64,000 nucleotides of DNA from positions 558,001 to 622,000 of the forward strand of contig NZ_QHJE01000001.1 of NCBI RefSeq assembly GCF_013626205.1, given 5' to 3'. The position numbers were made by a program, and so were the translations under genes. Under the pieces are notes generated by a model. The model was not told the origin of the DNA. It saw only the letters and a program-made list of their open reading frames with translations, and did not search any database. Of this stretch, positions 1-64,000 are shown one piece after another. Within the stretch, counting starts at the first letter, position 1, and each line of letters begins with the position of its first letter. The stretch is from Hyphomicrobium methylovorum. Its GTDB lineage: Bacteria > Pseudomonadota > Alphaproteobacteria > Rhizobiales > Hyphomicrobiaceae.

Positions 1-108
1 AGGGCGTGCAGGTTCGAAGATCGGCTTGCTTTCCATCAACAGTTACCCATCTATGCCCGATTGCGACCTGAGAAACAGAACTGCCCGGCTAAGACTAGGG
101 AGAATTAG

Positions 109-438
109 ATGAGAAAAGTTCTAATCGCTTTGGCTGTAGTTGGCGCGCTCGGCGCCGCCGCTTGCGACAGTCAGAAATCTGAATCCGAGAAGGCTGCAAC
201 CGATAACGCCGCTGCAGAAAAGGCCGCTGCTGACGCGAAAGCTGAAGCAGACAAGACCGCTGCCGATGCGAAGGCTGCCGAAGAAAAGGCCGCTGCCGAG
301 GCTAAGGCTGCTGAAGAGAAGGCCGCTGCTGACGCCAAGGCTGCTGAGGAAAAGGCTGCTGCAGATAAGGAAGCTGCAGAGAAAGCCGCGGCGCCCGAAG
401 CACCGGCAAGCGAACCTGCTCCGGCGACGACTCCTTGA
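109..438 (+). CDS. Small Ala/Lys/Glu-rich lipoprotein
   Basis: The 109-residue product starts with a short signal peptide (residues 1-18) and a loose lipobox ending in Cys19. Asp20 follows the Cys, which in Enterobacteria is an inner-membrane retention signal; whether that holds here is unknown. The rest is a repetitive chain of EKAAADAKAAE-like units (about residues 28-92) that should form one long charged alpha helix, followed by a Pro/Ala tail. The start has a clear AGGGAG ribosome site. This composition resembles Lpp-like or spacer lipoproteins, but I recognise no family and assign no function. The repeats are encoded by similar codons, so the copy number could vary between strains. Confidence 0.7.
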   Translation: MRKVLIALAVVGALGAAACDSQKSESEKAATDNAAAEKAAADAKAEADKTAADAKAAEEKAAAEAKAAEEKAAADAKAAEEKAAADKEAAEKAAAPEAPASEPAPATTP

Positions 439-501
439 TCGGAGTGGCGTGCATTGCGTGGCTCAATCGTGGACACGCGATCAGCGCACTGAAGAAATTT
501 G

Positions 502-535
502 GGGGCATCGGGCGCACGCCGTCCGGTGCCCTTTG
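502..535 (+). terminator. Imperfect hairpin, possible terminator of the lipoprotein gene
   Basis: GGGGCATCGG and CCGGTGCCC can pair with mismatches and are followed only by CTTTGCTT, so this is a weak candidate. The rest of the 439-740 gap shows no gene; it holds the leader of asnB. Confidence 0.3.
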
Positions 536-740
536 CTTGTGCGCCTTTGTCGCGAGATTCGACCACCATTCGGCAATCGACTGGCCATATAGACGATGGC
601 GCGTGTAAATATAACGCTGTTAAGATCACGGCGAGCTTTTCAATGGCATCCTTCCGAAACGGAAGTGGCGCTCGCTATCACCGGTACATGATTGTGCCTA
701 TCGGGCTTTGCCCAATCTCTCACCCAGTTTGGAAAAGCGT

Positions 741-2774
741 ATGTGTGGAATCTTCGGCATCATCGATCTGAATGGACGGCGGAACATCCCGTCATCTGTC
801 CTGAAGCGCGCCGCAGACGCCATGCATCACCGCGGACCCGATGAAGAAGGGTATCTCCAGCGGCCCGGTTTCGGTTTTGCTTCGAAGCGGCTCAGCATCG
901 TCGGAATATCTGACGGTCATCAGCCGATGCACAACGAGACCAAGACGGTCTCGGTCGTTTTCAACGGCGAAATCTACGATCACGACGACTGGCGCAACGA
1001 TCTCACAGCGCGTGGGCATAAGCTCGTTACGCATTGCGATACGGAAATCCTTCCGCACATGTGGGAGGAATATGAGCGCGATATGTTCGCGAAGCTCAAT
1101 GGGCAGTTTGCAATCGCACTGTTCGACGAGCGCAAACAGAGTTTCATTCTCGCGCGTGACCGGTTCGGCATCTGTCCTCTCTATTGGACACGAACGACGC
1201 GCTTCGGAACGGACTGGCTGATCTTTGGATCAGAAATCAAAACGATCTTCGCGACGGGGCTCGTAGAACCGAAGCCTGATCGGCGCGGCATCGATGCGGT
1301 GTTCAACTTTCTGGCGGTTGCAGGTCCGTTCAGTTGCTTTGAAGGCATCAACATTCTGCCGCCGGGACGCTTCCTGACGATCGAACGCGGTGGCTCGAAC
1401 GACGAAGCGAAAATCAGCGAACGCACATACTGGGATATGGATTTCCCGGATCAGGGACAGGAATCGCGCCCGTCAAACGAGACGGAATACGTCGACCGGC
1501 TTGAAAGCATCTTGCACGACAGCGTTCGACGCCGTTTGCGCGCAGATGCTCCGGTCGCGTCGTATCTTTCGGGCGGCGTGGATTCGAGCACCGTCGTTGC
1601 GATGGCCAAGGACATCCTTGGTAAGGCGCCTGCGACCTATACCGTCAAGATCCGCGATCCAAAGCTCGACGAAACGGAGCAAGCGGCAATTATTTCACGG
1701 CATCTCGACGCGCATCCGCGGGTCGTTGCCTGCGGTTCAGACGAGATCGTTGCGAACTATCAGAACCTGCTCGTCGCTACCGAAACGCCGGTCACAGATA
1801 CCTCGTGCACCGCACTTATGATGCTTGCGAGCGCCGTGCATGAAGACGGCTACAAAGTCGCTTTGACCGGCGAAGGCTCCGACGAATGGCTCGCCGGGTA
1901 CCCCTGGTACAAGTTCCAGCGCGGTGTTGAGTTGCTCGGCAAAATTTCCGGCGGACGGCTCGATAACGCCGTCACGGAGCGATTTTTTACGTGGCTCGGT
2001 TGCAGCAAGGAAGCGGGTGCCTACTTGCGCCGCTGCGTGACCTCGGCTGGCGGTCCGCATGCGTTCCAGCGGTTTTACGATCTGCTCGGAGCGTCGCGCT
2101 TCCGCTTCTACAGTTCGCGCATGCTTTCCGAACTTTCTGCGCATGATCCGTATCTGGCGTTCCAGCCCAATCTCGATCGCCTTCGCCGTTGGCATCCGAT
2201 CAATCGCGCCGTTTACTGGGGCGGCAAGATCCATCTGCCGGGACAGCTTCTCAGTCTCAAGGGCGACCGGATCGCGATGAGCCAATCCGTCGAGATGCGC
2301 TATCCGTTCCTCGACAACAACGTGTTCGACTTCCTTGCGGGTATTGATCCGAACCTCAAGCTGAAGGGCTTCCGAGAGAAATATCTGTTGCGGCGCGTTT
2401 CGGAGAGGTGGCTGCCGAAATCTGTTGCGTGGCGTCCGAAGGGCATGTTCCGCGCGCCGCTCGACGGGTTTTTTCTCGATCAACGCCTCCCCTACGTCGA
2501 TGAACTTCTCAGCGAAGAGTCGATCAAGAAAGCGGGCTACTTCGATCCCGCCGAGGTCACGAAGTGGCGTACGCAGTACACTGAGCTGTCGACGCGCTTC
2601 TATCAACGCAGCTCGATGGAACTCGGCCTCGTCGCGGTACTGGCGACGCAGCTTTGGCATCACACGTTCATCGATCCGACACTCGCCAACCTTCCTGATT
2701 GGCGTACGCTTGCCGGTATCGATACCGATTATTCCGACCTCGATTTTGCCGAGCCGCAGAACGCTGTCGGTTGA
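741..2774 (+). CDS. asnB: Glutamine-hydrolysing asparagine synthetase
   Basis: The protein makes asparagine from aspartate, ATP and glutamine in the cytosol. The start at 741 is fixed by chemistry: the class II glutamine amidotransferase domain needs Cys2 as N-terminal nucleophile, and the product begins MCGIFGII. An in-frame ATG 33 bases upstream would bury this Cys. The N-terminal Ntn domain (about 1-210) carries HHRGPD and FNGEIYD. The C-terminal synthetase domain has the ATP pyrophosphatase loop SGGVDSS near residue 275, then GEGSDEW. At 677 residues it is of normal size for the longer AsnB forms (E. coli 554), which also include exopolysaccharide-linked and amidotransferase-like paralogues. 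The reverse-strand TetR gene ends only 3 bases downstream (convergent). Confidence 0.9.
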   Translation: MCGIFGIIDLNGRRNIPSSVLKRAADAMHHRGPDEEGYLQRPGFGFASKRLSIVGISDGHQPMHNETKTVSVVFNGEIYDHDDWRNDLTARGHKLVTHCDTEILPHMWEEYERDMFAKLNGQFAIALFDERKQSFILARDRFGICPLYWTRTTRFGTDWLIFGSEIKTIFATGLVEPKPDRRGIDAVFNFLAVAGPFSCFEGINILPPGRFLTIERGGSNDEAKISERTYWDMDFPDQGQESRPSNETEYVDRLESILHDSVRRRLRADAPVASYLSGGVDSSTVVAMAKDILGKAPATYTVKIRDPKLDETEQAAIISRHLDAHPRVVACGSDEIVANYQNLLVATETPVTDTSCTALMMLASAVHEDGYKVALTGEGSDEWLAGYPWYKFQRGVELLGKISGGRLDNAVTERFFTWLGCSKEAGAYLRRCVTSAGGPHAFQRFYDLLGASRFRFYSSRMLSELSAHDPYLAFQPNLDRLRRWHPINRAVYWGGKIHLPGQLLSLKGDRIAMSQSVEMRYPFLDNNVFDFLAGIDPNLKLKGFREKYLLRRVSERWLPKSVAWRPKGMFRAPLDGFFLDQRLPYVDELLSEESIKKAGYFDPAEVTKWRTQYTELSTRFYQRSSMELGLVAVLATQLWHHTFIDPTLANLPDWRTLAGIDTDYSDLDFAEPQNAVG

Positions 2775-2777
2775 GGT

Positions 2778-3452
2778 TTAGCCGCGCGCCGCAGGCCCAT
2801 AGGCAGCCAGAAACATTGCGACCGCGGAGTCGACGACCGTGTTGATCTCGGCTTCTGTCGGCGTCTCGGTGATGGCGCCGTAGAGTCGAGGGCGGAAGAT
2901 GAGCGACTGGACGAGCTCAAGAAACTGCGCGGCAGCCAAGTATGAATCGGGCACGTGCAAGCGGCCTGCTTCGACATGAGTATCGATGAAGCTCGCAAGC
3001 GCGACTGCAGTCCGCTTCGGACCAGCTTCGAAAAACTCCTTCCCGATTTCCGGCATACGCTCCGCCACACCGATAACGATGCGATGCGCAGCAATGACGA
3101 ACGGCGTAGACAGCAAAACCATCATCTGCCGGCCGAAATGCCGAAGAGTTGCATCAACAGGCTGGGCTGGATCCAACAGCGTGATCAGCTCTGAAATGTT
3201 CCTGTCGCGCCGCTCCGCGCAGATGGCGGTGAACAGGTGCTCCTTGTCTTGGAAGTAGACGTAGAGCGTCGCCTTCGAGACCTGCGCTTCCCTAGCAACG
3301 TCGCTCATGCTGGTCCCGTCGAAGCCCAGCGTGGAGAACATCCGCCCGGCTCCTTCGAGGATCTGGCGGCGCTTGGCCGGGTCGGTTCCGGCTGCGGGCC
3401 GACCGCCGCGGCGTTCGGTGGCTGGCGCGGCTTGGGCTTCAGTCGTGTCCAT
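2778..3452 (-). CDS. TetR-family repressor of the adjacent EmrAB-type pump
   Basis: This is a TetR/AcrR regulator of about 224 residues. The N-terminal helix-turn-helix lies at about residues 25-70 (ILEGAGRMFSTLGFDGTSM, then VSKATLYVYFQDKEHLF). The C-terminal part is a variable ligand-binding domain. It is divergent from the HlyD/MFS pair, and two palindromes in the shared region look like its operators. The start at 3452 (MDTTEAQ) is preferred. A TTG start 12 codons upstream is also possible, with GAGG only 4 bases before it. Drug-efflux control is inferred from position and is usual for such pairs. Confidence 0.8.
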   Translation of the reverse strand: MDTTEAQAAPATERRGGRPAAGTDPAKRRQILEGAGRMFSTLGFDGTSMSDVAREAQVSKATLYVYFQDKEHLFTAICAERRDRNISELITLLDPAQPVDATLRHFGRQMMVLLSTPFVIAAHRIVIGVAERMPEIGKEFFEAGPKRTAVALASFIDTHVEAGRLHVPDSYLAAAQFLELVQSLIFRPRLYGAITETPTEAEINTVVDSAVAMFLAAYGPAARG

Positions 3453-3506
3453 AGCTTTGATTCCAAACTGGTTTTTCGGGCTATCCAAAATGCCTCACAA
3501 CATTAA

Positions 3507-3520
3507 GAACCGTACGGTTC
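3507..3520. promoter_or_regulatory. Putative TetR operator 1 (emr-type pump)
   Basis: GAACCGTACGGTTC is a perfect 14-bp palindrome in the divergent region between the tetR gene and the HlyD gene. It shares the architecture RAACC-N4-GGTTY with a second copy at 3573. Confidence 0.65.
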
Positions 3521-3572
3521 AGTTTCCACTTGATATCGGCCTTTACCGGGTCTATGTCAACCGCGAGAAACT

Positions 3573-3586
3573 AAACCGTTTGGTTT
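3573..3586. promoter_or_regulatory. Putative TetR operator 2 (emr-type pump)
   Basis: AAACCGTTTGGTTT has inverted half-sites AAACC/GGTTT with a 4-bp spacer, the same design as the site 66 bp upstream. It lies 26 bp before the preferred HlyD start, where bound repressor would block transcription. Confidence 0.6.
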
Positions 3587-3612
3587 GATTTGTACGCTGA
3601 GGAATGGGCGCT

Positions 3613-4941
3613 ATGAGCCGCGAAACTGCAAACCGAGTATTTCCGGACCAGATTTCAGATTCCGAACCGGCGGCCAGCCGTTCCGATTTCCGGCTGCGAT
3701 CCGTTCGCGGCAGCAAGGATGCCGATGGCTCTGGCGCAGCTACTCAGACGACCGTGGCCGAAGCTCAGCCGCTCGCCGAACAGAAAGAACCCCCAGCAGC
3801 ACGTGCGCCAGAGGGCGACACGGCGCTCGCCGCCGGTGCCGAAGAGAAGCCGCGCCGTAGCCGGAAGCCGATTTTCATCGGGGTTGGCGCGATCGTCGCG
3901 TTGGCGGCTGCCTGGTTCGGCTATCAATACATTACTGTCGGCCGGTACATCGTTTCGACGGACGACGCTTATGTCGGCGCCGACATGGCGCTGATCTCGC
4001 CTAAGGTTCCGGCCTACGTTTCGGACGTTCCGATCGTCGAAAATCAACCGGTCAAGAAAGGCGACGTTCTCGTTCGTCTCGACTCCGGCGACTACCAGCT
4101 TGCGCTCGATCAGGCTCAGGCGAAGCTCGCGACGCAGAACGCCAACATCACGACATTCGAAGCACAAATTCGCGCGGCGGATGCTACCGCCGAGCAGGCA
4201 CGTGCGCAGCTCGATTCCGCGAAGGCAACCGTTCTCAAGACGGAAGCAGACTATCAGCGCACAAGCGCGCTGACCGCGAAGGACTATTCAACCAAGGCCG
4301 CGCTCGATGCGGCGATTGCGGCACGCGACAGTGCGCGTGCGCAGGTGAAGTCAAACGAAGCGGCCATTCAAGCGGCCGACGCCAACATCGTTCTCCTTCA
4401 CGCTCAACGCGATCAGGCCAAGCAGCTTGCAAAGGAATTGAAGGTTACCGTCAATCAGGCCGAGCGCGATCTGTCGTTCACGATCATTCGCGCGCCGTTC
4501 AACGGTGTGATTGGAAACAAGAACGTACAGGTCGGTGACTACGTCACGCCCGGCAAGCGGCTAGCGGCGGTGGTTCCGCTCGACAAGGTCTACGTCGATG
4601 CCAACCTCAAGGAAACGCAGCTTGCAACTGTGAAGGCAGGTCAGGAAGCCGAAGTGTCCATTGATGCACTTGATGGGCAAAAGCTGAAGGGCACCGTTGA
4701 AAGCGTGGCGCCGGCATCTGGCTCGCAGTTCTCATTGCTTCCGCCTGAGAACGCGACCGGCAACTTCACAAAGATCGTGCAGCGCGTACCTGTCCGCATT
4801 GCCGTTCCCGCAAGCGAAGCGCAGGGCCGGTTGCGGCCCGGGCTCTCGGTCGTTGTCGACATCGATACCGTACGAGTCCGAAAACCGAACAGCAGCACGC
4901 CGCGAAATAAGGGACCGTTCGCAAACGGTGAACTCCCATGA
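3613..4941 (+). CDS. HlyD/EmrA-family periplasmic adaptor subunit of an efflux pump
   Basis: The 442-residue membrane fusion protein has an unusually long polar N-terminus (about 85 residues, Pro/Ala/Glu rich). One membrane anchor follows (about 87-107). Then come a biotinyl-lipoyl-like half (DDAYVGADMALISPKV... VKKGDVLVRLD), a long coiled-coil hairpin rich in Ala/Gln/Asp (about 140-265), the second lipoyl half (IRAPFNGVIGNKNVQVGDYV) and a beta-barrel domain. The start at 3613 is chosen over ATG 3604 because GAGGA ends at 3603, giving spacing 9 rather than 0. Its stop overlaps the MFS start (ATGA), so the two are translationally coupled. It should link the inner-membrane transporter to an outer-membrane channel encoded elsewhere. 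Confidence 0.85.
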   Translation: MSRETANRVFPDQISDSEPAASRSDFRLRSVRGSKDADGSGAATQTTVAEAQPLAEQKEPPAARAPEGDTALAAGAEEKPRRSRKPIFIGVGAIVALAAAWFGYQYITVGRYIVSTDDAYVGADMALISPKVPAYVSDVPIVENQPVKKGDVLVRLDSGDYQLALDQAQAKLATQNANITTFEAQIRAADATAEQARAQLDSAKATVLKTEADYQRTSALTAKDYSTKAALDAAIAARDSARAQVKSNEAAIQAADANIVLLHAQRDQAKQLAKELKVTVNQAERDLSFTIIRAPFNGVIGNKNVQVGDYVTPGKRLAAVVPLDKVYVDANLKETQLATVKAGQEAEVSIDALDGQKLKGTVESVAPASGSQFSLLPPENATGNFTKIVQRVPVRIAVPASEAQGRLRPGLSVVVDIDTVRVRKPNSSTPRNKGPFANGELP

Positions 4942-6548
4942 GCAGCGCATCCGACATCGCAGGACCATCCTCGTTCCCGGCTTCCAACGTATCGCCGGAA
5001 ACGCTGCAATGGATCGGCGTGACGCCGCGACAGCTCGCGGGCTTCATTGCCATGGTCTTCGGCATGTTCATGGCGATCCTCGACATTCAGATCGTGTCGG
5101 CGTCGCTTTCGGAAATTCAGGCTGGGCTTTCGGCCAGCGCCGACGAAATTCCGTGGGTGCAAACGGCCTACCTGATTGCGGAAGTCATTATGATTCCGCT
5201 TTCGGGTTTTCTGGCGCGCGCGCTCTCGACACGCGTGCTGTTCCTCTCCGCTGCGATCGGCTTCACGGCGGCAAGCGCGCTTTGCGCCACCGCAACGACG
5301 ATCGATCAAATGATCGTTTATCGCGCGCTGCAAGGCTTTATCGGCGGCGGTATGATCCCGAGCGTATTCGCGGTCGCGTTCTCGCTCTTTCCGCCGTCGA
5401 AGCGCAATGTCGTTTCGCCGATCATCGGTCTGGTCGCCACGCTGGCACCGACCGTTGGCCCGACCGTTGGCGGCTATCTGACGAATTCCTTCAGCTGGCA
5501 CTGGCTGTTTCTCGTCAACATCATTCCCGGAATTCTGGTTTCGATTTCCGTCTATTTCCTCGTCGATTTCGACAAGCCCGACCATTCGCTGTTCAAGCGT
5601 TTCGATTTCATCGGCCTTGGGTCTATGGCGGTGTTTCTCGGCTCGCTCGAATACGTTCTCGAGGAAGGGCCGCGCTATGACTGGTTCGACGACACGACGA
5701 TTGCGACGTTCGGCGTTCTGACCGTCATCGGCGCTGTTGTCTTCTTCTGGCGGGCGTTGACTGCGCGATACCCCATCGTCGAACTCCGCGCATTCCGAAA
5801 CCGAAACTTCGCGTTCGGTTCGGCGTTCAGCTTTACGCTCGGCATTGGCCTCTACGGGCTGACATATATCTACCCCGTCTATCTGGCGCAGGTGCGCGGC
5901 TACGATGCTTTGATGATCGGCGAGACGATGTTCGTTACGGGCGTCGCCATGTTTCTGACCGCGCCGATTGCCGGTCGGCTCTCGCAGTTTCTTGACGCCC
6001 GCGTGCTGCTGATGATCGGCTTCGCGGGATTTGCCACCGGCACGTATCTGACGACGGCGATCACGTCCGACTGGGATTTCTGGGAATTGTTCGTGCCGCA
6101 AATTTTGCGCGGCTGCTCGTTGATGCTGTGCATGGTGCCGATCAACAACCTCTCTCTCGGCACGCTGCCGACAGATCAGTTGAAGAACGCGTCCGGGCTG
6201 TTCAACCTGACGCGAAATCTCGGTGGGGCCGTCGGCCTTGCGATGATCAACACAGTGCTCAACAAGCGGCTCGACCTGCATCTTGAACGGCTGCACGAGA
6301 GCGTATCGTGGGGACGCGATGTCGCGCTCGATCAGCTTTCCAAGATGCAGCAGTCCGTTTCCCAGGCGCTGCCGGACGGCGATCTCGCGGCGATGAAACA
6401 ATTGAGCATGCTGGTGCGTAAACAAGCGAACGTGATGTCGTTTGCCGATCTCTTTCTACTGCTCACGGTGCTGTTCGCCGGGGCCGCACTGCTTACATTG
6501 ATGATGGCGAAACCGTCTGACGTTCCTGCGCGAACTGGAGGACACTAG
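4938..6548 (+). CDS. MFS multidrug transporter, DHA2/EmrB family
   Basis: The 536-residue product has 14 predicted transmembrane helices, typical of drug:H+ antiporter family 2. Family motifs are visible: the motif-C-like region LAPTVGPTVGGYL and the helix-1 stretch MAILDIQIVSASL. It pairs with the preceding HlyD adaptor through an ATGA overlap and forms an EmrAB-type tripartite pump. Substrate cannot be read from sequence. Expression is probably governed by the divergent TetR regulator. Confidence 0.88.
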   Translation: MSSASDIAGPSSFPASNVSPETLQWIGVTPRQLAGFIAMVFGMFMAILDIQIVSASLSEIQAGLSASADEIPWVQTAYLIAEVIMIPLSGFLARALSTRVLFLSAAIGFTAASALCATATTIDQMIVYRALQGFIGGGMIPSVFAVAFSLFPPSKRNVVSPIIGLVATLAPTVGPTVGGYLTNSFSWHWLFLVNIIPGILVSISVYFLVDFDKPDHSLFKRFDFIGLGSMAVFLGSLEYVLEEGPRYDWFDDTTIATFGVLTVIGAVVFFWRALTARYPIVELRAFRNRNFAFGSAFSFTLGIGLYGLTYIYPVYLAQVRGYDALMIGETMFVTGVAMFLTAPIAGRLSQFLDARVLLMIGFAGFATGTYLTTAITSDWDFWELFVPQILRGCSLMLCMVPINNLSLGTLPTDQLKNASGLFNLTRNLGGAVGLAMINTVLNKRLDLHLERLHESVSWGRDVALDQLSKMQQSVSQALPDGDLAAMKQLSMLVRKQANVMSFADLFLLLTVLFAGAALLTLMMAKPSDVPARTGGH

Positions 6549-6596
6549 CCGCCATCTGTTTCGCTCCTCGTCTCTCCCCCATGACGAGAGAGCATG

Positions 6597-6640
6597 AGCA
6601 AGGGACGCTGCGTCTCCCCCGTGGCGCGGCGTCCCTTGCT
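6597..6640 (+). terminator. Strong inverted repeat after the efflux operon
   Basis: A perfect 12-bp stem (AGCAAGGGACGC / GCGTCCCTTGCT) with a 20-base loop lies 49 bases after the MFS stop. No T-run follows, so it may be a factor-dependent terminator or an mRNA-stabilising hairpin. A smaller CTCGTC/GACGAG hairpin precedes it. Nothing else was seen in the 309-base gap. Confidence 0.5.
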
Positions 6641-6857
6641 TCGCGTTTGCCGATTTGAGCGCGCTCGCGCTTTGCCACGATTTCCGAAGCGGGACGTAAC
6701 AGGAAGTTTACCCTGTGCGGGCGCAGTTGCGGCGCAGATTCCCTTGGCCCTCTTGCCATTGGGAGTGATCTGACGCATTGCAGCATCATACGTTTGATAT
6801 CCAGATATTCAAAGTTACCTCGTCTACGCCTTTTCCCCCACCGGCCGATCGAGGACC

Positions 6858-8012
6858 ATGTCTAAACAAAAAGCCAACGGCGGAAGCCGCGAGAAGAACG
6901 TGCTCGTGCTGCAAGGCGGCGGAGCCCTCGGCGCGTATCAGGCAGGCGCATACGAAGTTCTTTCCAAGGCCGGAATCGAGCCCGACTGGATTGCGGGCAT
7001 TTCGATTGGCGCGATCAACGCAGCAATCATCGCAGGCAATCGCTTTGAAGACCGCGTTCCGCGCCTCCGCCAATTCTGGGATCGCGTTTCGAGCCGCCTA
7101 ACGCTGCCGCCGCTGGCGACTGACGATAACTCGCGCAAGCTCTTCAACGAAACGAGCGCGGCGATTGTCGCGTCGACCGGCGCACCCGGCTTCTTCACGC
7201 CGCGCTATCCGCCCGCCGTTTTTTATCCGCCAGGCTCGCTCGACGCGATCAGCGTTTACGATACGCGGCCGCTCAAAGAGACGCTGCTTGAGCTTGTCGA
7301 TTTCGACGTTCTGAATTCGGGCGCGATCCGGTATAGCGTCGGCGCTGTGCAGGTCGATACCGGGAATCTGAAATACTTCGACACCCGACGCGACACGATC
7401 ACGCCCGAGCACATCATGGCGTCGGGCGCGTTGCCTCCTGGGTTTCCGCCAATCGAGATCGACGGCGAACTCTATTGGGATGGCGGCATCGTTTCGAATA
7501 CGCCGCTGCAGTACGTTTTCGAAGGCGGCTTCCCGCAGGACAACACGTGCGTCTTCCAGATCGATCTGTTCAGTGCTCGAGGGAAAGTGCCCAAGACGCT
7601 GTTCGACGTACAGACGCGTGAGAAGGAAATCCGATACTCGAGCCGGACGCGACTTAACACTGACTACTTCCGGGTTCTTCAGTCTTTGCGCCGCGCTGTA
7701 CGCCGGCTTGATGCTCACATTCCCGATGCCATCAAAAGCAGCTTCGATTGGGCGCTTCTGTCGAAGTTCAGCAGCAGCGCCGCCGTCACACTCGTGCACC
7801 TCATTCACAGGCGCGCTGTCTATTCCACGCAATCGAACGACTACGAATTCTCGCGCTACACCGTCAACGAGCACTGGCAGGCCGGGCGAGAGGATGTGGA
7901 AAGCACGCTCGAAAGCGACGATTGGAAAAATCGCGAGCCGCCGAAGGACGGCGTGCTCGTGCTCGATTGCACTAAGGACCTCCAGCCCCCCTCGATGGAG
8001 AAGCCGTCATGA
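6858..8012 (+). CDS. Patatin-like phospholipase with C-terminal DUF3734-type region
   Basis: This 384-residue predicted serine lipid hydrolase has the oxyanion motif [11 protein letters not shown] (about 22-32), the nucleophile elbow GISIG (Ser near 53) and the second dyad residue in DGG ([10 protein letters not shown], near 210). The C-terminal 130 residues match the DUF3734 tail common in alphaproteobacterial patatins. The gene overlaps the next one by 4 bases (ATGA), and a short-chain dehydrogenase follows. In this context an intracellular role in lipid or polyhydroxyalkanoate turnover is plausible but unproven. Confidence 0.85.
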
Positions 8013-8752
8013 AGATATCCGACGTCCGCAAGACCGCTTACGCGATGCCGCTTACGAGCCCAGCATTTCCACCTGGTCCATATCGCTTCATCGATCGGGA
8101 ATATCTGATCATCACGTATCGGACGGACAAGGCCGCTCTTGCGAAGGTTATTCCGGAACCGCTGACGTTCGACGATCCGATCGTGAAATACGAATTCATC
8201 CGGATGCCCGATTCAACCGGCTTCGGCGACTACACGGAGTCCGGTCAGGTCATTCCAGTCAAATTCAACGGCGTTGCTGGCGGCTATACGCACGCGATGT
8301 TTCTGAATGACGGTCCGCCGATCTACGGCGGGCGAGAGCTTTGGGGTTTTCCAAAAAAATATGCGCAACCCACGCTCGGCCCCGACAAAGATACCTTCGT
8401 CGGCACGCTGGACTACGGCAATGTCCGGATCGCGACCGGCACAATGGGCTACAAGCACAAGGCGCTTGATCTAGATGCGATCGCAAAATCGCTGGCGATT
8501 CCGAACTATCTTCTAAAAATTATTCCGCATGTTGACGGCACGCCCCGCATTCTGGAGCTGGTTGATTACCGTCTCGAAGACGTCGTCATCAAAGGCGCTT
8601 GGAGTGGTCCAGCCGCGCTGGATCTCAGGCCTCATGCACTTGCTCCGGTCGCCGATCTGCCGGTGCTCGAAGTTATTTCGGCTACGCATATCCTTGCCGA
8701 CATCACGCTTGGACTTGGCAAGGTCGTCTACGATTACCTGGAAACGAAGTAA
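8009..8752 (+). CDS. adc: Acetoacetate decarboxylase
   Basis: This 247-residue enzyme decarboxylates acetoacetate to acetone and CO2 through a Schiff base on lysine. The active-site segment [12 protein letters not shown] (about 109-120) is the family signature, with the catalytic Lys in the KK pair. Length equals the usual 245-250. It is coupled to the patatin gene by a 4-base overlap and followed 13 bases later by a likely 3-hydroxybutyrate dehydrogenase, so it sits in a C4 ketone-body module. Some family members act on other beta-keto acids. Confidence 0.88.
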
Positions 8753-8764
8753 GGAGCGTGCGTC

Positions 8765-9541
8765 ATGAAACTCGACGGTAAAGTTGCCCTTATCACGGGT
8801 GCTGCAAGCGGCATCGGCCATCAGATCGCACGGCGCTACGTTGAAGCGGGCGGGCGCGTCGCCATTGCCGATCTCAATCTCGATGCAGCGAAAGCGGCAG
8901 CGAAGGAACTTGGTGGCGACAAGGAAGCCATCGCCGTTGCAATGGATGTGACGAAGGAAGACGAGGTCAATGCGGGCGTCGACAAGACGTTCTCGACGTT
9001 TGGCCAGATCGATATTCTCGTATCGAATGCCGGAATCCAAATTGTGCATCCGATCGAAGATTTCCCGTTTGCCGACTGGAAGAAGATGCTCGCGATCCAT
9101 CTCGACGGCGCGTTCCTGACGACGAAAGCCTGCGTCAAGCATATGTACAAGCAGGGTTCCGGCTCTTTGATCTACATGGGATCAGTGCACAGCCACGAAG
9201 CCTCGCCGCTCAAGTCTGCTTACGTCACGGCGAAGCATGGGTTGCTCGGCCTGACGCGCACGATGGCCAAGGAAGGCGCGAAGCATGGCGTGCGTGCCAA
9301 CATCATCTGTCCCGGATTCGTTCGCACGCCGCTCGTGGATAAACAGATCCCCGAACAGGCGCAGGAACTCGGCATCTCGGAAGAGCGCGTCATCAAGGAA
9401 GTCATGCTCGGCGAAACCGTCGACAAGGAATTCACGATGGTGACGGATATCGCTGAGGTTGCGCTGTTCCTTGCGGCCTTCAAAACCAACGCGCTGACGG
9501 GTGAGAGCATCATCGTCAGCCACGGATGGCACATGAACTGA
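8765..9541 (+). CDS. Short-chain dehydrogenase, likely 3-hydroxybutyrate dehydrogenase
   Basis: The 258-residue SDR has the NAD-binding motif TGAASGIG (about 11-18), NAGIQ, the catalytic Ser in MGSVHS and YxxxK as YVTAK (Tyr near 154). The C-terminal region, including the run before HGWHMN, resembles D-3-hydroxybutyrate dehydrogenase (BdhA, 255-260 residues). The reaction would interconvert 3-hydroxybutyrate and acetoacetate, fitting the decarboxylase upstream. AAGGAG precedes the start. Family assignment is firm; substrate is inferred from length and context. Confidence 0.82.
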
Positions 9542-9547
9542 TCGCGC

Positions 9548-11866
9548 CTAAAACGCGAGCTTGCCGAACAGCCGGACATTCGCGCCGGGCGCCAGCACTT
9601 CATCCTTCTTGAACGAGGCGCTGTTGCGGATGTCCTCGTTCAAAAGGTTTTCGCCTTTGAGGCCGATGACGAACTTTGGCGTAACGCCACCTTCGGGATC
9701 GAGCATCATCGTGAAGCTCACCTCGGCGTTGAGCAGCGTGTAGTCCGCCGTTGGCGTTTCGTGCGGCGCGATATCGTCCTGACGGAACGCATAGAGCGAC
9801 GTCAGTTTCGCCTGCCAGACGTCGTCGCGATAGTAGATGCCGCCGCCAAGGCGATGCGGTGCGATGCGCGGCACGTACTCGCCGTTCTCAAACTGCGCGT
9901 GCACGAAGTCGTATTGCCCAGAGACGCCCCAGAGTCCTCTGAAGATACGCGCGACGTCGTACTCACTTGCCAGCTCGACACCATAGAACGTCGCGTTGCG
10001 CTGATCGAAGATGACTTCCTTGAACTCGTTGTCTGGATCGCCAGATCCGCAGGTATTGATCGTTTCGCCGCACGTTTCGCCGGTGAGATCGCGGAAGATG
10101 TATCCGTCATACTTCGTGTAGTAGGCGGACGTATCGAAGCGCCAACGGCCGGAGGCTTTGTTGAAGCCAAGTTCAATTGACTTGGCGGTCTCTATGCCGA
10201 TGTCGGGATTGCCGATCTCAAACGTTCCAGTCGCTTCGTGCGCGCCTTTCGAAAAGAGTTCCTGCGCCACCGGCGCCCGCTCTGCGTATTGTCCCGTCAA
10301 CCGGGCCACGATTCCGTGCGGCAGATCGTAGAGCAGACCGAGGCTTCCGCTTTTCGGATCGAAGGATTTCCGCTGCGCGACGAGGCTATCGGGCTCTGGA
10401 TCCAGAATATCGTCATACATCGTGCCCCGAACATCGTCGTGCTCGATGCGCAATCCCGCCTGTAACCTGAGCGGCTTCGAGATCCGCAGTTCCTCAAGAA
10501 AATATCCGCCGATGGTGTCTGTCGTGTTGGGTTCGAGCAGGCTGTCGCCTTCGAAGCTCGTGCCGGTGAGTTTGCGATTGCTGATCTGAATGCCCGCAGT
10601 GCTGGTGAGCGCGCCGAACGCCGTCATCACCGGCATACTTTCGATTTCGGCGCGTGCTTCGGTGTATTTGTTCGTGAAGCGCGAGGCCACGGCATCGGCG
10701 TTCTCGTCGGCTTCGAACGCCAGTTCGTTGTGCGCGTAATTCGTCCACCCGAACCAGCTGCGCACGGCTGCGATCCCGAGGCTCGGCGCGCGCCATTCGC
10801 CCTTAGCGCTGATCTTGTCTTGCCCCATGTCGATGCGCGATTTTTCTTCGGCAGATTCAATTCCGGGCACGGCATAGAGGCTGTCAAAGCGCGTGTAGCT
10901 CACGCCGAAGAAGCCGTCGCGCCAGATATAAGAGCCGCCGATGGACGCGCCGCGGCTATCGACGAACGAGTTCTCTTGCTTGCCTTCCGGCGTATCGTAG
11001 TCATCCGCGTGCCGTGCGAACCCATCGGCATGAACCACGAAGCCTTGCGACGCGGCGGTTGCTTTGAATGCTCCGTCACGGCCGTTATCAACCGAACTCA
11101 GGCCACCCATGATTTCGCCGCTGATGGCGTTATAGGGAATTTCAGTCGGGATGCGCTGGTTCTCCGCGCTCACGACGCCGCCAATAGCATTCGATCCGTA
11201 TCGCACCGTTGCCGGGCCACGAATGACAGTCACGCTGTCGGCACTGTAGGGATCGGTTGGGACTGCGTGATCCTCGCTGATGTCCGATACGTCGCCCGTC
11301 GCGATTCCATTTTCCTGCACACGGACGCGACTGTTATCGAGCCCGCGCAGAATTGGCCTATTCGCACCCGGCGCAAATGTCGAACCAGCAACGCCCGGCT
11401 GGTTCTGCAATGAATCCGTCAGCGTCGCGCCGTGCGTCGGCAGAATATTGCTGGAAGGCGTGATCGTCGTCGCGTTGCCACTGGTCTGCGGCGCGATCAA
11501 AGAACCAGGCGGCGGCAAGTATCGCGCCTCTGCGGAAGCCGCTGGTGCGGACTGCTCGATTGCGTCCTGAGTCGGCGGCGTGGGCTCAGGATAGCCGGTG
11601 GCGGAACCCGGTTCCGACGATGCGGGCGCCTTCTTCTTGGCGACGTGTTTGTTCTTAGCAGCCGGCTTCTTCTTTTGCCCGGTCACGACGACGGCGGGCA
11701 GTTGCGCCACGCCATCGACCGTCGGCGGAGCTGCCTCGCCCTCGTTTTGCGGAGCAGCGGCCCCACCATTGTGATCTTGCGCGAGCGCAGCGCTCAACGC
11801 GCTCGCTGCACCGACGGCGAAAACAACTGCTGAAACCGAAGCGCGCGCGCGCATCCCTGCCCCCAT
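9548..11866 (-). CDS. TonB-dependent outer-membrane receptor, ZnuD-like
   Basis: The start at 11866 gives a 772-residue product with a signal peptide ending near ALA-Q30 and a TonB-box-like segment LPAVVVTG (about 56-63). A Lys/Ala/Pro-rich linker follows, then a plug domain (LRGLDNSRVRVQENG, VTVIRGPATVRYGSNAIGG) and a 22-strand barrel ending in F. The upstream frame stays open but lacks a signal peptide. Barrel segments such as VAQELFSKGAHEAT and FEIGNPD resemble the ZnuD zinc receptor group. A possible Zur/Fur-type box lies 41 bp upstream. Iron or other metal chelates remain possible ligands. A TonB-like protein is encoded at 61302-62318. Confidence 0.85.
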   Translation of the reverse strand: MGAGMRARASVSAVVFAVGAASALSAALAQDHNGGAAAPQNEGEAAPPTVDGVAQLPAVVVTGQKKKPAAKNKHVAKKKAPASSEPGSATGYPEPTPPTQDAIEQSAPAASAEARYLPPPGSLIAPQTSGNATTITPSSNILPTHGATLTDSLQNQPGVAGSTFAPGANRPILRGLDNSRVRVQENGIATGDVSDISEDHAVPTDPYSADSVTVIRGPATVRYGSNAIGGVVSAENQRIPTEIPYNAISGEIMGGLSSVDNGRDGAFKATAASQGFVVHADGFARHADDYDTPEGKQENSFVDSRGASIGGSYIWRDGFFGVSYTRFDSLYAVPGIESAEEKSRIDMGQDKISAKGEWRAPSLGIAAVRSWFGWTNYAHNELAFEADENADAVASRFTNKYTEARAEIESMPVMTAFGALTSTAGIQISNRKLTGTSFEGDSLLEPNTTDTIGGYFLEELRISKPLRLQAGLRIEHDDVRGTMYDDILDPEPDSLVAQRKSFDPKSGSLGLLYDLPHGIVARLTGQYAERAPVAQELFSKGAHEATGTFEIGNPDIGIETAKSIELGFNKASGRWRFDTSAYYTKYDGYIFRDLTGETCGETINTCGSGDPDNEFKEVIFDQRNATFYGVELASEYDVARIFRGLWGVSGQYDFVHAQFENGEYVPRIAPHRLGGGIYYRDDVWQAKLTSLYAFRQDDIAPHETPTADYTLLNAEVSFTMMLDPEGGVTPKFVIGLKGENLLNEDIRNSASFKKDEVLAPGANVRLFGKLAF

Positions 11867-11906
11867 GAAACCGACTTCGCGGCTACCCCAAGCCGCGTTT
11901 TTGATT

Positions 11907-11921
11907 CCGTATATTATAACA
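11907..11921 (-). promoter_or_regulatory. Possible Zur/Fur-family operator of the TonB-dependent receptor
   Basis: CCGTATATTATAACA matches a TGTTATA-N-TATAACA palindrome at 11 of 14 positions (right half perfect). It lies 41 bp upstream of the receptor start in an AT-rich island. It is the only regulatory candidate I see in the 306-base divergent gap before 12173. Confidence 0.35.
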
Positions 11922-12172
11922 AACAATTCGTGTCCAGTGCGTTCAATCAGATTTCGATTGGTTCGGCTCCTCACAGCCCTGCGCCAAGCGAATAGCTGAA
12001 CCTCAAATCCCCCCAGAAATTGCCAAACTTTCGCGACGCGACTCCGGCTACGCCTAGTTATCAGGATGAGATTCGTTCCGCTCCGTGAAGCCTGTTCGCA
12101 GTTATTCGCAGCGTACGCGCAGCTTCGAACAGAGGTTTGAGTCAAACCCGTTGCAAATCATGGAGGGTCGCC

Positions 12173-12568
12173 TTGCGCGAACAATCCGTCATCCGGCCGC
12201 TGGCTTACGCGATCGTGTTTGTTTTTGCGATGTCCCTCGGCCTTGGCAGCGCCTCGGCAAAGCATCATCAAAAGTCGTCGACACCCGCCGATCCCTGCGC
12301 GTCCATGACGGTGACGATGAACGGCATCCTTCGCCAGTTGAAGACGGTCAACAAAGCGATATCTAACGAGCAATCCGCCCCCAAGACGCTCGCGGGTGTG
12401 TTCCAACTCATGCAGGGGCAGGCCTACGTCGACCAGGACAATCTCGAGCGAAAGACGCGCCTGCGACAGGAAGCGGACGATCTCGACAAGGCGATGCGCG
12501 TTGGAGGATGCACGCCGGTCGACATCAATGCCGAGCTCGCGAAGCCGTTCGTTCCCACCATTCACTGA
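12173..12568 (+). CDS. Exported small protein of unknown function
   Basis: A TTG start at 12173 is chosen because GGAGG (12162-12166) sits 6 bases before it and the product then begins with a normal signal peptide (MREQSVIRPLAYAIVFVFAMSL, cleavage near ASA-KHH). The TTG at 12137 would add 12 polar residues ahead of it and has no ribosome site. The mature part (about 103 residues) is helical and charged, with two Cys (in DPCAS and GGCTP) that could form a disulfide. No family is recognised. It is divergent from the TonB receptor. Confidence 0.6.
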   Translation: MREQSVIRPLAYAIVFVFAMSLGLGSASAKHHQKSSTPADPCASMTVTMNGILRQLKTVNKAISNEQSAPKTLAGVFQLMQGQAYVDQDNLERKTRLRQEADDLDKAMRVGGCTPVDINAELAKPFVPTIH

Positions 12569-12709
12569 TCGCAACGCCTTCGAGTTGCTGATCGGACCCG
12601 TTTGCAAGTGGCTGCCTTATCTCGTCTCGCGACTATACGGTTGTTAACGATTTGTTTACCCGAAGCGCCTCGACTGGAGCCCAACTTCTTCTGAAGCGGG
12701 TTTTGCGCC

Positions 12710-13144
12710 GTGACGACCTCCCAGCTCCACATCACGATTGCCGCCGCCGTCTCAATTGCGAGCTTTGGCTTCGTTGGGACCAGCGCGGCGCAGGGTATGC
12801 TGACAACCGGATCCATTTCTATCGAAGTCGCCTGGAGCGGCGGCTACATGGGTCTCGGCGGCGGGCTCGTCAAAGCAATTGATGATGCTGCAGAGGCCTC
12901 AGCGCAGAAAGCTTCACGCGAGGCCCCTGCTCAAGCGGCAACTGAGAAAGTGGCCGAGAAGGAACCTGTTCGCGCCGCGTCCGAGCCGCCACGCAAGCGC
13001 ATTCGGCACAAGCGTGCCGCAGCAGCAGTTGCTGTCCGTCCTCATCAAGTTGAAAATCGCGCGCCGGTGACTCTCATTTCCGAAACGCTTGATCACACCG
13101 GACTGAACATCAGCACGCTTACCGCGCGTCAGTCAGCTCGCTGA
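12710..13144 (+). CDS. Exported Ala/Lys-rich hypothetical protein
   Basis: The 144-residue product uses a GTG start. An N-terminal signal peptide (about 1-27, TSAAQ) precedes a Gly-rich segment (WSGGYMGLGGG), a low-complexity Ala/Glu/Lys helix (50-90) and a basic region (RKRIRHKRAA). I recognise no domain. The ribosome site is weak, so the exact start is uncertain, but the signal peptide supports translation. Confidence 0.45.
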   Translation: MTTSQLHITIAAAVSIASFGFVGTSAAQGMLTTGSISIEVAWSGGYMGLGGGLVKAIDDAAEASAQKASREAPAQAATEKVAEKEPVRAASEPPRKRIRHKRAAAAVAVRPHQVENRAPVTLISETLDHTGLNISTLTARQSAR

Positions 13145-13161
13145 ACCGGAGCTTTTCCGCG

Positions 13162-13326
13162 CTACCGTTGTGATTGGCGCTTCCGGTCGGCATCACCTTT
13201 TTCAGTGCGATCATCGGGGTCATCGGTCGGCTGGAATTTCGGCGGCTTTTCATCAGCCGGTTTATTCTCGCGGCGCTCTACGTCCGGCAACTCATGTTCC
13301 AGCGGCTTCGGTTTATCGGCGGACAT
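13162..13326 (-). CDS. Small, highly charged hypothetical protein
   Basis: The start at 13326 has AGGAG correctly spaced and yields 54 residues (MSADKPKPLEHELPD...). The product is rich in Asp, Glu, Lys, Arg and Pro with no hydrophobic core, so it is probably disordered. A longer in-frame start at 13380 lacks a comparable ribosome site. No known family was recognised. Confidence 0.5.
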   Translation of the reverse strand: MSADKPKPLEHELPDVERRENKPADEKPPKFQPTDDPDDRTEKGDADRKRQSQR

Positions 13327-13430
13327 TGTGCATCTCCTTTCCATTTGAAAAGGCGGCACAGCTCTTTTGGTTCCGAACAACGCTACGCGTTCAGCTCAAG
13401 CGGCGATAAACACTGGAATTCGCGGAGCGC

Positions 13431-14072
13431 TCAGCTCGGAACGGAAACCTTCATACCGAAGGCGTTGGACGCGGCGTCCTTTGAGACGACGTCTCCGTAG
13501 TGAGTGTCGATATCGCAAAGATTGACGCGGTGAGAGTCGGAACAGCTATCTCCGACGCATTCCTTTACGACAATCACGCGGAAGCCATGCTGAATGCCAT
13601 CGACGGCGGTTGCGCGAATGCCGCTACTGGTCTTGCCACCGGCCAGCACGATCGTATCGATCCCCTGCTCGCGCAAAATCTGCTCAAGGTCGGTTCCAAA
13701 AAATGCGCTCGGATACTGCTTGGTGACGACCACTTCACCAGGAGCGGGCGCAACGGACTCGCAAAACTCCGATAACGGATTGCCGACCTTCATCACGTCC
13801 AGCGACGGAATCTTTCGGAACCAGACGCTGTCGTTCAGAGCGCCCGTTTCGGCATACTTCATGTTGGTGTGAATGACAGGGATATTGCTCTCCCTGGCAA
13901 ACGATAAGAGCTCCGACGCCGCGTCAACTGCACGCGACATTCCACTCGCATAAAGGCAGGACGACGGACTGGTGTACGCTTGAACGAAATCTATCAGAAG
14001 CAAGGCTGGCCGCTGCCCGAAGCCGAGCCGATTTTCTCTCAATACCGAGTTGTCGATTTCAATCCAGAGCAT
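13431..14072 (-). CDS. Isochorismatase-fold hydrolase homologue lacking the catalytic cysteine
   Basis: The 213-residue protein aligns by eye with N-carbamoylsarcosine amidase and maleamate amidohydrolase. The catalytic Asp is in LLLIDFVQAY (about 25-34) and the Lys in VVTKQYPSAFFGT. The nucleophile loop, normally GCTTSGC(I/V)RA, reads GGKTSSGIRA, so both Cys positions are changed and the nucleophile position is Gly. The normal hydrolase mechanism therefore looks impossible unless the adjacent Ser substitutes. The fold, length and other residues are intact, so it is not an obvious pseudogene. It lies downstream of dmoA on the same strand, 193 bases away beyond a terminator-like structure. Confidence 0.8.
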   Translation of the reverse strand: MLWIEIDNSVLRENRLGFGQRPALLLIDFVQAYTSPSSCLYASGMSRAVDAASELLSFARESNIPVIHTNMKYAETGALNDSVWFRKIPSLDVMKVGNPLSEFCESVAPAPGEVVVTKQYPSAFFGTDLEQILREQGIDTIVLAGGKTSSGIRATAVDGIQHGFRVIVVKECVGDSCSDSHRVNLCDIDTHYGDVVSKDAASNAFGMKVSVPS

Positions 14073-14158
14073 TTGTCCGTCTCGCTTGCCGAGGAAGTGG
14101 CGAGAAAAGCGTTGCCTGTAACGCTATTTTTTCGCGCGCCTTGCCGAAAGACTCGCAC

Positions 14159-14225
14159 ACTTAAAACAAGAAAGCCGGCGCAGAAGAATTTGATCTTTGA
14201 AGGATCAAGGCTCCTGGCGCCGGCT
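14159..14225 (-). terminator. Terminator of dmoA
   Basis: On the minus strand a 9-bp outer stem (AGCCGGCGC / GCGCCGGCT) encloses an inner TTGATC/GATCAA hairpin and is followed by TTCTTGTTTT. It separates dmoA from the isochorismatase-like gene. Confidence 0.6.
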
Positions 14226-14265
14226 CCTCTAACGTTTGGCGTAGAGTTCACCAAACAGGCTTACA

Positions 14266-15705
14266 TCAGGTCGTCTCAAGAGCTTTCGCGTTTGAGAACT
14301 TCGACGGAATCGTGTGGGTCGCGACGCTTTCCTTACCGGCGTACGCACCACGGTACTGCGCGGCCGGATGGGTGGCTTCAACCTTGCCGTCCTTCGTTCC
14401 GAGGAACTTGTCGCGAAGCGTACCCTCTTTATACGACGTCTGAACGCGACCGCGCTTGCGCAGCTCCGGCACGACGTAGTCGATGAAGTCCGTCGTAGAA
14501 CCCGGCGTGACAGCGTATGCGAGGTTGAAACCGTCGATGCCGCCTTCGTCGACCCAACGCTCCAGTTCGTCGGCAACCTTTTTCGTGCCACCAACAAGAA
14601 CCGGGCCCAAGCCGCCGATGCAGCGGTTGCGGATCACTTCCTGAACCGTCCACTGCCGGTCGCTGCCGGACGTGAGAGATTCAAGTGTGGTGCGCAGGCT
14701 GTCGTTGTCCATCGCCTTCAGCGGCTCGTTGGGATCGAACTTCGAGAAGTCCTGGCCCGTCCATCCGCCGAAGAGTGCCAACATGCCTTCCGGAGCAGCG
14801 TAAGACAGATATTCTTGATACTTGCGCTCGGCAGCTTCGTCTGTCGGGCCGGTGACGACCGTGAGCAGCATGAAGATCTTTACGGAATCGCGCGAGCGGC
14901 CCTGTGCTTCAGCCTGGCTGCGGATGTCGTCCGTCATCTTCCGCGCTTGTTCGACATTGGTCGTCAGAATGAACATGCCTTCGGCATGCTTCGATGCGAA
15001 CTGACGTCCACGGCCGGATGCGCCTGCCTGGAAGATCAGCGGCGTACGCTGCGGCGAGGGTTCGCACAGATGGAAGCCCGGCACCTTGAAGTATTTGCCC
15101 TCGTGCTTGATCGGATGGACCTTTGCGCCATCCGTGAATACGCCCGTTTCCTTATTGCGGTGAACGGCGCCATCTTCCCACGAACCTTCCCAAAGCTTGT
15201 ACATGACTTCCATGTACTCTTCGGCGATGTCGTAACGTTCGTCGTGGCCGATCTGCTTGTCCATGCCGATATTGAGAGCGGCGCTGTTCAGATAAGACGA
15301 GACGACGTTCCAGGCGACACGGCCCTTCGTCAGATGGTCCAGGGTCGAAAGGCGGCGTGCGAGAAGATACGGCGGTTCGTATGTCACCGCGGCGGTAACA
15401 CCGAAACCGACGTGATTGGTTACGGCAGCCATTGCGGAGATCGCGGCGAACGGATCGTTGACCGGAACCTGAGCCGCGTCGCGAAGCGCTGCTTCGGCAG
15501 AATTGCGATAAACGTCATAGACGCCGACGACGTCAGCGATAAACAGCGTGTCGAAGCAGCCGCGCTCCAATTCGCGCGCCATATTCGTCCAGTAGTCGAT
15601 GTCGTTGTACTTCGATGCCTGGCTGGACGGATGCCGCCAAGTGCCCGCCGCCTGATGGGTGACGCAGGTCATATCGAAGGCATTGAGGATTATCCTCGGT
15701 TTCAT
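14266..15705 (-). CDS. dmoA: FMNH2-dependent dimethylsulfide monooxygenase, large subunit (DmoA-like)
   Basis: This 479-residue luciferase-like monooxygenase belongs to the NtaA/SnaA/DszA branch. It should oxidise dimethylsulfide to methanethiol and formaldehyde with O2 and FMNH2 in the cytosol. The N-terminus (ILNAFDMTCVTHQAAGTW), the ELERGCFDTLFIADVVGVYD block, KGRVAWNVVSSYLNSAA and the C-terminal GPVLVGGTKKVADELERW closely follow the H. sulfonivorans DmoA sequence as I recall it. DszA and nitrilotriacetate monooxygenase are more distant alternatives. GAGGAAA lies 7 bases before the start. The gene is divergent from a porin, with a TetR-type operator 249 bp upstream. Flavin reductases and sfnG are encoded nearby. 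Confidence 0.85.
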   Translation of the reverse strand: MKPRIILNAFDMTCVTHQAAGTWRHPSSQASKYNDIDYWTNMARELERGCFDTLFIADVVGVYDVYRNSAEAALRDAAQVPVNDPFAAISAMAAVTNHVGFGVTAAVTYEPPYLLARRLSTLDHLTKGRVAWNVVSSYLNSAALNIGMDKQIGHDERYDIAEEYMEVMYKLWEGSWEDGAVHRNKETGVFTDGAKVHPIKHEGKYFKVPGFHLCEPSPQRTPLIFQAGASGRGRQFASKHAEGMFILTTNVEQARKMTDDIRSQAEAQGRSRDSVKIFMLLTVVTGPTDEAAERKYQEYLSYAAPEGMLALFGGWTGQDFSKFDPNEPLKAMDNDSLRTTLESLTSGSDRQWTVQEVIRNRCIGGLGPVLVGGTKKVADELERWVDEGGIDGFNLAYAVTPGSTTDFIDYVVPELRKRGRVQTSYKEGTLRDKFLGTKDGKVEATHPAAQYRGAYAGKESVATHTIPSKFSNAKALETT

Positions 15706-15953
15706 CGCGTTTCCTCGTTCTTTGCGCTGTCAAGGTTGTTGTCTTGCACCGTCAGTCTTCCGGTCAGGCTCGGATCCGTGGCTTTTTGAATGCCCGGTAC
15801 CCTTTGCCTGGATGCGTTCGCTCCTCATTCAATTGCCTTCGAAGCAGCCGCGGCCACCGGTTGGCCCACAGCCCGATCATCCGTGAAGTTCGTTGGGTGG
15901 GGATCGGCCGGCCCTCGCAACTTCCCGAACAATTGCATCTCAAATCCTGAACT

Positions 15954-15969
15954 TGTACCGACCGGTCCA
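15954..15969 (-). promoter_or_regulatory. Island TetR operator, dmoA side
   Basis: TGTACCGACCGGTCCA matches the near-palindrome TGKAYCG-NN-CGRTMCA at every position. Confidence 0.75.
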
Positions 15970-16254
15970 CATAATCAGGATTTTAGTGGGAAGCAAGCAA
16001 CAAACGTATCAATTGCAATCGAGTGAGCCTCCTCAGCTAACGACGCGCGTAAGAAACGAGACCGATTCGTTGATGCGTGAGCGCTCTAAATGCGTGCTGA
16101 GTTCAAATTTCTGCGCTCTCACTGCGAAATAATGGCTGCCGTGATGAAGAATTCGATTTGACTGTTGCCGATCCAGTTAGCCCGCTGACGAACAATTACT
16201 TTTCGGTTGTACGCCTCCTTGCGAATAGCATCCAACCTTAAGCCCCTACAGTTA

Positions 16255-16270
16255 TGTACCGTCCGGTCGC
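16255..16270 (+). promoter_or_regulatory. Island TetR operator, porin distal
   Basis: TGTACCGTCCGGTCGC has a perfect left half and 5 of 7 matches in the right half. It lies exactly 30 bp from the next copy, about three helical turns, so dimers would bind the same DNA face. Confidence 0.65.
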
Positions 16271-16284
16271 TATTTTAATATGTT

Positions 16285-16300
16285 TGTACCGTTCGGTCGG
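16285..16300 (+). promoter_or_regulatory. Island TetR operator, porin proximal
   Basis: TGTACCGTTCGGTCGG lies 34 bp before the porin start, where it would overlap the promoter or the transcription start. The left half is perfect and the right half matches 5 of 7. Confidence 0.65.
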
Positions 16301-16334
16301 TTTGGTAGCTTGCATTATCGATTCGTGATGGGGA

Positions 16335-17615
16335 ATGATGGCACTACGAAAAAAGACAACAGCCGCCACGGCTGGAATTGTGTTGGCGGTTGGCGCACTG
16401 AGCGCTCTGCCGGCACAGGCGGCCGATTTGGGCGGCAACTGCTGCGCGGATCTCGAAGAGAGAATTGCGGAGCTCGAGGCAACGACGGCCCGGAAAGGAA
16501 ACCGCAAGGTTTCGCTTACGGTTTCGGGATGGGTTGCGCAGCAAATCGTGAATTGGGACGACGGTGTTGAATCCAACACGTATCTCACCGGCCTCGGCAC
16601 GGCATTCGCGAGCAACGTCAACTTTACCGGACGCGCACAGATCACCAACGATGTGAGCGCTGGTTACGTCTTGCACATCGAATTGATCGACAGCGACGTC
16701 TATTCGACGAATGCGAATAGAGCGAACGGACCCGGCGTTACCGGAAGCCCGAACTCCGCTCAGGTCCACTACTCGTACTGGTTCCTGAAGAGCAACACGT
16801 ACGGCCAAGTCAGCGTCGGCAAGCAATCGCAGGCGGACGATAACGTTGTCGTCTCGCTCGATAGTTCTGGAACGCTGGCTGCTGCGTACTGGGTTGGCTA
16901 CGACGTCTTCGGCTTTAACGTTCGCGGCAACTTCGCACCCGGCCAGTCGATGATCTGGGGCAACGCATCTTCGTGCCGTGGCTGGGGCGGTGGTCCGGGC
17001 GACTGCGACGGTCTTCCCCGAAACGTCGTCCGTTACGATACGCCCGCAATTGCTGGATTTTCTGGCGCGGTATCTTGGGGCGAAGACGACGAGTGGTCTG
17101 TCCTCGGCCGTTACTCCGGCAACATCGGCGATGTGAAAGTTGCCTTGGCGGCCTCGTATGGCGAAACGAACGATCCGAACCTGGGCGCTACCTTCGGCGG
17201 CAAGCTGAAGTACACCCAGGCTGGCATCTACCTGCAGCATATGCCGACCGGAATATTCGGCACTGCCGGATATGGTCACCTGACCGAGACGGCCAATCTG
17301 ATGAATAACCCGGATACCGATACCTGGTATTTCAAGGGCGGTGTCCGGCTTAAGATGACGCCTATCGGCGCTACAATTCCTTACGGCGAATATCTTGGTG
17401 CCAATAACAGCGCCATGATCAACGATAGCATCACCGATACATCGCAGGTGGTGGAAGGCTCTAGCACGACCTGGTGGGGTGTTGGCGTCGTCCAGGAAAT
17501 CGATGCTGCGGCGATGTCCGTATGGCTCCGTTACCGCGATCACTCGGTCGATGTTCCCGGTGTCGATACCAAGGACATGTCTACGATCGTAGCCGGCGCA
17601 ATGATCAGTTTCTGA
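16335..17615 (+). CDS. Alphaproteobacterial outer-membrane porin (Porin_2 family)
   Basis: The 426-residue porin has a signal peptide (about 1-30, ending PAQAADLGG). A short coiled-coil (DLEERIAELEATTARKGNRK) is followed by SLTVSGWVAQQIVNW, the hallmark start of rhizobial-type porins, then a 16-strand barrel ending in Phe. Two adjacent ATG codons (16335 and 16338) are possible starts after GGGGA. It is divergent from dmoA and carries two copies of the island operator in its promoter. It probably provides outer-membrane entry for small sulfur compounds or generally during growth on them (inference). Confidence 0.88.
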   Translation: MMALRKKTTAATAGIVLAVGALSALPAQAADLGGNCCADLEERIAELEATTARKGNRKVSLTVSGWVAQQIVNWDDGVESNTYLTGLGTAFASNVNFTGRAQITNDVSAGYVLHIELIDSDVYSTNANRANGPGVTGSPNSAQVHYSYWFLKSNTYGQVSVGKQSQADDNVVVSLDSSGTLAAAYWVGYDVFGFNVRGNFAPGQSMIWGNASSCRGWGGGPGDCDGLPRNVVRYDTPAIAGFSGAVSWGEDDEWSVLGRYSGNIGDVKVALAASYGETNDPNLGATFGGKLKYTQAGIYLQHMPTGIFGTAGYGHLTETANLMNNPDTDTWYFKGGVRLKMTPIGATIPYGEYLGANNSAMINDSITDTSQVVEGSSTTWWGVGVVQEIDAAAMSVWLRYRDHSVDVPGVDTKDMSTIVAGAMISF

Positions 17616-17653
17616 CCTGCCCAGAAACTTCGAAAAACCTCTCCCTAGACTAC

Positions 17654-17685
17654 GTCCGGAGCCTCACGGCTTCGGACTTTTTTTT
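17654..17685 (+). terminator. Rho-independent terminator of the porin gene
   Basis: GTCCGGAGCC, loop TCAC, GGCTTCGGAC, then eight T. One mismatch lies in the stem. Confidence 0.9.
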
Positions 17686-17814
17686 AGGAATTGTGCGTAC
17701 GAAACCGCCAGGAACGACAGCGCTTAGAATTCTGCAAAGAAGGCGAAATTCAACACTGAAGACATTCACCAGATGGCAGATTGCGCTTGCGTCTGGAGGA
17801 TTTTCAAATAATGA

Positions 17815-17830
17815 TGGACCGATCGATACA
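17815..17830 (+). promoter_or_regulatory. Island TetR operator before the FMN reductase-sfnG operon
   Basis: TGGACCGATCGATACA fits TGKAYCG-NN-CGRTMCA at every position and lies 48 bp before the reductase start codon. Confidence 0.78.
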
Positions 17831-17878
17831 AACAATGAGCCAGTCATTTGGTTCGATAGAAACTGCAGGAAACGTTCG

Positions 17879-18433
17879 ATGCTAACGGTGGTGAAAATCA
17901 ACGGTAGTCCCACGCAGCCCTCGAAGACGGGGATCCTGGTTGACGCTGTTGCTGACGCGATCGCGAAGGTGACTCCCGTCGAGAATTTCTCGATCGCGTT
18001 GTCGAACGTTGGGCCGGAATTCATGTGCGGCCTCACCCGCCCGGACATCAGCGCAAAGGGCGAAGAGCTTCTACGCCTCGCTGAAAGTGCGGATATCTTG
18101 ATTATCGGAACGCCCGTCTATCGGGCAGCGTACACCGGTATTCTCAAACACTTCTTCGATCTGGTTGATCGTGACGCCATGCGCGATCGCAAAGCGGTGC
18201 TGTGCGCGACCGGCGGCACCCCGCTGCATGGTTTGGTTATCGAGCATCAGCTTCGTCCGCTTATGGGATTCTTTGCGATCCAAACGGCGACGACCGGCCT
18301 CTACGGTCTCAGCGAAGATTTCGCTAACGGCGCAATCTCCAGCTCAGCGCTGCAAAGCCGCGTCGATCGTGCTGCGCGCGAAGCTGTCACTCTTGTCGAT
18401 CATTCTAAAGCAATTCCGGAACTGGTACAGTAA
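17879..18433 (+). CDS. NAD(P)H-dependent FMN reductase, MsuE/SsuE family
   Basis: The 184-residue flavodoxin-fold reductase has KINGSPTQPSKT near the N-terminus (phosphate loop), IIGTPVYRAAYTGILKHFFD (about 80-100) and CATGGTPLHG. Length equals that of MsuE/SsuE. It should supply FMNH2 to SfnG, encoded 54 bases downstream, and possibly to DmoA. The start at 17879 has AGGA upstream. A longer open frame begins inside the porin terminator region and is not credible. A TetR-type operator precedes it. Confidence 0.83.
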   Translation: MLTVVKINGSPTQPSKTGILVDAVADAIAKVTPVENFSIALSNVGPEFMCGLTRPDISAKGEELLRLAESADILIIGTPVYRAAYTGILKHFFDLVDRDAMRDRKAVLCATGGTPLHGLVIEHQLRPLMGFFAIQTATTGLYGLSEDFANGAISSSALQSRVDRAAREAVTLVDHSKAIPELVQ

Positions 18434-18487
18434 GCCGGCTTTCGCTGGTTTGGTGTCATTCGTCCACACCGAAAGGTATTTTTTGGG

Positions 18488-19603
18488 ATGGGCCCAAAGA
18501 CCATAAGTCCGATGAAGTTCGCGCATTGGGTTCCCAATGTCAGCGGTGGCCTCGTCGTCAGTAAAATTCCTCAGCGTACCGACTGGGGACTGCAGTATAA
18601 TATCAAGCTGGCGAAGATCGCGGAATCCGTCGGCTTCGAATATGCGCTTACCCAAATCCGATTCATGGGAAGCTACGGCGCCGAGTATCAGCACGACTCT
18701 TTGATATTCTCGACCGCCCTCCTCGCTCATACCGAGTCGATCAACATCGTGACCGGCATTCTGCCAGGGATGTTTCATCCCGGCGTGATCGCGAAGCATG
18801 CCGCAACAGCCGATCAGATTTTCAACGGTCGGTGGGCGATCAATGTCGTGAGCGGTTGGTATCGCCGGGAATACGACGTGTTGGGCGTGCCGTGGCTCGA
18901 GCATGACGAGCGCTACGTTCGCTCGCAGGAATTCATCGAAATTCTGCGCGGCGCCTGGAGCGAGGACGACTTTTCCTACGCTGGAAAATACTGGCAGATT
19001 GACGGTTACACACTGAAGCCGAAGCCGTTGGTAATTCCAGGTCGGCCGATGCCTGAGATTTTCCAAGGCGGAAATTCTGCTGCCGCGCAACGGATGGCTG
19101 CATCGGTTTCCGATTGGTATTTCATGAACGGCAATTCGCTGGCCGGCTTCAAAGAGCAGATCACCAACGTTAGTAAGCTTGCAGCCGCCAAAGGGCGGAC
19201 TGTGAAGTTTATCGCCAATGCTTTCGTGATTGCCCGCGAGACTGAAGCCGAAGCGAAGTCCGAACTCGACCGCATCGTACATAGTGCCGATACCGAGGCC
19301 GTCGAAAACTTCCGCGTTGCCGTGAAAGAAGCCGGGCAAGCGACGAAGGACGGCAAGGGCATGTGGGCGAAATCCACAAGCCGCGATCTGGTTCAATACA
19401 ACGACGGCTTTAAGACAAATCTGATCGGCACGCCGGAGCAGATTGCGGAACGCATTTATGAAATGCAGAAAATCGGCGTAGATGCCGTGCTCTGCGGGTT
19501 TCTACACTTTCACGACGAGACTCGTTTCTTCGGCGAGCGCGTCATTCCACTCGTGCGCGAATTGGAAGCCGCGAATTCGGTGAAGAAGACTGCGACTGGA
19601 TAA
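18488..19603 (+). CDS. sfnG: FMNH2-dependent dimethylsulfone monooxygenase
   Basis: This 371-residue luciferase-like monooxygenase closely follows Pseudomonas SfnG: FAHWVPNVSGGLVVSKI, EYALTQIRFMGSYGAE, ADQIFNGRWAINVVSGWYR, DWYFMNGNS and LVQYNDGFKTNLIGTPEQI. SfnG converts dimethylsulfone to methanesulfinate (and formaldehyde). The start could also be the ATG at 18512, just before the conserved block; AAAGG favours 18488. It directly follows the MsuE-like reductase, the usual partner. Its presence suggests dimethylsulfone is used as a sulfur or carbon source together with DMS. Confidence 0.88.
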   Translation: MGPKTISPMKFAHWVPNVSGGLVVSKIPQRTDWGLQYNIKLAKIAESVGFEYALTQIRFMGSYGAEYQHDSLIFSTALLAHTESINIVTGILPGMFHPGVIAKHAATADQIFNGRWAINVVSGWYRREYDVLGVPWLEHDERYVRSQEFIEILRGAWSEDDFSYAGKYWQIDGYTLKPKPLVIPGRPMPEIFQGGNSAAAQRMAASVSDWYFMNGNSLAGFKEQITNVSKLAAAKGRTVKFIANAFVIARETEAEAKSELDRIVHSADTEAVENFRVAVKEAGQATKDGKGMWAKSTSRDLVQYNDGFKTNLIGTPEQIAERIYEMQKIGVDAVLCGFLHFHDETRFFGERVIPLVRELEAANSVKKTATG

Positions 19604-19656
19604 GCTTAGAAGCGGCCCAATCGACGCCTTGTGTAATATGGGCAAGGAAACAAGTA

Positions 19657-20784
19657 ATGAACGTCATGTTCACCAACCACGATGCGGATGACGGTCCTTC
19701 TGCCGATATAAGTTCGGCCGAAGAGATAATTGAAGAAGCGCGCTCCGGCCGGTGTTTTATTCTGGTGGATGACGAAGGCCGCGAGAACGAGGGGGATATT
19801 GTTATCCCTGCTCAGTTTGCGACCGCAGACATCATCAACTTCATGGCCCGTCACGCACGCGGGTTGATCTGCTTGGCGCTAACGCCCCAACGCGTCTCTC
19901 ATCTCAAGCTGAGCGCGATGGCACAGAGCGCGCAGGGTGGTTTCCAAACTGCCTTTACGTTGTCGATTGAAGCGCGCACAGGCGTAACGACCGGCATTTC
20001 CGCGGGTGATCGCGCGCGAACGATTGCGGTCGCAATCAATCCGGAAAGCACCTCGAACGACATTGTCACTCCGGGGCACATTTTCCCGCTGATCTCGCGT
20101 GAAGGCGGCACGCTGGTCCGGGCCGGACATACTGAAGCCGCTGTGGACGTATCCCGCATTGCGGGCCTCAATCCTTCCGGCGTGATCTGCGAGGTCATGA
20201 ATGACGATGGATCGATGGCGCGGCTGCCGGATCTTTTGCGGTTCGCCTATCGCCATCAAATCAAGCTCGGCACGATCGCTGACCTGATCGCGTATCGGCT
20301 TCGGCACGAGCGGCTCGTCACTGCGGTTGCAACGTCTGGGATTCATCATCCGAGCTTTGGCGAGTGGGAGCTCGTCATCTATCGCGATACCGTCGATGGC
20401 TCGGAGCACGCTGTGCTCGTAAAAGGCAACATCACTGAAGAGCCCGGACCTATTCCGGTCTGTCTGCACCGCTCCGATCTGATCAGCGACGTTGTTCTTG
20501 CGCGCGACGGCGAAGGCGTGAGCAGCGCGATGTTTAAAATCATGAAGCGCGGCCGAGGCGTAATCGTTCTGCTGAACGATGGGCGTCGCGGTGCGCTTTC
20601 GGAACGCGTGCGCAACTGCAGCCCGCACTCCCGGCCCGGCACTCAACTTCGCGAATATGGAATTGGCGCGCAGATCCTGGTCGATCTCGGCGTCACCGAA
20701 ATGGTTATGCTGGCCAATCGCGAACAAACGCTCGTTGGCATCGAAGGATACGGACTGACGGTGACCGGCCAAGAGACCTTGTGA
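19657..20784 (+). CDS. ribBA: 3,4-dihydroxy-2-butanone 4-phosphate synthase with degenerate GTP cyclohydrolase II domain
   Basis: The N-terminal RibB domain (about 15-215) is intact. [10 protein letters not shown] binds metal and substrate, and [10 protein letters not shown] and GHTEAAVD are present. It makes the four-carbon precursor of riboflavin from ribulose 5-phosphate. The C-terminal domain (216-375) keeps the RibA fold end ([23 protein letters not shown]). It has lost the zinc cysteines (C-x10-C-x-C replaced, e.g. [12 protein letters not shown]) and the HEGRGIGL motif (LNDGRRGAL), so it cannot be a normal cyclohydrolase. A stand-alone RibA at 24527 supplies that activity. AAGGAA lies 7 bases before the start, 53 bases after sfnG. 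Confidence 0.87.
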
Positions 20785-20842
20785 ATTCGCCGTAGTCATT
20801 CGGCCAAGCAATCAAGATAGAATAGTGAGAGAGACGATAGCT

Positions 20843-21370
20843 ATGCAGATGGGATCAATTCGTTCGGGCGGCGGGGCATCGAACGAAGCCGCAACTGGAG
20901 TTGATGCAGGCGCTTTCCGTGGCGTGATGCGGCAGCTTGCGGGATGTGTGACCGTTATTTCGACGGAAGAGGAAGGCACGCTTTACGGCTTCACCGCCAC
21001 CGCGGTTTGCAGCGTGTGCGCCGAGCCACCGACAATTCTCATCGCCGTGAACAAGACCGCCCGCACTCACCCGCACATCGACCGCAAGGGTGCGTACGCC
21101 GTCAACATTCTGGCTGATGGTCAAAAGCACATTGCTGAGCACTTTGCAGGAAAGGGCGACGATCAGTTCGCTACCGTTGAATATGCTTTAGGCGCTCATG
21201 GCGTGCCCTTGATCAATGGCGCGGCCGCCCATCTCGAATGTGAAATTACCCAGAGAATTGAGATCGGCACCCATACGCTTTTCGTTGGTCACGTGATCGG
21301 CACGGGCGTGGATGCCGTCAAGCCACTGATCTATCATGACGCAAAGTATGGCCTGATTTCTCACCTTTAA
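20843..21370 (+). CDS. Flavin reductase-like domain protein (candidate DmoB-type reductase)
   Basis: The 175-residue protein belongs to the flavin_reduct family (HpaC, RutF, NtaB-like): FRGVMRQLAGCVTVIST near residue 27, YGFTATAVCSVCAEPPTILIAVNK, and AYAVNILADGQ, ending YHDAKYGLISHL. It should reduce FMN with NAD(P)H. NtaB-like reductases are the known partners of NtaA-type oxygenases, so this is the best candidate for the small component of the DmoA system, although dmoA lies elsewhere in the cluster. A GTG start at 20825 is also possible. Confidence 0.78.
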   Translation: MQMGSIRSGGGASNEAATGVDAGAFRGVMRQLAGCVTVISTEEEGTLYGFTATAVCSVCAEPPTILIAVNKTARTHPHIDRKGAYAVNILADGQKHIAEHFAGKGDDQFATVEYALGAHGVPLINGAAAHLECEITQRIEIGTHTLFVGHVIGTGVDAVKPLIYHDAKYGLISHL

Positions 21371-21379
21371 CGAACCGTG

Positions 21380-21446
21380 CGGACGCAGCATCCGCTTCGC
21401 GTCCGTAAAAATATTGAAGCGATACGCCTTTAGAACGTCGCTTCAA
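21380..21446 (+). other. Two hairpins between the flavin reductase and ribF genes
   Basis: CGGACGC/GCGTCCG (21380-21405) and a perfect TTGAAGCG/CGCTTCAA (21414-21446, followed by TTTC) lie in the 118-base gap before ribF. They may attenuate or stabilise the transcript. The sequence does not match the FMN riboswitch. Confidence 0.4.
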
Positions 21447-21488
21447 TTTCCGATATAACGACCGGCAACCGTCATTCGATCGTCACTC

Positions 21489-22511
21489 ATGTTCTGGACG
21501 TTGCAGACATTATCCGATTTTCCGGACCGCCTGCGGGGCGCATACGTCGTTGTTGGAAACTTCGACGGCGTTCATCGCGGGCACCGAGACCTTCTGCAGC
21601 GCGCCTCCAAGTTTGCCGAGATCGACGATCGATTCCTTGTAGCGCTGACGTTCGATCCGCATCCGCGATCCGTTCTCACGCCTCGCGCACCATTTCTTCA
21701 GCTCACGAGCCATGAAGAGAAATGCCGTCTGTTGAAAGAGGCGGGCGTGGATGATGTCGTTACGCTCTCCTTCGATGCCGAGCTTGCTTCGCTCTGGCCG
21801 TCGGCATTCGTCGAACTGGTTCTGGCCGAACATATGGCCGCCAAGGCGATAGTTGCGGGCCAGAATTTTTGCTTCGGTTTGAATAGAGCGGGATCGATTG
21901 CCGAGCTTGCTCAAGTCGCGCCTGACGCGGGCCTCTCGGTCCACATCGTTCCTCCTTTGTGTTCGATGGATGGCGGCGAGATCATCACGTCGGAACTCAT
22001 CAGGTCGCGGCTAACTGTTGGTGACATAAAAGGCGCCAATCATCTTCTCGGCCGGCGGTGGACGATCGAAGGTGAGGTTGTGCACGGAGATAAGCGCGGA
22101 CGGCAGCTCGGTTTTCCGACGGCCAACCTCGCGCCAAATCACAATGCCCAGTTCGGCTTTGGCATCTATGCCGTGCGCGTTCTCTTGAATGGCGAGATCT
22201 TGAACGGCGTTGCCTGCTACGGCACACGCCCGCAATTCGATGACGGCGCGCCGCGAATCGAAGTCCATATTCTGGATTTCGCTGGCGACATTTACGGCGA
22301 GAGACTGCTGGTCGAGTTCGTTGCCTTCCAGCGTTCCGAACGGACGTTCTCCGGTGTCGAGGCGCTGATGCAGCAGATCGATCAGGATTGCCTGATGACG
22401 CGTCGTCTTCTCAGCGCCGACCCGGAGGTCGATAGCGTCTTGAAGCGGCGTGCAGGCACCTTTGCCAGTACGGCAGCAGGCGCGCGCGGGCAGTCGGCCA
22501 TAACTCTCTAA
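21489..22511 (+). CDS. ribF: Bifunctional riboflavin kinase / FAD synthetase
   Basis: The 340-residue enzyme has an N-terminal adenylyltransferase domain (VVGNFDGVHRGHRDLL, LTFDPHP, GQNFCFG, ITSELIRSRL) and a C-terminal kinase domain (GRQLGFPTANL, YGIY-like FGIYAVRV, YGTRPQF, LVEF). It phosphorylates riboflavin to FMN and adenylates FMN to FAD. Full length for the family. RibF is usually elsewhere with lspA/ileS; here it lies among the sulfur monooxygenase genes, so it is probably an additional or relocated copy that boosts FMN supply (inference). Confidence 0.92.
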   Translation: MFWTLQTLSDFPDRLRGAYVVVGNFDGVHRGHRDLLQRASKFAEIDDRFLVALTFDPHPRSVLTPRAPFLQLTSHEEKCRLLKEAGVDDVVTLSFDAELASLWPSAFVELVLAEHMAAKAIVAGQNFCFGLNRAGSIAELAQVAPDAGLSVHIVPPLCSMDGGEIITSELIRSRLTVGDIKGANHLLGRRWTIEGEVVHGDKRGRQLGFPTANLAPNHNAQFGFGIYAVRVLLNGEILNGVACYGTRPQFDDGAPRIEVHILDFAGDIYGERLLVEFVAFQRSERTFSGVEALMQQIDQDCLMTRRLLSADPEVDSVLKRRAGTFASTAAGARGQSAITL

Positions 22512-22572
22512 CATCGGCGTCTGCGAAATGCGTTTCCCCGGCATCGAAATGGATATCGCCGTGGACTTTTAT

Positions 22573-22588
22573 TGTACCGCCTGATACA
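22573..22588 (+). promoter_or_regulatory. Island TetR operator before soxC
   Basis: TGTACCGCCTGATACA matches TGKAYCG-NN-CGRTMCA at all but one position and lies 40 bp before the preferred soxC start. Confidence 0.6.
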
Positions 22589-22627
22589 TACAAATAAATG
22601 AATTCGCCGTTCTGTAGAGAGGTCCGG

Positions 22628-23968
22628 GTGTCGAACGATCGAGACAGCGAGCCAACGATTTCATCCAACGTCGAGGAGGATTGCCCGTGTCGCGACGGCA
22701 TGAAGCCTCATGTCGAACTCAGTCGGCGTGGCTTGCTCATGTCCGCCGTCGCCGCCTCTGCATCGGGCGTGATGAGCGCAACCGCGATGGCCGCTGACAA
22801 GACGAAAGCGCCCCCAGGCGCCGCTCTTTATGACGTGCCGGACGATCCGACAAAAGTGATGGGCCGCGGCGTTCATGAGGACGGCGGTTACGGCACGCGT
22901 TCTCAATTCGAGACGGAGGTTCGCGAAAAAGAAGACAGGCCGCTTGACGCTACGTCGTGGACCTACACGCCTCTCGCGGCGACGATCGGCAATCTAACGC
23001 CATCGGGATTGCACTTCGAACGCCATCACGGCGGCATTCCGACGATCGATCCGTCGCGTCACGATCTGTATCTCCACGGCCTCGTAGACGTTGCGAAGAA
23101 GTTCACGATGGCGGACATCAAAAGTCTGCCGTCGATTACGCGCCGCTACTTCATCGAATGCTCGGGCAACACGCTTTTCGAATGGCAAAAGCCTACAGGC
23201 AAAAACGTTCAATTCACGCACGGCCTGCTGAGCACTTCGGAGTGGACGGGCGTACCGTTTGCTGCGCTGGCGCGGCAGGTCGGACTGAAGGAAAACGCGG
23301 CTTGGGTTCTGGCCGAAGGCGCTGATGCTGCCGTGATGACACGCAGCATTCCTCTCGACAAACTGATGAGCGACGCGCTGATCGCGTATGGGCAGAACGG
23401 CGAAGCGTTGCGGCCAGAGCAAGGCTATCCGCTTCGCTTGATCCTGCCAGGCTACGAAGGCAACACGCAGATCAAATGGCTCCGCCGCCTGCAGGTGAGC
23501 AATCGCCCGTTCCAAACGCATGAAGAGACTGCGGCGTATACCGATCTCATGAAAGACGGTCGCTCCAAGCAGTTCACACTGCAGATGGATCCAAAATCGG
23601 TCATCACGTTCCCGTCCGGCGAAATGATGCTGCCGAAGGCTGGGTTCTATTTGATCTCGGGGATCGCTTGGACGGGGCGCGGCCGTGTCAACGCCGTCGA
23701 CATCTCGCTCGATGGTGGGAAGTCCTGGGCACCGGCGCGTCTCGATACCGTCCCCGAGCCCAATTGTACGGTTCGCTTCAGCTATCCTTGGCACTGGGAT
23801 GGGAAGCCTGCGGTGCTGCAAAGCCGGTGCATCGACGACGCGGGCAACGTTCAGCCCACGCGTACGGATCTCATCAAGGTGCGCGGCTTGCATTCTGTCT
23901 ATCACTATAACGCCATTCAAAGCTGGGCCGTTGCGGCAGACGGCAGTGTGTCAAATGTCCATGTTTAA
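22628..23968 (+). CDS. soxC: Sulfane/sulfite dehydrogenase molybdopterin subunit SoxC
   Basis: This is a periplasmic molybdenum enzyme of the sulfite oxidase family, about 446 residues. A Tat-like leader (LSRRGLLMSAVAASASG) is followed by the molybdopterin domain with the Mo-ligating Cys in FIECSGN, then GLHFERHHGGIPTIDP, HGLLSTSEWTGVP and LPGYEGNTQIKWLRR. The C-terminal dimerisation domain is typical of SoxC. GTG 22628 is preferred because GAGAGG precedes it; ATG 22598 is the alternative. The stop overlaps soxD by 14 bases. No other sox genes (XYZAB) lie in the window. It may oxidise sulfite or sulfane sulfur derived from methanethiol. Confidence 0.87.
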   Translation: MSNDRDSEPTISSNVEEDCPCRDGMKPHVELSRRGLLMSAVAASASGVMSATAMAADKTKAPPGAALYDVPDDPTKVMGRGVHEDGGYGTRSQFETEVREKEDRPLDATSWTYTPLAATIGNLTPSGLHFERHHGGIPTIDPSRHDLYLHGLVDVAKKFTMADIKSLPSITRRYFIECSGNTLFEWQKPTGKNVQFTHGLLSTSEWTGVPFAALARQVGLKENAAWVLAEGADAAVMTRSIPLDKLMSDALIAYGQNGEALRPEQGYPLRLILPGYEGNTQIKWLRRLQVSNRPFQTHEETAAYTDLMKDGRSKQFTLQMDPKSVITFPSGEMMLPKAGFYLISGIAWTGRGRVNAVDISLDGGKSWAPARLDTVPEPNCTVRFSYPWHWDGKPAVLQSRCIDDAGNVQPTRTDLIKVRGLHSVYHYNAIQSWAVAADGSVSNVHV

Positions 23969-24530
23969 GTCTCTCTGCGCCGTCATATTGCTTGGTATCG
24001 CGCCGATGAGTGCGCAAGCGGATCCAACAGGGATAGACGTCGGCACACCCATGAGCGCCGATGACCTGAACGCGTTCTTTGCCATTGAGGTCGATGGAAC
24101 GGGGCTGCCGCACGGAAAAGGCACCGCGGCAACCGGCAAAGAGATCTATGCCGAACGCTGCGCGCACTGCCACGGCGAGAATCTGGAAGGCTCGAAGGAG
24201 CTTGGCGGACCGCGGCTTATCGGCGGGCGCGGAAGTTTGACGACGGACAAACCTCTCAAGACTGTTGAGAGCTACTGGCCGCACGTCTCGACTCTTTACG
24301 ATTACATGTGGCGCACCATGCCGTTCGATCAACCCGGATCGCTTTCGCCGGACGATGTCTATGCGCTGGCAGCGTACATTCTCTCTGCTGGAAAGATCAT
24401 CGACGACAAGACGGAAATGAACGAGAAGACGCTTCCGAAAGTCGTCATGCCCAATGCCAACGCATTTTTCGACGCCTCGGGGACTACGATCGATCTCTAT
24501 AACGTGCAGCCGGTCGCTCCGAAAAAATGA
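23955..24530 (+). CDS. soxD: Cytochrome c subunit SoxD of sulfane dehydrogenase
   Basis: The 191-residue exported cytochrome has a signal peptide (about 1-22, ending SAQA), a c-type heme motif CAHCH (near residue 67), and an axial Met region around WRTMPFDQPGSLSPDDVYALAAYIL. It takes electrons from SoxC. It is shorter than diheme SoxD proteins (about 380 residues) and carries one heme, like the short SoxD/SorB-like forms. It starts inside the end of soxC, and its stop overlaps ribA (ATGA). Confidence 0.85.
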   Translation: MSMFKSLCAVILLGIAPMSAQADPTGIDVGTPMSADDLNAFFAIEVDGTGLPHGKGTAATGKEIYAERCAHCHGENLEGSKELGGPRLIGGRGSLTTDKPLKTVESYWPHVSTLYDYMWRTMPFDQPGSLSPDDVYALAAYILSAGKIIDDKTEMNEKTLPKVVMPNANAFFDASGTTIDLYNVQPVAPKK

Positions 24531-25150
24531 GCGCTTCGCGTGAGTTTGCGTCGGAAGCTTTGCAGCATGCTGCAACCTCGCTACCGATCGAACTGGGCGG
24601 CAAGACCGTCATGCTGGACGCTCACGCCTACAGCGATGGCGTCGACCAGCTTGTTGTTCTCCTCCATCGCGCCGCGGATATTTGCAGCGACCATATTCCG
24701 ATCGTTCGTATCCATTCAGGATGTGTGACGGGCGATATATTTCATTCGTTGCGATGCGACTGCCGACAGCAGCTACAGGCGGCGCTGCAGACGATTTGTG
24801 ATTGCCCGTATGGCGCGCTCGTTTATTTGCCCTATCACGAGGGGCGCGGCATTGGTCTCTTCAGAAAACTAAAGACCTATGCTCTTCAGGATTGTGGGCT
24901 CGACACCATCGAAGCCAATCTCGCGATCGGCGCGCCGGTTGATGCGCGCGATTTCACTCTGGCGAGCCGCGCGCTGGCAGACCTCGGCATGAGAGACGTG
25001 CGGCTCTTGACGAACAATCCGCTCAAAGAGACGGCGCTTTCCGGTCTCGGAATCCGTGTCGTGGAGCGCGTTCCGCTCAGGGTACTGGCTAACCCTCACA
25101 ACGAGCGGTATCTGGAAACGAAGCGGCTGCGCATGGCGCACGACTGCTGA
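24527..25150 (+). CDS. ribA: GTP cyclohydrolase II
   Basis: The 207-residue enzyme opens GTP as the first committed step of riboflavin synthesis. The zinc site is intact (SGCVTGDIFHSLRCDC, Cys-x10-Cys-x-Cys), as are YHEGRGIGLFRKLKTYALQDCGLDTIEAN and RLLTNNPLK. The segment that usually reads DYGIGAQIL is DFTLASRAL here, a family variation. It complements the degenerate RibA half of the ribBA product 4 kb upstream. Translational coupling to soxD is striking for a vitamin gene and ties flavin supply to the sulfur operon. It converges on the tetR gene. Confidence 0.9.
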   Translation: MSASREFASEALQHAATSLPIELGGKTVMLDAHAYSDGVDQLVVLLHRAADICSDHIPIVRIHSGCVTGDIFHSLRCDCRQQLQAALQTICDCPYGALVYLPYHEGRGIGLFRKLKTYALQDCGLDTIEANLAIGAPVDARDFTLASRALADLGMRDVRLLTNNPLKETALSGLGIRVVERVPLRVLANPHNERYLETKRLRMAHDC

Positions 25151-25178
25151 CTATGTCGGCGCCAGGCGGCGCACATTC

Positions 25179-25772
25179 CTACGGCGCGGAGCGGTCGGTG
25201 GCTTCGGCGGCGGCCAAGGCCATGTCGGCGAAGATGTCGGCGATCTCGCGCGATGATCTTCTTCCCGACGGCTTGAGCCAAAGGAAGCTGTAGAAATACA
25301 TGCCAAGCATGCCCTTGATCGCAACCGTCGGCAGCGGCCGGAACAGACCTTTCTTCTCGCCTTCGCGGAAGGTGTTCATCCAGATATCCTGGTAGGCCTG
25401 ATGCAGGTCGGAAACGATGCGGTGCCTCTGGCCCGTCAAGCAATCCGCTTCGCGGAAGCAGACTGTCATCTCTGGTAAATTGGCAAATATGGTCGCCATC
25501 AGCTTGCGACTAAGAAGGTAAATCCGCTTCCTCGGGTCGGGCTCAGATTCGAGCGAGTCCCGGCCTGCAGCCACCAAGTCTTCGATGTATCGAACGACGA
25601 TGCTGAACAGCAGATCTTCCTTGCTGCTGATGTGATAGTACAGCGCGCCGCGACCGAGACCGACCGCTTCACCAATCTCCGCAACGCCGACCGCGCGATA
25701 CCCTCTCGTCGCGAACAGATCGGCGGCAATTTTTTGAATCCGCTCAAATTGCGGACCGCCCGACACAGCCAT
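25179..25772 (-). CDS. TetR-family regulator of the organosulfur island
   Basis: The 197-residue TetR/AcrR protein has the HTH IQKIAADLFATRGYRAVGVAEIGEAVGLGRGALYYHISSKEDLLF (positions about 9-53, core GRGALYYHISSKEDL). The C-terminal domain resembles the TetR_C group of the fatty acid / aromatic regulators. The start at 25772 leaves an operator copy (25803-25818) 31 bp upstream; the longer frame from 25901 would run through that operator and is rejected. Because the same 16-bp site precedes dmoA, porin, FMN reductase, soxC and a membrane protein, I infer this protein is the local regulator. Its ligand is unknown. Confidence 0.85.
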   Translation of the reverse strand: MAVSGGPQFERIQKIAADLFATRGYRAVGVAEIGEAVGLGRGALYYHISSKEDLLFSIVVRYIEDLVAAGRDSLESEPDPRKRIYLLSRKLMATIFANLPEMTVCFREADCLTGQRHRIVSDLHQAYQDIWMNTFREGEKKGLFRPLPTVAIKGMLGMYFYSFLWLKPSGRRSSREIADIFADMALAAAEATDRSAP

Positions 25773-25802
25773 CTTGGAACCCGCGTTAGACCATTCTGTG
25801 TG

Positions 25803-25818
25803 TGGACTAGTCGGTACA
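25803..25818 (-). promoter_or_regulatory. Island TetR operator, autoregulatory
   Basis: TGGACTAGTCGGTACA has a perfect CGGTACA half and a left half with two changes. It lies 31 bp upstream of the tetR start codon. Confidence 0.65.
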
Positions 25819-25900
25819 CCAGTGCTATGTGTCAAGGAAGATCGTTTCCGCCCGGCCTGGGACGAGATCTTCACATCTGAACGTGACAATGAAGCCTCCA

Positions 25901-26081
25901 AGATTAGTCAGAAGTCGAATTTGAATCGCCTCCAGACACCGGTGATAACAGCACATATTTGGAAGTTGGGCGACCCCTAGAATATGCTGCAAGATTCATC
26001 GGAAGTCGATTTGAATCGACCCCGGGAAGTCGTGATAACGGTACATAAATAGAAGCTGGCCGACCCCAAAATATATGCCGC
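25901..26081. repeat. Two tandem imperfect 90-bp direct repeats
   Basis: Copy A spans 25901-25990 and copy B 25992-26081. Both begin AGATT, share AAGTCGA-TTTGAATCG, GTGATAAC, ACATA, GAAG and GCCGACCCC-like blocks, and end ATATGC(T/C)GC. They fill most of the 428-base tetR-maoC gap and have no credible ORF. Copy B contains CGGTACA, one half of the island operator. Function unknown; a duplicated regulatory region is possible. Confidence 0.75.
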
Positions 26082-26200
26082 ATTAACACCCTTTGGGACG
26101 TGCGGAAATGGCAAGGAAAGTCCGTCGCGTTGAGTTTCCTGGAACCATATTCGTCGAACGCCCTGCCGGATAAATTCCGTGGGTTCATTGGAGCCATACT

Positions 26201-26680
26201 TTGAGCACGAAACTATCTTCGATCTGGGACCAAACGCTCAAAGGAAAACCGGAAGTCGGAGCGCGGGCGCGCCGGTCACGCGTGACGTCGCAGGATGATA
26301 TCGCCAGATTTTCGGAAATGACCGGCGATTTTAATCCACTGCATTATGACGCTCAATTGGCCGAAGCATCTGTGTTTGGACGCCTCATCGTTCAGGGCGG
26401 TGTAACGTCGGGACTTCTCAATGCAATTGTCGCAGAGGATTTGCCAGGGCCCGGCACCGTATTCCTCGGTGTGAATTGGCGGTTTTTACGTGCTGTCGGC
26501 GTGAATGAGGAAATTACGGCCGAGGTCGAAGTCATCTCCGTTCGCGACGACAAACCAATTTGCGAATTAGCGACCACGATATATGCGCAAGACGGGCAGC
26601 CGTGCCTTTCGGGAACGGCGACGGTCTATGTCACGCCGCTGCGAAATCTCGCGTCATCCCCACAGAAAGCTTCGAATTGA
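26201..26680 (+). CDS. MaoC-like (R)-specific enoyl-CoA hydratase family protein
   Basis: The 159-residue hot-dog-fold protein carries the hydratase-2 motif FSEMTGDFNPLHYD (about 43-56), with the catalytic Asp and His, and the FGRLIVQGGVTSGLL segment. The family hydrates 2-enoyl-CoAs or related thioesters. The start is TTG with GGAG spaced 7 bases. An MFS gene follows 8 bases later, so they form an operon. Its place in sulfur metabolism is unclear. Confidence 0.8.
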   Translation: MSTKLSSIWDQTLKGKPEVGARARRSRVTSQDDIARFSEMTGDFNPLHYDAQLAEASVFGRLIVQGGVTSGLLNAIVAEDLPGPGTVFLGVNWRFLRAVGVNEEITAEVEVISVRDDKPICELATTIYAQDGQPCLSGTATVYVTPLRNLASSPQKASN

Positions 26681-26688
26681 GGAGCGAT

Positions 26689-27927
26689 ATGACGGCCTCT
26701 TCCCAGCCCGTTGCGCAACACGCCAGCGGATCTCGATGGTTCACGCTCGCAATTCTATGCTTGGCGATCGTGCTGTCGATGACGACGTGGTTTTCGGCAA
26801 CCGCAATCGTACCCGAACTTCGCAATGTCTGGTCGCTCGATGACGGCACCGTCGCTTGGCTCACGAACGCCGTCCAGATTGGATTTGTTGTAGGAGCGCT
26901 CGGCGCGAGCTTCTTCAATCTTCCCGACATCGTGGCCCCGCGCATTCTGATGTCTGCATCCGCGGCACTTGCGGCTGCCGCCAATCTTGCTCTGCTCGTT
27001 GCTCCGACGGCAGAGACAGCCATTGCCCTGCGCTTCATCACAGGGCTAGCACTTGCGGGAGTTTATCCGCCCGCACTGAAACTCATTTCCACATGGTTTG
27101 TGCAGGCTCGCGGCTTGGCGCTCGGCTGCGTGATTGCGGCTTTAACACTGGGCTCGGCCTTTCCGCATTTGCTACGCGCGCTTACGAACGATTTGAACTG
27201 GAAGATCGTCGTTAGCTCGACGTCGGCCATGACGGTGGTCGGCGCACTGCTGATGGCTCGATTTGCAGTTGAAGGCCCGCATCCGTTTGGCCGGGCGACA
27301 TTCGATCCGCGCAAGATCGGACAGGTGCTTCGCGACCGTGCCGTGATGCTCGCGAACGTCGGCTATTTTGGTCACATGTGGGAGCTCTACGCGATGTGGG
27401 GCTGGTTCCTCGCGTTTACGCAAGCCACGTTGCACGCTCGGGGATTGATGACACCGAGCGCGTCGATCATCACGTTCGTTGTCATCGCATCGGGGACCGT
27501 CGGATGCGTCCTCGGTGGCTTTATGGCCGACCGCATCGGACGCACCGCGACGACGTCCATCATGATGACGATTTCTGGCTTGTGCGCGCTTCTGATCGGC
27601 TTCGCGTTCAACGCGCCACTTTGGGTTTTCATTCTGGTCTCCATTATCTGGGGAATTTCAGTAATTGGAGATTCCGCGCAGTTCGCTGCGATCGTGACGG
27701 AGGTTGGCGAGTCGCAATTCGTCGGCACCGCGCTGGCGCTTCAGTTGGGCCTGGGATTTGCGCTGACGGTTATTGCGATCCGCGTGATGCCGATCCTCGT
27801 CGACTACCTAGGCGGATGGCAATGGGCCTTCATCGTGCTCGTTCCCGGACCCTTCATAGGGACGTTGGCGATGCTGGCGCTGCGACGGCTGCCGCAGGCC
27901 GTGAAGATTAGCGGCGGTCTGAAGTAG
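26689..27927 (+). CDS. MFS transporter
   Basis: The 412-residue product has 12 predicted transmembrane helices. GAGGAG precedes ATG 26689, which matches the first helix; the longer frame overlapping maoC is not credible. It resembles the CynX/nitrate-sulfonate type MFS proteins (FSATAIVPELRNVWSLDDGTVAWLTNAVQIGFVVGA). The substrate is unknown; a small anion or organosulfur compound would suit the surroundings (inference). Confidence 0.83.
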   Translation: MTASSQPVAQHASGSRWFTLAILCLAIVLSMTTWFSATAIVPELRNVWSLDDGTVAWLTNAVQIGFVVGALGASFFNLPDIVAPRILMSASAALAAAANLALLVAPTAETAIALRFITGLALAGVYPPALKLISTWFVQARGLALGCVIAALTLGSAFPHLLRALTNDLNWKIVVSSTSAMTVVGALLMARFAVEGPHPFGRATFDPRKIGQVLRDRAVMLANVGYFGHMWELYAMWGWFLAFTQATLHARGLMTPSASIITFVVIASGTVGCVLGGFMADRIGRTATTSIMMTISGLCALLIGFAFNAPLWVFILVSIIWGISVIGDSAQFAAIVTEVGESQFVGTALALQLGLGFALTVIAIRVMPILVDYLGGWQWAFIVLVPGPFIGTLAMLALRRLPQAVKISGGLK

Positions 27928-28516
27928 GACCGTCGCGCGGTCGCGCCTACTGGTGGCGACTCCGCCGTCAAAGCTATTGTTTGAGTCTGTAATCGACGTA
28001 TGGGCGGCGGCATAGTTTGCCGTCTGCGTTTGCTGCTCTGAGCAGATACTGCGGCCGAACGATATTTGTATTTTAGTCCGCATACAGATATTTACTGTGC
28101 AGCTTCCGAAAAACTAACACACACCCACAAATTTGACGCGCAGCGCGTGTGACTGCGCTTGCGATGTGATGAGCGTCTCGTTGCGGAGTTTCACAATCTA
28201 TCACCGACACATCTCCGAACCTGTGTTGACTTTTTGTTTTAGCGTATAGAGTATGGACCGGTCGATACATAAAAATGACCAATCGACTCTTAGGAAACGC
28301 CAATGCTCAGCCATATTGAGAAAGCCGTACCGGCCTAGAGGGACGTCCAAAGTCACTTTGATGAGACGACAGCAATCGGCGGCGGGTCACCCGCGCCGAC
28401 GGATTGCGTGCGCCCTCGTGAAGAGACCTGGAACGCGGACGGCAAGACCGATCCATTCCCCGACGGCACAGCAATCCCAGCGCTCAGCATAAGAAAACAA
28501 TCAAAGGAGGATGACG
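27928..28516. other. Long leader region with promoter and TetR operator
   Basis: The 589-base gap has no credible gene. It contains GC-rich inverted repeats just after the MFS stop, a TTGACT element at 28226-28231 and the operator at 28254. About 250 bases of leader precede the membrane-protein gene. Confidence 0.55.
28254..28269 (+). promoter_or_regulatory. Island TetR operator before the unknown membrane protein
   Basis: TGGACCGGTCGATACA fits the consensus at every position. TTGACT (28226-28231) lies just upstream, so the operator would cover the -10/+1 region of that promoter. Confidence 0.75.
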
Positions 28517-29587
28517 ATGTCGGTAACAACGCCAACGGCGGAAATAGCGCCGTTTCGGTTGAATGAGGGCGTCCGGGGGTTCTTGTGGATCTACGGTCTG
28601 TCGATTGTGTCGTGCTATCTCGTAAACCTTTGGGTGATCGCAAATCCCATCGGTCCGTGGGTTGGCGACGACATCCAAAAATCATTCTGGCTCGACAACG
28701 TCAGCTGGCAGATTTTCTCCGCATGGTGGGCGTGCCTGTTCGTTGTTAGCGGCTTCTGGCCGTTCAACGGCATCGAAAACACAACCGTTCGCGGTATAGT
28801 TCTTGTCGCCGTCTCATGGTTTCTCGGATGGTGGAGCGCGAAGCTCATCTTCCTTGTCGGCCCCGGAGCCGACGGCATCTTTCCGCTGGTCGGCACCACG
28901 TGGTTTCTTTTTGCTTTCTTCTGCTTCGCCGGAAACAACTTCCTCGTAGCGAAGCTGCCGCCTCACCGTCAGGTTTACATCCACCTGCTGGTATTTGCGG
29001 GCCTCACGTATCTCATCACGCATTCGGCCATTAAGTGGGTTCCGGCGTGGTGGTTCCCATTCCTGCTCCTCGGACTTGGCACAGGAACGCTCACATACCT
29101 CACCCGGGGTTTGGCACAGCCGGCGCGCGCCGTCGTTATGATGTCGATCCTGTTCGCGACGGCCGCTCTCTGCTTCCAGATTTCAGCGCTCGCCGGGCTT
29201 TGGGAATTCGATAAGTCGCCCATTTCGTCGTTCTGGTCGATGGGCCATTTCACAGACGGCAATTTCTGGCTGCTCTGCTTCATGACGGCGACATCGATCA
29301 ACTACGCGATGCCGGTCATCACGCACAACTGGCCGTTCACGATGATCGCGATGCCGTGGGGCGGCTTGCTTGCCTGCGCGTTCTATCTGGTGCTGGACGT
29401 GGTTGTCGCGAGCTTGCTGGTGAAGCTGGTCGGACCGGTCTTCTCGAGCATGGAGGAACTGCTGACCTACGCCTACATGGGCGTGAACTGGTCGATGATC
29501 ATCCCGCTCGTGTTCGGAATTGGCTTGCAAGAACCCTATCTCTGGACCGGTCAGAAAACGCCGGGCCAATGGGGTGACGTAGCTTGA
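28517..29587 (+). CDS. Polytopic membrane protein of unknown function, TetR-operator controlled
   Basis: The product is about 356 residues with roughly nine or ten hydrophobic helices very rich in Trp and Phe (SWQIFSAWWACLFVVSGFWPF, AIKWVPAWWFPFLLLG, FWSMGHFTDGNFWLLCF). AAAGGAGG ends at 28510, so the ATG at 28517 with spacing 6 is favoured over the ATG at 28511. I do not recognise the family. Several His, Asp and Trp residues lie in or near helices (MGHFTDGNFW, MPVITHNWPF), which could suggest a channel, permease or membrane-bound enzyme. It has its own perfect operator, so it is a core member of the island. Confidence 0.7.
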   Translation: MSVTTPTAEIAPFRLNEGVRGFLWIYGLSIVSCYLVNLWVIANPIGPWVGDDIQKSFWLDNVSWQIFSAWWACLFVVSGFWPFNGIENTTVRGIVLVAVSWFLGWWSAKLIFLVGPGADGIFPLVGTTWFLFAFFCFAGNNFLVAKLPPHRQVYIHLLVFAGLTYLITHSAIKWVPAWWFPFLLLGLGTGTLTYLTRGLAQPARAVVMMSILFATAALCFQISALAGLWEFDKSPISSFWSMGHFTDGNFWLLCFMTATSINYAMPVITHNWPFTMIAMPWGGLLACAFYLVLDVVVASLLVKLVGPVFSSMEELLTYAYMGVNWSMIIPLVFGIGLQEPYLWTGQKTPGQWGDVA

Positions 29588-29613
29588 GGTGTCCTCCTCT
29601 CAAGCTCTCGTGA

Positions 29614-29656
29614 GGATGCCCGGCGGATCGAGCCCATCGCCGGGCATCCTTCTTCT
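29614..29656 (+). terminator. Terminator of the membrane-protein gene
   Basis: An 11-bp perfect stem (GGATGCCCGGC / GCCGGGCATCC) is followed by TTCTTCT. Confidence 0.75.
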
Positions 29657-29748
29657 ATCTGCGATCACTTCCGCAAATTCGTTCGCGCCGCAGACGCGAT
29701 GTCGACAACCGCCGCGCAATCAAGCGCTGCTCATTGGAGTTTGTACGA

Positions 29749-30054
29749 ATGGAAACTGTTGCTGGTGTTATTCCCTTCAAAGCCAAAGTCGGACAGGGCG
29801 AGACGGTGGCGCGTCTCATCGCTGCCGCTCTGCCTCACGTTGAGAACGAGCCCGGGACACCGCTTTGGTTGGTTCTCCGCTCGAATACCGATCCGGATAT
29901 GATCTTCCTGGTCGACCTCTTCAGCGGAACGGCTGGTCGCGATGCTCATATGACGGGCGAAGCGGCAAAGCTCATTTTCGCAACAGTGCCGCCGTATCTC
30001 GAAGCCGCGCCTGAAATTCATCCCGCCGACGTCATCGCTTCCAAAGGCCGGTGA
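29749..30054 (+). CDS. Antibiotic-biosynthesis-monooxygenase (ABM) domain protein
   Basis: The 101-residue ferredoxin-like fold protein resembles YgiN/ABM quinol monooxygenases (FKAKVGQGETVARLIAAAL, FLVDLFSGTAGRDAHMTGEAAKLI). GGAG lies 9 bases before ATG 29749. Such proteins act as cofactor-free oxygenases or stress proteins; the exact role is unknown. A terminator separates it from the island, and it converges on a LysR gene. Confidence 0.72.
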   Translation: METVAGVIPFKAKVGQGETVARLIAAALPHVENEPGTPLWLVLRSNTDPDMIFLVDLFSGTAGRDAHMTGEAAKLIFATVPPYLEAAPEIHPADVIASKGR

Positions 30055-30214
30055 CGCAGCGCCGAAGCGCAACTGTCGAATGACTTCCTGGTCGTACGTT
30101 CGGGCCGTGGGGCGTGCAAATCCCGCGGCCTGAATTTTCGTGAAGTGCGCTGGCTCAATCCCCGGCTCTGCTGTTGACGAAGTCAGCGCGAAGCTCGACG
30201 CGCACGGCACATTC

Positions 30215-31105
30215 TCAGCTTTTCTTTCCAAGGCTCTGCACGAGGAAATCGATAAAGACACGCGTCTTTGCCGCGAGGTAGCGATTGGGCGCGTAGAGCG
30301 CGTGGATATCGAGATCGGCAGGTGCATGCTTCGGTAAAATCGAGCGCAGCCGACCTGCCGCGATGTCCGAACCGACGATGAATTCCGGAAGCATCGTGAT
30401 GCCGATGCCAGACACGGCCGCGTCGCGCAGAACGTCTCCATTGTTCGATGCCATGTAGCTCGTGACGGATCTGGTCGTCAGTTTTCCGCTGTCAGCGAGC
30501 GACCACTTCTGCATCGACGTCGTATGGCCGTAGGTAAGACACTTGTGGGACGAGAGATCCGCAGGTGACTTCGGCGTGCCGTGTGTTTTCAGGTACTCTG
30601 GCGATGCCACCATCAGCATCCGCGTCGAAGATACGCGCCGGGCAATTAAGCTCGAGTCTTTCAGCACGCCGATCCGTATCGTGACGTCCACACCCTCTTC
30701 CAGCGGATCGATGTAGCGATCGGTCAGTGTCAGCTCGACTCTCAGGTCGCGATAGCGCGACATGAATTCGCCGACGACCTTTCCAAGACAGCGCGTTCCG
30801 AACGACAGCGGCCCGTTGATTTTGAGAAGGCCTTTCGGCTCATCATGAAGGCGGGATACCTGCTGCTCCGTCTCCTCAAGCTGGGCGAGGATTGCGAGGC
30901 AGCGCTCGTAGTAGGCGAGACCTGCTTCTGTTGGCGCGACGCGTCTCGTCGTTCGGTCAAGTAGACGAACGCCGAGATGATGTTCGAGCTCCATAACGCC
31001 TTTACTCACTGCAGAGCGCGTCAATCCCAGGCGCCGTGCAGCTTCGGCGTAGCTTCCGCTCGCGACCACCTTCACGAAAGCGCCCATCGCGTCGAGCTTG
31101 TCCAT
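30215..31105 (-). CDS. LysR-family transcriptional regulator
   Basis: The 296-residue regulator has the N-terminal winged HTH MDKLDAMGAFVKVVASGSYAEAARRLGLTRSAVSKGV (residues 1-37), with ERG-type recognition. The C-terminal LysR substrate domain has two lobes. It is of the DsdC/AaeR-like single-gene type. The longer frame up to 31288 is rejected because family members begin at MDKL. It is divergent from the serine hydrolase gene at 31380, a plausible target. Confidence 0.88.
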   Translation of the reverse strand: MDKLDAMGAFVKVVASGSYAEAARRLGLTRSAVSKGVMELEHHLGVRLLDRTTRRVAPTEAGLAYYERCLAILAQLEETEQQVSRLHDEPKGLLKINGPLSFGTRCLGKVVGEFMSRYRDLRVELTLTDRYIDPLEEGVDVTIRIGVLKDSSLIARRVSSTRMLMVASPEYLKTHGTPKSPADLSSHKCLTYGHTTSMQKWSLADSGKLTTRSVTSYMASNNGDVLRDAAVSGIGITMLPEFIVGSDIAAGRLRSILPKHAPADLDIHALYAPNRYLAAKTRVFIDFLVQSLGKKS

Positions 31106-31287
31106 TTGTATTCTTTTTGGATGCAGTTGATGCTGCATTTTACGGATTGAGGAAAATCCGTCAACGGCCGTCTTGCCGGCAAATCGGGCTCTCAGCGCGT
31201 GTTTCAGCTGAAAGAACTGCCAATATTTTCCAAGCCGTTTCGCGCTTCCGCAGATATCGAGCGCACGGCAATTAAAGTTTAACCCCA

Positions 31288-31303
31288 ATTATCAGTCGGT
31301 ACA
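31288..31303 (-). promoter_or_regulatory. Possible half-conserved copy of the island operator
   Basis: ATTATCAGTCGGTACA has a perfect CGGTACA half and 4 of 7 matches in the other half. It lies between the lysR and serine hydrolase genes. Confidence 0.3.
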
Positions 31304-31379
31304 CGCCCTATTCGGGCGATGGATTATGACCTGAGACCACTCAGGCGGCAGCCGCAACAATCAGGGATGAAATCAAGCT

Positions 31380-32525
31380 ATGAAAACGATCGGCCGGGCC
31401 ATCCGAACAGCCGTGATCTCATTGAGCGTTTGTTTGTGCAGCTCTGCGAACGCCGCTGCGGACGATCTTCTCCTCAAGGATTTCGTTACCCTCCAAGGAC
31501 AGATCGCGTTCCTGCAGATGGGCGTTCCCGGAATGGTGCTTGGTGTCGTGCGAAACGGCGAAAGCATCGTTGTCGGTTTCGGCGAGCGCGCGGATGGCGC
31601 CGGGGAACCGGATGGCGATACGATGATCCGGGTCGGCTCGATCTCAAAGGTGTTCGCTGGCCAAGTGCTGGCAAGCCTCGTCGCCGATGGCACTGTCAAA
31701 CTTAGCGATCGTCTGCAGGACAAGCTGGGTTGGCCGGATACCAAGGTGCCGACGAAGGATGGCCGCGATATCACGCTTCTCGATCTCGCCACTCATGGCT
31801 CTGGTCTGCCCCGTGAAGTCGATATGATGCGCGATCCGGAAAAGCCGGAGCTCGTTTCGCGTGAGATGTATGCACGCGCTCTGAAGGATCAGCAGCTTCT
31901 CTTCGCGCCGGGCTCCGGGCTCCACTATTCCAATTACGCGTTCGATCTGCTTGGCGAGGCCCTGTCAAAATCCAGCGGCAAACCTTATGCGGATTTGCTT
32001 CAAGAGCGGATCTTCGCCCCGGCGGGACTAAAAGATACCGTCGTCCGGATGAGCGATGCGCAAAAGGCTCGCTTGTTCCAGGGGCATTCGCCGACTGGCG
32101 AGGTTTACCCGCTCAGCGACGTCAGCGATATGCAGGCGGCTGCGAGTGGGCTGTTCTCCACGCCGAATGATATGGTGCGTTGGCTGAAATGGCATCTCGA
32201 TCAGTTCGGGCGCGATGGCGCCGAGATGCGCACCCTCGATCACGCAGCATATATCGTGAGGGATGGCCTCAACCCAGTCTCCGGTTTGGACGAGTCGGGC
32301 CACATGGATGCGATGGGTCTTGGCTGGGTCATGATGACCCCAGAGGGCACCAGGCCGCTCATCTTGCAAAAGGCCGGAGGGCGGCAGGGCACGCTGTCCT
32401 ATATCGCGTTTTCTCCGGCTCGCGGCGTCGGCGTATTTATCTCGATCAATAAGTTCGACTTCTCGGCCGGAACCCATATGCCCGCGTTCGCGAACGAACT
32501 GATCGGCCAGCTCGCTCCGCGCTAA
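31380..32525 (+). CDS. Exported serine hydrolase of the beta-lactamase/AmpH type
   Basis: The 381-residue protein has a signal peptide (about 1-27, SSANAADD) and a class C beta-lactamase / DD-peptidase fold. The SxxK nucleophile is SISK near residue 87, followed by YSNYAFDLLGEALSK (YxN motif). The third motif is not the canonical KTG; near the C-terminus one sees KAGGRQGTLSYIAF. AmpH-like peptidases and esterases share this plan. True beta-lactamase activity cannot be asserted. Confidence 0.82.
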   Translation: MKTIGRAIRTAVISLSVCLCSSANAAADDLLLKDFVTLQGQIAFLQMGVPGMVLGVVRNGESIVVGFGERADGAGEPDGDTMIRVGSISKVFAGQVLASLVADGTVKLSDRLQDKLGWPDTKVPTKDGRDITLLDLATHGSGLPREVDMMRDPEKPELVSREMYARALKDQQLLFAPGSGLHYSNYAFDLLGEALSKSSGKPYADLLQERIFAPAGLKDTVVRMSDAQKARLFQGHSPTGEVYPLSDVSDMQAAASGLFSTPNDMVRWLKWHLDQFGRDGAEMRTLDHAAYIVRDGLNPVSGLDESGHMDAMGLGWVMMTPEGTRPLILQKAGGRQGTLSYIAFSPARGVGVFISINKFDFSAGTHMPAFANELIGQLAPR

Positions 32526-32623
32526 CGTAAGAACAAATCCTTAACCGGATTGGACGGTTTTGCCTCCGTTGCCGCAAGGCCCGTCTTATAATTTGATCAG
32601 TCAGTCGGCTCGGAGTTGCGCCC

Positions 32624-32962
32624 ATGAAGTGCGCCAAAACTTTTTTCGTGAGTATCGCGGCTGTCGGTTTCCTGTCTGCTTCGCCCTGCGTCGCGCACCC
32701 CAGCGTGCCAACCTTCGCCAGCGCGCAGGATCGTCATGCGGTCATCACCGTCGGGCACCGTCAATATTATGACGAGTACTATGACGAAGACTTTATTGAA
32801 CCGCCTCCGCCGCGCCGACGCGCCTTCCCGACTGATGATGAATCGCTGTTCCTGGAAGTCGTTCCGCTACCGCCCGCTAATTGCGGCGAGTTTCGATATT
32901 GGAACGGCGAATACTGCGCCGACGCACGCGTACAGCCGCCCTACGTCGGACCGCGCTGGTAG
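32624..32962 (+). CDS. Exported small hypothetical protein
   Basis: The 112-residue product has a signal peptide (about 1-24, ending CVAHP), a Tyr/Asp/Glu-rich stretch (QYYDEYYDEDFIEPPPPRRR) and a C-terminal Cys pair (ANCGEFRYWNGEYCADAR). That motif, a Cys-bounded GxRYWNGxYCxDAR-like module, is common in small rhizobial exported proteins. Function unknown. The 285-base gap after it shows nothing recognisable. Confidence 0.65.
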   Translation: MKCAKTFFVSIAAVGFLSASPCVAHPSVPTFASAQDRHAVITVGHRQYYDEYYDEDFIEPPPPRRRAFPTDDESLFLEVVPLPPANCGEFRYWNGEYCADARVQPPYVGPRW

Positions 32963-33247
32963 CGTTTGCGCATCCAAGGGAAGAGCCTTGCTCCTTCCGC
33001 GGATTGCACCCGGCTAAAACCTTGAACGCAATGTAAGCCCGGCTGGGTTATTTGACTGCTTTTCAAACGGCAAACGCCGAAGGTGGGGCACGCAGCCCGG
33101 CGTGCGGATCCATATTAAAATCAGTGATCACGAAACCTTAGCGATATCCGGCAACCGTCCGAAAGTACCATTCGCTTGAACTTGTAAGGCCGTACTGAAC
33201 GCACGATATTTGGGAGTTCTTGCGGTGTATGGGTTGGAGCACGGGAA

Positions 33248-34348
33248 ATGCAAGCAGCCGCCGATATTTATGCGCGGATCATGTTCCCCGGCGCCATAAA
33301 GGGCGGCGATCCTACCCTCTCCGATCTTCAAAAACAGATGCTGGATGCCACGCCCGATTGCATCAAGGTGATTTCGGTCGATGGCAAGTTACTGATGATG
33401 AACCGAGCAGGTTGCCGCGCGCTTGGTGTCCCTGAAGATTCCGCATTCGGCATGCCTTGGCTACCTTTGCTTCCGCCCGACGTATTTGCCGATGGCACAG
33501 ACGCACTCCTAAAAGCTGCTTCTGGCAAGATCGCGCGATTTCCCGGCAAAAGCATTTCCCCGCAGGGGACGGCGCACTGGGATAATCTTTTGACACCGCT
33601 CATTGATGGCTCTGGTCAAGTGTTATCAATCCTCTGCGTATCCCGCGATGTCACCAAAACCGTTGTACTCGAACGGAAGTTGACCGAAGCGGTTGATCGC
33701 GAAAAGCTTCTCGCTCGCGAAATGAACCATCGGATTAAAAATTTATTCTCTGTCGTGATGGGGCTTGTATCTATTTCCAAACGAGAAGCGGCGGCGTCCA
33801 ATGCACCGGAACGTGCCATCGAAGTTTTCGCGGACAAACTTCTTTCCGTGTCGCGCGCATTCGATGCGGTTTTTGTTTCCGAACAACGCGGTGGAAGTGA
33901 CGTAGATCACATCGACGCTTCCGCCATCGTCTCATCGGTCCTGCATCCCTACGGAGATAGATGCACCATCATCGGAAGCGCGGCTTTTCTCCGTCGCGAT
34001 GCACTGACGACGTTTGCTCTTTTCCTCCACGAACTCGCTACAAACTCGTTCAAGTATGGTGCGCTCAGCACGAAAGCTGGCAATGTCACTGTCCGCTGGG
34101 CGGCTGCCGATAACATTCTTGATCTGCAATGGATAGAAACGGGAGGCCCGGAAATTAAGTCTCCTCCCGTGCGCCTCGGATTCGGAACTGAAATGATCGA
34201 CCGCATCGTTCGGTCCGGTGATGGCACGATTGATCGCATCTGGCGTACTGATGGCCTCGTGTCGAATTGCGTTTCCCCTGCCTCCCAGCGCGTGAGGCGT
34301 AGCTGTATCGGTCGCCGACGTGTGCAGCGTGATCTGCTGGTCTGCTGA
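33248..34348 (+). CDS. PAS-domain HWE-family sensor histidine kinase
   Basis: The 366-residue cytosolic kinase has an N-terminal PAS domain (about 20-140, LDATPDCIKVISVDGKLLMMNRAG). The HWE/HisKA_2 dimerisation motif follows with the phosphoacceptor His in EMNHRIKNLFSVV (about 159), then the HATPase with HELATNSFKYGAL and the Trp-Glu pair DLQWIETGG. No transmembrane segment is seen. The last ~25 residues (VSNCVSPASQRVRR...) look out of frame: another frame ends IAFPLPPSA-stop at 34295, matching normal HWE C-termini. No response regulator is adjacent (orphan). Confidence 0.85.
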   Translation: MQAAADIYARIMFPGAIKGGDPTLSDLQKQMLDATPDCIKVISVDGKLLMMNRAGCRALGVPEDSAFGMPWLPLLPPDVFADGTDALLKAASGKIARFPGKSISPQGTAHWDNLLTPLIDGSGQVLSILCVSRDVTKTVVLERKLTEAVDREKLLAREMNHRIKNLFSVVMGLVSISKREAAASNAPERAIEVFADKLLSVSRAFDAVFVSEQRGGSDVDHIDASAIVSSVLHPYGDRCTIIGSAAFLRRDALTTFALFLHELATNSFKYGALSTKAGNVTVRWAAADNILDLQWIETGGPEIKSPPVRLGFGTEMIDRIVRSGDGTIDRIWRTDGLVSNCVSPASQRVRRSCIGRRRVQRDLLVC

Positions 34349-34510
34349 GCGGCCTCTTTAGAGCAAGCCTCAATTCATTGAAGAGCCTGCGCGCGATATG
34401 GGCGCCGCGCACGTAGTTGCTGCCAAGCTCAAGCGCTGTGTCTTTTAACAATATGTTTTCTAGAAGCTGGCGGGCGCACACTGGTCCGCTTGTTCACCGG
34501 ACCGGATCGC

Positions 34511-34555
34511 GCCGGGATCACGCCCGGCGAATTTCGGCAGCTTGCCGAAATTCGC
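34511..34555 (-). terminator. Two adjacent perfect hairpins downstream of tRNA-Lys
   Basis: CGCCGGG/CCCGGCG is followed at once by a 13-bp perfect stem with a 3-base loop (GCGAATTTCGGCA / TGCCGAAATTCGC, 34527-34555). They lie 18 bases past the tRNA 3' end on the minus strand. No T-run. Confidence 0.45.
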
Positions 34556-34572
34556 TAACACCTTGAAAGGAA

Positions 34573-34647
34573 TGGTGAGCCCGGTTGGGATCGAACCAAC
34601 GACCCTCTGATTAAAAGTCAGATGCTCTACCGCTGAGCTACGGGCCC
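34573..34647 (-). tRNA. tRNA-Lys (anticodon TTT)
   Basis: The minus strand folds as a 75-nt cloverleaf with encoded CCA. The acceptor is GGGCCCG/CGGGCTC, the D-arm contains AGCTCAGCGGTAGAGC, the anticodon loop is CTTTTAA and the T-arm contains GGTTCGATCC. Anticodon UUU reads Lys codons. No integrase or attachment-site duplication was seen beside it. Confidence 0.95.
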
Positions 34648-34921
34648 ACAAGTGGGTCCGGTTACCTGTCTTTTCGGCTGAGCGCAAGCCTTCGCGCACA
34701 CCTCAGGGGCGACTTCGGCGGTGTGTGCTAAATAGCCTCGCTGCGTGTGGCCGTTTCATCGTGTTTCGCGTGGCCATTGCTGTCCCGTCGCGGTCACGCG
34801 GCTATTTGCGACGGAGCACAATGGCGGCAGGCGGCGCTATGGTTACGGTCTGTCCTGCGCGTTGCCGGGCCAAAGCGAATCTCCTGCAACCTATGCCATT
34901 CGGCTCAACATCTGGCGCCCC

Positions 34922-35824
34922 ATGCCCGATCGCCTGAAGGCCGTCGGCCTCATGTGCCTGGCCGTCACGCTATTCGCGTGCCTCGATACGACCGCCAAGT
35001 ATCTCGGCAGCCATCTCGGCGTTCCGACGGCCGAGATCGTGTGGGTGCGCTTTCTGGGACAAGCCTTGCTGATGACCGCCATCCTCGGTCCAGCCAGAAT
35101 TCCGAAACTTCTGCAGACGAAGCGGCTGTCGCTTCAACTTGTGCGTTCGACGCTGATGGTGGCGACGACTGTCTGCAACTTCGTCGCCGTTCAATACCTT
35201 CGTCTCGACCAGACGATCTCGATTGCGTTTCTTGCCCCGTTGGTCGTCGCGGCGCTTGCCGGACCGTTTCTCGGCGAATACGTCGGACGGCATCGGGCGT
35301 GCGCGATCGTCGTTGGGTTCATTGGCATCCTGATCGTGGTGCGTCCCGGCATTACCGAGTTTCATCCGGCCTTTCTCGCCGCGTTTCTCTCGATGGCGGT
35401 CTATTCACTCTTCATGATCGTCACGCGTAAGCTGTCGGATGTGGATCCACCGCTGGTGACGCTCTTTTACTCGCTGCTTGTCGGCGTCTTTGCGGGCGCG
35501 GTGTTTGCGATCCCGCAATGGGTCTGGCCGTCCAGCGCGTTTGAATGGCTTCTGCTCAGCATGCTCGGCGCATTGGGCGGCTTCGGGCACTACCTGCTCA
35601 TTCACGCGTACCGGCTCGCGCCAGCGTCATCCGTTTCGCCGTTTCTCTACTTCCAGCTTTTGAGCATGACGGGGCTGGGCTTCCTGGTATTCGGCGACGT
35701 ACCGGACCGCTGGTCGGTGATCGGTTCTGCCGTCGTCGTTTTGTCCGGGATCTATCTCGTTCATCGCGAGCGCGTGGCGCATATCGAAAGCCGGACGGCC
35801 GCTATGGAGCGGCAGGCTTTATGA
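34922..35824 (+). CDS. EamA/DMT-family transporter
   Basis: The 300-residue inner-membrane protein has ten predicted helices in two EamA repeats (about 5-140 and 150-285). The start at 34922 ([29 protein letters not shown]) coincides with the first helix; the longer frame is unlikely. Substrate unknown (small metabolites or amino acids in the family). Its 3' end overlaps the convergent tgt gene by 23 bases. Confidence 0.83.
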
Positions 35825-37016
35825 TGCGCGCCTTGGTTTCGGCGGCCCAATCGTCGAAACGTCCGTCGGCAATCGCACCGCGCATGGCCGCCATCAGGTC
35901 CTGATAAAAGACGGTGTTGATCCACGACAGTATCATTGCGCCAAGAAGCTCGCCCGACTTGATCAGGTGATGCAGATAGGCTTTCGAATGCTCGCGCGCG
36001 GCGGGACACGAGCTTAGCTCGTCCAGCGGTGACGGATCTTCCGCGTGTTTGGCGTTGCGCATGTTCAGCACACCGCCCCACGTGAAGACGTACCCGTGGC
36101 GGCCGTTTCGGGTCGGCATAACGCAATCGAACATATCGACGCCGAGGCGTACCGACTCGATCAGATCGAGCGGAGTGCCGACGCCCATGAGATATCTCGG
36201 TTTGCCAACCGGAAGCGCAGGCAAGGTTTCGGCGAGCGTTGCGATCATCGCCTCGTGCCCCTCGCCGACCGCGAGGCCGCCGACGGCATAGCCGGGGAAA
36301 TCCATGGCGACGAGTTCTTTGGCAGAGCGATGGCGCAGCGCTGGCTCGGTTCCGCCCTGCACGATTGCGAACAGCGCCTGACCATTGCTGGCGCCGCCTG
36401 ACGCGACTTGCGACTGGAATGCGCGCTTCGAGCGTTCAGCCCAGCGCAACGACAGCTCCATCGCGCGTTCGATTTCGCGGTACTCAGCAGGAAGCTCGAT
36501 GCACTCGTCGAACTGCATCTGAATGTCGGAGCCGAGCAGGCACTGGACCTCAATGGAACGCTCGGGCGAAAGCATGTGCCGCGAGCCGTCAATATGCGAC
36601 TGGAACGCGACGCCCTCCTCTGTGATCTTGCGGATCTTTCCGAGGCTCATGACCTGGAAACCGCCGGAGTCCGTAAGGATCGGACCGTTCCAGCGCATGA
36701 ACTTATGCAAGCCGCCAAGGCGCGCGACGCGCTCTGCACCCGGCCGCAGCATCAAATGATACGTGTTGCCGAGAAGGATATCGGCGCCAGAGTCGCGCAC
36801 CTGCTCAGGATAGAGCGCTTTGACGGTCGCCACGGTGCCGACTGGCATGAACGCAGGCGTACGAATAATTCCGCGTGGAGTCGAGATCGCCCCAAGGCGC
36901 GCCGCGCCATCCGTGCTCTTGAGTTGAAAGGCGAACGCTTCGCCTTGTGAAACTGGGTTATCCACGCGTGCCTTTATAATTTCGTCGTCTTGTTCCGGGG
37001 CCTCAACACGGCGCAA
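35802..37016 (-). CDS. tgt: Queuine tRNA-guanine transglycosylase
   Basis: Tgt inserts preQ1 at G34 of Tyr, His, Asn and Asp tRNAs. Visible are [24 protein letters not shown] (catalytic Asp), [34 protein letters not shown] (nucleophile Asp) and the zinc site (the usual C-x-C-x2-C pattern is altered near [28 protein letters not shown]). The 404-residue frame starts with TTG right after the queA stop, with GAGG 8 bases upstream; GTG 36965 would give a more typical N-terminus. It forms an operon with queA. Confidence 0.92.
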
Positions 37017-38120
37017 CTAGCTTGCCTCGGCCGGAAATAGCAGGCTGGCGTCGCCATAGGAATAAAAGCGGTAGCCAGAGTGAATGGCATGGCCGTAAGC
37101 GGCGCGCATTGTGCCGAGGCCGGAGAACGCGGAGACGAGCATGAAGAGCGTCGAGCGCGGCAGGTGGAAATTCGTCATCAGCAGGTCGACGGCCTTGAAG
37201 CGGTAGCCGGGCGTGATGAAGATCGCGGTGTCACCGGTCCATGGCGCAATGGTGCGATCATCGCGCGCCGCGCTTTCGAGCAACCGAAGCGACGTCGTGC
37301 CGACTGCAACGATGCGTCCGCCGCGAGCGCGCACCGCGTTGAGGGCGTCTGCGGTTTCGGCCGAGACCGTACCCCATTCCGAGTGCATGACGTGCTCGGC
37401 CGTGTCGTCGACCTTCACCGGCAGGAAGGTTCCAGCACCGACATGCAGCGTCACGAAGTGGCGGGAGACGCCGCGCTTATCGAGCGCGGCTAGTAGCTCA
37501 TCCGTGAAGTGCAGCCCGGCGGTCGGCGCGGCAACGGCGCCATCCTTGGCGGCATAAATGGTTTGATAGTCTTTGACGTCGGTATCTCTCGCCGGGCGCT
37601 TCAACGCGATGTATGGCGGCAGCGGCATGACGCCGACAGCAGCGATGGCTTCATCGAGAAATGCGCCGGAGAGATCGAAGCTGAGTTCGACTTCACCCGC
37701 GTCGAGCTTGGCGGATACGGTCGCGTCCAGCGTGCCGAGATAGCAGCTTTCTCCGCCGTGTCCGAAGTGTACACGATCACCCGGCTCAAGACGTTTGGCC
37801 GGACGGGCGAACGCACGCCAAGAATTGGCGCTCACGCGCTTCGTCAGGTTGAAGTCGACTTTGGCTTCTGTCCCGGCGCGGTTGCGAATACCGGACAGCG
37901 CGGCTGGAATAACGCGCGTGTTGTTGAAGACCAGCGCATCTCCTGGCTGGAGAAGATCGGGGAGATCGCGAACGGTCTTTTCAGCGAGATCGGCATCGTC
38001 GCGCGCGCAACTTCCTCCAACCGGCTTGACGATCAGCAGACGCGCAGAATCCCGCGGCGCGGCCGGATGAAGGGCAATCGCGCCGTCAGGCAACTCAAAA
38101 TCGAAAAGATCGGTGCGCAT
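37017..38120 (-). CDS. queA: S-adenosylmethionine:tRNA ribosyltransferase-isomerase
   Basis: The 367-residue QueA makes epoxyqueuosine in tRNA from preQ1 and SAM. It begins [28 protein letters not shown] and contains [50 protein letters not shown] and the C-terminal [15 protein letters not shown]. Normal length. It is followed without a gap by tgt, the step before it in queuosine synthesis. Confidence 0.95.
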
Positions 38121-38138
38121 GCGCGTCCAGCTTTCCGG

Positions 38139-38552
38139 TCAGCGCTTTCGGACGGCGTGCGCCAAACCCAAAATCGCGATGACGATCCAGCCGACCATCA
38201 TCAGCGTACCACCAATCGGAGCCGACATCGGGAAGAGCTGTTCGCCGGTCAGCGCGCGCAGGGCGATCGAGCCGGAGAAAAGGGAGGCGGCGAAGAGAAT
38301 TCCGAATGCAGTCGCCCACCAGAGCTTGGCGCAGCGGGACTGAAATGCGATTGCGATGAGTGCGACCGCGAGAACCGCATGGACAATCAGCATCGTCGCG
38401 GCGCTCGCGAGTGCCGGACTTTCCACTTTGTGGGCCGCCGCGGCTGCGAGAGCTACGCCGCTGGCGCCTGCGAGACCTGCCCATACGAGAGCGAGAAACG
38501 GCGCGACCGAAGTCGCGCCGAATGGGCGTTCACCTTGTGTCGGCGTCGACAT
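38139..38552 (-). CDS. DUF423 family small membrane protein
   Basis: The 137-residue protein has four predicted helices and the DUF423 (YgdD-like) pattern: AAAAHKVES, LIVHAVLAVALIAIAF, SGSIALRALTGEQLFPMSAPIGGTLMMVGW. Function is unknown. Its start overlaps the ppiB stop (ATGA). Confidence 0.82.
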   Translation of the reverse strand: MSTPTQGERPFGATSVAPFLALVWAGLAGASGVALAAAAAHKVESPALASAATMLIVHAVLAVALIAIAFQSRCAKLWWATAFGILFAASLFSGSIALRALTGEQLFPMSAPIGGTLMMVGWIVIAILGLAHAVRKR

Positions 38553-39028
38553 CAGGCGGCGTCCGCAGCGACGCGAACCGAGATCATCTTATCCGGCTGC
38601 TGCGGGGGCTCGCCCTTGTTGATCTTGTCAACGCTGTCCATGCCTTCGATCACCTTGCCCCAGACGGTGTATTGCTTGTCGAGGAACGACGCGTCGTCGA
38701 AGCAGATGAAGAATTGGCTGTTCGCCGAATTCGGGTCGGACGCACGTGCCATCGAGCAGACACCACGGACGTGGGATTCGGTGTTGAATTCAGCGGGAAG
38801 GTTCGGGAGTTTCGATCCGCCCGTGCCGCGGCCCTGCGGGCAACCGGTCTGCGCCATGAAGCCTGGAATGACGCGATGGAATACGATGCCATCGTAGAAG
38901 CCTTCGCGCGCCAGCGTCTTGATGCGCTCGACGTGCTTTGGCGCGAGATCGGGGCGAAGCTCGATCACGACGGGGCCTTTGCTGGTTTCGATCAGGAGCG
39001 TGTTTTCAGGGTCTTTGTAGTCGGCCAT
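38552..39028 (-). CDS. ppiB: Cytoplasmic cyclophilin-type peptidyl-prolyl isomerase
   Basis: The 158-residue cyclophilin has FHRVIPGFMAQTGCPQGRGTGG (catalytic Arg and Phe) and SMARASDPNSANSQFFICFDD, then the TVWGKVIEGMD core. There is no signal peptide, so it is cytosolic. It accelerates proline isomerisation in folding proteins. It lies between a periplasmic paralogue and DUF423. Confidence 0.93.
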   Translation of the reverse strand: MADYKDPENTLLIETSKGPVVIELRPDLAPKHVERIKTLAREGFYDGIVFHRVIPGFMAQTGCPQGRGTGGSKLPNLPAEFNTESHVRGVCSMARASDPNSANSQFFICFDDASFLDKQYTVWGKVIEGMDSVDKINKGEPPQQPDKMISVRVAADAA

Positions 39029-39100
39029 AGGCCATCCTTTCTCGGAGAGTTGGTTGCGCTCCGCGATGGAGCGCGCGCAAGCGACGTGACGTAGACGCCG

Positions 39101-39640
39101 CTATTCCACGTAAACCTTCACCATCGTATCTGGATCCGTGACGGTGCCGGAACCTTCTTCGCCACGCTTGATCTTGTCGACGTTTTCCATGCCGGAAATG
39201 ACCTGGCCCCAGACGGTATACTGGCCGGTCAAGCCGCTGCATCCCGTATCGGTGAAGCAGATGAAGAACTGGCTGTTGGCGGAGTTCGGATCGGCCGTGC
39301 GGGCTGCGCCGACGGTGCCGCGTTTATAAGGTTCCTGCGAAAATTCCGCGGGCAGATCGGGAAGCTTCGAACCGCCCATGCCGGTGCCCGTCGGGTCGCC
39401 GGTCTGAGCCATGAAGCCTTCCATCACGCGATGCCATTTGACGCCGTTGTAAAAGCCCTCAGCGGCGAGCGTCTTGACGCGCTCGACGTGCTTCGGTGCG
39501 AGATCAGGGCGGAGCTGGATAACGACCTTGCCGCTTGGCAGTTCGATAACGAGCTTATCTCCGGCGGCATTGGCCGACGTTGCTGCCGCGAAAGCGACGG
39601 CGAATAGGGACGCGACGACAAAAGACAAACGACGGACCAT
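39101..39640 (-). CDS. ppiA: Periplasmic cyclophilin-type peptidyl-prolyl isomerase
   Basis: The 179-residue cyclophilin has a signal peptide (MVRRLSFVVASLFAVAFAAA, cleavage near ANA-AGD). Motifs are WHRVMEGFMAQTGDPTGTGMGG, ARTADPNSANSQFFICF and TVWGQVISGM. AGGA five bases before ATG 39640 favours this over the ATG at 39652. It is clearly a duplicate of the adjacent ppiB with export added. Confidence 0.92.
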   Translation of the reverse strand: MVRRLSFVVASLFAVAFAAATSANAAGDKLVIELPSGKVVIQLRPDLAPKHVERVKTLAAEGFYNGVKWHRVMEGFMAQTGDPTGTGMGGSKLPDLPAEFSQEPYKRGTVGAARTADPNSANSQFFICFTDTGCSGLTGQYTVWGQVISGMENVDKIKRGEEGSGTVTDPDTMVKVYVE

Positions 39641-39781
39641 GGCGTTCCTCATATTGCTGATCTTGGTTTTGCGAGACCGTTGGCCGAATGGACGTCGGCT
39701 GGCCGATGGTCACTTGGGGCAGTGTTGCCGCCCTTATGGCGATTTGACGGCCCGCCTGCAAGGTTTGCTGATGCGCGGCAA

Positions 39782-40186
39782 TCAGTAATGCTTCATTCCG
39801 CGCGAGCGCGACAATTGCCCTGCCGTTTCTTTCTCGGGGCCTGCGGAATCAGCGGGTTCTGGGGTCGATGAATAGGGATCTCCGGCCAGATAGCGCGTCA
39901 GATCATGAATGATGCCAGCGGGCGAGACGTGTACGCCTTCGCGGATCAAAAGCGCGAATTGACGATCGCGATTAGGTCCGCGGCCTATAGCGCCGCCTTT
40001 TGCAACGACACGATGCCAAGGAACGTAGTCGCGTTCTTCTTCCGTCAAATGGGCCAGCAGCGATTGAACCAAGGGCGGCGATACGCCGATCCGATAACCC
40101 AGCGCTTCGGTGGTCGTCACCCGGCCAGACGGCACACTGCGCAACAGCGAGAGAAGCTCCGATTTAACGCGAATGATTATCGACAT
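39782..40186 (-). CDS. Alkyltransferase-like (ATL) MGMT-family protein
   Basis: The 134-residue protein has the DNA-binding domain of O6-alkylguanine DNA alkyltransferases (VPSGRVTTTEALGYRIG, about 18-34). The acceptor motif PCHRV is PWHRV here (VPWHRVVAKGGAIG, near 55). The Cys-to-Trp change is the hallmark of ATL proteins, which bind alkylated guanine without repairing it and hand it to nucleotide excision repair. It has no N-terminal MGMT domain. uvrA, whose product could be a partner, is 8.5 kb away. Confidence 0.83.
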   Translation of the reverse strand: MSIIIRVKSELLSLLRSVPSGRVTTTEALGYRIGVSPPLVQSLLAHLTEEERDYVPWHRVVAKGGAIGRGPNRDRQFALLIREGVHVSPAGIIHDLTRYLAGDPYSSTPEPADSAGPEKETAGQLSRSRGMKHY

Positions 40187-40213
40187 TCACTTCTTCAGTT
40201 GCTTGAGCGGATC

Positions 40214-40738
40214 TTACTTGCAGTCTTTTAGGCGCCTCAAAACGTGCTTCGATACGAATGGTGATGGATCGCCTCCCATGGAGACGACCGCGCGAACGAG
40301 GTTTGCCGCTATATGACGAACCGCTGGCGACGCAGCGACGTAAACCGTTTGAATGGTGGGTGCCATGTCGCCGTTCATGCCCGCCATCTGCATTTCGTAG
40401 TCGAAGTCTGTGCCGTCACGCAATCCACGAATAATGACAGTTGCGTCATGTGCAGCTGCAGCATCGACGGCGAGGCCAGTAAACGTAACGACAGCGATGT
40501 CCGTGCCCGTCTCGTCAGCAATCGGACGAAGCTCGTCTTCGAGCATCGCCACGCGATCAGCCGTCGAAAACATCGGCGTTTTGCCTGGATTGTTGCCGAT
40601 ACCAATTACAAGGCGATCAACAATTCCGGCCGCGCGGCGAATAACATCGGTATGGCCGAGAGTCACCGGATCGAAGGAGCCCGAATAGAAGCCCGTTTTC
40701 GCCTTGCGCTCGCTTGTCGCTTGTCGCTTCGATGCCAT
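40214..40738 (-). CDS. coaD: Phosphopantetheine adenylyltransferase
   Basis: The 174-residue enzyme of coenzyme A synthesis has the nucleotidyl transferase motif GSFDPVTLGHTDVI (T/HxGH; residues about 18-31), NPGKTPMFS, and IRGLRDGTDFDYEMQMAGMN. The C-terminal region has VRHIAANLVRAVVSMGGD. Other members read SSS-VRELA at this position, where Ser is lacking here (SPAVRHIAAN). ATG 40738 is chosen over a longer frame to 40789. Confidence 0.92.
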   Translation of the reverse strand: MASKRQATSERKAKTGFYSGSFDPVTLGHTDVIRRAAGIVDRLVIGIGNNPGKTPMFSTADRVAMLEDELRPIADETGTDIAVVTFTGLAVDAAAAHDATVIIRGLRDGTDFDYEMQMAGMNGDMAPTIQTVYVAASPAVRHIAANLVRAVVSMGGDPSPFVSKHVLRRLKDCK

Positions 40739-40839
40739 AGGCACTCTTAGCTTCGCTTTTGCTGTGAGAGCAAGCTTATCCGGAGACAATCGGAAATTAA
40801 CCTAAGCCTTTCGCATCAGGCATCGTCATTGCCGTTTTA

Positions 40840-43596
40840 TCATGCTTCGGACGCTTCGCCGTTCTCAGCGTTTTCCTCGGTTATGCGCTCCACCGATACG
40901 ACCTTTTCGTCGGCATCCGTTTTGAAGATGCGCACGCCCTGCGTATTGCGGCCCGCGATGCGGATGCCATCAACTGGGCAGCGGATGAGCTGACCGGCGT
41001 CTGTTACCAGCATTATCTGATCGCTTTCGCCAATTGGGAACGACGCGAGCAAGCGACCGTTTCTGTCGTTGGCAACCATCGCGAGGATGCCCTTGCCGCC
41101 ACGACCCGAGGTGCGGAACTCATACGACGACGTGCGCTTGCCGAAGCCGTTTCGCGAAACCGTCAGTACGAATTGCTCCGCTGCCTGCATCTCGGCAAAC
41201 CGTTCGGGCGGCAACGTCACCGCGTCGGCCGATACCTCTTCGGGATCAGCTTCGGTATCCGTCTCGGCTATGACTTCGGCGTCTTCCGCCTCGTCGGACC
41301 GGCGCAGCGCATTCGCCTGCTTCAGATAGGCGGTGCGTTCTTCAGCCGGTGCGCTGAAGTGATCGAGGATCGCCATCGAGATGACTTCGTCACCCTCTTC
41401 GAGGCGAATACCGCGAACGCCCGTCGAGTCACGGCCTTTGAATAGGCGGATCTCGTCGCCGATGAGGAAGCGGATGCATTGGCCGCCCGCGGCTGTCAGC
41501 AGCACATCCTGCTCGGGGCGTGCGATCGCGACCTGGATGATGCTGTCGCCTTCATCCAGCTTCATCGCGATCTTGCCGTTGCGATTGATGCTCTCGAAAT
41601 CGGTGAGCGCGTTGCGCCGCACGTTTCCGCTGCGCGTCGCGAAGATGAGTTCGAGTTCGCCCCAGGTTGAGCTGTCTTCCGGCAGCGGCAGGATCGAGGT
41701 GATGACTTCGCCCTGGCTCAACGGCAGCAGGTTGACGAGCGCTTTGCCCGTCGATTGCGGAGATGCCGCCGGCAGACGCCACACCTTCATGCGGTAGCAC
41801 ATGCCGCGCGAAGAGAAGAACAGCACCGGCGTGTGCGTCGACGTTACGAAGAGCTGGGTGACGAAATCCTCGTCACGCGTCGCCATGCCGGAGCGGCCCT
41901 TGCCGCCGCGCTTCTGCGCCCGGTACGTCGCGAGCGGAACGCGCTTGATATAGCCCTTGTGGCTGACGGTGACGACGCAATCTTCGCGCTGAATGAGGTC
42001 TTCGTCTTCGACCTCGCCTTCGATGTCGACGATTTCGGTCTTGCGCGGCGTTGCGAACTCATCGCGGATCGCGGTCAACTCGCCCTTGACGATTTCGACG
42101 ACGCGCGCACGCGATGCCAATATCGCAAGATACTCTCTGATCTCGATCGCGATCTTGTTCAATTCGTCCGCGATCTCGTCGCGGCCAAGTGCGGTGAGGC
42201 GCGCGAGACGAAGTTCGAGGATTGCTTTCGCCTGCTCTTCCGAAAGTTTGTAGGTGCCCCCGGACGAAAGCGTGTGGCGCGGGTCTGCGATCAATTCGAT
42301 CAGCGGCGCCATGTCTTTCGCGGGCCAGTCACGCGCCATCAATTCCTGCTTGGCCTCAGCGGGCGAAGCGGAATGGCGAATGAGCTTGATGACTTCGTCG
42401 ATGTTGGCGACGGCAATCGCGAGGCCGACGAGGACGTGAGCGCGATCGCGCGCCTTATTCAGCAAATGCTTCACGCGCCGCGTGACGACATCCTGACGGA
42501 ACGCGGTGAACGCCGTGATCATGTCACGCAGCGTCAGACTTTCCGGACGGCCGCCGTTGATCGCCAGCATGTTGGCGCCGAACGTCGTCTGCAGATCGGA
42601 ATACTTGTAGAGGTTATTGAGAACCACGTCGGCGACGGCGTCGCGCTTCAGCTCGACAACGATGCGGATGCCTTCGCGGTTCGACTCGTCCCAGAGATCG
42701 GAGATGCCTTCGATCTTCTTCTCGCGCACGAGATCGGCAATCTTCTCGATCAGGACGCGCTTGTTCACCTGATACGGAATTTCGGTAACGATCAGCGCTT
42801 CGCGATCCTTCCGGATGTGCTCGATGTTGACGCGCGCGCGCATGATGATCGAGCCGCGGCCTTTGTGGTAGGCCGAGAGGATGCCGCCGCGGCCGAGGAT
42901 CAGACCGGCCGTCGGGAAGTCTGGGCCTTGAACGATCTGCGTCAGCTCATCGATCGTGATTTCGGGATTGTCGAGCTCTGCGATGCAGGCGTCGATGATC
43001 TCGCCCAGGTTATGCGGCGGAATGTTCGTCGCCATGCCGACGGCGATGCCGCCCGCGCCGTTGACGAGCAGGTTCGGAAATTTCGCCGGGAGCACGCTCG
43101 GTTCTTGCAAGCGGCCGTCGTAGTTATCGCGAAATTCGACCGTGTCGTTGTCGAGATCGTCGAGCAGGAACTGCGAGATCTTCGCGAGACGCGATTCCGT
43201 GTAGCGTTCTGCGGCAGGCGGGTCGCCGTCGATCGAACCGAAGTTGCCCTGGCCATCGACCAGCGGCACGCGCATCGAGAAATCCTGCGCAAGACGCACA
43301 AGCGCGTCATAGATCGCCATGTTTCCGTGCGGATGGAAGTCGCCCATCGTGTCGCCGACGATCTTCGACGACTTCATATGCTTCTTGTTCCAGTCGAGAT
43401 GCAGGCGGTTCATCGCGTAAAGGATGCGCCTGTGAACCGGCTTCAGACCATCGCGCACATCGGGCAGCGCGCGGCTGATGATGACGCTCATCGCGTAGTC
43501 GAGATACGAGCGCTTCATCTCCTCGGCGATGGAGATCGGGCGAATGTCATTCGGCTCCCGGCCGCCGGATTTCTCGTCGTCGCTGCTATCGGTCAA
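40840..43596 (-). CDS. gyrA: DNA gyrase subunit A
   Basis: The 918-residue subunit cuts and rejoins DNA in gyrase. The N-terminal winged helix has the catalytic Tyr in ESRLAKIS-adjacent AERYTESRL, with [17 protein letters not shown]. The C-terminal beta-pinwheel has the GyrA box [10 protein letters not shown]. An acidic insert ([21 protein letters not shown]) interrupts the C-terminal domain. The quinolone-contact region reads [14 protein letters not shown], so the E. coli Asp82-Ser83 positions are Asn-Met, while Asp87 is kept. The start is TTG, with no better codon nearby. Confidence 0.95.
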
Positions 43597-43917
43597 AGGT
43601 CAGTTCTTTCTCGAAGGCGGGATGCACGCGAGTATCAGCGCGCGGCGCAGAAGATGCGGTTTTGAGTTTAGCCCAACTGGTGCGCGAATGCCATTGGCGC
43701 GGCGACATGACGCTAGCAGGCCCGCCAAAATTTGTCATGTGTTTTCAATATTTTATACGGCACGGGCGGACCTAAGCAAAGCTCATCCACATAAGCCCTC
43801 AGAGCTTGTCGCGACTAAAGACGGATAGCTTTGTAAAAGCGCTGCCCACGTCTTGCTCCAGTGGCCATGTTAGACCACCGGGCACTTCGCTTATCATCGC
43901 AACAGGGACCCCATTCG
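43597..43917. other. Divergent gyrA / PRC-barrel intergenic region
   Basis: 321 bases with AT-rich patches (TTTTCAATATTTTATA near 43742) likely holding the gyrA promoter. No gene or clear operator seen. Confidence 0.4.
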
Positions 43918-44550
43918 ATGAAAGTTCATCATCTCGCGCTCTCCTTTTTCATGCTCTCGGCCGGTGTGCTTCCGGCTGTGGCGGGAGACTTCTTTTTCAC
44001 TGAACAGAAGCCGACGCAGTATCTTGCGAAAGACCGCCTTCTCGGCGCCAACGTTCACGGCAGCGACGGCAAGGTCTTCGGCGACATCGAGGATCTGATT
44101 GTCGAAAGCGACAATCGAATCGTCGGCGTCATCGTCGGAGTTGGTGGTTTGCTTGGCGTGGGCGAGAAGAAAGTCGGCGTCGATATTTCTGCGCTCAGCA
44201 TCGAATCCACCGACGGCAAGATGAACGTCGTCATGCCCACGGCGACGAAAGAAACGCTGACGGCCGCGCCTGCTTTCAAACGCATCACTCCGCCCAAGGG
44301 CTGGGTGCAGCGCGCGAAGGAAAAGGGCGAAGAGCTGCGCGATAAATCGAAGGATGCCTACGAGGCGGCCAAGGAAAATGCCGGTCCCGCCCTGCAGAAG
44401 GCGAAAGACGCCGCTGTGAACGCCTACGAGTCGGCGAAGGAAAAAGCGGGCCCCGCGCTCGAGAAGGCCAAGGAAGACGCTCAGTCGGCCATCGACAAAG
44501 CGAAGGCTGCGGCGCAACCGGCCCATCCGGAAGCAAAGCCTGCCCAATGA
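43918..44550 (+). CDS. Exported PRC-barrel domain protein with Ala/Lys helical tail
   Basis: The 210-residue protein has a signal peptide (about 1-21, LPAVAGD). A PRC-barrel domain follows (about 35-115, LLGANVHGSDGKVFGDIEDLIVESDNRIVGVIVGVGG... KKVGVDISAL). The C-terminal half consists of repeated helical units (KDAYEAAKENAGPALQKAKD, then AYESAKEKAGPALEKAKED) likely to form a coiled coil. Rhizobial homologues are stress or envelope proteins of unknown role. Confidence 0.8.
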   Translation: MKVHHLALSFFMLSAGVLPAVAGDFFFTEQKPTQYLAKDRLLGANVHGSDGKVFGDIEDLIVESDNRIVGVIVGVGGLLGVGEKKVGVDISALSIESTDGKMNVVMPTATKETLTAAPAFKRITPPKGWVQRAKEKGEELRDKSKDAYEAAKENAGPALQKAKDAAVNAYESAKEKAGPALEKAKEDAQSAIDKAKAAAQPAHPEAKPAQ

Positions 44551-44587
44551 CGATCGCCTAACCGCGATTCATCCAGCGCAATCTCTG

Positions 44588-44620
44588 AAAGGCCCGGTAC
44601 GGAACAGTACCGGGCCTTTT
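44588..44620 (+). terminator. Rho-independent terminator
   Basis: A perfect 10-bp stem GGCCCGGTAC / GTACCGGGCC with loop GGAACA and a TTTT tail, 40 bases after the PRC-barrel gene. The AAA before it makes it partly bidirectional. Confidence 0.9.
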
Positions 44621-44689
44621 GCGTTTCCAACGTATTCGGGAATATTTCCCGCTACAGATCAGATTTATGCCAACCACGGAGGATTGATT

Positions 44690-45067
44690 ATGCAGATCAT
44701 CGTCATCGCGGCGGCATTTCTTCTTTCGGCGGCGCTCTCAACTGCTGCTTCCGCTGCCGAGGAGCCGTCGGGCGAACAGGTCTTCAACAATCACTGCCGC
44801 ACCTGCCACACGTGGAAAGAGGGCGACAACCGGCTTGGTCCGAACCTGCACGGAATCATCGGCCGGAAAGCGGGATCGGTTGAGGGCTATTCCTATTCGC
44901 CGTCGATGAAGGACGCGAAGATCGTCTGGGATGAAGGCACTTTGGATAAGTTCATCGCCAATCCGGATAGCGTCGTTCCGAATAACAACATGAAGCCGTT
45001 TGTCGGCATCTCGGACGCCAAGGTCCGCTCGCAGATCATCGAATTTCTCAAATCGAACCCGCAGTGA
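44690..45067 (+). CDS. Exported cytochrome c (cytochrome c2/c550-like)
   Basis: The 125-residue product has a signal peptide (about 1-23, ASAAEEP) and one c-type heme site CRTCH. GPNLHGIIGRKAGSVEGYSYS and the axial Met in NNNMKPFVGI are typical of class I cytochrome c2. GGAGG is spaced 7 bases from ATG 44690; a TTG two codons upstream is too close. It is a likely periplasmic electron carrier, possibly for methylotrophic dehydrogenases or SoxCD (inference). Confidence 0.87.
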   Translation: MQIIVIAAAFLLSAALSTAASAAEEPSGEQVFNNHCRTCHTWKEGDNRLGPNLHGIIGRKAGSVEGYSYSPSMKDAKIVWDEGTLDKFIANPDSVVPNNNMKPFVGISDAKVRSQIIEFLKSNPQ

Positions 45068-45174
45068 GCGGGTTCGTTCACGCGGATGATGCGCGCCTGT
45101 AGATGTGCGTTCGATAAACCCGATACCGGATCGGCGACGCTGAAGCGGCCCGCGGCCGCTCGAATGCGAAACGC

Positions 45175-45696
45175 TTAGAACGGGATTTCGTCGTCGAGCG
45201 CCTTATCGAAGCTGCTGCTCTTACCGCCGCCGCTCGACTTCGAAACGCGACGCTGATCTCCGCCAGACGATGAGCCGAAACCGCCGTCGTTGCCGTAATC
45301 GGGACCGCTTTCCTGCATCCCCGAGGACGCGCCGCGACCGCCACCGGCACCGTCAAGCATCGTCAGCGTACCGCTGAAGCCTTGCAGCACGACCTCGGTC
45401 GAATACTTCTCGGCGCCGGACTGATCCGTCCACTTACGGGTTTGCAGCGCGCCTTCGATGTAAAGCTTCGAGCCTTTGCGCACGTACTGCTCGACGACCT
45501 TGCACAGCGGCTCGCTGAAAATAACGACGCGATGCCACTCCGTCTTTTCCTTGCGTTCGCCCGAGGACTTGTCGCGCCAGGTCTCGCTGGTCGCCAAGCT
45601 CAGGTTGGCGATCGGACGGCCGTCCTGCGTCCTGCGGATTTCCGGGTCTTTGCCGACGTTGCCGACGAGAATGACTTTATTGACCGAGCCTGCCAT
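45175..45696 (-). CDS. ssb: Single-stranded DNA-binding protein
   Basis: The 173-residue SSB has an OB fold ([32 protein letters not shown]... [12 protein letters not shown], residues 1-110), a Gly/Ser-rich linker and the conserved acidic tip DDEIPF that recruits repair proteins. AGGAGA precedes the start. A well-formed promoter with a LexA box lies about 200 bases upstream, so it is probably SOS induced. Confidence 0.95.
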
Positions 45697-45887
45697 GTGC
45701 TCATCTCCTACAAACTTCAGTTGGCGACATCCGCTGCCGGCATAGCGGCGTCCGCGCTGGTTGTATCAGCTTCGGACGCGAGAATCTCTTGGCGACCTTA
45801 GCGGTTAGGACCGCCTGCTGCGCACGAGATCGAGCTTTTGCACAGACCTTTCATCCTTCAGGCCCAAGTCAGCGCCGTCCCGCCGTT

Positions 45888-45902
45888 GTTCTACTAATGT
45901 TC
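45888..45902 (-). promoter_or_regulatory. LexA (SOS) box of ssb
   Basis: GTTC-N7-GTTC (GAAC-N7-GAAC on the minus strand) is the alphaproteobacterial LexA site. It lies just downstream of the -10 element, where binding would block transcription start. Confidence 0.7.
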
Positions 45903-45903
45903 T

Positions 45904-45932
45904 TATATAGGCTGCGCGACCTGCTGAGGCAA
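45904..45932 (-). promoter_or_regulatory. Promoter of ssb
   Basis: On the minus strand TTGCCT, a 17-base spacer and TATATA form a near-consensus housekeeping promoter directed at ssb. The leader would be about 200 bases. The remaining 45697-46089 gap holds no gene. Confidence 0.7.
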
Positions 45933-46089
45933 GGCTCGCCGCCCTTCGACTCGAACTTTCCTGTGACGCGATGTTGAGAAAGCGCACGATCACCGCTGAC
46001 GTGGCTTGACTGGTCTTCACGTTGGAGTATGGCGATAGCCGTTCACGCGCGTCGTTGTATGCGCCTTACCGGAGCACCGCGACTGCACG

Positions 46090-46458
46090 ATGGCCCAGTA
46101 CAATTGTAGCAATTGCCCCGGGTACTGCTGCTCATATCCCGTCATTGCTCTCAATAAGCGCGACGTCGAGCGGCTCGCGACCTACTTTAACCTCGGTTAC
46201 AGCACGGCGAAGAAGCGATTCACGCGCGAAGGCCACGGCCATAAGTATCTGATGCGCCGCAAGCGCGATCCGCATTACGGCCGCATCTGCCAATTCTTCG
46301 ATACCAAACTTCGCCGCTGCACGATCTACAAGGCGCGTCCGGGTGCCTGTCGTGCCTATCCGGGCACCGGGCGCTGCGGATATTACGACTTCCTGATGCA
46401 TGAGCGGCGCTGCCAGAACGACGACACCTTCGTCGCGATCACCAATCACAAAGATTGA
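46090..46458 (+). CDS. YkgJ-family cysteine-cluster protein
   Basis: The 122-residue protein has the CxxCxxxC-type motif near the N-terminus (CSNCPGYCC), CQFFD, CTIYKARPGACRAYPG and a final CGYYD/RRC pair, the pattern of the YkgJ/UPF0153 Zn- or Fe-S-binding family. Function is not established. Its ribosome site is weak. Confidence 0.82.
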   Translation: MAQYNCSNCPGYCCSYPVIALNKRDVERLATYFNLGYSTAKKRFTREGHGHKYLMRRKRDPHYGRICQFFDTKLRRCTIYKARPGACRAYPGTGRCGYYDFLMHERRCQNDDTFVAITNHKD

Positions 46459-46470
46459 GGCTCTCGTTTG

Positions 46471-46515
46471 CTGCATCCGGCGCCTCCGCTTCGCGGAGCC
46501 GGCCGCCGGATGCAG
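46471..46515. repeat. REP-like palindrome, copy 1
   Basis: An outer stem CTGCATCCGG/CCGGATGCAG encloses CTCCGCTTCGCGGAG and the invariant GAGCCGGCCGCC core. It lies 13 bases after the ykgJ-like stop. Confidence 0.85.
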
Positions 46516-46610
46516 TCGTGGGGTGAGAGTGAGTTCTGGCCGGAAGACCAATGTTATCTTCATCCTCGGCCGAAGAGCGAACGTCGAGCCGGGCGAAGTC
46601 CTCCCTTGGC

Positions 46611-46873
46611 GCTGGCGACTCTTCTTCGTCGAGCCGGCCGGAGTTTCTGTGGCGCTGGCGACTCTCCTTCGTCGAGCCGGCCGCCAGCGCGTTTCTTCCG
46701 TCATCCTCGGCCGAATGAGCGAAGCGAATGTTGGCCGGGGATCCAGCGTGAGACTCGGCAAAGCCGACCAAGTTTTTTCCACGCAGTGCGATCAGCGATT
46801 TTGCGCCTTCGGCGACTTTTGCGCTGGATCCCCGGTCTTCGAGGCGACTAAGTCGCGCTCAGCCGAGGATGAC
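46611..46873. repeat. REP-like palindromes, copies 2-3, with a composite repeat tail
   Basis: Copies at 46611-46641 and 46651-46691 share GGCGACTC-TTCGTC-GAGCCGGCCG. Copy 3 is followed by TTCTTCCGTCATC, later CTTCGGC-ACTTTTG, GCTGGATCCCCG and CGAGGATGAC. The same module order recurs at 48354-48520. Confidence 0.75.
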
Positions 46874-46910
46874 GAGGGTGCAGCGAAAACTCTACCCGCT
46901 CAAAAATCAA

Positions 46911-46950
46911 AACCCCGCCGGGTCCTTGGATCCGCGCGGGGTTCGGTTTT
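46911..46950 (-). terminator. Strong, bidirectional-looking terminator with no annotated gene
   Basis: AACCCCGC / GCGGGGTT pair around an inner GGTCC/GGATCC stem. The minus strand continues TTTTGATTTTT and the plus strand CGGTTTT. The minus orientation is the better terminator and follows a short open frame ending at 46972. Between here and 47570 no credible plus-strand gene is seen. Confidence 0.7.
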
Positions 46951-46971
46951 ACCTTCGATGGTTCGCCCAGA

Positions 46972-47097
46972 CTAAAACCGGACGTTTGAAGCGAGGCTCT
47001 GGTGTGTCACTCGGACATCCGCCCTCGTGTGAAGATTCCAAATTGTGCGAACGACAGTTTGCTTGGACGCGGCCAATTTCTCGAGAGCGCCCTTCAA
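46972..47097 (-). CDS. Doubtful short ORF or gene remnant before a strong terminator
   Basis: From a TTG at 47097 the frame encodes 41 residues (LKGALEKLAASKQTVVRT...). It stays open for 32 further codons upstream (to a TAA at 47194-47196) without a start codon. That stretch has plausible codon use (KRDTAKLFEEDYDS). It ends 29 bases before the strong terminator at 46911-46943. It could be a decayed gene, perhaps frameshifted, or a non-coding transcript. No family is recognised. Confidence 0.2.
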   Translation of the reverse strand: MKGALEKLAASKQTVVRTIWNLHTRADVRVTHQSLASNVRF

Positions 47098-47570
47098 ACT
47101 GCGGACCTCGTGATCAGGTCTCGAGGTCCAGGTTTGTAACCCGGTGGAGTCATAGTCCTCCTCGAACAGTTTCGCCGTGTCACGCTTGCTGCCTTACCAT
47201 TTAACGCACGAGCCTCACTCGCCGCATGCGCCCCACTGGCTCGCCATCCAATGTCCCCGGCTCGTCGACCCGCCGGCCGAGACGCCTCTTTCAAAGGACC
47301 GAATGACGACAACAGCACCGTAACATCAATAAATCTGGGACTGAAATCGCATGACGTCAAGGCATCATCGACGCTTCCGCGATCACAAATTTTACGAAAG
47401 ATTTTCGCGCCCGCGAACGGAGTTTCGATGCGATTGGTTTTTCAACGCCATCGCGTGATTGCGAAACAGCACGTCTTCGCCGGAGTGAAATCCAACGAAG
47501 ACGGTATCAATAACGGCTTGCTGCAAAGTCTGCGATGTAAGCCAGCTCGCTCAGGCGCGCATCGTATGCG

Positions 47571-48191
47571 CTATTTGATTGGGCAAGCTGTAGCGCACGG
47601 AACGGACTCGCTCTTTTCAACCGACCCGCGGAAGATCGAGACCGTTTCGCGAACGCATTGATTGCCGGTCTGCGTGACGCGGATAATGTTGTTGTTGGAA
47701 TCCTTCGCCTGGCACAACACGCTGGCGTCCTGCGCAACTTCGAACGACCCTTCAGGCAGCGGCTTGCGCTCGCCTGCATAAGCGCTCGCGATCAGCCATG
47801 GCATCAAGCTTGCGGATTGCACGGACTTCGGCTTCGGCAACCGATCGAACGCAATCCATTCGTAGTTGATTTGGCCATTCGGTGATTTCACGCGGATCGA
47901 GATGTCGCCCGTCTTGTTGCAGCTTCCGACTTCTATGCGCGCGTTGCCCTGCATCGACAGCGACCGGTAATCGATCTTGCAATCGAAATTCTTCTCCAAC
48001 AAAGCGGCCTGCGCTAGCCGGTGATCGACCTGATCGAACGGCACACCATTCGTCCACGAGAAATAGAGGTTTCGCGCGGTCGGGATTGCGGCGGCGACAG
48101 AGACCGCGAGAACGAGCAATTTGATGAGCGTCAGAGTGCGCGTCACCGGATGAGACGGGTTGCTCAGTTTCGAAAGGGAAGCGTCGCTCAT
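47571..48191 (-). CDS. Membrane-anchored hypothetical protein
   Basis: The 206-residue product begins at MSDASLSKLS and has one membrane segment (about 21-40, LIKLLVLAVSVAAAIPTA). The periplasmic domain carries five Cys (FDCKI, GSCNK, VLCQAK, NQCVR, SVPCATACPIK region), suggesting disulfides. The longer frame to 48494 runs through a repeat element and is rejected. I do not recognise the family. Confidence 0.6.
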   Translation of the reverse strand: MSDASLSKLSNPSHPVTRTLTLIKLLVLAVSVAAAIPTARNLYFSWTNGVPFDQVDHRLAQAALLEKNFDCKIDYRSLSMQGNARIEVGSCNKTGDISIRVKSPNGQINYEWIAFDRLPKPKSVQSASLMPWLIASAYAGERKPLPEGSFEVAQDASVLCQAKDSNNNIIRVTQTGNQCVRETVSIFRGSVEKSESVPCATACPIK

Positions 48192-48306
48192 GGAAACGGC
48201 CTTTTTGTTCGTCGTTGGCTGAGCGCACCTTATACCGGCCTTGTGGCGGAACACATACAGCGTTGTGAACGCGTATTCAGTATTGGGCGGCGGGAGTTTT
48301 TGTTTG

Positions 48307-48520
48307 CTCCGGGCGACTCTCCTTCCTCGAACCGGCCGCACGGAGGTTCTGTTGGCGCCGGGCGACTCTCCTTCGTCGAGCCGGCCGCCCGGCGGGTTGG
48401 GAGTGGCGCGATAGAAAAATTCTTCCGTCATCTTTGGCCGACGCGCCATCGGGTCTTCGGCACTTTTTGTGCTGGATCCCCGATCCGTCTCCATTCGCTC
48501 ACCCTATCGAGGATGGGCGG
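48307..48520. repeat. REP-like palindromes, copies 4-5, with the second composite repeat tail
   Basis: Copies at 48307-48345 and 48354-48394 carry CGGGCGACTCTCCTTC-TCGA-CCGGCCG. Modules TTCTTCCGTCATC, CTTCGGCACTTTT, GCTGGATCCCCG and CGAGGATG follow in the same order as at 46651-46873. They fill most of the 477-base gap before uvrA. No LexA box for uvrA was seen here. Confidence 0.75.
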
Positions 48521-48668
48521 TCTTACCGCCCGGCCCTGCAGCTCAGCCGCGACAGCGTGACAGCAGCCAACCGCGGCAATTCCATTGAAATCCGCCCGGA
48601 GAATGCCATTTCTGGCTTCCTGAACGGCCGCATTGCCGCCTCCTCGGCCCTCGGATAGACCTTCGCCC

Positions 48669-51600
48669 ATGAAATCACCGTCCAAGAAGTCTCCCGCCCG
48701 CCCGGGGTCCGATCTGATGAAGACGATCCACGTCCGCGGCGCGCGCGAACACAACCTCAAGAACGTCGATCTCGAGATCCCGCGCGACGCGCTTGTCGTG
48801 TTCACGGGCCTCTCAGGTTCCGGCAAATCGTCTCTCGCATTCGATACGATCTATGCCGAGGGTCAGCGCCGCTATGTCGAAAGTCTTTCGGCTTATGCGC
48901 GGCAGTTTCTCGAGATGATGCAGAAGCCGGACGTCGATCATATCGACGGGCTGTCGCCTGCCATCTCGATCGAGCAGAAGACGACGAGCAAGAACCCGCG
49001 CTCGACGGTCGGCACCGTCACCGAAATCTATGACTATCTGCGCCTGCTCTTCGCGCGCGTCGGCGTTCCGTATTCGCCCGCGACCGGGCTGCCGATCGAA
49101 AGCCAAACCGTTTCGCAAATGGTGGACCGCGTGCTGGAATTGCCGGAAGGCACGCGTCTGTTGCTGTTGTCTCCCGTCGTGCGCGGCCGTAAAGGCGAGT
49201 ACCGCAAGGAAATCGCCGAGTGGCAGAAGAAGGGCTATCAGCGCCTCAAGGTCAACGGAACCGTTTACGAGATCGGCGACGTGCCGAAGCTCGACAAGAA
49301 GTACAAACACGACATCGACGTCGTCGTGGATCGCATCGTCGTGAAGAAAGATCTCGGCACGCGTCTCGCGGATAGTTTCGAGCAGGCACTGAAGCTCTCC
49401 GATGGTCTCGCGATTGCGGAATTCGTGGATAAGGCGTTGCCGAAATCAGAGACGGAAGGCGCCAACAAATCGAAGAACGACACGCACGAGCGCATCGTCT
49501 TTTCGCAGCGGTTCGCGTGCCCGGTCTCAGGATTCACGATCGACGAAATCGAACCGCGTCTCTTCTCGTTCAACGCGCCTGCGGGTGCTTGCCCGGTCTG
49601 CGACGGTCTCGGCTCGGAACTCCGCTTCGAGCCCGACCTCGTTGTGCCCGACGGATCGCTGAGCCTCGAAAAGGGCGCTGTTTTCCCGTGGGCGAAAACG
49701 GGCGCCTCCTCGCCTTACTACGAGCAGACGCTGGAAAGCCTCGCGAAGCACTACAAGGTATCGATGAAGACGCCGTGGGAGCGTCTGCCGAAGCATGTGC
49801 AGCTCGCGATCCTCTACGGCTCGGGCGATGAAGACGTCGTCTTCACGTACTGGGACGGCACACGCAATTATTCGACCGAGAAAGCGTTCGAGGGCGTGAT
49901 CGGCAACATCGCGCGGCGCTTTAAGGAAACGGATTCCGATTGGGTGCGCGAAGAACTCTCGCGCTATCAGGCGGCGCATCCGTGCGAAGCGTGCAATGGC
50001 TATCGCCTCAAACCGCAGGCGCTCGCAGTCAAGATCGGCGGCAAGCATATCGGCGAAGTCTGCGATCTCTCGATCAGAACCGCGAACGACTGGTTCGCCG
50101 AGATTCCGAATACATTCACGAAGCAGCAGACCGAGATCGCCACACGCATCCTGAAAGAGATCCGCGACCGGCTGAAGTTCCTCAACGACGTCGGCCTGCA
50201 ATACCTGACGCTTTCGCGCGCGTCCGGCACGCTTTCGGGCGGGGAGTCTCAGCGTATCCGCCTCGCCTCGCAGATCGGGTCGGGGCTGACCGGCGTGCTG
50301 TACGTTCTCGATGAACCGTCGATCGGGTTGCATCAGCGCGATAACGCGCGGCTGCTTGAAACGCTCAAGCATCTTCGCGACATCGGCAACACCGTCATCG
50401 TCGTCGAGCATGATGAAGACGCGATCATGACGGCGGACCACGTCGTCGACATTGGACCGGGCGCGGGCATCCACGGCGGCGAAGTCATCGCGCAGGGCAC
50501 ACCCGCCGACATCATGGCGACGCCGACCAGCATCACCGGCGACTATCTCTCCGGCACGCGCTACGTTCCCATTCCGAAGACGCACCGCGCGCCTGATCCC
50601 AAGCGCATGCTCTCCGTTACCGGCGCGCGCTCGAACAACCTGAAGGACGTCTCGGCGTCGATACCGGTTGGGCTGCTCACGTGCATCACCGGCGTCTCGG
50701 GCGGCGGGAAATCCACGCTGCTGATCGACACGATCTTCAAGGCCGTGGCGCGCAAGCTCAACAACGCGAAGGATCATCCCGGCGAATACGACAAGATCAC
50801 CGGCATCGAGCACTTCGATAAGATCATCGACATCGACCAAAGCCCGATCGGCCGCACGCCGCGCTCCAATCCGGCGACGTACACGGGCGCCTTCACGCCG
50901 ATCCGCGAATGGTTCGCCGGACTGCCGGAATCGAAGACGCGCGGCTACGAGCCGGGGCGCTTTTCGTTCAACGTCAAAGGCGGACGCTGCGAAGCCTGCC
51001 AGGGCGACGGTGTCATCAAGATCGAGATGCACTTCCTGCCGGACGTCTACGTGACGTGCGAGGAATGCAAGGGCAAGCGCTACAATCGCGAGACGCTCGC
51101 CGTCACTTTCAAGGAGAAGTCCATCGCCGACGTTCTCGACATGACCGTCGAGGAAGGCGCGGAGTTCTTCAAAGCGGTGCCATCGATCCGCGACAAGCTT
51201 GAAACGCTGGCGCGCGTCGGCCTCGGCTACATCCACATCGGCCAGCAGGCGACGACGCTCTCGGGCGGCGAAGCGCAACGCATCAAGCTGTCGAAGGAAC
51301 TTTCGCGCCGCGCGACCGGCCGCACGCTCTACATTCTCGACGAGCCGACGACGGGCCTGCACTTCCACGACGTCGCCAAGCTGCTCGAGGTGCTGCACGA
51401 GCTTGCGGACGCGGGCAACACGGTCGTCGTCATCGAGCACAATCTCGAAGTCATCAAGACGGCCGACTGGATCATCGATCTCGGCCCCGAAGGCGGCGAC
51501 GGCGGCGGCACCATCGTTGCGGCTGGCACGCCTGAGGACGTCGCGAAGGTCAAGGAAAGCTATACGGGGCAGTACTTAAAGCCCGTTCTCGCGCGCAAGC

Positions 51601-51671
51601 CGAAGACCGCGCTCGGCGGCCAGCTCCCGAACAGGGACGCCAAGAAACTGAAGAAGCAAGCCGCGGAGTAG
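48669..51671 (+). CDS. uvrA: Excinuclease ABC subunit A
   Basis: The 1000-residue DNA damage sensor of nucleotide excision repair has two ABC ATPase modules. Walker A motifs are GLSGSGKSS (near 45) and GVSGGGKST. Signature motifs are LSGGESQRI and LSGGEAQRI. Zinc-finger cysteines are visible ([34 protein letters not shown]). The start could also be ATG 48717 ([18 protein letters not shown]), which matches E. coli UvrA. Full length and intact. Two bases separate it from the next gene. Confidence 0.96.
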
Positions 51672-51673
51672 CC

Positions 51674-52240
51674 ATGCCCGAAGCGGAACCACCACTCGCG
51701 ATCACAGCCGAGAACGCTCCGCTTCGGACCATACCATCGAACTATCGCGAACCATTCTTCAGCCGCATGGGAATGCGCGAGAAGCGGCCCCTCGGCGACA
51801 TCTTTGGCCTCAGAAACTTCGGTGTGAATCTCACGACGCTGCTGCCCGGCGGCGAGTCCGCGCTGCTGCATCGCCACAGCAAGCAGGACGAATTCGTTTA
51901 CATTCTCGAAGGCACGCCGACGCTCGTGACGGACGCTGGCGAAGTCGAATTCGCCCCCAGGATGTGCGCGGGGTTTGCCGCTGGCGGCGTCGCGCATCAT
52001 CTCGTCAATCGCAGCACCGGCCCGGTGATCTATCTCGAAGTTGGAGATCGCACGCCTGGCGATGAGGGCAGTTATCCCAACGACGACATCAAAGCCGCGC
52101 TCGGTGCCGACAACACTTGGGACTTCACCCACAAAGACGGCCGACTAAGGCTGGCGTCCCAACGCGGAATGAGGCCATCCGCCTTCTCTGCAGGGAGACA
52201 GCCTAAGCAGCAGCGCCGTCGCTCCCTCTCCCCGAGGTGA
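51674..52240 (+). CDS. Cupin-domain protein
   Basis: The 188-residue product carries a single cupin barrel (about 45-125) with the metal motif HRHSKQDEFVYILEG and the second motif near GGVAHHLVNRS. Relatives usually end shortly after the FTHKDG segment. The last 35 residues (LRLASQRGMRPSAF...) are basic and low in structure and may be read-through into intergenic sequence. Metal-dependent enzyme or sugar-binding roles are possible; function unknown. Confidence 0.78.
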   Translation: MPEAEPPLAITAENAPLRTIPSNYREPFFSRMGMREKRPLGDIFGLRNFGVNLTTLLPGGESALLHRHSKQDEFVYILEGTPTLVTDAGEVEFAPRMCAGFAAGGVAHHLVNRSTGPVIYLEVGDRTPGDEGSYPNDDIKAALGADNTWDFTHKDGRLRLASQRGMRPSAFSAGRQPKQQRRRSLSPR

Positions 52241-52362
52241 GCGGCGAAGACGGGCATCGGAAGAAAAGTTTGGGCGGATGTCGGAACGGACCGGGCAAGA
52301 TCGTCTTAGAAGAACGAAGCGCCTGCTCCGATAAGAACCCACCGTTCAGAAAAGGAAACCCG

Positions 52363-52836
52363 ATGTCCAAAAACCGAATTTGCGTCTGGTACGACAAGGA
52401 CGCCGAAGCCGCCGCCCGCTTCTACGCCGAGACATTCCCCGACAGCGCGCTGCTGGCCGTTCACCGCGCGCCGAGCGATTACCCATCCGGCAAGGCGGGC
52501 GACGCGCTCGTCGTCGATTTCACCGTCGCCGGAATTCCGTGCATGGGCCTCAACGGCGGACCAGGGAAACCGCACAGCGAAGCGTTCTCGTTCCAGATCA
52601 GCACCGAAGATCAAGCCGAGACCGACCGCTACTGGAACGCCATCGTCGGCAACGGCGGACAGGAAAGCATGTGCGGCTGGTGCAAGGACAAGTGGGGCAT
52701 CAATTGGCAGATCACGCCGCGCGTGCTGACCGACGCGATGGCCGCCGGTGGCGCCGAAGCCAAACGCGCGTTCGACGCGATGCTCACGATGCGGAAGATC
52801 GATGTTGCCGCGATTGAGCGGGCAAGGCGGGGGTGA
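52363..52836 (+). CDS. VOC-superfamily protein, PhnB / 3-demethylubiquinone methyltransferase-like
   Basis: The 157-residue protein starts SKNRICVWYDKDAEAAARFYAETFPDS and contains DFTVAGIPCMGLNGGP, FSFQISTEDQAETDRYWN and CGWCKDKWGINWQITPRVL, the usual pattern of this VOC family (misleadingly named 3-demethylubiquinone-9 3-methyltransferase). AAAGGAAA precedes the start. Activity is unknown in the family. It is followed by a REP element and the CBASS pair. Confidence 0.85.
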   Translation: MSKNRICVWYDKDAEAAARFYAETFPDSALLAVHRAPSDYPSGKAGDALVVDFTVAGIPCMGLNGGPGKPHSEAFSFQISTEDQAETDRYWNAIVGNGGQESMCGWCKDKWGINWQITPRVLTDAMAAGGAEAKRAFDAMLTMRKIDVAAIERARRG

Positions 52837-52838
52837 AG

Positions 52839-52879
52839 GCGGGAGGCGGCCGGCTCCCGGAACAGGAGCCGACGAGCGC
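52839..52879. repeat. REP-like palindrome, copy 6 (inverted)
   Basis: The reverse strand reads GGCTCCTGTTCCGGGAGCC followed by GGCCGCC, the same core in the opposite orientation. It borders the CBASS locus on one side. Confidence 0.7.
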
Positions 52880-53028
52880 CTATCAGAAACCGAAAAGCAG
52901 TCGGCGGAATATTGCCGTCCCCATCTCCCGCTGGGGAAGTGCGAGGGCGTCATCAAGCCTATTCAGAGGCTCTGAGGGCATTGCCGGGTTGGGGGACACG
53001 CGTGGCGGCCGACGCTCCGCCGCGTCGG

Positions 53029-53916
53029 CTAGGCAGCTTCCCAGTAGCCGATGGCCTTGCTGAGAAATTTTTTGCACTTCTCGGCGCGCCAAGTCACGAG
53101 CGATGTGGGATGGAATAAGGAGCAGAGATCATTTGCACAAACGAATTTGCTGCGATCCGCGTTCCACAGCCAATCCAACGTATCGAAAAGGTTTTGTTGC
53201 TCTGTACCCCCGAAGCGATCGAGCGGGACGTTCCACAATAGACCTTCGATGAAGTACGAGGGCGCTAGATTGTCTTCAATCACATTTTTCTCAATCATGG
53301 TGTTACGTAGATTTTTGTAAATTCGTGCTGTGTGTTTGAACCAGTTGTTGCTGTGCCTATGCTTTTTCGCGCAATTATCCCTATGCTGTTTTGGGAAATT
53401 GTCGATCCGCACGCCGCTCGAATTGAAGAATGAAATTCCGTCCTGACAACTCTGATCGTTCAAGCTTCTGAAACGCTCATAGCGGCGGTGTTTACAGCAC
53501 ACGAGCACGTCTGCGTTCCGCCGATTGCCATTGCCCTTAATACAAATCGCCTTTGTGCCGGTCTGGACGTCGCTTCCGTACTTCTTCACGAGCCAGCTCG
53601 TCACGTCGTTTTTAAACTGCTTGAGCGTGTACTCCGCATCAGAATGCGCGGCCTTCCATAGTTGCTCCTCTTCATCAGTCAGGATCGAGAGATCCGGGTA
53701 AAAGGTCTGATTGAGTTGGATCACGACATCCACGTCACTATCGCCATAGATGTTGGTATCGTTCTTGTACGACCCTTGTAGGAAGATGCTAAAATCCTTC
53801 GTGCAGAAAGGCGAGTTGCTATCGTTGAGCCAGGTCTTCAAGGTGTCATGTGTCGCCGTGAACTGCCCGGTCGAGCCTTGCTTGCCCCAAGTCTTGAGCT
53901 GATCCTCGGAAATCAT
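53029..53916 (-). CDS. CBASS cGAS/DncV-like nucleotidyltransferase (CD-NTase)
   Basis: The 295-residue enzyme has the pol-beta nucleotidyltransferase core: LQGSYKNDTNIYGDSDVDVVIQL (residues about 47-69) supplies the GS motif and two metal Asp (DxD). RNADVLVCC supplies the third Asp. It should make a cyclic di- or trinucleotide on phage infection. The start at 53916 lies 11 bases after the capV stop. Clade and product cannot be decided from sequence alone. Codon use and base composition are visibly more AT-rich than the neighbours, pointing to horizontal acquisition. No Cap2/Cap3 genes are present (type I layout). Confidence 0.85.
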   Translation of the reverse strand: MISEDQLKTWGKQGSTGQFTATHDTLKTWLNDSNSPFCTKDFSIFLQGSYKNDTNIYGDSDVDVVIQLNQTFYPDLSILTDEEEQLWKAAHSDAEYTLKQFKNDVTSWLVKKYGSDVQTGTKAICIKGNGNRRNADVLVCCKHRRYERFRSLNDQSCQDGISFFNSSGVRIDNFPKQHRDNCAKKHRHSNNWFKHTARIYKNLRNTMIEKNVIEDNLAPSYFIEGLLWNVPLDRFGGTEQQNLFDTLDWLWNADRSKFVCANDLCSLFHPTSLVTWRAEKCKKFLSKAIGYWEAA

Positions 53917-53927
53917 AAAACTGGTTC

Positions 53928-54875
53928 CTACAAAAGAATTCTTTTCAAATCGGTTTCGGCCTTCGCGAAAGACTCTCTTCCTCGCTGGCGCAGAATGTTG
54001 AGCTTCGTACAATTGTGCTCGAACAAGTCCGTCGCCATTTCGGGCTGCTCGAACGTGTCGCTGATCCGAACAGTCGGGACGTGCTGATATAGAACGTGCC
54101 GGAGCTGATCCATAGACTGCGTGTTAATCTCCAATGTCTTTTGGAGAAGTTGAACACTCGGAAGCTTTTGCGCCCACTTCGTTGTGCCAAACCACGATTG
54201 CTTCGGCGAAGGGTATACGCCTACACCGCAGCTCACGACGCGGAGGTGTTCGGGAGAGAGCTTCAGGGCCATGATAGCTTCTGAGATGGCGTAAAGGGTT
54301 GGGTTGTTTGCGCAGTATCCGCCATCAATGAGTTCGATGAGGTCTCCCATATCCGTCTTCACCGTCTTCCGCTCGAAGAACGGGTATGCCGAGCACGATG
54401 CCTGGACCGCGTCCGAAACCTTCACGCCGAAGCCGGGTGAGAAAGTTCCTTTCCTACCATGAGCCTGTTCGACGCTCGTTTTGAAGATCATGGGCCGCTC
54501 GATGACCCACCGCGTCGTTACGATCCCTACGCCGGTCTTCATGTCGGTGAACATCGCGTCCGTAAACACGTCGTCTCCGAGTTTTTTCAAAGCGGCCGAC
54601 TTGCTCATGCGCTTCTTCTTCTTCATTACTTTTGGGACGTTATCCTCGTAAAGGTCGCTGATGTCCTTCACACTTTTCCCGAGCGCCAGGAGAGCGGCGA
54701 TAATTGCACCGGTACTCGTACCGAAAATGAGGTCAAATTTTTCGTGTAAGCGGCTTTTCACCATACCCTCGATCTCGCGCAGGACACCGAGAGTATAGAA
54801 GCCTTTAGCTCCTCCTCCATCCAAGCTCAGAATGCGGCATGGCCTTTCGGCTGAGAAATCGGCCATTGGCTCCAT
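53928..54875 (-). CDS. capV: CBASS effector: patatin-like phospholipase CapV
   Basis: The 315-residue patatin has the oxyanion motif LDGGGAKGFYTLG (about 18-30), the nucleophile elbow GTSTG (Ser near 53) and the dyad DGGYCANNP (Asp near 188). It lacks a signal peptide. CapV-type effectors bind the cyclic nucleotide made by the partner CD-NTase and degrade the inner membrane. The gene precedes the CD-NTase on the same strand. The start may be ATG 54875 or 54866. A basic insert (KVMKKKKRMSKSAALKK) lies near residue 83. Confidence 0.88.
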   Translation of the reverse strand: MEPMADFSAERPCRILSLDGGGAKGFYTLGVLREIEGMVKSRLHEKFDLIFGTSTGAIIAALLALGKSVKDISDLYEDNVPKVMKKKKRMSKSAALKKLGDDVFTDAMFTDMKTGVGIVTTRWVIERPMIFKTSVEQAHGRKGTFSPGFGVKVSDAVQASCSAYPFFERKTVKTDMGDLIELIDGGYCANNPTLYAISEAIMALKLSPEHLRVVSCGVGVYPSPKQSWFGTTKWAQKLPSVQLLQKTLEINTQSMDQLRHVLYQHVPTVRISDTFEQPEMATDLFEHNCTKLNILRQRGRESFAKAETDLKRILL

Positions 54876-55065
54876 TTGAGGCCTAAGTGCCTCCCCCCCG
54901 AAGCAGCTAGCTAGCGCCTTTTATTATGGCACCAAACTGCGATTGCCATTCCCATAAAAATCTTATCCCCACTTCTTCAGTACACGGTACAATCTCCTCA
55001 CCCATCCGGCAAGGGCTGCGGGCGAGGCGTCGCGCGGGGCTCGGGTGGGGAAGGAGCTTTTGATT

Positions 55066-55107
55066 GCGCCCGGCGACTCTTCTTCGTCGAACCGGCCGCC
55101 GGGCGCG
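55066..55107. repeat. REP-like palindrome, copy 7
   Basis: GCGCCCGGCGACTCTTCTTC-TCGA-CCGGCCGCCGGGCGC with an outer stem of about 10 bp. It borders the CBASS locus on the other side, in the opposite orientation to copy 6. Confidence 0.8.
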
Positions 55108-55312
55108 TTGCCGCTCGCGGAATGCGCGTGATGCGGACAAGGCGAAGGATCGGGTCCGCACGGGGTGAGAAGCCCGTGTGCGGAGCATCCCGCTTCATTA
55201 AGTGATCTGGTCGGAACCCTGTTCTCGGTCTGTCACGGAGCGGACCGGTTCTGAGACTTCGATTTGCGACTGCCTACGCCGCGTGACCCGGCCGCTTCGT
55301 GCTTAATTGATG

Positions 55313-55404
55313 GCGCACGGCGACTCCCGTTCCGGGAGCCGGCCGCCGTGCGCGTTTATTGATGGCGCCAACGACTCCGCTTCGCGGAGCCGGCCGGATG
55401 GCGC
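55313..55404. repeat. REP-like palindromes, copies 8-9 in tandem
   Basis: Copies at 55313-55353 (outer stem GCGCACGGCG/CGCCGTGCGC) and 55363-55404 share CG-TTCCG/TTCGCGGAGCCGGCCG. Outer stems differ but each is self-complementary. Confidence 0.82.
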
Positions 55405-55553
55405 GTCTTCCGCCGCGTGATAGATCCCGCCGTGTGCAGTGCACAGCTCATCCGTAGGCGTCTCTTTAAATCTGTGCTTATTAACCAGCGCTGCTAACAC
55501 CTTGCTAAAGACTTGGTCGTCCTATTCGGGCGTCAACGTAAGGAGGATGCGCG

Positions 55554-56261
55554 ATGCTTTCTCGACGACATTTCTGCTGCGGCGCCGCTATCACCGCGAG
55601 CCTGCTGACCTTCGACCGATCGTTCGCCGCCGATCAATGCGCGGCGCTGACGCGCGAACGGCAAGCGGTTCTCTCGCCCGACGCCGCGCTCGAAAAACTC
55701 AAGGCCGGAAACGAGCGTTTCGTTTCGCGGAACATGCGCAATTGCGATTTGGTCGAGCAAGTGCGTGCAACCTCGTACGGACAATTCCCGTCGGCCATCG
55801 TGATCGGCTGCATCGATTCTCGCGTGCCGCCCGAGCTTGTGTTCGACCAGCGCATCGGCGACCTCTTCAGCGCTCGCGTGGCGGGCAACGTCATCAACGA
55901 TGATATTGTCGGCAGCTCCGAGTTCGCGACGAAGATCTCTGGCGCGCAACTGATCGTGGTTCTCGGCCATAGCGAGTGCGGCGCGATCAAGGGCGCGATC
56001 GACGGCGCAGAGCTTGGCGAGCTCACGCAGCTCCTGGCGAAGATCAAGCCCGCGGTTGAAGCCTGCAAGAACGTTCCCGGCGAGCATACGTCGAAGAACG
56101 CCGATTTCGTGCAACAGGTGGCGATCGCCAATGCCCGCCTCGGCGTGGAACGGCTGTCAGACATGAGCGACGTTCTTCGCGGCCGCGTCGCCGCCAAGCA
56201 GCTCAAGATCGTGTCGGCGATGCACGACGTCGCGACCGGGCGGATCGCGTTTCTGGAGTGA
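55554..56261 (+). CDS. Exported beta-class carbonic anhydrase
   Basis: The 235-residue zinc enzyme interconverts CO2 and bicarbonate. The leader SRRHFCCGAAITASLL (residues 3-18) resembles a Tat signal with cleavage near FAADQ. The beta-class motifs are complete: CIDSR (zinc Cys plus Asp-Arg dyad), GHSECGAI (zinc His and Cys), RVAGN and SSEFA. AAGGAGG is spaced 7 bases from the start. A periplasmic location is predicted, unlike the cytosolic housekeeping enzyme. Confidence 0.9.
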   Translation: MLSRRHFCCGAAITASLLTFDRSFAADQCAALTRERQAVLSPDAALEKLKAGNERFVSRNMRNCDLVEQVRATSYGQFPSAIVIGCIDSRVPPELVFDQRIGDLFSARVAGNVINDDIVGSSEFATKISGAQLIVVLGHSECGAIKGAIDGAELGELTQLLAKIKPAVEACKNVPGEHTSKNADFVQQVAIANARLGVERLSDMSDVLRGRVAAKQLKIVSAMHDVATGRIAFLE

Positions 56262-56273
56262 GGAGCTTTGTTT

Positions 56274-56315
56274 GTACACGGCGACTCGCGTTCCGCGAGC
56301 CGGCCGCCGCGTGCG
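56274..56315. repeat. REP-like palindrome, copy 10
   Basis: GTACACGGCGACTCGCGTTC followed by CGCGAGCCGGCCGCCGCGTG, 12 bases after the carbonic anhydrase stop. Confidence 0.8.
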
Positions 56316-56321
56316 GACGAC

Positions 56322-56352
56322 AAAAAAGCCGAGCGGATTGCTCCGCCCGGCT
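56322..56352 (-). terminator. Terminator of the His/Arg-rich exported protein gene
   Basis: On the minus strand AGCCGGGCGGA, loop, TCCGCTCGGCT is followed by TTTTTTG. One mismatch lies in an 11-bp stem. Confidence 0.85.
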
Positions 56353-56393
56353 CAAACCGTGATGCCGCTATCGGCATCTATCCGAGGTCGTGC

Positions 56394-56699
56394 TTATGGG
56401 CACATCCAGACCGGTCCGACTGCTACGCAGCCGCGCGAACGCCAGCCGTGCGGACGGTGGTGATGGCGATGCCAACCGCGATACCGGTCATTGCCGCGAT
56501 AGTGGCGATGGCGATAGCTCCGTTCCCGGAAGTGGCGATGACGACGATAGTCGCCATGACCCCGATACTGAGCGAGCTCGATGCCGCTCGTGGACTGGCT
56601 CAGACCAGCGACGTTGCTGGTCGCGGGCGCTGCGGAGGCGGCGGTGCTTCCAACAGCCGCTCCAAGGGCCATGAGCCCAACCATGATGAGACGCTTCAT
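56394..56699 (-). CDS. Exported His/Arg/Tyr-rich small protein
   Basis: The 101-residue protein has a signal peptide (about 1-23, ASAAPA). The second half is extremely rich in His and Arg (RRHRHFRERSYRHRHYRG, HRHHHRPHG) and ends with a Cys pair (RGCVAVGPVWMCP). Metal or polyanion binding is possible. Similar small proteins are frequent in Hyphomicrobiales but uncharacterised. TTAGGAG precedes the start. Confidence 0.7.
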   Translation of the reverse strand: MKRLIMVGLMALGAAVGSTAASAAPATSNVAGLSQSTSGIELAQYRGHGDYRRHRHFRERSYRHRHYRGNDRYRGWHRHHHRPHGWRSRGCVAVGPVWMCP

Positions 56700-56952
56700 A
56701 TGTAGTCGCTCCTAACTATCAAATTGCGTTCTTGCAGCCTGCGTGTTTGCAGGCCAGCTCGAAATCGCAGCGGGCAGATTGGCACCGCCAGCCGCTTTGT
56801 CGTGCATGAGTACGTAACGTTCAAGCGAGGCTTTTCCGCCGCATAAAAAAGAAAAAAAAGTGATCGCGGATTATTTTGTTGTGTTAGATTGTCTTTTGTC
56901 ATCCGCGCGGCGGCGCTTGCACGTCGAGGTAGAGAGAAGGCGGTTTGAGTTT

Positions 56953-56983
56953 AAAAAATGCGGCGGACATTGCTGTCCGCCGC
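56953..56983 (-). terminator. Rho-independent terminator of the 57009-57287 gene
   Basis: On the minus strand GCGGCGGACA, loop GCAA, TGTCCGCCGC, then ATTTTTT. The stem is perfect. Confidence 0.92.
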
Positions 56984-57008
56984 CTCACCACCGCGAGTGA
57001 GAAGTTTC

Positions 57009-57287
57009 TTAGTATCCGTACGGATCGCCATAACCGCCGGGGCCGATGTAAACGCTCACGCCCGGTCCGCCGTAATAGCCGTAATTGCGATAGCCGCCGC
57101 GCCAGCCGTAATCGTCGTTGCGGCCGTAGCGCCTCAGTTGCTCGCGATCCTGCCGATTCAGATGGTACCCGGCGCGATCCTTCGCACGCGCACCTTCCAC
57201 ACCACTGATTGAATCTGCCTGCGCGACAGGTGCCGCGATGGCCACGGCCAAAGCCGCACTTGCGGCGGCTGCCCAATTCCATTTCAT
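57009..57287 (-). CDS. Exported Gly/Tyr-rich small protein with an ARAxxRAG motif
   Basis: The 92-residue product has a signal peptide (MKWNWAAAASAALAVAIAAP, cleavage near AQA-DS). The mature N-terminus reads ADSISGVEGARAKDRAG, then RQDREQLRRYGR and a Gly/Tyr-rich tail (GYYGGPGVSVYIGPGGYGDPYGY). AAGGAG precedes ATG 57287. The ADSI..VE.ARA..RAG segment recurs in the protein at 63372-63620, so the two are paralogues. Function unknown. Confidence 0.7.
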   Translation of the reverse strand: MKWNWAAAASAALAVAIAAPVAQADSISGVEGARAKDRAGYHLNRQDREQLRRYGRNDDYGWRGGYRNYGYYGGPGVSVYIGPGGYGDPYGY

Positions 57288-57430
57288 CGCCTGACTCCTT
57301 ATACTTTTCGCCAATACGTCCGCCGTATGCGGGTGGCGAATTCGCTGTTCGGGGTATCCAACGCGGTCCCCCGCGCGGGCGTTCCGACACATATGGCGAC
57401 GTAAGGCCACGCCTCTCAGGAGATCCGCAA

Positions 57431-57820
57431 ATGACGGGACTCGCAGGCCGTTTCTTCGCTAGCGCCTTAATTTATGCCGTGCTCGGCATGTCGCTCGGGT
57501 TGCTCATGGGCATTACCAAAGATCACACGCAAATGCCGACGCATGCGCATCTTTTACTCATCGGCTGGGTGAGCTTTACGCTGATTGGATTTTTCTATCA
57601 TTTGTTCCCTGAGCGCGCTTCCAGCCGATGGGCAAACGTGCACTTCTGGCTAGCGCAAGCGAGCATCTTAGTGCTGATTGCAGGCTTGGCTCAGATCTTT
57701 GCTGGATATGAGTCGGGCGAACTGTTTGCGGCCGTCGGCTCGATCGGTCTGCTCATTTCGACGGTGCTTTTTGCAATCATCGCTTGGCCCGCGTTTGGGC
57801 GCGGCCATGCCCCATTGTGA
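57431..57820 (+). CDS. Four-helix membrane protein, cytochrome oxidase subunit I-like fragment family
   Basis: The 129-residue protein has four predicted helices. The sequence DHTQMPTHAHLLLIGWVSFTLIGFFYHLFP contains spaced His residues like those of the heme-copper oxidase/NnrS-type proteins, with the second half more variable. AGGAG is spaced 8 bases. It is probably a small heme- or metal-binding membrane protein; function not known. It forms an operon with the next gene (12 bases). Confidence 0.65.
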   Translation: MTGLAGRFFASALIYAVLGMSLGLLMGITKDHTQMPTHAHLLLIGWVSFTLIGFFYHLFPERASSRWANVHFWLAQASILVLIAGLAQIFAGYESGELFAAVGSIGLLISTVLFAIIAWPAFGRGHAPL

Positions 57821-57832
57821 CGGAGACGACCG

Positions 57833-58021
57833 ATGTTTCTTCCCTTCTGGCAGCGTCTGCTCGTTACCGTTGCCGCGATGCTGCTCGCGAGTTGGGTTGT
57901 GGGGCTGATGTGGCAGTCGATTTTCAACTTTCCGCTGCCGAGTTACGTCGGCGGTGTCGTCGGCGGGCTGGCGTCGCTGACGGTCTGGGATTTGTTGAAG
58001 CGTATACGGCCTGCATCTTGA
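57833..58021 (+). CDS. Small two-helix membrane protein
   Basis: The 62-residue product has two hydrophobic helices (LLVTVAAMLLASWVVGLMW and YVGGVVGGLASLTVWDLL). GGAG precedes the start. It follows the previous membrane protein closely and probably shares its transcript. No family recognised. Confidence 0.6.
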   Translation: MFLPFWQRLLVTVAAMLLASWVVGLMWQSIFNFPLPSYVGGVVGGLASLTVWDLLKRIRPAS

Positions 58022-58023
58022 TT

Positions 58024-58122
58024 GCACACGGCGACACGCGTTCCGCGAGCCGGCCGCCGTGTGCGTTGATTATTCTTAGTTGCACACGGCGACACGCGTT
58101 CCGCGAGCCGGCCGCCGTGTGC
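58024..58122. repeat. REP-like palindromes, copies 11-12, nearly identical
   Basis: GCACACGGCGACACGCGTTC plus CGCGAGCCGGCCGCCGTGTGC occurs at 58024-58064 and again, apparently identical, at 58082-58122. Outer stem GCACACGGCG/CGCCGTGTGC. Confidence 0.9.
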
Positions 58123-58146
58123 GTTGGTTGTTAGGACGAACGTTGA

Positions 58147-58434
58147 TTAGTCGCGAAGGACGGAGCGGATCTGGCCCTCGTACTGATTCACTGCTTCCAA
58201 CGCGCGCGCTTTCATTGCCGGATCAGACGAGTTCGCTGCCGTAAACCCTTCGATTGCGTCTCGTGCATTGTTCACGATCTGAGTGGCGGCGCCCTGCGGA
58301 TTCATTTCCCGGGTGGCAATCTTTTGCAGCAACTGCGTGAGGATCACTCCGGTTGCGAGCGACAGGCCCGACAATTCGACGACCTCGCGCTTCAATTCCG
58401 CGATTGCGGCATTCACGTCTTTCACGTCAGCCAT
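58147..58434 (-). CDS. Hypothetical helical protein
   Basis: The 95-residue product (MADVKDVNAAIAELKREVVELSGLSLATGVILTQLLQKI...) has no signal peptide or membrane segment. The first 60 residues form an amphipathic helical pattern. ATG 58434 is preferred over the longer frame to 58479. No known family recognised. Confidence 0.55.
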   Translation of the reverse strand: MADVKDVNAAIAELKREVVELSGLSLATGVILTQLLQKIATREMNPQGAATQIVNNARDAIEGFTAANSSDPAMKARALEAVNQYEGQIRSVLRD

Positions 58435-58589
58435 GTGTCTGAACTCCCTGGGCCGGATTTTCTGTGGTGCTAATACCAAGCGGCGAGACGCGCAAGGATG
58501 GGCTTCGTCCGCGACTAATTTTCGCTGAATGGCGTCGATTTCGGCAGGCCGATATGCGCAAATTCCGGCGATTGAAACAGGAGGCTTCG

Positions 58590-58877
58590 ATGGCGATCGA
58601 CTATTGGATTGGCGCGGGCGTTTTGGTTGCGACCGCAGCTACGGATGCCGCTTACGTGATGTTCACGTCTTCCGTCGTCGCAAAGCGCGCCCTCGCCGCC
58701 GCGAATTGGAGCAGCGTCTGGTACATGCTCTCGTCGTTCGCGGTTATCAGCTACACGAACAACTGGCTCTACGTCGGCTTTGCGATCGTCGGTTCTTGGA
58801 TCGGCGCTTATCTCACGCTCAGGTTCTTCAACCGCGAGCCGAGCCATCCGCCAGCGCCGTTGAAGCCGACAGCCTGA
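58590..58877 (+). CDS. Small three-helix membrane protein
   Basis: The 95-residue product has three hydrophobic segments (WIGAGVLVATAATDAAYVMF, VWYMLSSFAVISY, LYVGFAIVGSWIGAYLTL), with CAGGAGG before ATG 58590. The pattern resembles small DUF5698/YebN-like or SMR-like membrane proteins, but I cannot assign it. Confidence 0.65.
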   Translation: MAIDYWIGAGVLVATAATDAAYVMFTSSVVAKRALAAANWSSVWYMLSSFAVISYTNNWLYVGFAIVGSWIGAYLTLRFFNREPSHPPAPLKPTA

Positions 58878-58957
58878 AGCATTGCACTTGCTTGCGCCTC
58901 ACGTGAAGGACCGGAGACGTCAGTCCTTCACGTATCTTGAGGGTTCACGCGTAAGAC

Positions 58958-59236
58958 CTATTCATATGTGCGCCGTCGCGTATCCATACGAAGATGTGCG
59001 TGGGTTGGCCGCTCGTGGCGAACGATCCTCCGGCCATAGTAGTCGTCAGGGCCGGGCATTACCTGGCTCGTCTCGGGCGGAGACGCACCGTTGTGTTGCT
59101 CCTGGCAAAAGACCCAATTGCCCGGATCACCGTTCGCATAGCCCATGTAGTAGGCGTTTGCAGAGATCGTGCTGACGCCGAGTAGCAAAGCGGCTGAAGC
59201 GCAGCCGGTCGCGATTTTGGTAAGAGTGCGTTTCAT
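58958..59236 (-). CDS. Exported small hypothetical protein
   Basis: The 92-residue product has a signal peptide (MKRTLTKIATGCASAALLLG, cleavage near ANA-YY), a mature part with YANGDPGNWVFCQEQHNGASPP and a basic C-terminus. AAGGAG is correctly spaced from ATG 59236. No family recognised. Confidence 0.65.
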   Translation of the reverse strand: MKRTLTKIATGCASAALLLGVSTISANAYYMGYANGDPGNWVFCQEQHNGASPPETSQVMPGPDDYYGRRIVRHERPTHAHLRMDTRRRTYE

Positions 59237-59347
59237 GTTCCAAGCTCCTTTGCACCCCATCGTCTTTGAAGTGAGCAAGGTGCAGCGGCGGAACAAGCTG
59301 CCAGATGAGCTATCTCCAAAAGCCTATGTGAGAGACGATTATTTGCG

Positions 59348-60616
59348 TCAGCTGTCCGCTGGAAGCGGTTGCCTAATGGGCGCGGCGACGGCGGTGCGCG
59401 GCTTCACGAGCAACAACAGCAAGCCCGCGAACAGGATCATGATCCCCGCCGCTTGAAACATGTCGCCGAACGGCACGTGACGTTCCTTCAACATTCCGCC
59501 GACGTACGTCATGACGCCGCCAGCTGTCGTGCCGACGAAGTTGAGGAGGCCATACGCTGTTGCTCGATGGTGGACATCTGTGACCGTGCATGCGGCTGGC
59601 ATAAGATTGGAATCGAGGAAGCCCTGCGACATGCCAGCGACGAGCACGCAGAGAAGAATGAGCGGCACGAAGTCGATGAACCCAACGGCCACGAGGCAGG
59701 GCGCAGCGATCAAGAAGCCGATTGCAGGAACGAGCGCGCGTGCTCTCGGATTGGTTATCGACCAGCGGTCGGAGGCATGGCTGGCGATCAGCATGCCCAT
59801 GAAGGCGGCTCCGTTAAAGGTCATCGGACCATAAACCCCGGCCCAAGCCTGCGTGACGCCAAGCTCCGATCTAAAGAATTCCGGCAACCAGTTTCGCACC
59901 GGCCAATACGCGGCGCCATTGAGAAGGTTCATGGCCAGTAGAAAGCGAAAGCCCGGTGTCGACAGCAATGCCTGAAACGCGCCGACGCTCGGCGTTGAAG
60001 CGGCTTGGGTTTCAACTTCAAGCGCTTCAATCTCATCGTTCTCGCTGGTTGGCTTTGGAAAGATGATCATCAACACGAGGGCATAAGCGACACCGATCGC
60101 GCCAATGATGAGAAACCCCGTGCGCCATCCGAAGGCTTCTGCGAAAGCGCCGCCGAGTCCGCCGAGAACGGAGCCCATGTAAACGCCGCTGAGGTGTAAG
60201 CCCGTGGCGCGCGAACGCGTTGGCCCGCGATGGTATTCGACGATCAATGCAACAGCGGCTGGCATGTAGAACGCTTCGCTGACACCGAGCAGCGCGCGCG
60301 CTGCGAGCATGCCTTCGAACGAGGTGACAATCCCGGTTACGAACGTTGCCGCGGACCAAACGATAAGGCTTGTGATGATGACCGGTCGCTTGCCGACACG
60401 ATCGGCCACGTAACCGGCGATCGGAGAGCAAATTCCGTAAATCCAGAGAAATACGGACGACAACAACCCGAATTGCGCGTCGCCGATATGCAGATCGGCT
60501 TTGATCGGCCCTGGCATCGTGACGACCAGTTGCCGATCGAGATAATTAAGCGTCGCGACCAGCCATAAGAGTCCGACAACGAACCACGCTGCGCGGCGCA
60601 ACCCCGCTTCTTGCAT
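59348..60616 (-). CDS. MFS transporter, anion:cation symporter-like
   Basis: The 422-residue product has 12 predicted helices. LNYLDRQLVVTMPGPIKADL (helix 1), VADRVGKRPVIITSLIVWS (motif A) and SEAFYMPAAVALIVEYHRGPTRSRATGLHLSG follow the ACS/GudP-like and spinster-like group. These carry organic anions such as sugar acids. Specific substrate unknown; no catabolic genes are adjacent. Confidence 0.82.
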   Translation of the reverse strand: MQEAGLRRAAWFVVGLLWLVATLNYLDRQLVVTMPGPIKADLHIGDAQFGLLSSVFLWIYGICSPIAGYVADRVGKRPVIITSLIVWSAATFVTGIVTSFEGMLAARALLGVSEAFYMPAAVALIVEYHRGPTRSRATGLHLSGVYMGSVLGGLGGAFAEAFGWRTGFLIIGAIGVAYALVLMIIFPKPTSENDEIEALEVETQAASTPSVGAFQALLSTPGFRFLLAMNLLNGAAYWPVRNWLPEFFRSELGVTQAWAGVYGPMTFNGAAFMGMLIASHASDRWSITNPRARALVPAIGFLIAAPCLVAVGFIDFVPLILLCVLVAGMSQGFLDSNLMPAACTVTDVHHRATAYGLLNFVGTTAGGVMTYVGGMLKERHVPFGDMFQAAGIMILFAGLLLLLVKPRTAVAAPIRQPLPADS

Positions 60617-60652
60617 TTCCCCCGGGCCTTTCGTGTGCGCGCGTCCCCGACG

Positions 60653-60931
60653 CTACGGCAGCCGATAGCAGTTCTCAAAAACGCGCGGCTGTCGCGTTAC
60701 ATCGTAGCCCGTGAGGCATTGGACGAGATAGTGCGTGTTCGGCTTTTTGAATAGGATGAAGGTCGAGCGGTTGTCAGAATTGCTCGCGTAGCCCGCGATC
60801 TCCCAACCCGATCGCAGAAGATCGCCGACTGACTCTACCGCGTCACCTGAATCGTGGTTCTCAGCCGCCGTCACAGTGGCGGCTCCGAACGCGGATGCAA
60901 ACACGATTGCCGCGCACAGTCTTGAAAGCAT
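60653..60931 (-). CDS. Exported small hypothetical protein
   Basis: The 92-residue product has a signal peptide (about 1-22, TVTAAENHD). The mature part, GDLLRSGWEIAGYASNSDNRSTFILFKKPNTHYLVQCLTGYD, looks like a small compact domain with a Cys pair (QCL and ENCYRL). This resembles short exported proteins of Hyphomicrobiales annotated only as hypothetical. Confidence 0.65.
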   Translation of the reverse strand: MLSRLCAAIVFASAFGAATVTAAENHDSGDAVESVGDLLRSGWEIAGYASNSDNRSTFILFKKPNTHYLVQCLTGYDVTRQPRVFENCYRLP

Positions 60932-61151
60932 TGCTCTCTCCCACGGCTATTCTAGAAAGCGCCTACAGCGCCTCTTGGTGGAGATGAGCATAACATATCG
61001 TGGATATCATCGTTTAGGTTAGAACTGCTGTTTGATTGCAACAGGTTCGTTTGATGTGCGCAGCATCGTGGAACGAGCGTCGGCCCATGACGTTTTGTGT
61101 GCGAAAGGTACGCAGTCGCAAACACTCAAACTTCAACGAGGGGTCAAATCC

Positions 61152-61286
61152 ATGAAAGCCATCGTTCTCGGCATCTGCTTCGTTTCGCTCGCTCTCGGTG
61201 CTTGCCGCCGTGAATCGCCTGAGCCTGACTATGCACCGATGAAGCTCGGCGCGACGACCGCTGCTCCTGCAACAGCGGAGCGCTAA
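61152..61286 (+). CDS. Tiny lipoprotein
   Basis: The 44-residue product is MKAIVLGICFVSLALGACRR..., with a lipobox LGAC and Cys18. GAGGGG precedes the ATG at 61152. The mature chain has only 27 residues. An earlier in-frame start at 61032 would hide the signal peptide. Small entericidin-like lipoproteins have this size, but no specific match is claimed. Confidence 0.55.
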   Translation: MKAIVLGICFVSLALGACRRESPEPDYAPMKLGATTAAPATAER

Positions 61287-61301
61287 CTCCGGCGCAGAGA
61301 T

Positions 61302-62318
61302 TCAGTCGTATATGTATGTGACCATGAACGTCCGGTCGGCTTTGTTAGAGCCGGCCGGCGGGATTGGGTAACTCGTCTGGCGCGCAGCGAAGACGACATC
61401 TTGATTGAGCGACGGATCCTTGGCGCCAGCCAGCAGCCGGACTTCCTGTACGTCTCCGGATTCCGTCAAAAATATTCGAACCGTCACGCGGCCATACGTA
61501 TTCGTCAGTTGCGGCATCGTCTGCTGTAACGCGCGAATGACGGCACGCGCGAACGCATCATTCAAACCTGATCGCGTTATGCCAGGTGGGCGCTGAAACG
61601 CAGCCGAACGCCCCGGATTGAACGAGGGCTCCATCATATCTCTCGGTGTTGAGAGATCCAGCGACGACATGCGCTTCTGCTTTTGCGCGGCCTGTTTTTT
61701 AGGCGCGGTTTTCGCAGCTTGTGGCGGCTTCGGCTTAGGCTTCTCCTCGACCTTCAATCCATTCGGATTTTCCGAATCGAGCGTGAAGAGATCTTCCGGA
61801 ACAGTCTCGGCGGCCTTGTCTTCGGCCTTCGCGACTTGTTCCGCTGGCTTCGCGTCGTCAGGCTTTTCCTGTTCCGCCTTTGTCGGCGTTTCCTCGGCCT
61901 TCTCAGGTTCCTGCTTTTCTGGCTCTTTCTGCGGCTCGGGCGGTGGTGGCTCCGGCTGCTCTTTCACCTGCTTCTCAGGCGGCGTCGGTTGCGGCGGCTG
62001 AGCTTCTTGCGGCGGGCGCGGTTCAGCTCCAGGCGGCGGCTTCGGCGGCTCGACGGCGGAAGTCTGGCTTTCGAGATCAGCCTCGGTGATCAGCGAAACG
62101 CTAAGCGCTTTCTCACTGCCTGATGGATCGCCGATGTACTTTGGTTTGCTCGTGAACGCACCGACGAACGCCGAGCCGTGCAGAAGCAAGGCGCATCCAA
62201 GCGCAATCCAAAAATTGCGCTCGCGTTGCGTCGACGCGGCCCAGTGAACGGAGCCAGCGGTCGTCAGGTCGGCAATCTTGTCCATCCCCTCCGGACTCGT
62301 ATTGACGGCTTGATCCAT
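61302..62318 (-). CDS. TonB-like energy transducer
   Basis: The roughly 338-residue protein has one membrane helix near the N-terminus (about 35-55, FWIALGCALLLHGSAFVGAF, with the SxxxH-like motif). A long Pro/Glu/Lys-rich periplasmic spacer follows (about 85-200), then a C-terminal TonB/TolA fold (YGRVTVRIFLTESGDVQEVRLLAGAKDPSLNQDVVFAARQTSYPIPPAG). It would couple ExbBD to outer-membrane receptors, such as the one at 9548-11866. No exbBD lies in the window. TTG 62324 is an alternative start. Confidence 0.82.
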   Translation of the reverse strand: MDQAVNTSPEGMDKIADLTTAGSVHWAASTQRERNFWIALGCALLLHGSAFVGAFTSKPKYIGDPSGSEKALSVSLITEADLESQTSAVEPPKPPPGAEPRPPQEAQPPQPTPPEKQVKEQPEPPPPEPQKEPEKQEPEKAEETPTKAEQEKPDDAKPAEQVAKAEDKAAETVPEDLFTLDSENPNGLKVEEKPKPKPPQAAKTAPKKQAAQKQKRMSSLDLSTPRDMMEPSFNPGRSAAFQRPPGITRSGLNDAFARAVIRALQQTMPQLTNTYGRVTVRIFLTESGDVQEVRLLAGAKDPSLNQDVVFAARQTSYPIPPAGSNKADRTFMVTYIYD

Positions 62319-62505
62319 TTCCAAAGATTACCCGGTTGCCCCATGGCGGGCCAGAAATGATAAACTTTCGTTCTAATAAGTGGCGCAAAATGCTGTGGTT
62401 ACATTGGGCGTGCGCGCCGACGCCGCGGGTATCGCTTGATTCGCGGCAACTCAAGCGCCCGCTTTTTGATTAGCCCGATAGCATGGCCGGAAAAGGGACA
62501 TAAGA

Positions 62506-63360
62506 ATGGGGCGCGCACCCTCGCAAAAACCACGTGCAATCAAGGCCCGGCCGGGCAAATCCGGCATCATTCGCGCAGGGATTGGCGGCTGGACGTTCGA
62601 GCCCTGGCGCGGGGTTTTCTATCCAGACGGCTTGGCGCACGCCAAGGAACTTCAGTACGCGAGCCGCCAACTCCCCGTCATCGAAGTCAACGGCACCTAC
62701 TATGGATCGCAGAAGCTTGCGACGTTTGCGAATTGGCGCGAGGAAACGCCTGACGACTTCATCTTCACGGTGAAGGGTCCGCGTTACGCGACGAACCGGC
62801 GTGAGCTTTCCGGTGCGGGTGAATCGATCCAGCGCTTCTTCGACTCCGGTGTGACGGAGCTTGGTGCGAAGCTCGGCCCACTTCTTTGGCAATTTGCTCC
62901 GACTAAGAAATTCGACGAAGCAGATTTCGGCTCGTTTCTCGATCTGCTCCCGGAGACGTTCAACGGCGTGCGCCTTCGTCATGCGCTGGAGGTTCGCAAC
63001 CCGTCGTTCTGCACGCCAGAGTTCATAGCTTTGGCGCGGCGTAAGTCTGCTGCGGTGGTTTTCGCCGATCACGCAACGTATCCGGCGATTGCCGACGTCA
63101 CGAGCGACTTTGTTTACCTGCGATTACAGACAGGCGATGACACCGTGCCGACCGCCTATAAGCCGAAGGCGCTCGACCAATGGGCGGAACGGGCAAAGAT
63201 ATGGGCAAAGGGCGGACAGCCGGACGATCTGCCAGCGGCCGATAAAGACACGCAGGCGAAGAGCGAGCCGCGCGACACGTTCGTATTCTTCATCCACGAA
63301 GGCAAGGTGCGCGCACCGAATGCGGCCATGGCGTTTATGAAACGCATCACGGCCGACTGA
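62506..63360 (+). CDS. DUF72 family protein
   Basis: The 284-residue TIM-barrel-like protein has GIGGWTFEPWRGVFYPDGL, VIEVNGTYYG, FIFTVKGPRYATNRREL, LGPLLWQFAP, ALEVRNPSF and VYLRLQTGD, all landmarks of DUF72 (YecE). The biochemical role is unknown. Complete length. Confidence 0.9.
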   Translation: MGRAPSQKPRAIKARPGKSGIIRAGIGGWTFEPWRGVFYPDGLAHAKELQYASRQLPVIEVNGTYYGSQKLATFANWREETPDDFIFTVKGPRYATNRRELSGAGESIQRFFDSGVTELGAKLGPLLWQFAPTKKFDEADFGSFLDLLPETFNGVRLRHALEVRNPSFCTPEFIALARRKSAAVVFADHATYPAIADVTSDFVYLRLQTGDDTVPTAYKPKALDQWAERAKIWAKGGQPDDLPAADKDTQAKSEPRDTFVFFIHEGKVRAPNAAMAFMKRITAD

Positions 63361-63371
63361 TCCGTATGCCG

Positions 63372-63620
63372 CTACCGCGCTCTGCGCCAATGGCGCTTGC
63401 GGTCATACGATCTGTATGTGTGCGGTCTCGAGAAACGCGTCGGAGGATAGGTGCCGCTCAATGCGCCCCAGCGCTGGAGCATCTCGGCATCGTACTCGCT
63501 GACGAGACCGGCACGCGCGTTCGCCCGGGCGTGCTCTACGTCGAAGATCGTATCCGCACGCGCGGACGACACGGCGGCTGTCGCGGTTATCGCCACAATG
63601 AAAATACCAGTTCGCAGCAT
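63372..63620 (-). CDS. Exported small protein with an ARAxxRAG motif
   Basis: The 82-residue product has a signal peptide (MLRTGIFIVAITATAAVSSA, cleavage near ARA-DT). The mature start, ADTIFDVEHARANARAG, then YDAEMLQRWGAL, parallels the 57009 protein (ADSISGVEGARAKDRAG). The C-terminus is basic (RSYDRKRHWRRAR) rather than Gly/Tyr rich. Function unknown. It converges on the DUF72 gene with an 11-base gap. Confidence 0.65.
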   Translation of the reverse strand: MLRTGIFIVAITATAAVSSARADTIFDVEHARANARAGLVSEYDAEMLQRWGALSGTYPPTRFSRPHTYRSYDRKRHWRRAR

Positions 63621-63871
63621 GTGCTTTCCAACTTCACTTCGCTCGGGCAGTTGCTCGGCAGCTAGACATTTTATCTCATCGCGTCCTGCTCCGATTAGCT
63701 CGTGCAGCACATGGTGACCGAATAATCGAGAAAACATCAACATTTGCATAACCGAAGCAAATCCGCGCCTCGTGCTTGCCACGTTCCTGCGGCGAATCTG
63801 ATAGATAGGGAGAATAATTGAGGGTGGAGCGCTTTGGCGTGCCCTTTGACCATAATTAGACGGAGCGCATC

Positions 63872-64000
63872 ATGTCGGACCGGACTCAACTCGCCATCGG
63901 CCGTAATTCCATTTCGGTCCCCCGGCTCACAAAACGTGTTGTTGAAGCAGTGTGCGCCACGGCTGTGACCGCCTTCGTGGCACTGGTCATCCTCGTCTTG
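63872..64000 (+). CDS. Start of a truncated gene running off the window
   Basis: An ATG with GGAG 6 bases upstream opens a frame of 43 codons to the window edge. It begins MSDRTQLAIGRNSIS and enters a hydrophobic stretch (AVTAFVALVILVL), so a membrane protein is likely. Too short to identify. Confidence 0.45.
   Translation, partial: MSDRTQLAIGRNSISVPRLTKRVVEAVCATAVTAFVALVILVL

Follow-up and report, generated by a model that had tools for sequence, protein, structure and literature searches.

In Pseudomonas, the use of dimethylsulfone is governed by SfnR, a sigma54 activator of sfnFG, and the purified dimethylsulfide (DMS) monooxygenase reportedly came from Hyphomicrobium sulfonivorans. DMS is a climate-relevant gas. 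Several other systems are close to the locus studied here. TTHB023/PfmR of Thermus thermophilus HB8 has the 16-bp palindrome (a/c)Y(g/t)A(A/C)YGryCR(g/t)T(c/a)R(g/t) as its operator, and its own gene is preceded by such sites (PMC7022988). AcuR of Rhodobacter sphaeroides is a TetR protein linked with acrylate, and its operator TAATAGAC-n6-GTCTATTA overlaps the promoter of a DMSP-to-DMS operon (PMC3017554). AltR of Pantoea ananatis is an autoregulated TetR repressor for plant thiosulfinates with several operators per cluster of the form CAATCTAC-N6-GTAGATTG (PMC13178969). The dsz biodesulfurization operon, with flavin monooxygenases of the dibenzothiophene pathway, is under TetR control; the words palindrome and inverted repeat are absent from the text of that paper (PMC6534649). 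In Hyphomicrobium denitrificans, sHdrR and SoxR are ArsR-type sulfur-responsive repressors with sulfane-sulfur sensing cysteines, and a 2025 paper describes a thiosulfate response, outside the regulons of both, of the genes encoding MtoX and a putative DMS monooxygenase (PMC12423496). Among the best-ranked literature matches, which are thin on subscription journals, no operator of a TetR protein appeared for either dmoA or sfnG, and their titles and abstract openings named no regulator of dmoA.

The window, i.e. the whole stretch of 64,000 nucleotides of Hyphomicrobium methylovorum that was analysed, contains an island with the following genes:

14266..15705, minus strand: dmoA, FMN-dependent dimethylsulfide monooxygenase-like (TIGR03860 NtaA/DmoA, 546.6 bits, cut-off 279.7)
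16335..17615, plus strand: porin-like outer membrane protein (no Pfam match; "porin" is the name used in the preliminary description)
17879..18433, plus strand: FMN reductase, MsuE-like (TIGR03566, 183.1 bits, under the cut-off of 212.5)
18488..19603, plus strand: sfnG, dimethylsulfone monooxygenase (TIGR04021, 568.2 bits, cut-off 382.95)
19657..20784, plus strand: ribBA-like, second genomic copy (TIGR00506 above cut-off here and at C1:3077596)
20825..21370, plus strand: flavin reductase, RutF/HpaC-like (all scores under equivalog cut-offs)
21489..22511, plus strand: ribF, second genomic copy (TIGR00083 above cut-off here and at C1:2351255)
22628..23968, plus strand: soxC-like sulfite dehydrogenase (TIGR04555, 530.9 bits, cut-off 420, for the ORF from 22598)
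23958..24530, plus strand: cytochrome c partner (frame taken from 23958; Cytochrom_C on ORF 23685-24530)
24527..25150, plus strand: presumably a ribA-like protein, named from its sequence (present in 6 orthologous islands)
25179..25772, minus strand: TetR-family regulator, 197 aa (TetR_N and TetR_C_24; PF00440 5.6e-13, PF17932 3.5e-18)
26201..26680, plus strand: MaoC-type hydratase (PF01575; cluster c2 in 22 of 45 loci)
26560..27927 (longest ORF), plus strand: MFS transporter (PF07690; cluster c1 in 23 of 45 loci)
28511..29587, plus strand: mem28, membrane protein (no Pfam or NCBIfam match)

With TIGR04021 and TIGR03860 above their cut-offs and the flavin reductases under equivalog cut-offs, this is a DMS/dimethylsulfone catabolic island; an orthologous island is present in H. 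sulfonivorans S1, whose dmoA is 81% identical. Of the 60 genomes searched (own included), five carry mem28, and these are also the five in which dmoA is present at full length with 82% identity or more; porin orthologues are found in L048, L049, L051 and L054. The soxC start more likely lies at the conserved GTG at 22628 than at the ATG at 22598 that opens the longest ORF, and a leaderless soxC transcript of the acuR type is thought unlikely, given this conserved GTG 30 bp downstream of the ATG. The coding part of the MFS transporter probably starts at the ATG at 26689. A MaoC-type hydratase adjoins this TetR in other genera too. The idea that the long dmoA leader, or the DNA ahead of the rib genes, holds an FMN riboswitch was rejected, because the Rfam search of 12000-32000 (E up to 1) found none; the sole match was suhB/mmgR, under its gathering score.

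A 16-bp operator in seven copies had been proposed to define a local TetR regulon in this island. With mismatches counted against the tested 16-bp consensus TGKAYCGNNCGRTMCA, all seven coordinates proved right:

15954..15969, minus strand: O1, TGGACCGGTCGGTACA reading towards dmoA, 248 bp upstream of dmoA, 0 mismatches
16255..16270, plus strand: O2a, ahead of the porin gene, weaker copy, 2 mismatches
16285..16300, plus strand: O2b, ahead of the porin gene, weaker copy, 30 bp from O2a, 2 mismatches
17815..17830, plus strand: O3, ahead of FMN reductase-sfnG-ribBA-flavin reductase-ribF, 0 mismatches
22573..22588, plus strand: O4, ahead of soxC, 1 mismatch
25803..25818, minus strand: O5, TGTACCGACTAGTCCA reading towards tetR, 30 bp upstream of the tetR ATG, 2 mismatches
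28254..28269, plus strand: O6, ahead of mem28, 0 mismatches

The copies at 15954, 17815 and 28254 are thus full matches, as the preliminary description had it. Its statement that coding DNA is free of copies holds at up to one mismatch and fails at up to two, where the window scan gave further 2-mismatch matches at 25752 within tetR itself and at 10034 within ORF 9548-12145.

A genome-wide motif scan, which had been named as one check, confined the perfect copies to the island: all three in the 3.45-Mb genome lie there, and the reversed-pattern control gave 0. At up to one mismatch there are eight places (reversed control: 3); four are in the island, all between genes, and the four elsewhere all lie within long ORFs. 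At up to two mismatches, 130 places compare with 68 for the reversed control, which is too noisy to serve as proof of a regulon. For the same reason the 2-mismatch copies at 16255, 16285 and 25803 are not acceptable by the consensus alone and draw their support from conservation in relatives. The pattern fitted to the seven copies, and therefore derived from them, matches ten places genome-wide, seven of which are in the island. Among 22 genomes of the genus (own included), the six with a TetR orthologue have 3, 3, 3, 3, 0 and 0 perfect copies, and the 16 without it have one altogether.

The operator recurs ahead of the same operons in orthologous islands, H. sulfonivorans S1 among them, and in alignments it stands as a conserved block inside otherwise diverged promoters. 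Window included, O1 is present in 7/7 aligned Hyphomicrobium dmoA leaders (L046 has a TATACCG variant) and O3 in 7/7 aligned Hyphomicrobium promoters; counterparts of O4, O5 and O6 were found in 5/5 aligned soxC, 9/9 tetR and 5/5 mem28 promoters, respectively. The copy described in front of tetR itself is thereby upheld, with its spacing corrected from 31 to 30 bp. On the porin side, a site with up to two mismatches lies directly upstream in three of the four porin-bearing relatives (L048, L051, L054), L049 has a 3-mismatch pair there, and O2a has 3-mismatch counterparts in L048 and L049. Directly upstream of soxC in L052 and L053, where dmoA lies ahead of soxC, no site with up to two mismatches was found. 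In seven orthologous islands, in which 80.3% of the DNA is coding, all sites lie outside matched genes (22/22 at up to one and 29/29 at up to two mismatches). A motif-free dyad count in the intergenic DNA of eight islands gave seven copies of TGTA-N8-TACA and nine of ACCG-N2-CGGT, and zero of either in coding DNA. The dyad GCGC-N14 occurs in more intergenic segments (8), yet it is equally common in coding DNA; other dyads are level with ACCG-N2, and with 5-base half-sites no dyad in the top list exceeds two copies.

Judged from the loci compared, the operator tracks tetR and not dmoA. A site with up to two mismatches lies within 300 bp upstream of the matched tetR start in 27 of 45 tetR loci (40 shuffled palindromes: mean 0.6, maximum 3), counts that are not independent because the loci are often close kin. 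All 45 loci together hold 49 sites at up to one mismatch versus 4 for the reversed control. The other 18 have no such upstream site at up to two mismatches, including the dmoA-linked L058, L076, L079 and L084; the latter three have sites elsewhere in the locus, and L058 has none anywhere in it. Many TetR relatives without dmoA retain the operator. Six loci added after the motif had been fixed contain 8 sites at up to one mismatch, where the reversed control has 0 and a set of 20 shuffled palindromes averages 0.2 with a maximum of 2; at up to two mismatches the count is 19 versus 11 in the control; in one of them, G223, sites with up to one mismatch lie ahead of the MFS gene, the FMN reductase-sfnG genes and dmoA.

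The island TetR combines a TetR_N helix-turn-helix with a helical ligand domain and has a palindromic operator upstream of its own gene, as is typical of the family. It scores below the equivalog cut-offs for FadR, PsrA, FasR and SACE_7040 (33.7 of 200, 23.4 of 300, 48.9 of 330 and 74.9 of 250), and with 19.7 bits versus a cut-off of 247 it is not an AcuR, whose operator differs too. The second best match in the PDB is entry 3vpr (E 3.2e-20), which we take to be PfmR/TTHB023 of T. thermophilus HB8.

In 17 of 21 dmoA, FMN reductase and mem28 promoters, CTTG is found 27-31 bp upstream of the operator; O1 has CTTGCT at 28 bp, each of the seven aligned O3 promoters has CTTGC, always exactly 29 bp away, and O6 has TTGACT at 28 bp. 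This spacing was not seen in the tetR and soxC promoters. With CTTG at such a distance, a bound TetR would cover the transcription start and repress. We propose that TetR 25179-25772 probably binds as a dimer to the 16-bp palindrome TGKACCG-NN-YRRTMSN. Ahead of dmoA, FMN reductase-sfnG-ribBA-flavin reductase-ribF and mem28, the operator would lie directly behind a -10 region, itself after a CTTGC/TTGAC -35 element, and the repressor covering the start would block RNA polymerase. Further copies would act in front of soxC-cytochrome c-ribA, the porin gene and tetR, the tetR copy giving negative autoregulation. A metabolite from the use of DMS or dimethylsulfone would be expected to release the repressor and to open together the two flavin monooxygenases, their flavin reductases, a dedicated second FMN-synthesis gene set, sulfite oxidation and the membrane protein. 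The operator, its locality, its conservation and the promoter geometry can be read directly from the sequences; we infer binding, the sign of control, the operon limits and the inducer. The operator is real, kept in related bacteria and very probably the target of the TetR encoded among the DMS/dimethylsulfone genes. We regard the repressor scheme as a whole as highly likely.

The inducer could be of another kind. For the same operator-TetR pair, the signal may be the ancestral one, a metabolite of the short-chain acyl-CoA or beta-keto acid type and not an organosulfur compound, so that the sulfur genes of Hyphomicrobium would be under an older carbon-metabolism repressor. Distant TetR relatives adjoin acetoacetate-CoA ligase, thiolases, an OB-fold/zinc-ribbon protein and a short-chain fatty acid transporter, a thiolase of that set (cluster c10) also occurs in the dmoA-linked Methylonatrum locus L076, and MaoC and MFS neighbours are kept in DMS islands. 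In the ligand domain, TVCFRE (103-108), H124, Y127, W131, Y161, L164 and W165 show no variation across the 37 aligned sequences (the window and 36 of the 45 loci) despite differing neighbours, but these residues may be structural. Convergent ligand-pocket residues in DMS-linked TetRs were rejected, as the two well-supported DMS-linked groups have one residue pattern in common versus a control mean of 1.4. The PDB kin include KstR2, whose effector is the CoA ester HIP-CoA (PMC8700777). However, clusters c5, c9 and c10 (acyl-CoA synthetase/thiolase) are absent from the examined DNA of the Hyphomicrobium and Microvirga islands and of Paracoccus L079 and L084. We consider an acyl-CoA-type inducer possible, if rather unlikely; since the wider family serves acyl-CoA operons, an organosulfur inducer stays a candidate only.

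Repression by TetR through the palindrome also has to be weighed against activation, alone or in addition. The geometry is ambiguous in the tetR and soxC promoters, but in the 17 promoters mentioned above the operator sits just behind the predicted -10, a repressor position, and TetR proteins are mostly repressors, which makes activation very unlikely. The same palindrome adjoins an unrelated TetR gene in G040 (L106); sequence alone thus does not name the regulator, and several TetRs can use this operator class. That the palindrome serves another TetR, or the product of 30215-31288, which we take to be a LysR-like protein, with the neighbouring TetR as bystander, is still harder to believe: the motif accompanies this TetR in genera where its neighbours are different, no site with up to one mismatch was found in the surrounding DNA examined of six dmoA relatives without it, and its next best match within its own genome has only 25% identity. 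Chance recurrence of a common CGATCG-rich word, to which the excess at two mismatches and the frequency of related words might point, has practically no probability left and was rejected, since the perfect copies are intergenic, confined to the island and isolated as conserved blocks across species. Taking genome-wide locality, island conservation, co-occurrence with tetR instead of dmoA and the repression-suited geometry together, the proposed local TetR regulon is by far the best reading.

The predicted TetR-operator link would explain the control of part of the sulfur cycle, and with the protein, the exact sites and a conserved operator given, control of terrestrial DMS/dimethylsulfone consumption becomes directly testable. 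If the ligand is an organosulfur compound, a biosensor for DMS/dimethylsulfone is conceivable. In different genera, a single regulator-operator pair appears to serve unrelated pathways. We speculate, with considerable doubt, that one TetR-operator pair, present in Actinobacteria as well as in Alpha-, Beta- and Gammaproteobacteria, is a portable switch with an ancestral short acyl-CoA/acetoacetate-type signal, which took over DMS/dimethylsulfone flavin-monooxygenase islands in at least two separate TetR branches, co-inducing the enzymes and an FMN factory of their own. In that case a CoA metabolite of central carbon metabolism, and not sulfur starvation, would gate DMS consumption, unlike the situation with SfnR in Pseudomonas.

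SfnR likewise controls sfnG, but it belongs to another protein family and follows the opposite logic, being an activator. sHdrR and SoxR share the genus and sulfur-responsive repression with the system described here and differ in their ArsR family, sensing cysteines and targets. The dsz regulator, compared by description, is alike in controlling a desulfurization operon with flavin monooxygenases, for a different pathway. AltR, also compared by description, resembles the island TetR as a repressor linked with organosulfur compounds, with autoregulation and several operators in one cluster, but its operator differs and its cluster confers tolerance, not catabolism. AcuR likewise belongs to the TetR repressors, and its operator overlaps the promoter of an operon related to DMS; that operon makes DMS and does not consume it, and the TAATAGAC operator is N6-spaced. 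PfmR shares the TetR family, the 16-bp palindrome, the site ahead of its own gene and an ACCG-NN-CGGT-like core, whereas it controls fatty-acid/phenylacetate genes and no DMS pathway, and the outer operator bases differ. The island TetR is not a PfmR orthologue, as the alignment to 3vpr is distant and its neighbours are DMS genes. The earlier remark that no operator like this one was known for DMS/dimethylsulfone catabolism stands for dmoA and sfnG within the literature searched. The ACCG-NN-CGGT class itself had already been measured for Thermus TTHB023/PfmR (PMC7022988). By its 16-bp palindrome and core, the operator is of the PfmR type, and the operator-TetR pair thus belongs to a known operator class and is not a new type.

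The seven copies of the operator, a 16-bp palindrome with the consensus TGKAYCGNNCGRTMCA, were confirmed where the preliminary description had placed them. Together with their mismatches to the consensus and the gene for the candidate binding protein, they are located as follows:

15954: operator copy, 0 mismatches
16255: operator copy, 2 mismatches
16285: operator copy, 2 mismatches
17815: operator copy O3, 0 mismatches
22573: operator copy, 1 mismatch
25803: operator copy, 2 mismatches
28254: operator copy, 0 mismatches
25179-25772, minus strand: tetR

The genome-wide consensus scan proposed along with the motif found three perfect matches in 3,445,405 bases, all three within the DMS/dimethylsulfone island, and none for the reversed pattern used as control. 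With up to one mismatch, eight places were obtained versus three in the control; four are intergenic in the island, and the four outside it all lie within long open reading frames. The threshold of up to two mismatches by itself is no proof, because it returns 130 places in the genome versus 68 in the control. The pattern TGKACCGNNYRRTMSN selects ten distinct genomic places, namely the seven window copies and three others; it was fitted post hoc to the seven copies, so that independent testing comes from the other genomes.

A close orthologue of the TetR is encoded in six of the 22 genus genomes searched, our own included. Four of these six carry three perfect operators each and two carry none, one being an 84%-complete genome (G004) and the other having sites of a TATACCG variant (G011); the 16 genomes lacking the orthologue contain one perfect copy altogether. 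Scanning the genome collection turned up 45 loci with a relative of the TetR (27-90% identity). In 27 of them a site with at most two mismatches lies within 300 bp before the matched tetR start, compared with 0.6 on average and at most 3 for 40 shuffled palindromes; the other 18 have no such site in these 300 bp, and one of them, the dmoA-linked Pseudonocardia locus L058, has none anywhere in the stretch covered. Six dmoA relatives without this TetR, namely a broken copy in genome G020 (85-92% identity) and five at 50-52%, show no site with up to one mismatch in the surrounding fetched DNA and none with up to two directly before dmoA. The G020 copy consists of two overlapping frames (locus L109, 10280-11393), and the 20 kb fetched around it contain no close TetR and no operator with up to two mismatches; it is probably a decayed island.

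In six loci fetched once the motif was fixed, eight sites with at most one mismatch were found versus none for the reversed control and, for 20 shuffled palindromes, 0.2 on average and at most 2, while at up to two mismatches the excess was small (19 versus 11). Sites with up to one mismatch precede the MFS gene, the FMN reductase-sfnG genes and dmoA in genome G223, which belongs to another family. On the Rhodococcus plasmid pRJH2, a perfect and a one-mismatch copy lie between an MFS gene and a divergent operon ending in two tetR genes; these are tandem genes of this kind (L126, 7333-8549), and the perfect copy is upstream of the operon. Locus L127 has two-mismatch sites only and none before tetR. 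A palindrome, TGTACCGATCGGTACA, also occurs in genome G040 (L106, 1501-1516) between a small divergent gene and a gene unrelated to our TetR, which from its sequence we take to be TetR-like; the operator class therefore probably serves other TetR proteins too.

The island is largely retained in Hyphomicrobium (H. facile, H. zavarzinii, H. sulfonivorans S1, strain D-2 and MAGs) and in Microvirga massiliensis, and the operator is found upstream of tetR in all these islands. It also precedes FMN reductase-sfnG and dmoA wherever these genes fall in the fetched stretch or in the G011 locus L046, mem28 in all four islands that show this gene, and soxC in four orthologous islands; in L052 and L053, where dmoA lies upstream of soxC, soxC has no site of its own with up to two mismatches. 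In alignments, the operator stands out as a conserved block where the rest of the intergenic DNA has diverged, apart from a CTTGC element and, upstream of dmoA, the ribosome site, which are conserved as well. Across seven orthologous islands, in which 80.3% of the DNA is coding, all 22 sites with up to one mismatch and all 29 with up to two fall outside matched genes. A motif-independent dyad count yielded TGTA-N8-TACA (seven copies in seven segments) and ACCG-N2-CGGT (nine copies in six segments), both with zero coding copies; GCGC-N14 occurred in eight segments but with equally many coding copies, several dyads were tied at six segments, and no dyad with 5-base half-sites exceeded two copies in the top list. 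In G011, the outer TG has given way to TA in the operators of dmoA, FMN reductase and soxC alike (L046, 7798, 12110 and 16889), which is parallel drift inside one genome; the same change is seen in two G223 sites.

Among 21 promoters of dmoA, FMN reductase and mem28 from the window and eight Hyphomicrobium, Microvirga and Paracoccus loci, 17 have CTTG 27-31 bp before the operator, the distance being exactly 29 bp in each of the seven FMN reductase promoters from Hyphomicrobium. The exceptions are two Microvirga promoters, the Paracoccus promoter and window mem28, which has TTGACT at 28 bp; tetR and soxC promoters lack this spacing. Assuming a 17-bp spacer, the operator would immediately follow the -10 region and cover the transcription start, a placement suited to a repressor. 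The FMN reductase, sfnG, ribBA, flavin reductase and ribF genes are consecutive with gaps of 40-118 bp, so that O3 probably controls all five. The ribBA-like gene and ribF (19657-22511) are second copies, with others elsewhere in the genome, and apparently constitute a dedicated FMN supply; as probable members of the regulon, they would allow monooxygenases and cofactor to be supplied together. The dmoA leader (15706-15953) is long, with 248 bp (by coordinates, 182 in L052 and 343 in L066), and in the Hyphomicrobium alignment hardly conserved save for GAGGAAACG ahead of the start. A suhB/mmgR sRNA match below threshold (17623-17692; 25.8 bits versus a gathering score of 41) lies downstream of the porin gene, over a hairpin that resembles a terminator and has a T run.

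The membrane protein mem28 (28511-29587) has no Pfam or NCBIfam match. Of the 60 genomes searched, counting our own, five encode it, and the same five are the ones in which dmoA is full-length and at least 82% identical; it also occurs in Paracoccus sulfuroxidans (L079) and is a candidate transporter of DMS or dimethylsulfone.

On plasmids of Rhizobium, Shinella and Sulfitobacter, the TetR gene lies between an acetyl-CoA acetyltransferase gene and an acyl-CoA-type operon (acetoacetate-CoA ligase, thiolase, OB-fold or zinc-ribbon protein, MaoC and MFS), a gene set also present beside chromosomal relatives. In Devosia it is near genes for MaoC, an ABC solute-binding protein, a Gfo/Idh/MocA oxidoreductase and a UPF0261 protein; its neighbours in five Pseudomonas loci are soxC and cytochrome c. 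The dmoA-linked members occupy three places in the TetR tree, two of them within well-supported groups, and the linkage may reflect one gain with losses. The ligand domain contains a TVCFRE stretch including Cys105, invariant in 37 of 37 aligned sequences; residues shared specifically by the two DMS-linked groups are no more numerous than in the control. All these TetRs may respond to one shared signal, for example a CoA ester, or else the difference is invisible at this depth.

The second best sequence match of the TetR is PDB 3vpr, which we take to be PfmR. The preliminary description knew of no published operator like this for DMS/dimethylsulfone catabolism, and no TetR operator for dmoA or sfnG appeared among the best-matching open-access titles and abstract beginnings. 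The operator class itself is known: for Thermus TTHB023/PfmR, whose operator is of the same class as that of the island, the consensus is (a/c)Y(g/t)A(A/C)YGryCR(g/t)T(c/a)R(g/t), bound with a dissociation constant of 2 nM (PMC7022988). The operators of AcuR and AltR, which are also TetR proteins and repress other sulfur-related operons, are different (PMC3017554 and PMC13178969, respectively). Because the class matches that of TTHB023/PfmR and the best-matching literature offered no such operator for dmoA or sfnG, the island would combine a relevant, so far undescribed target set with a switch of an ordinary type.
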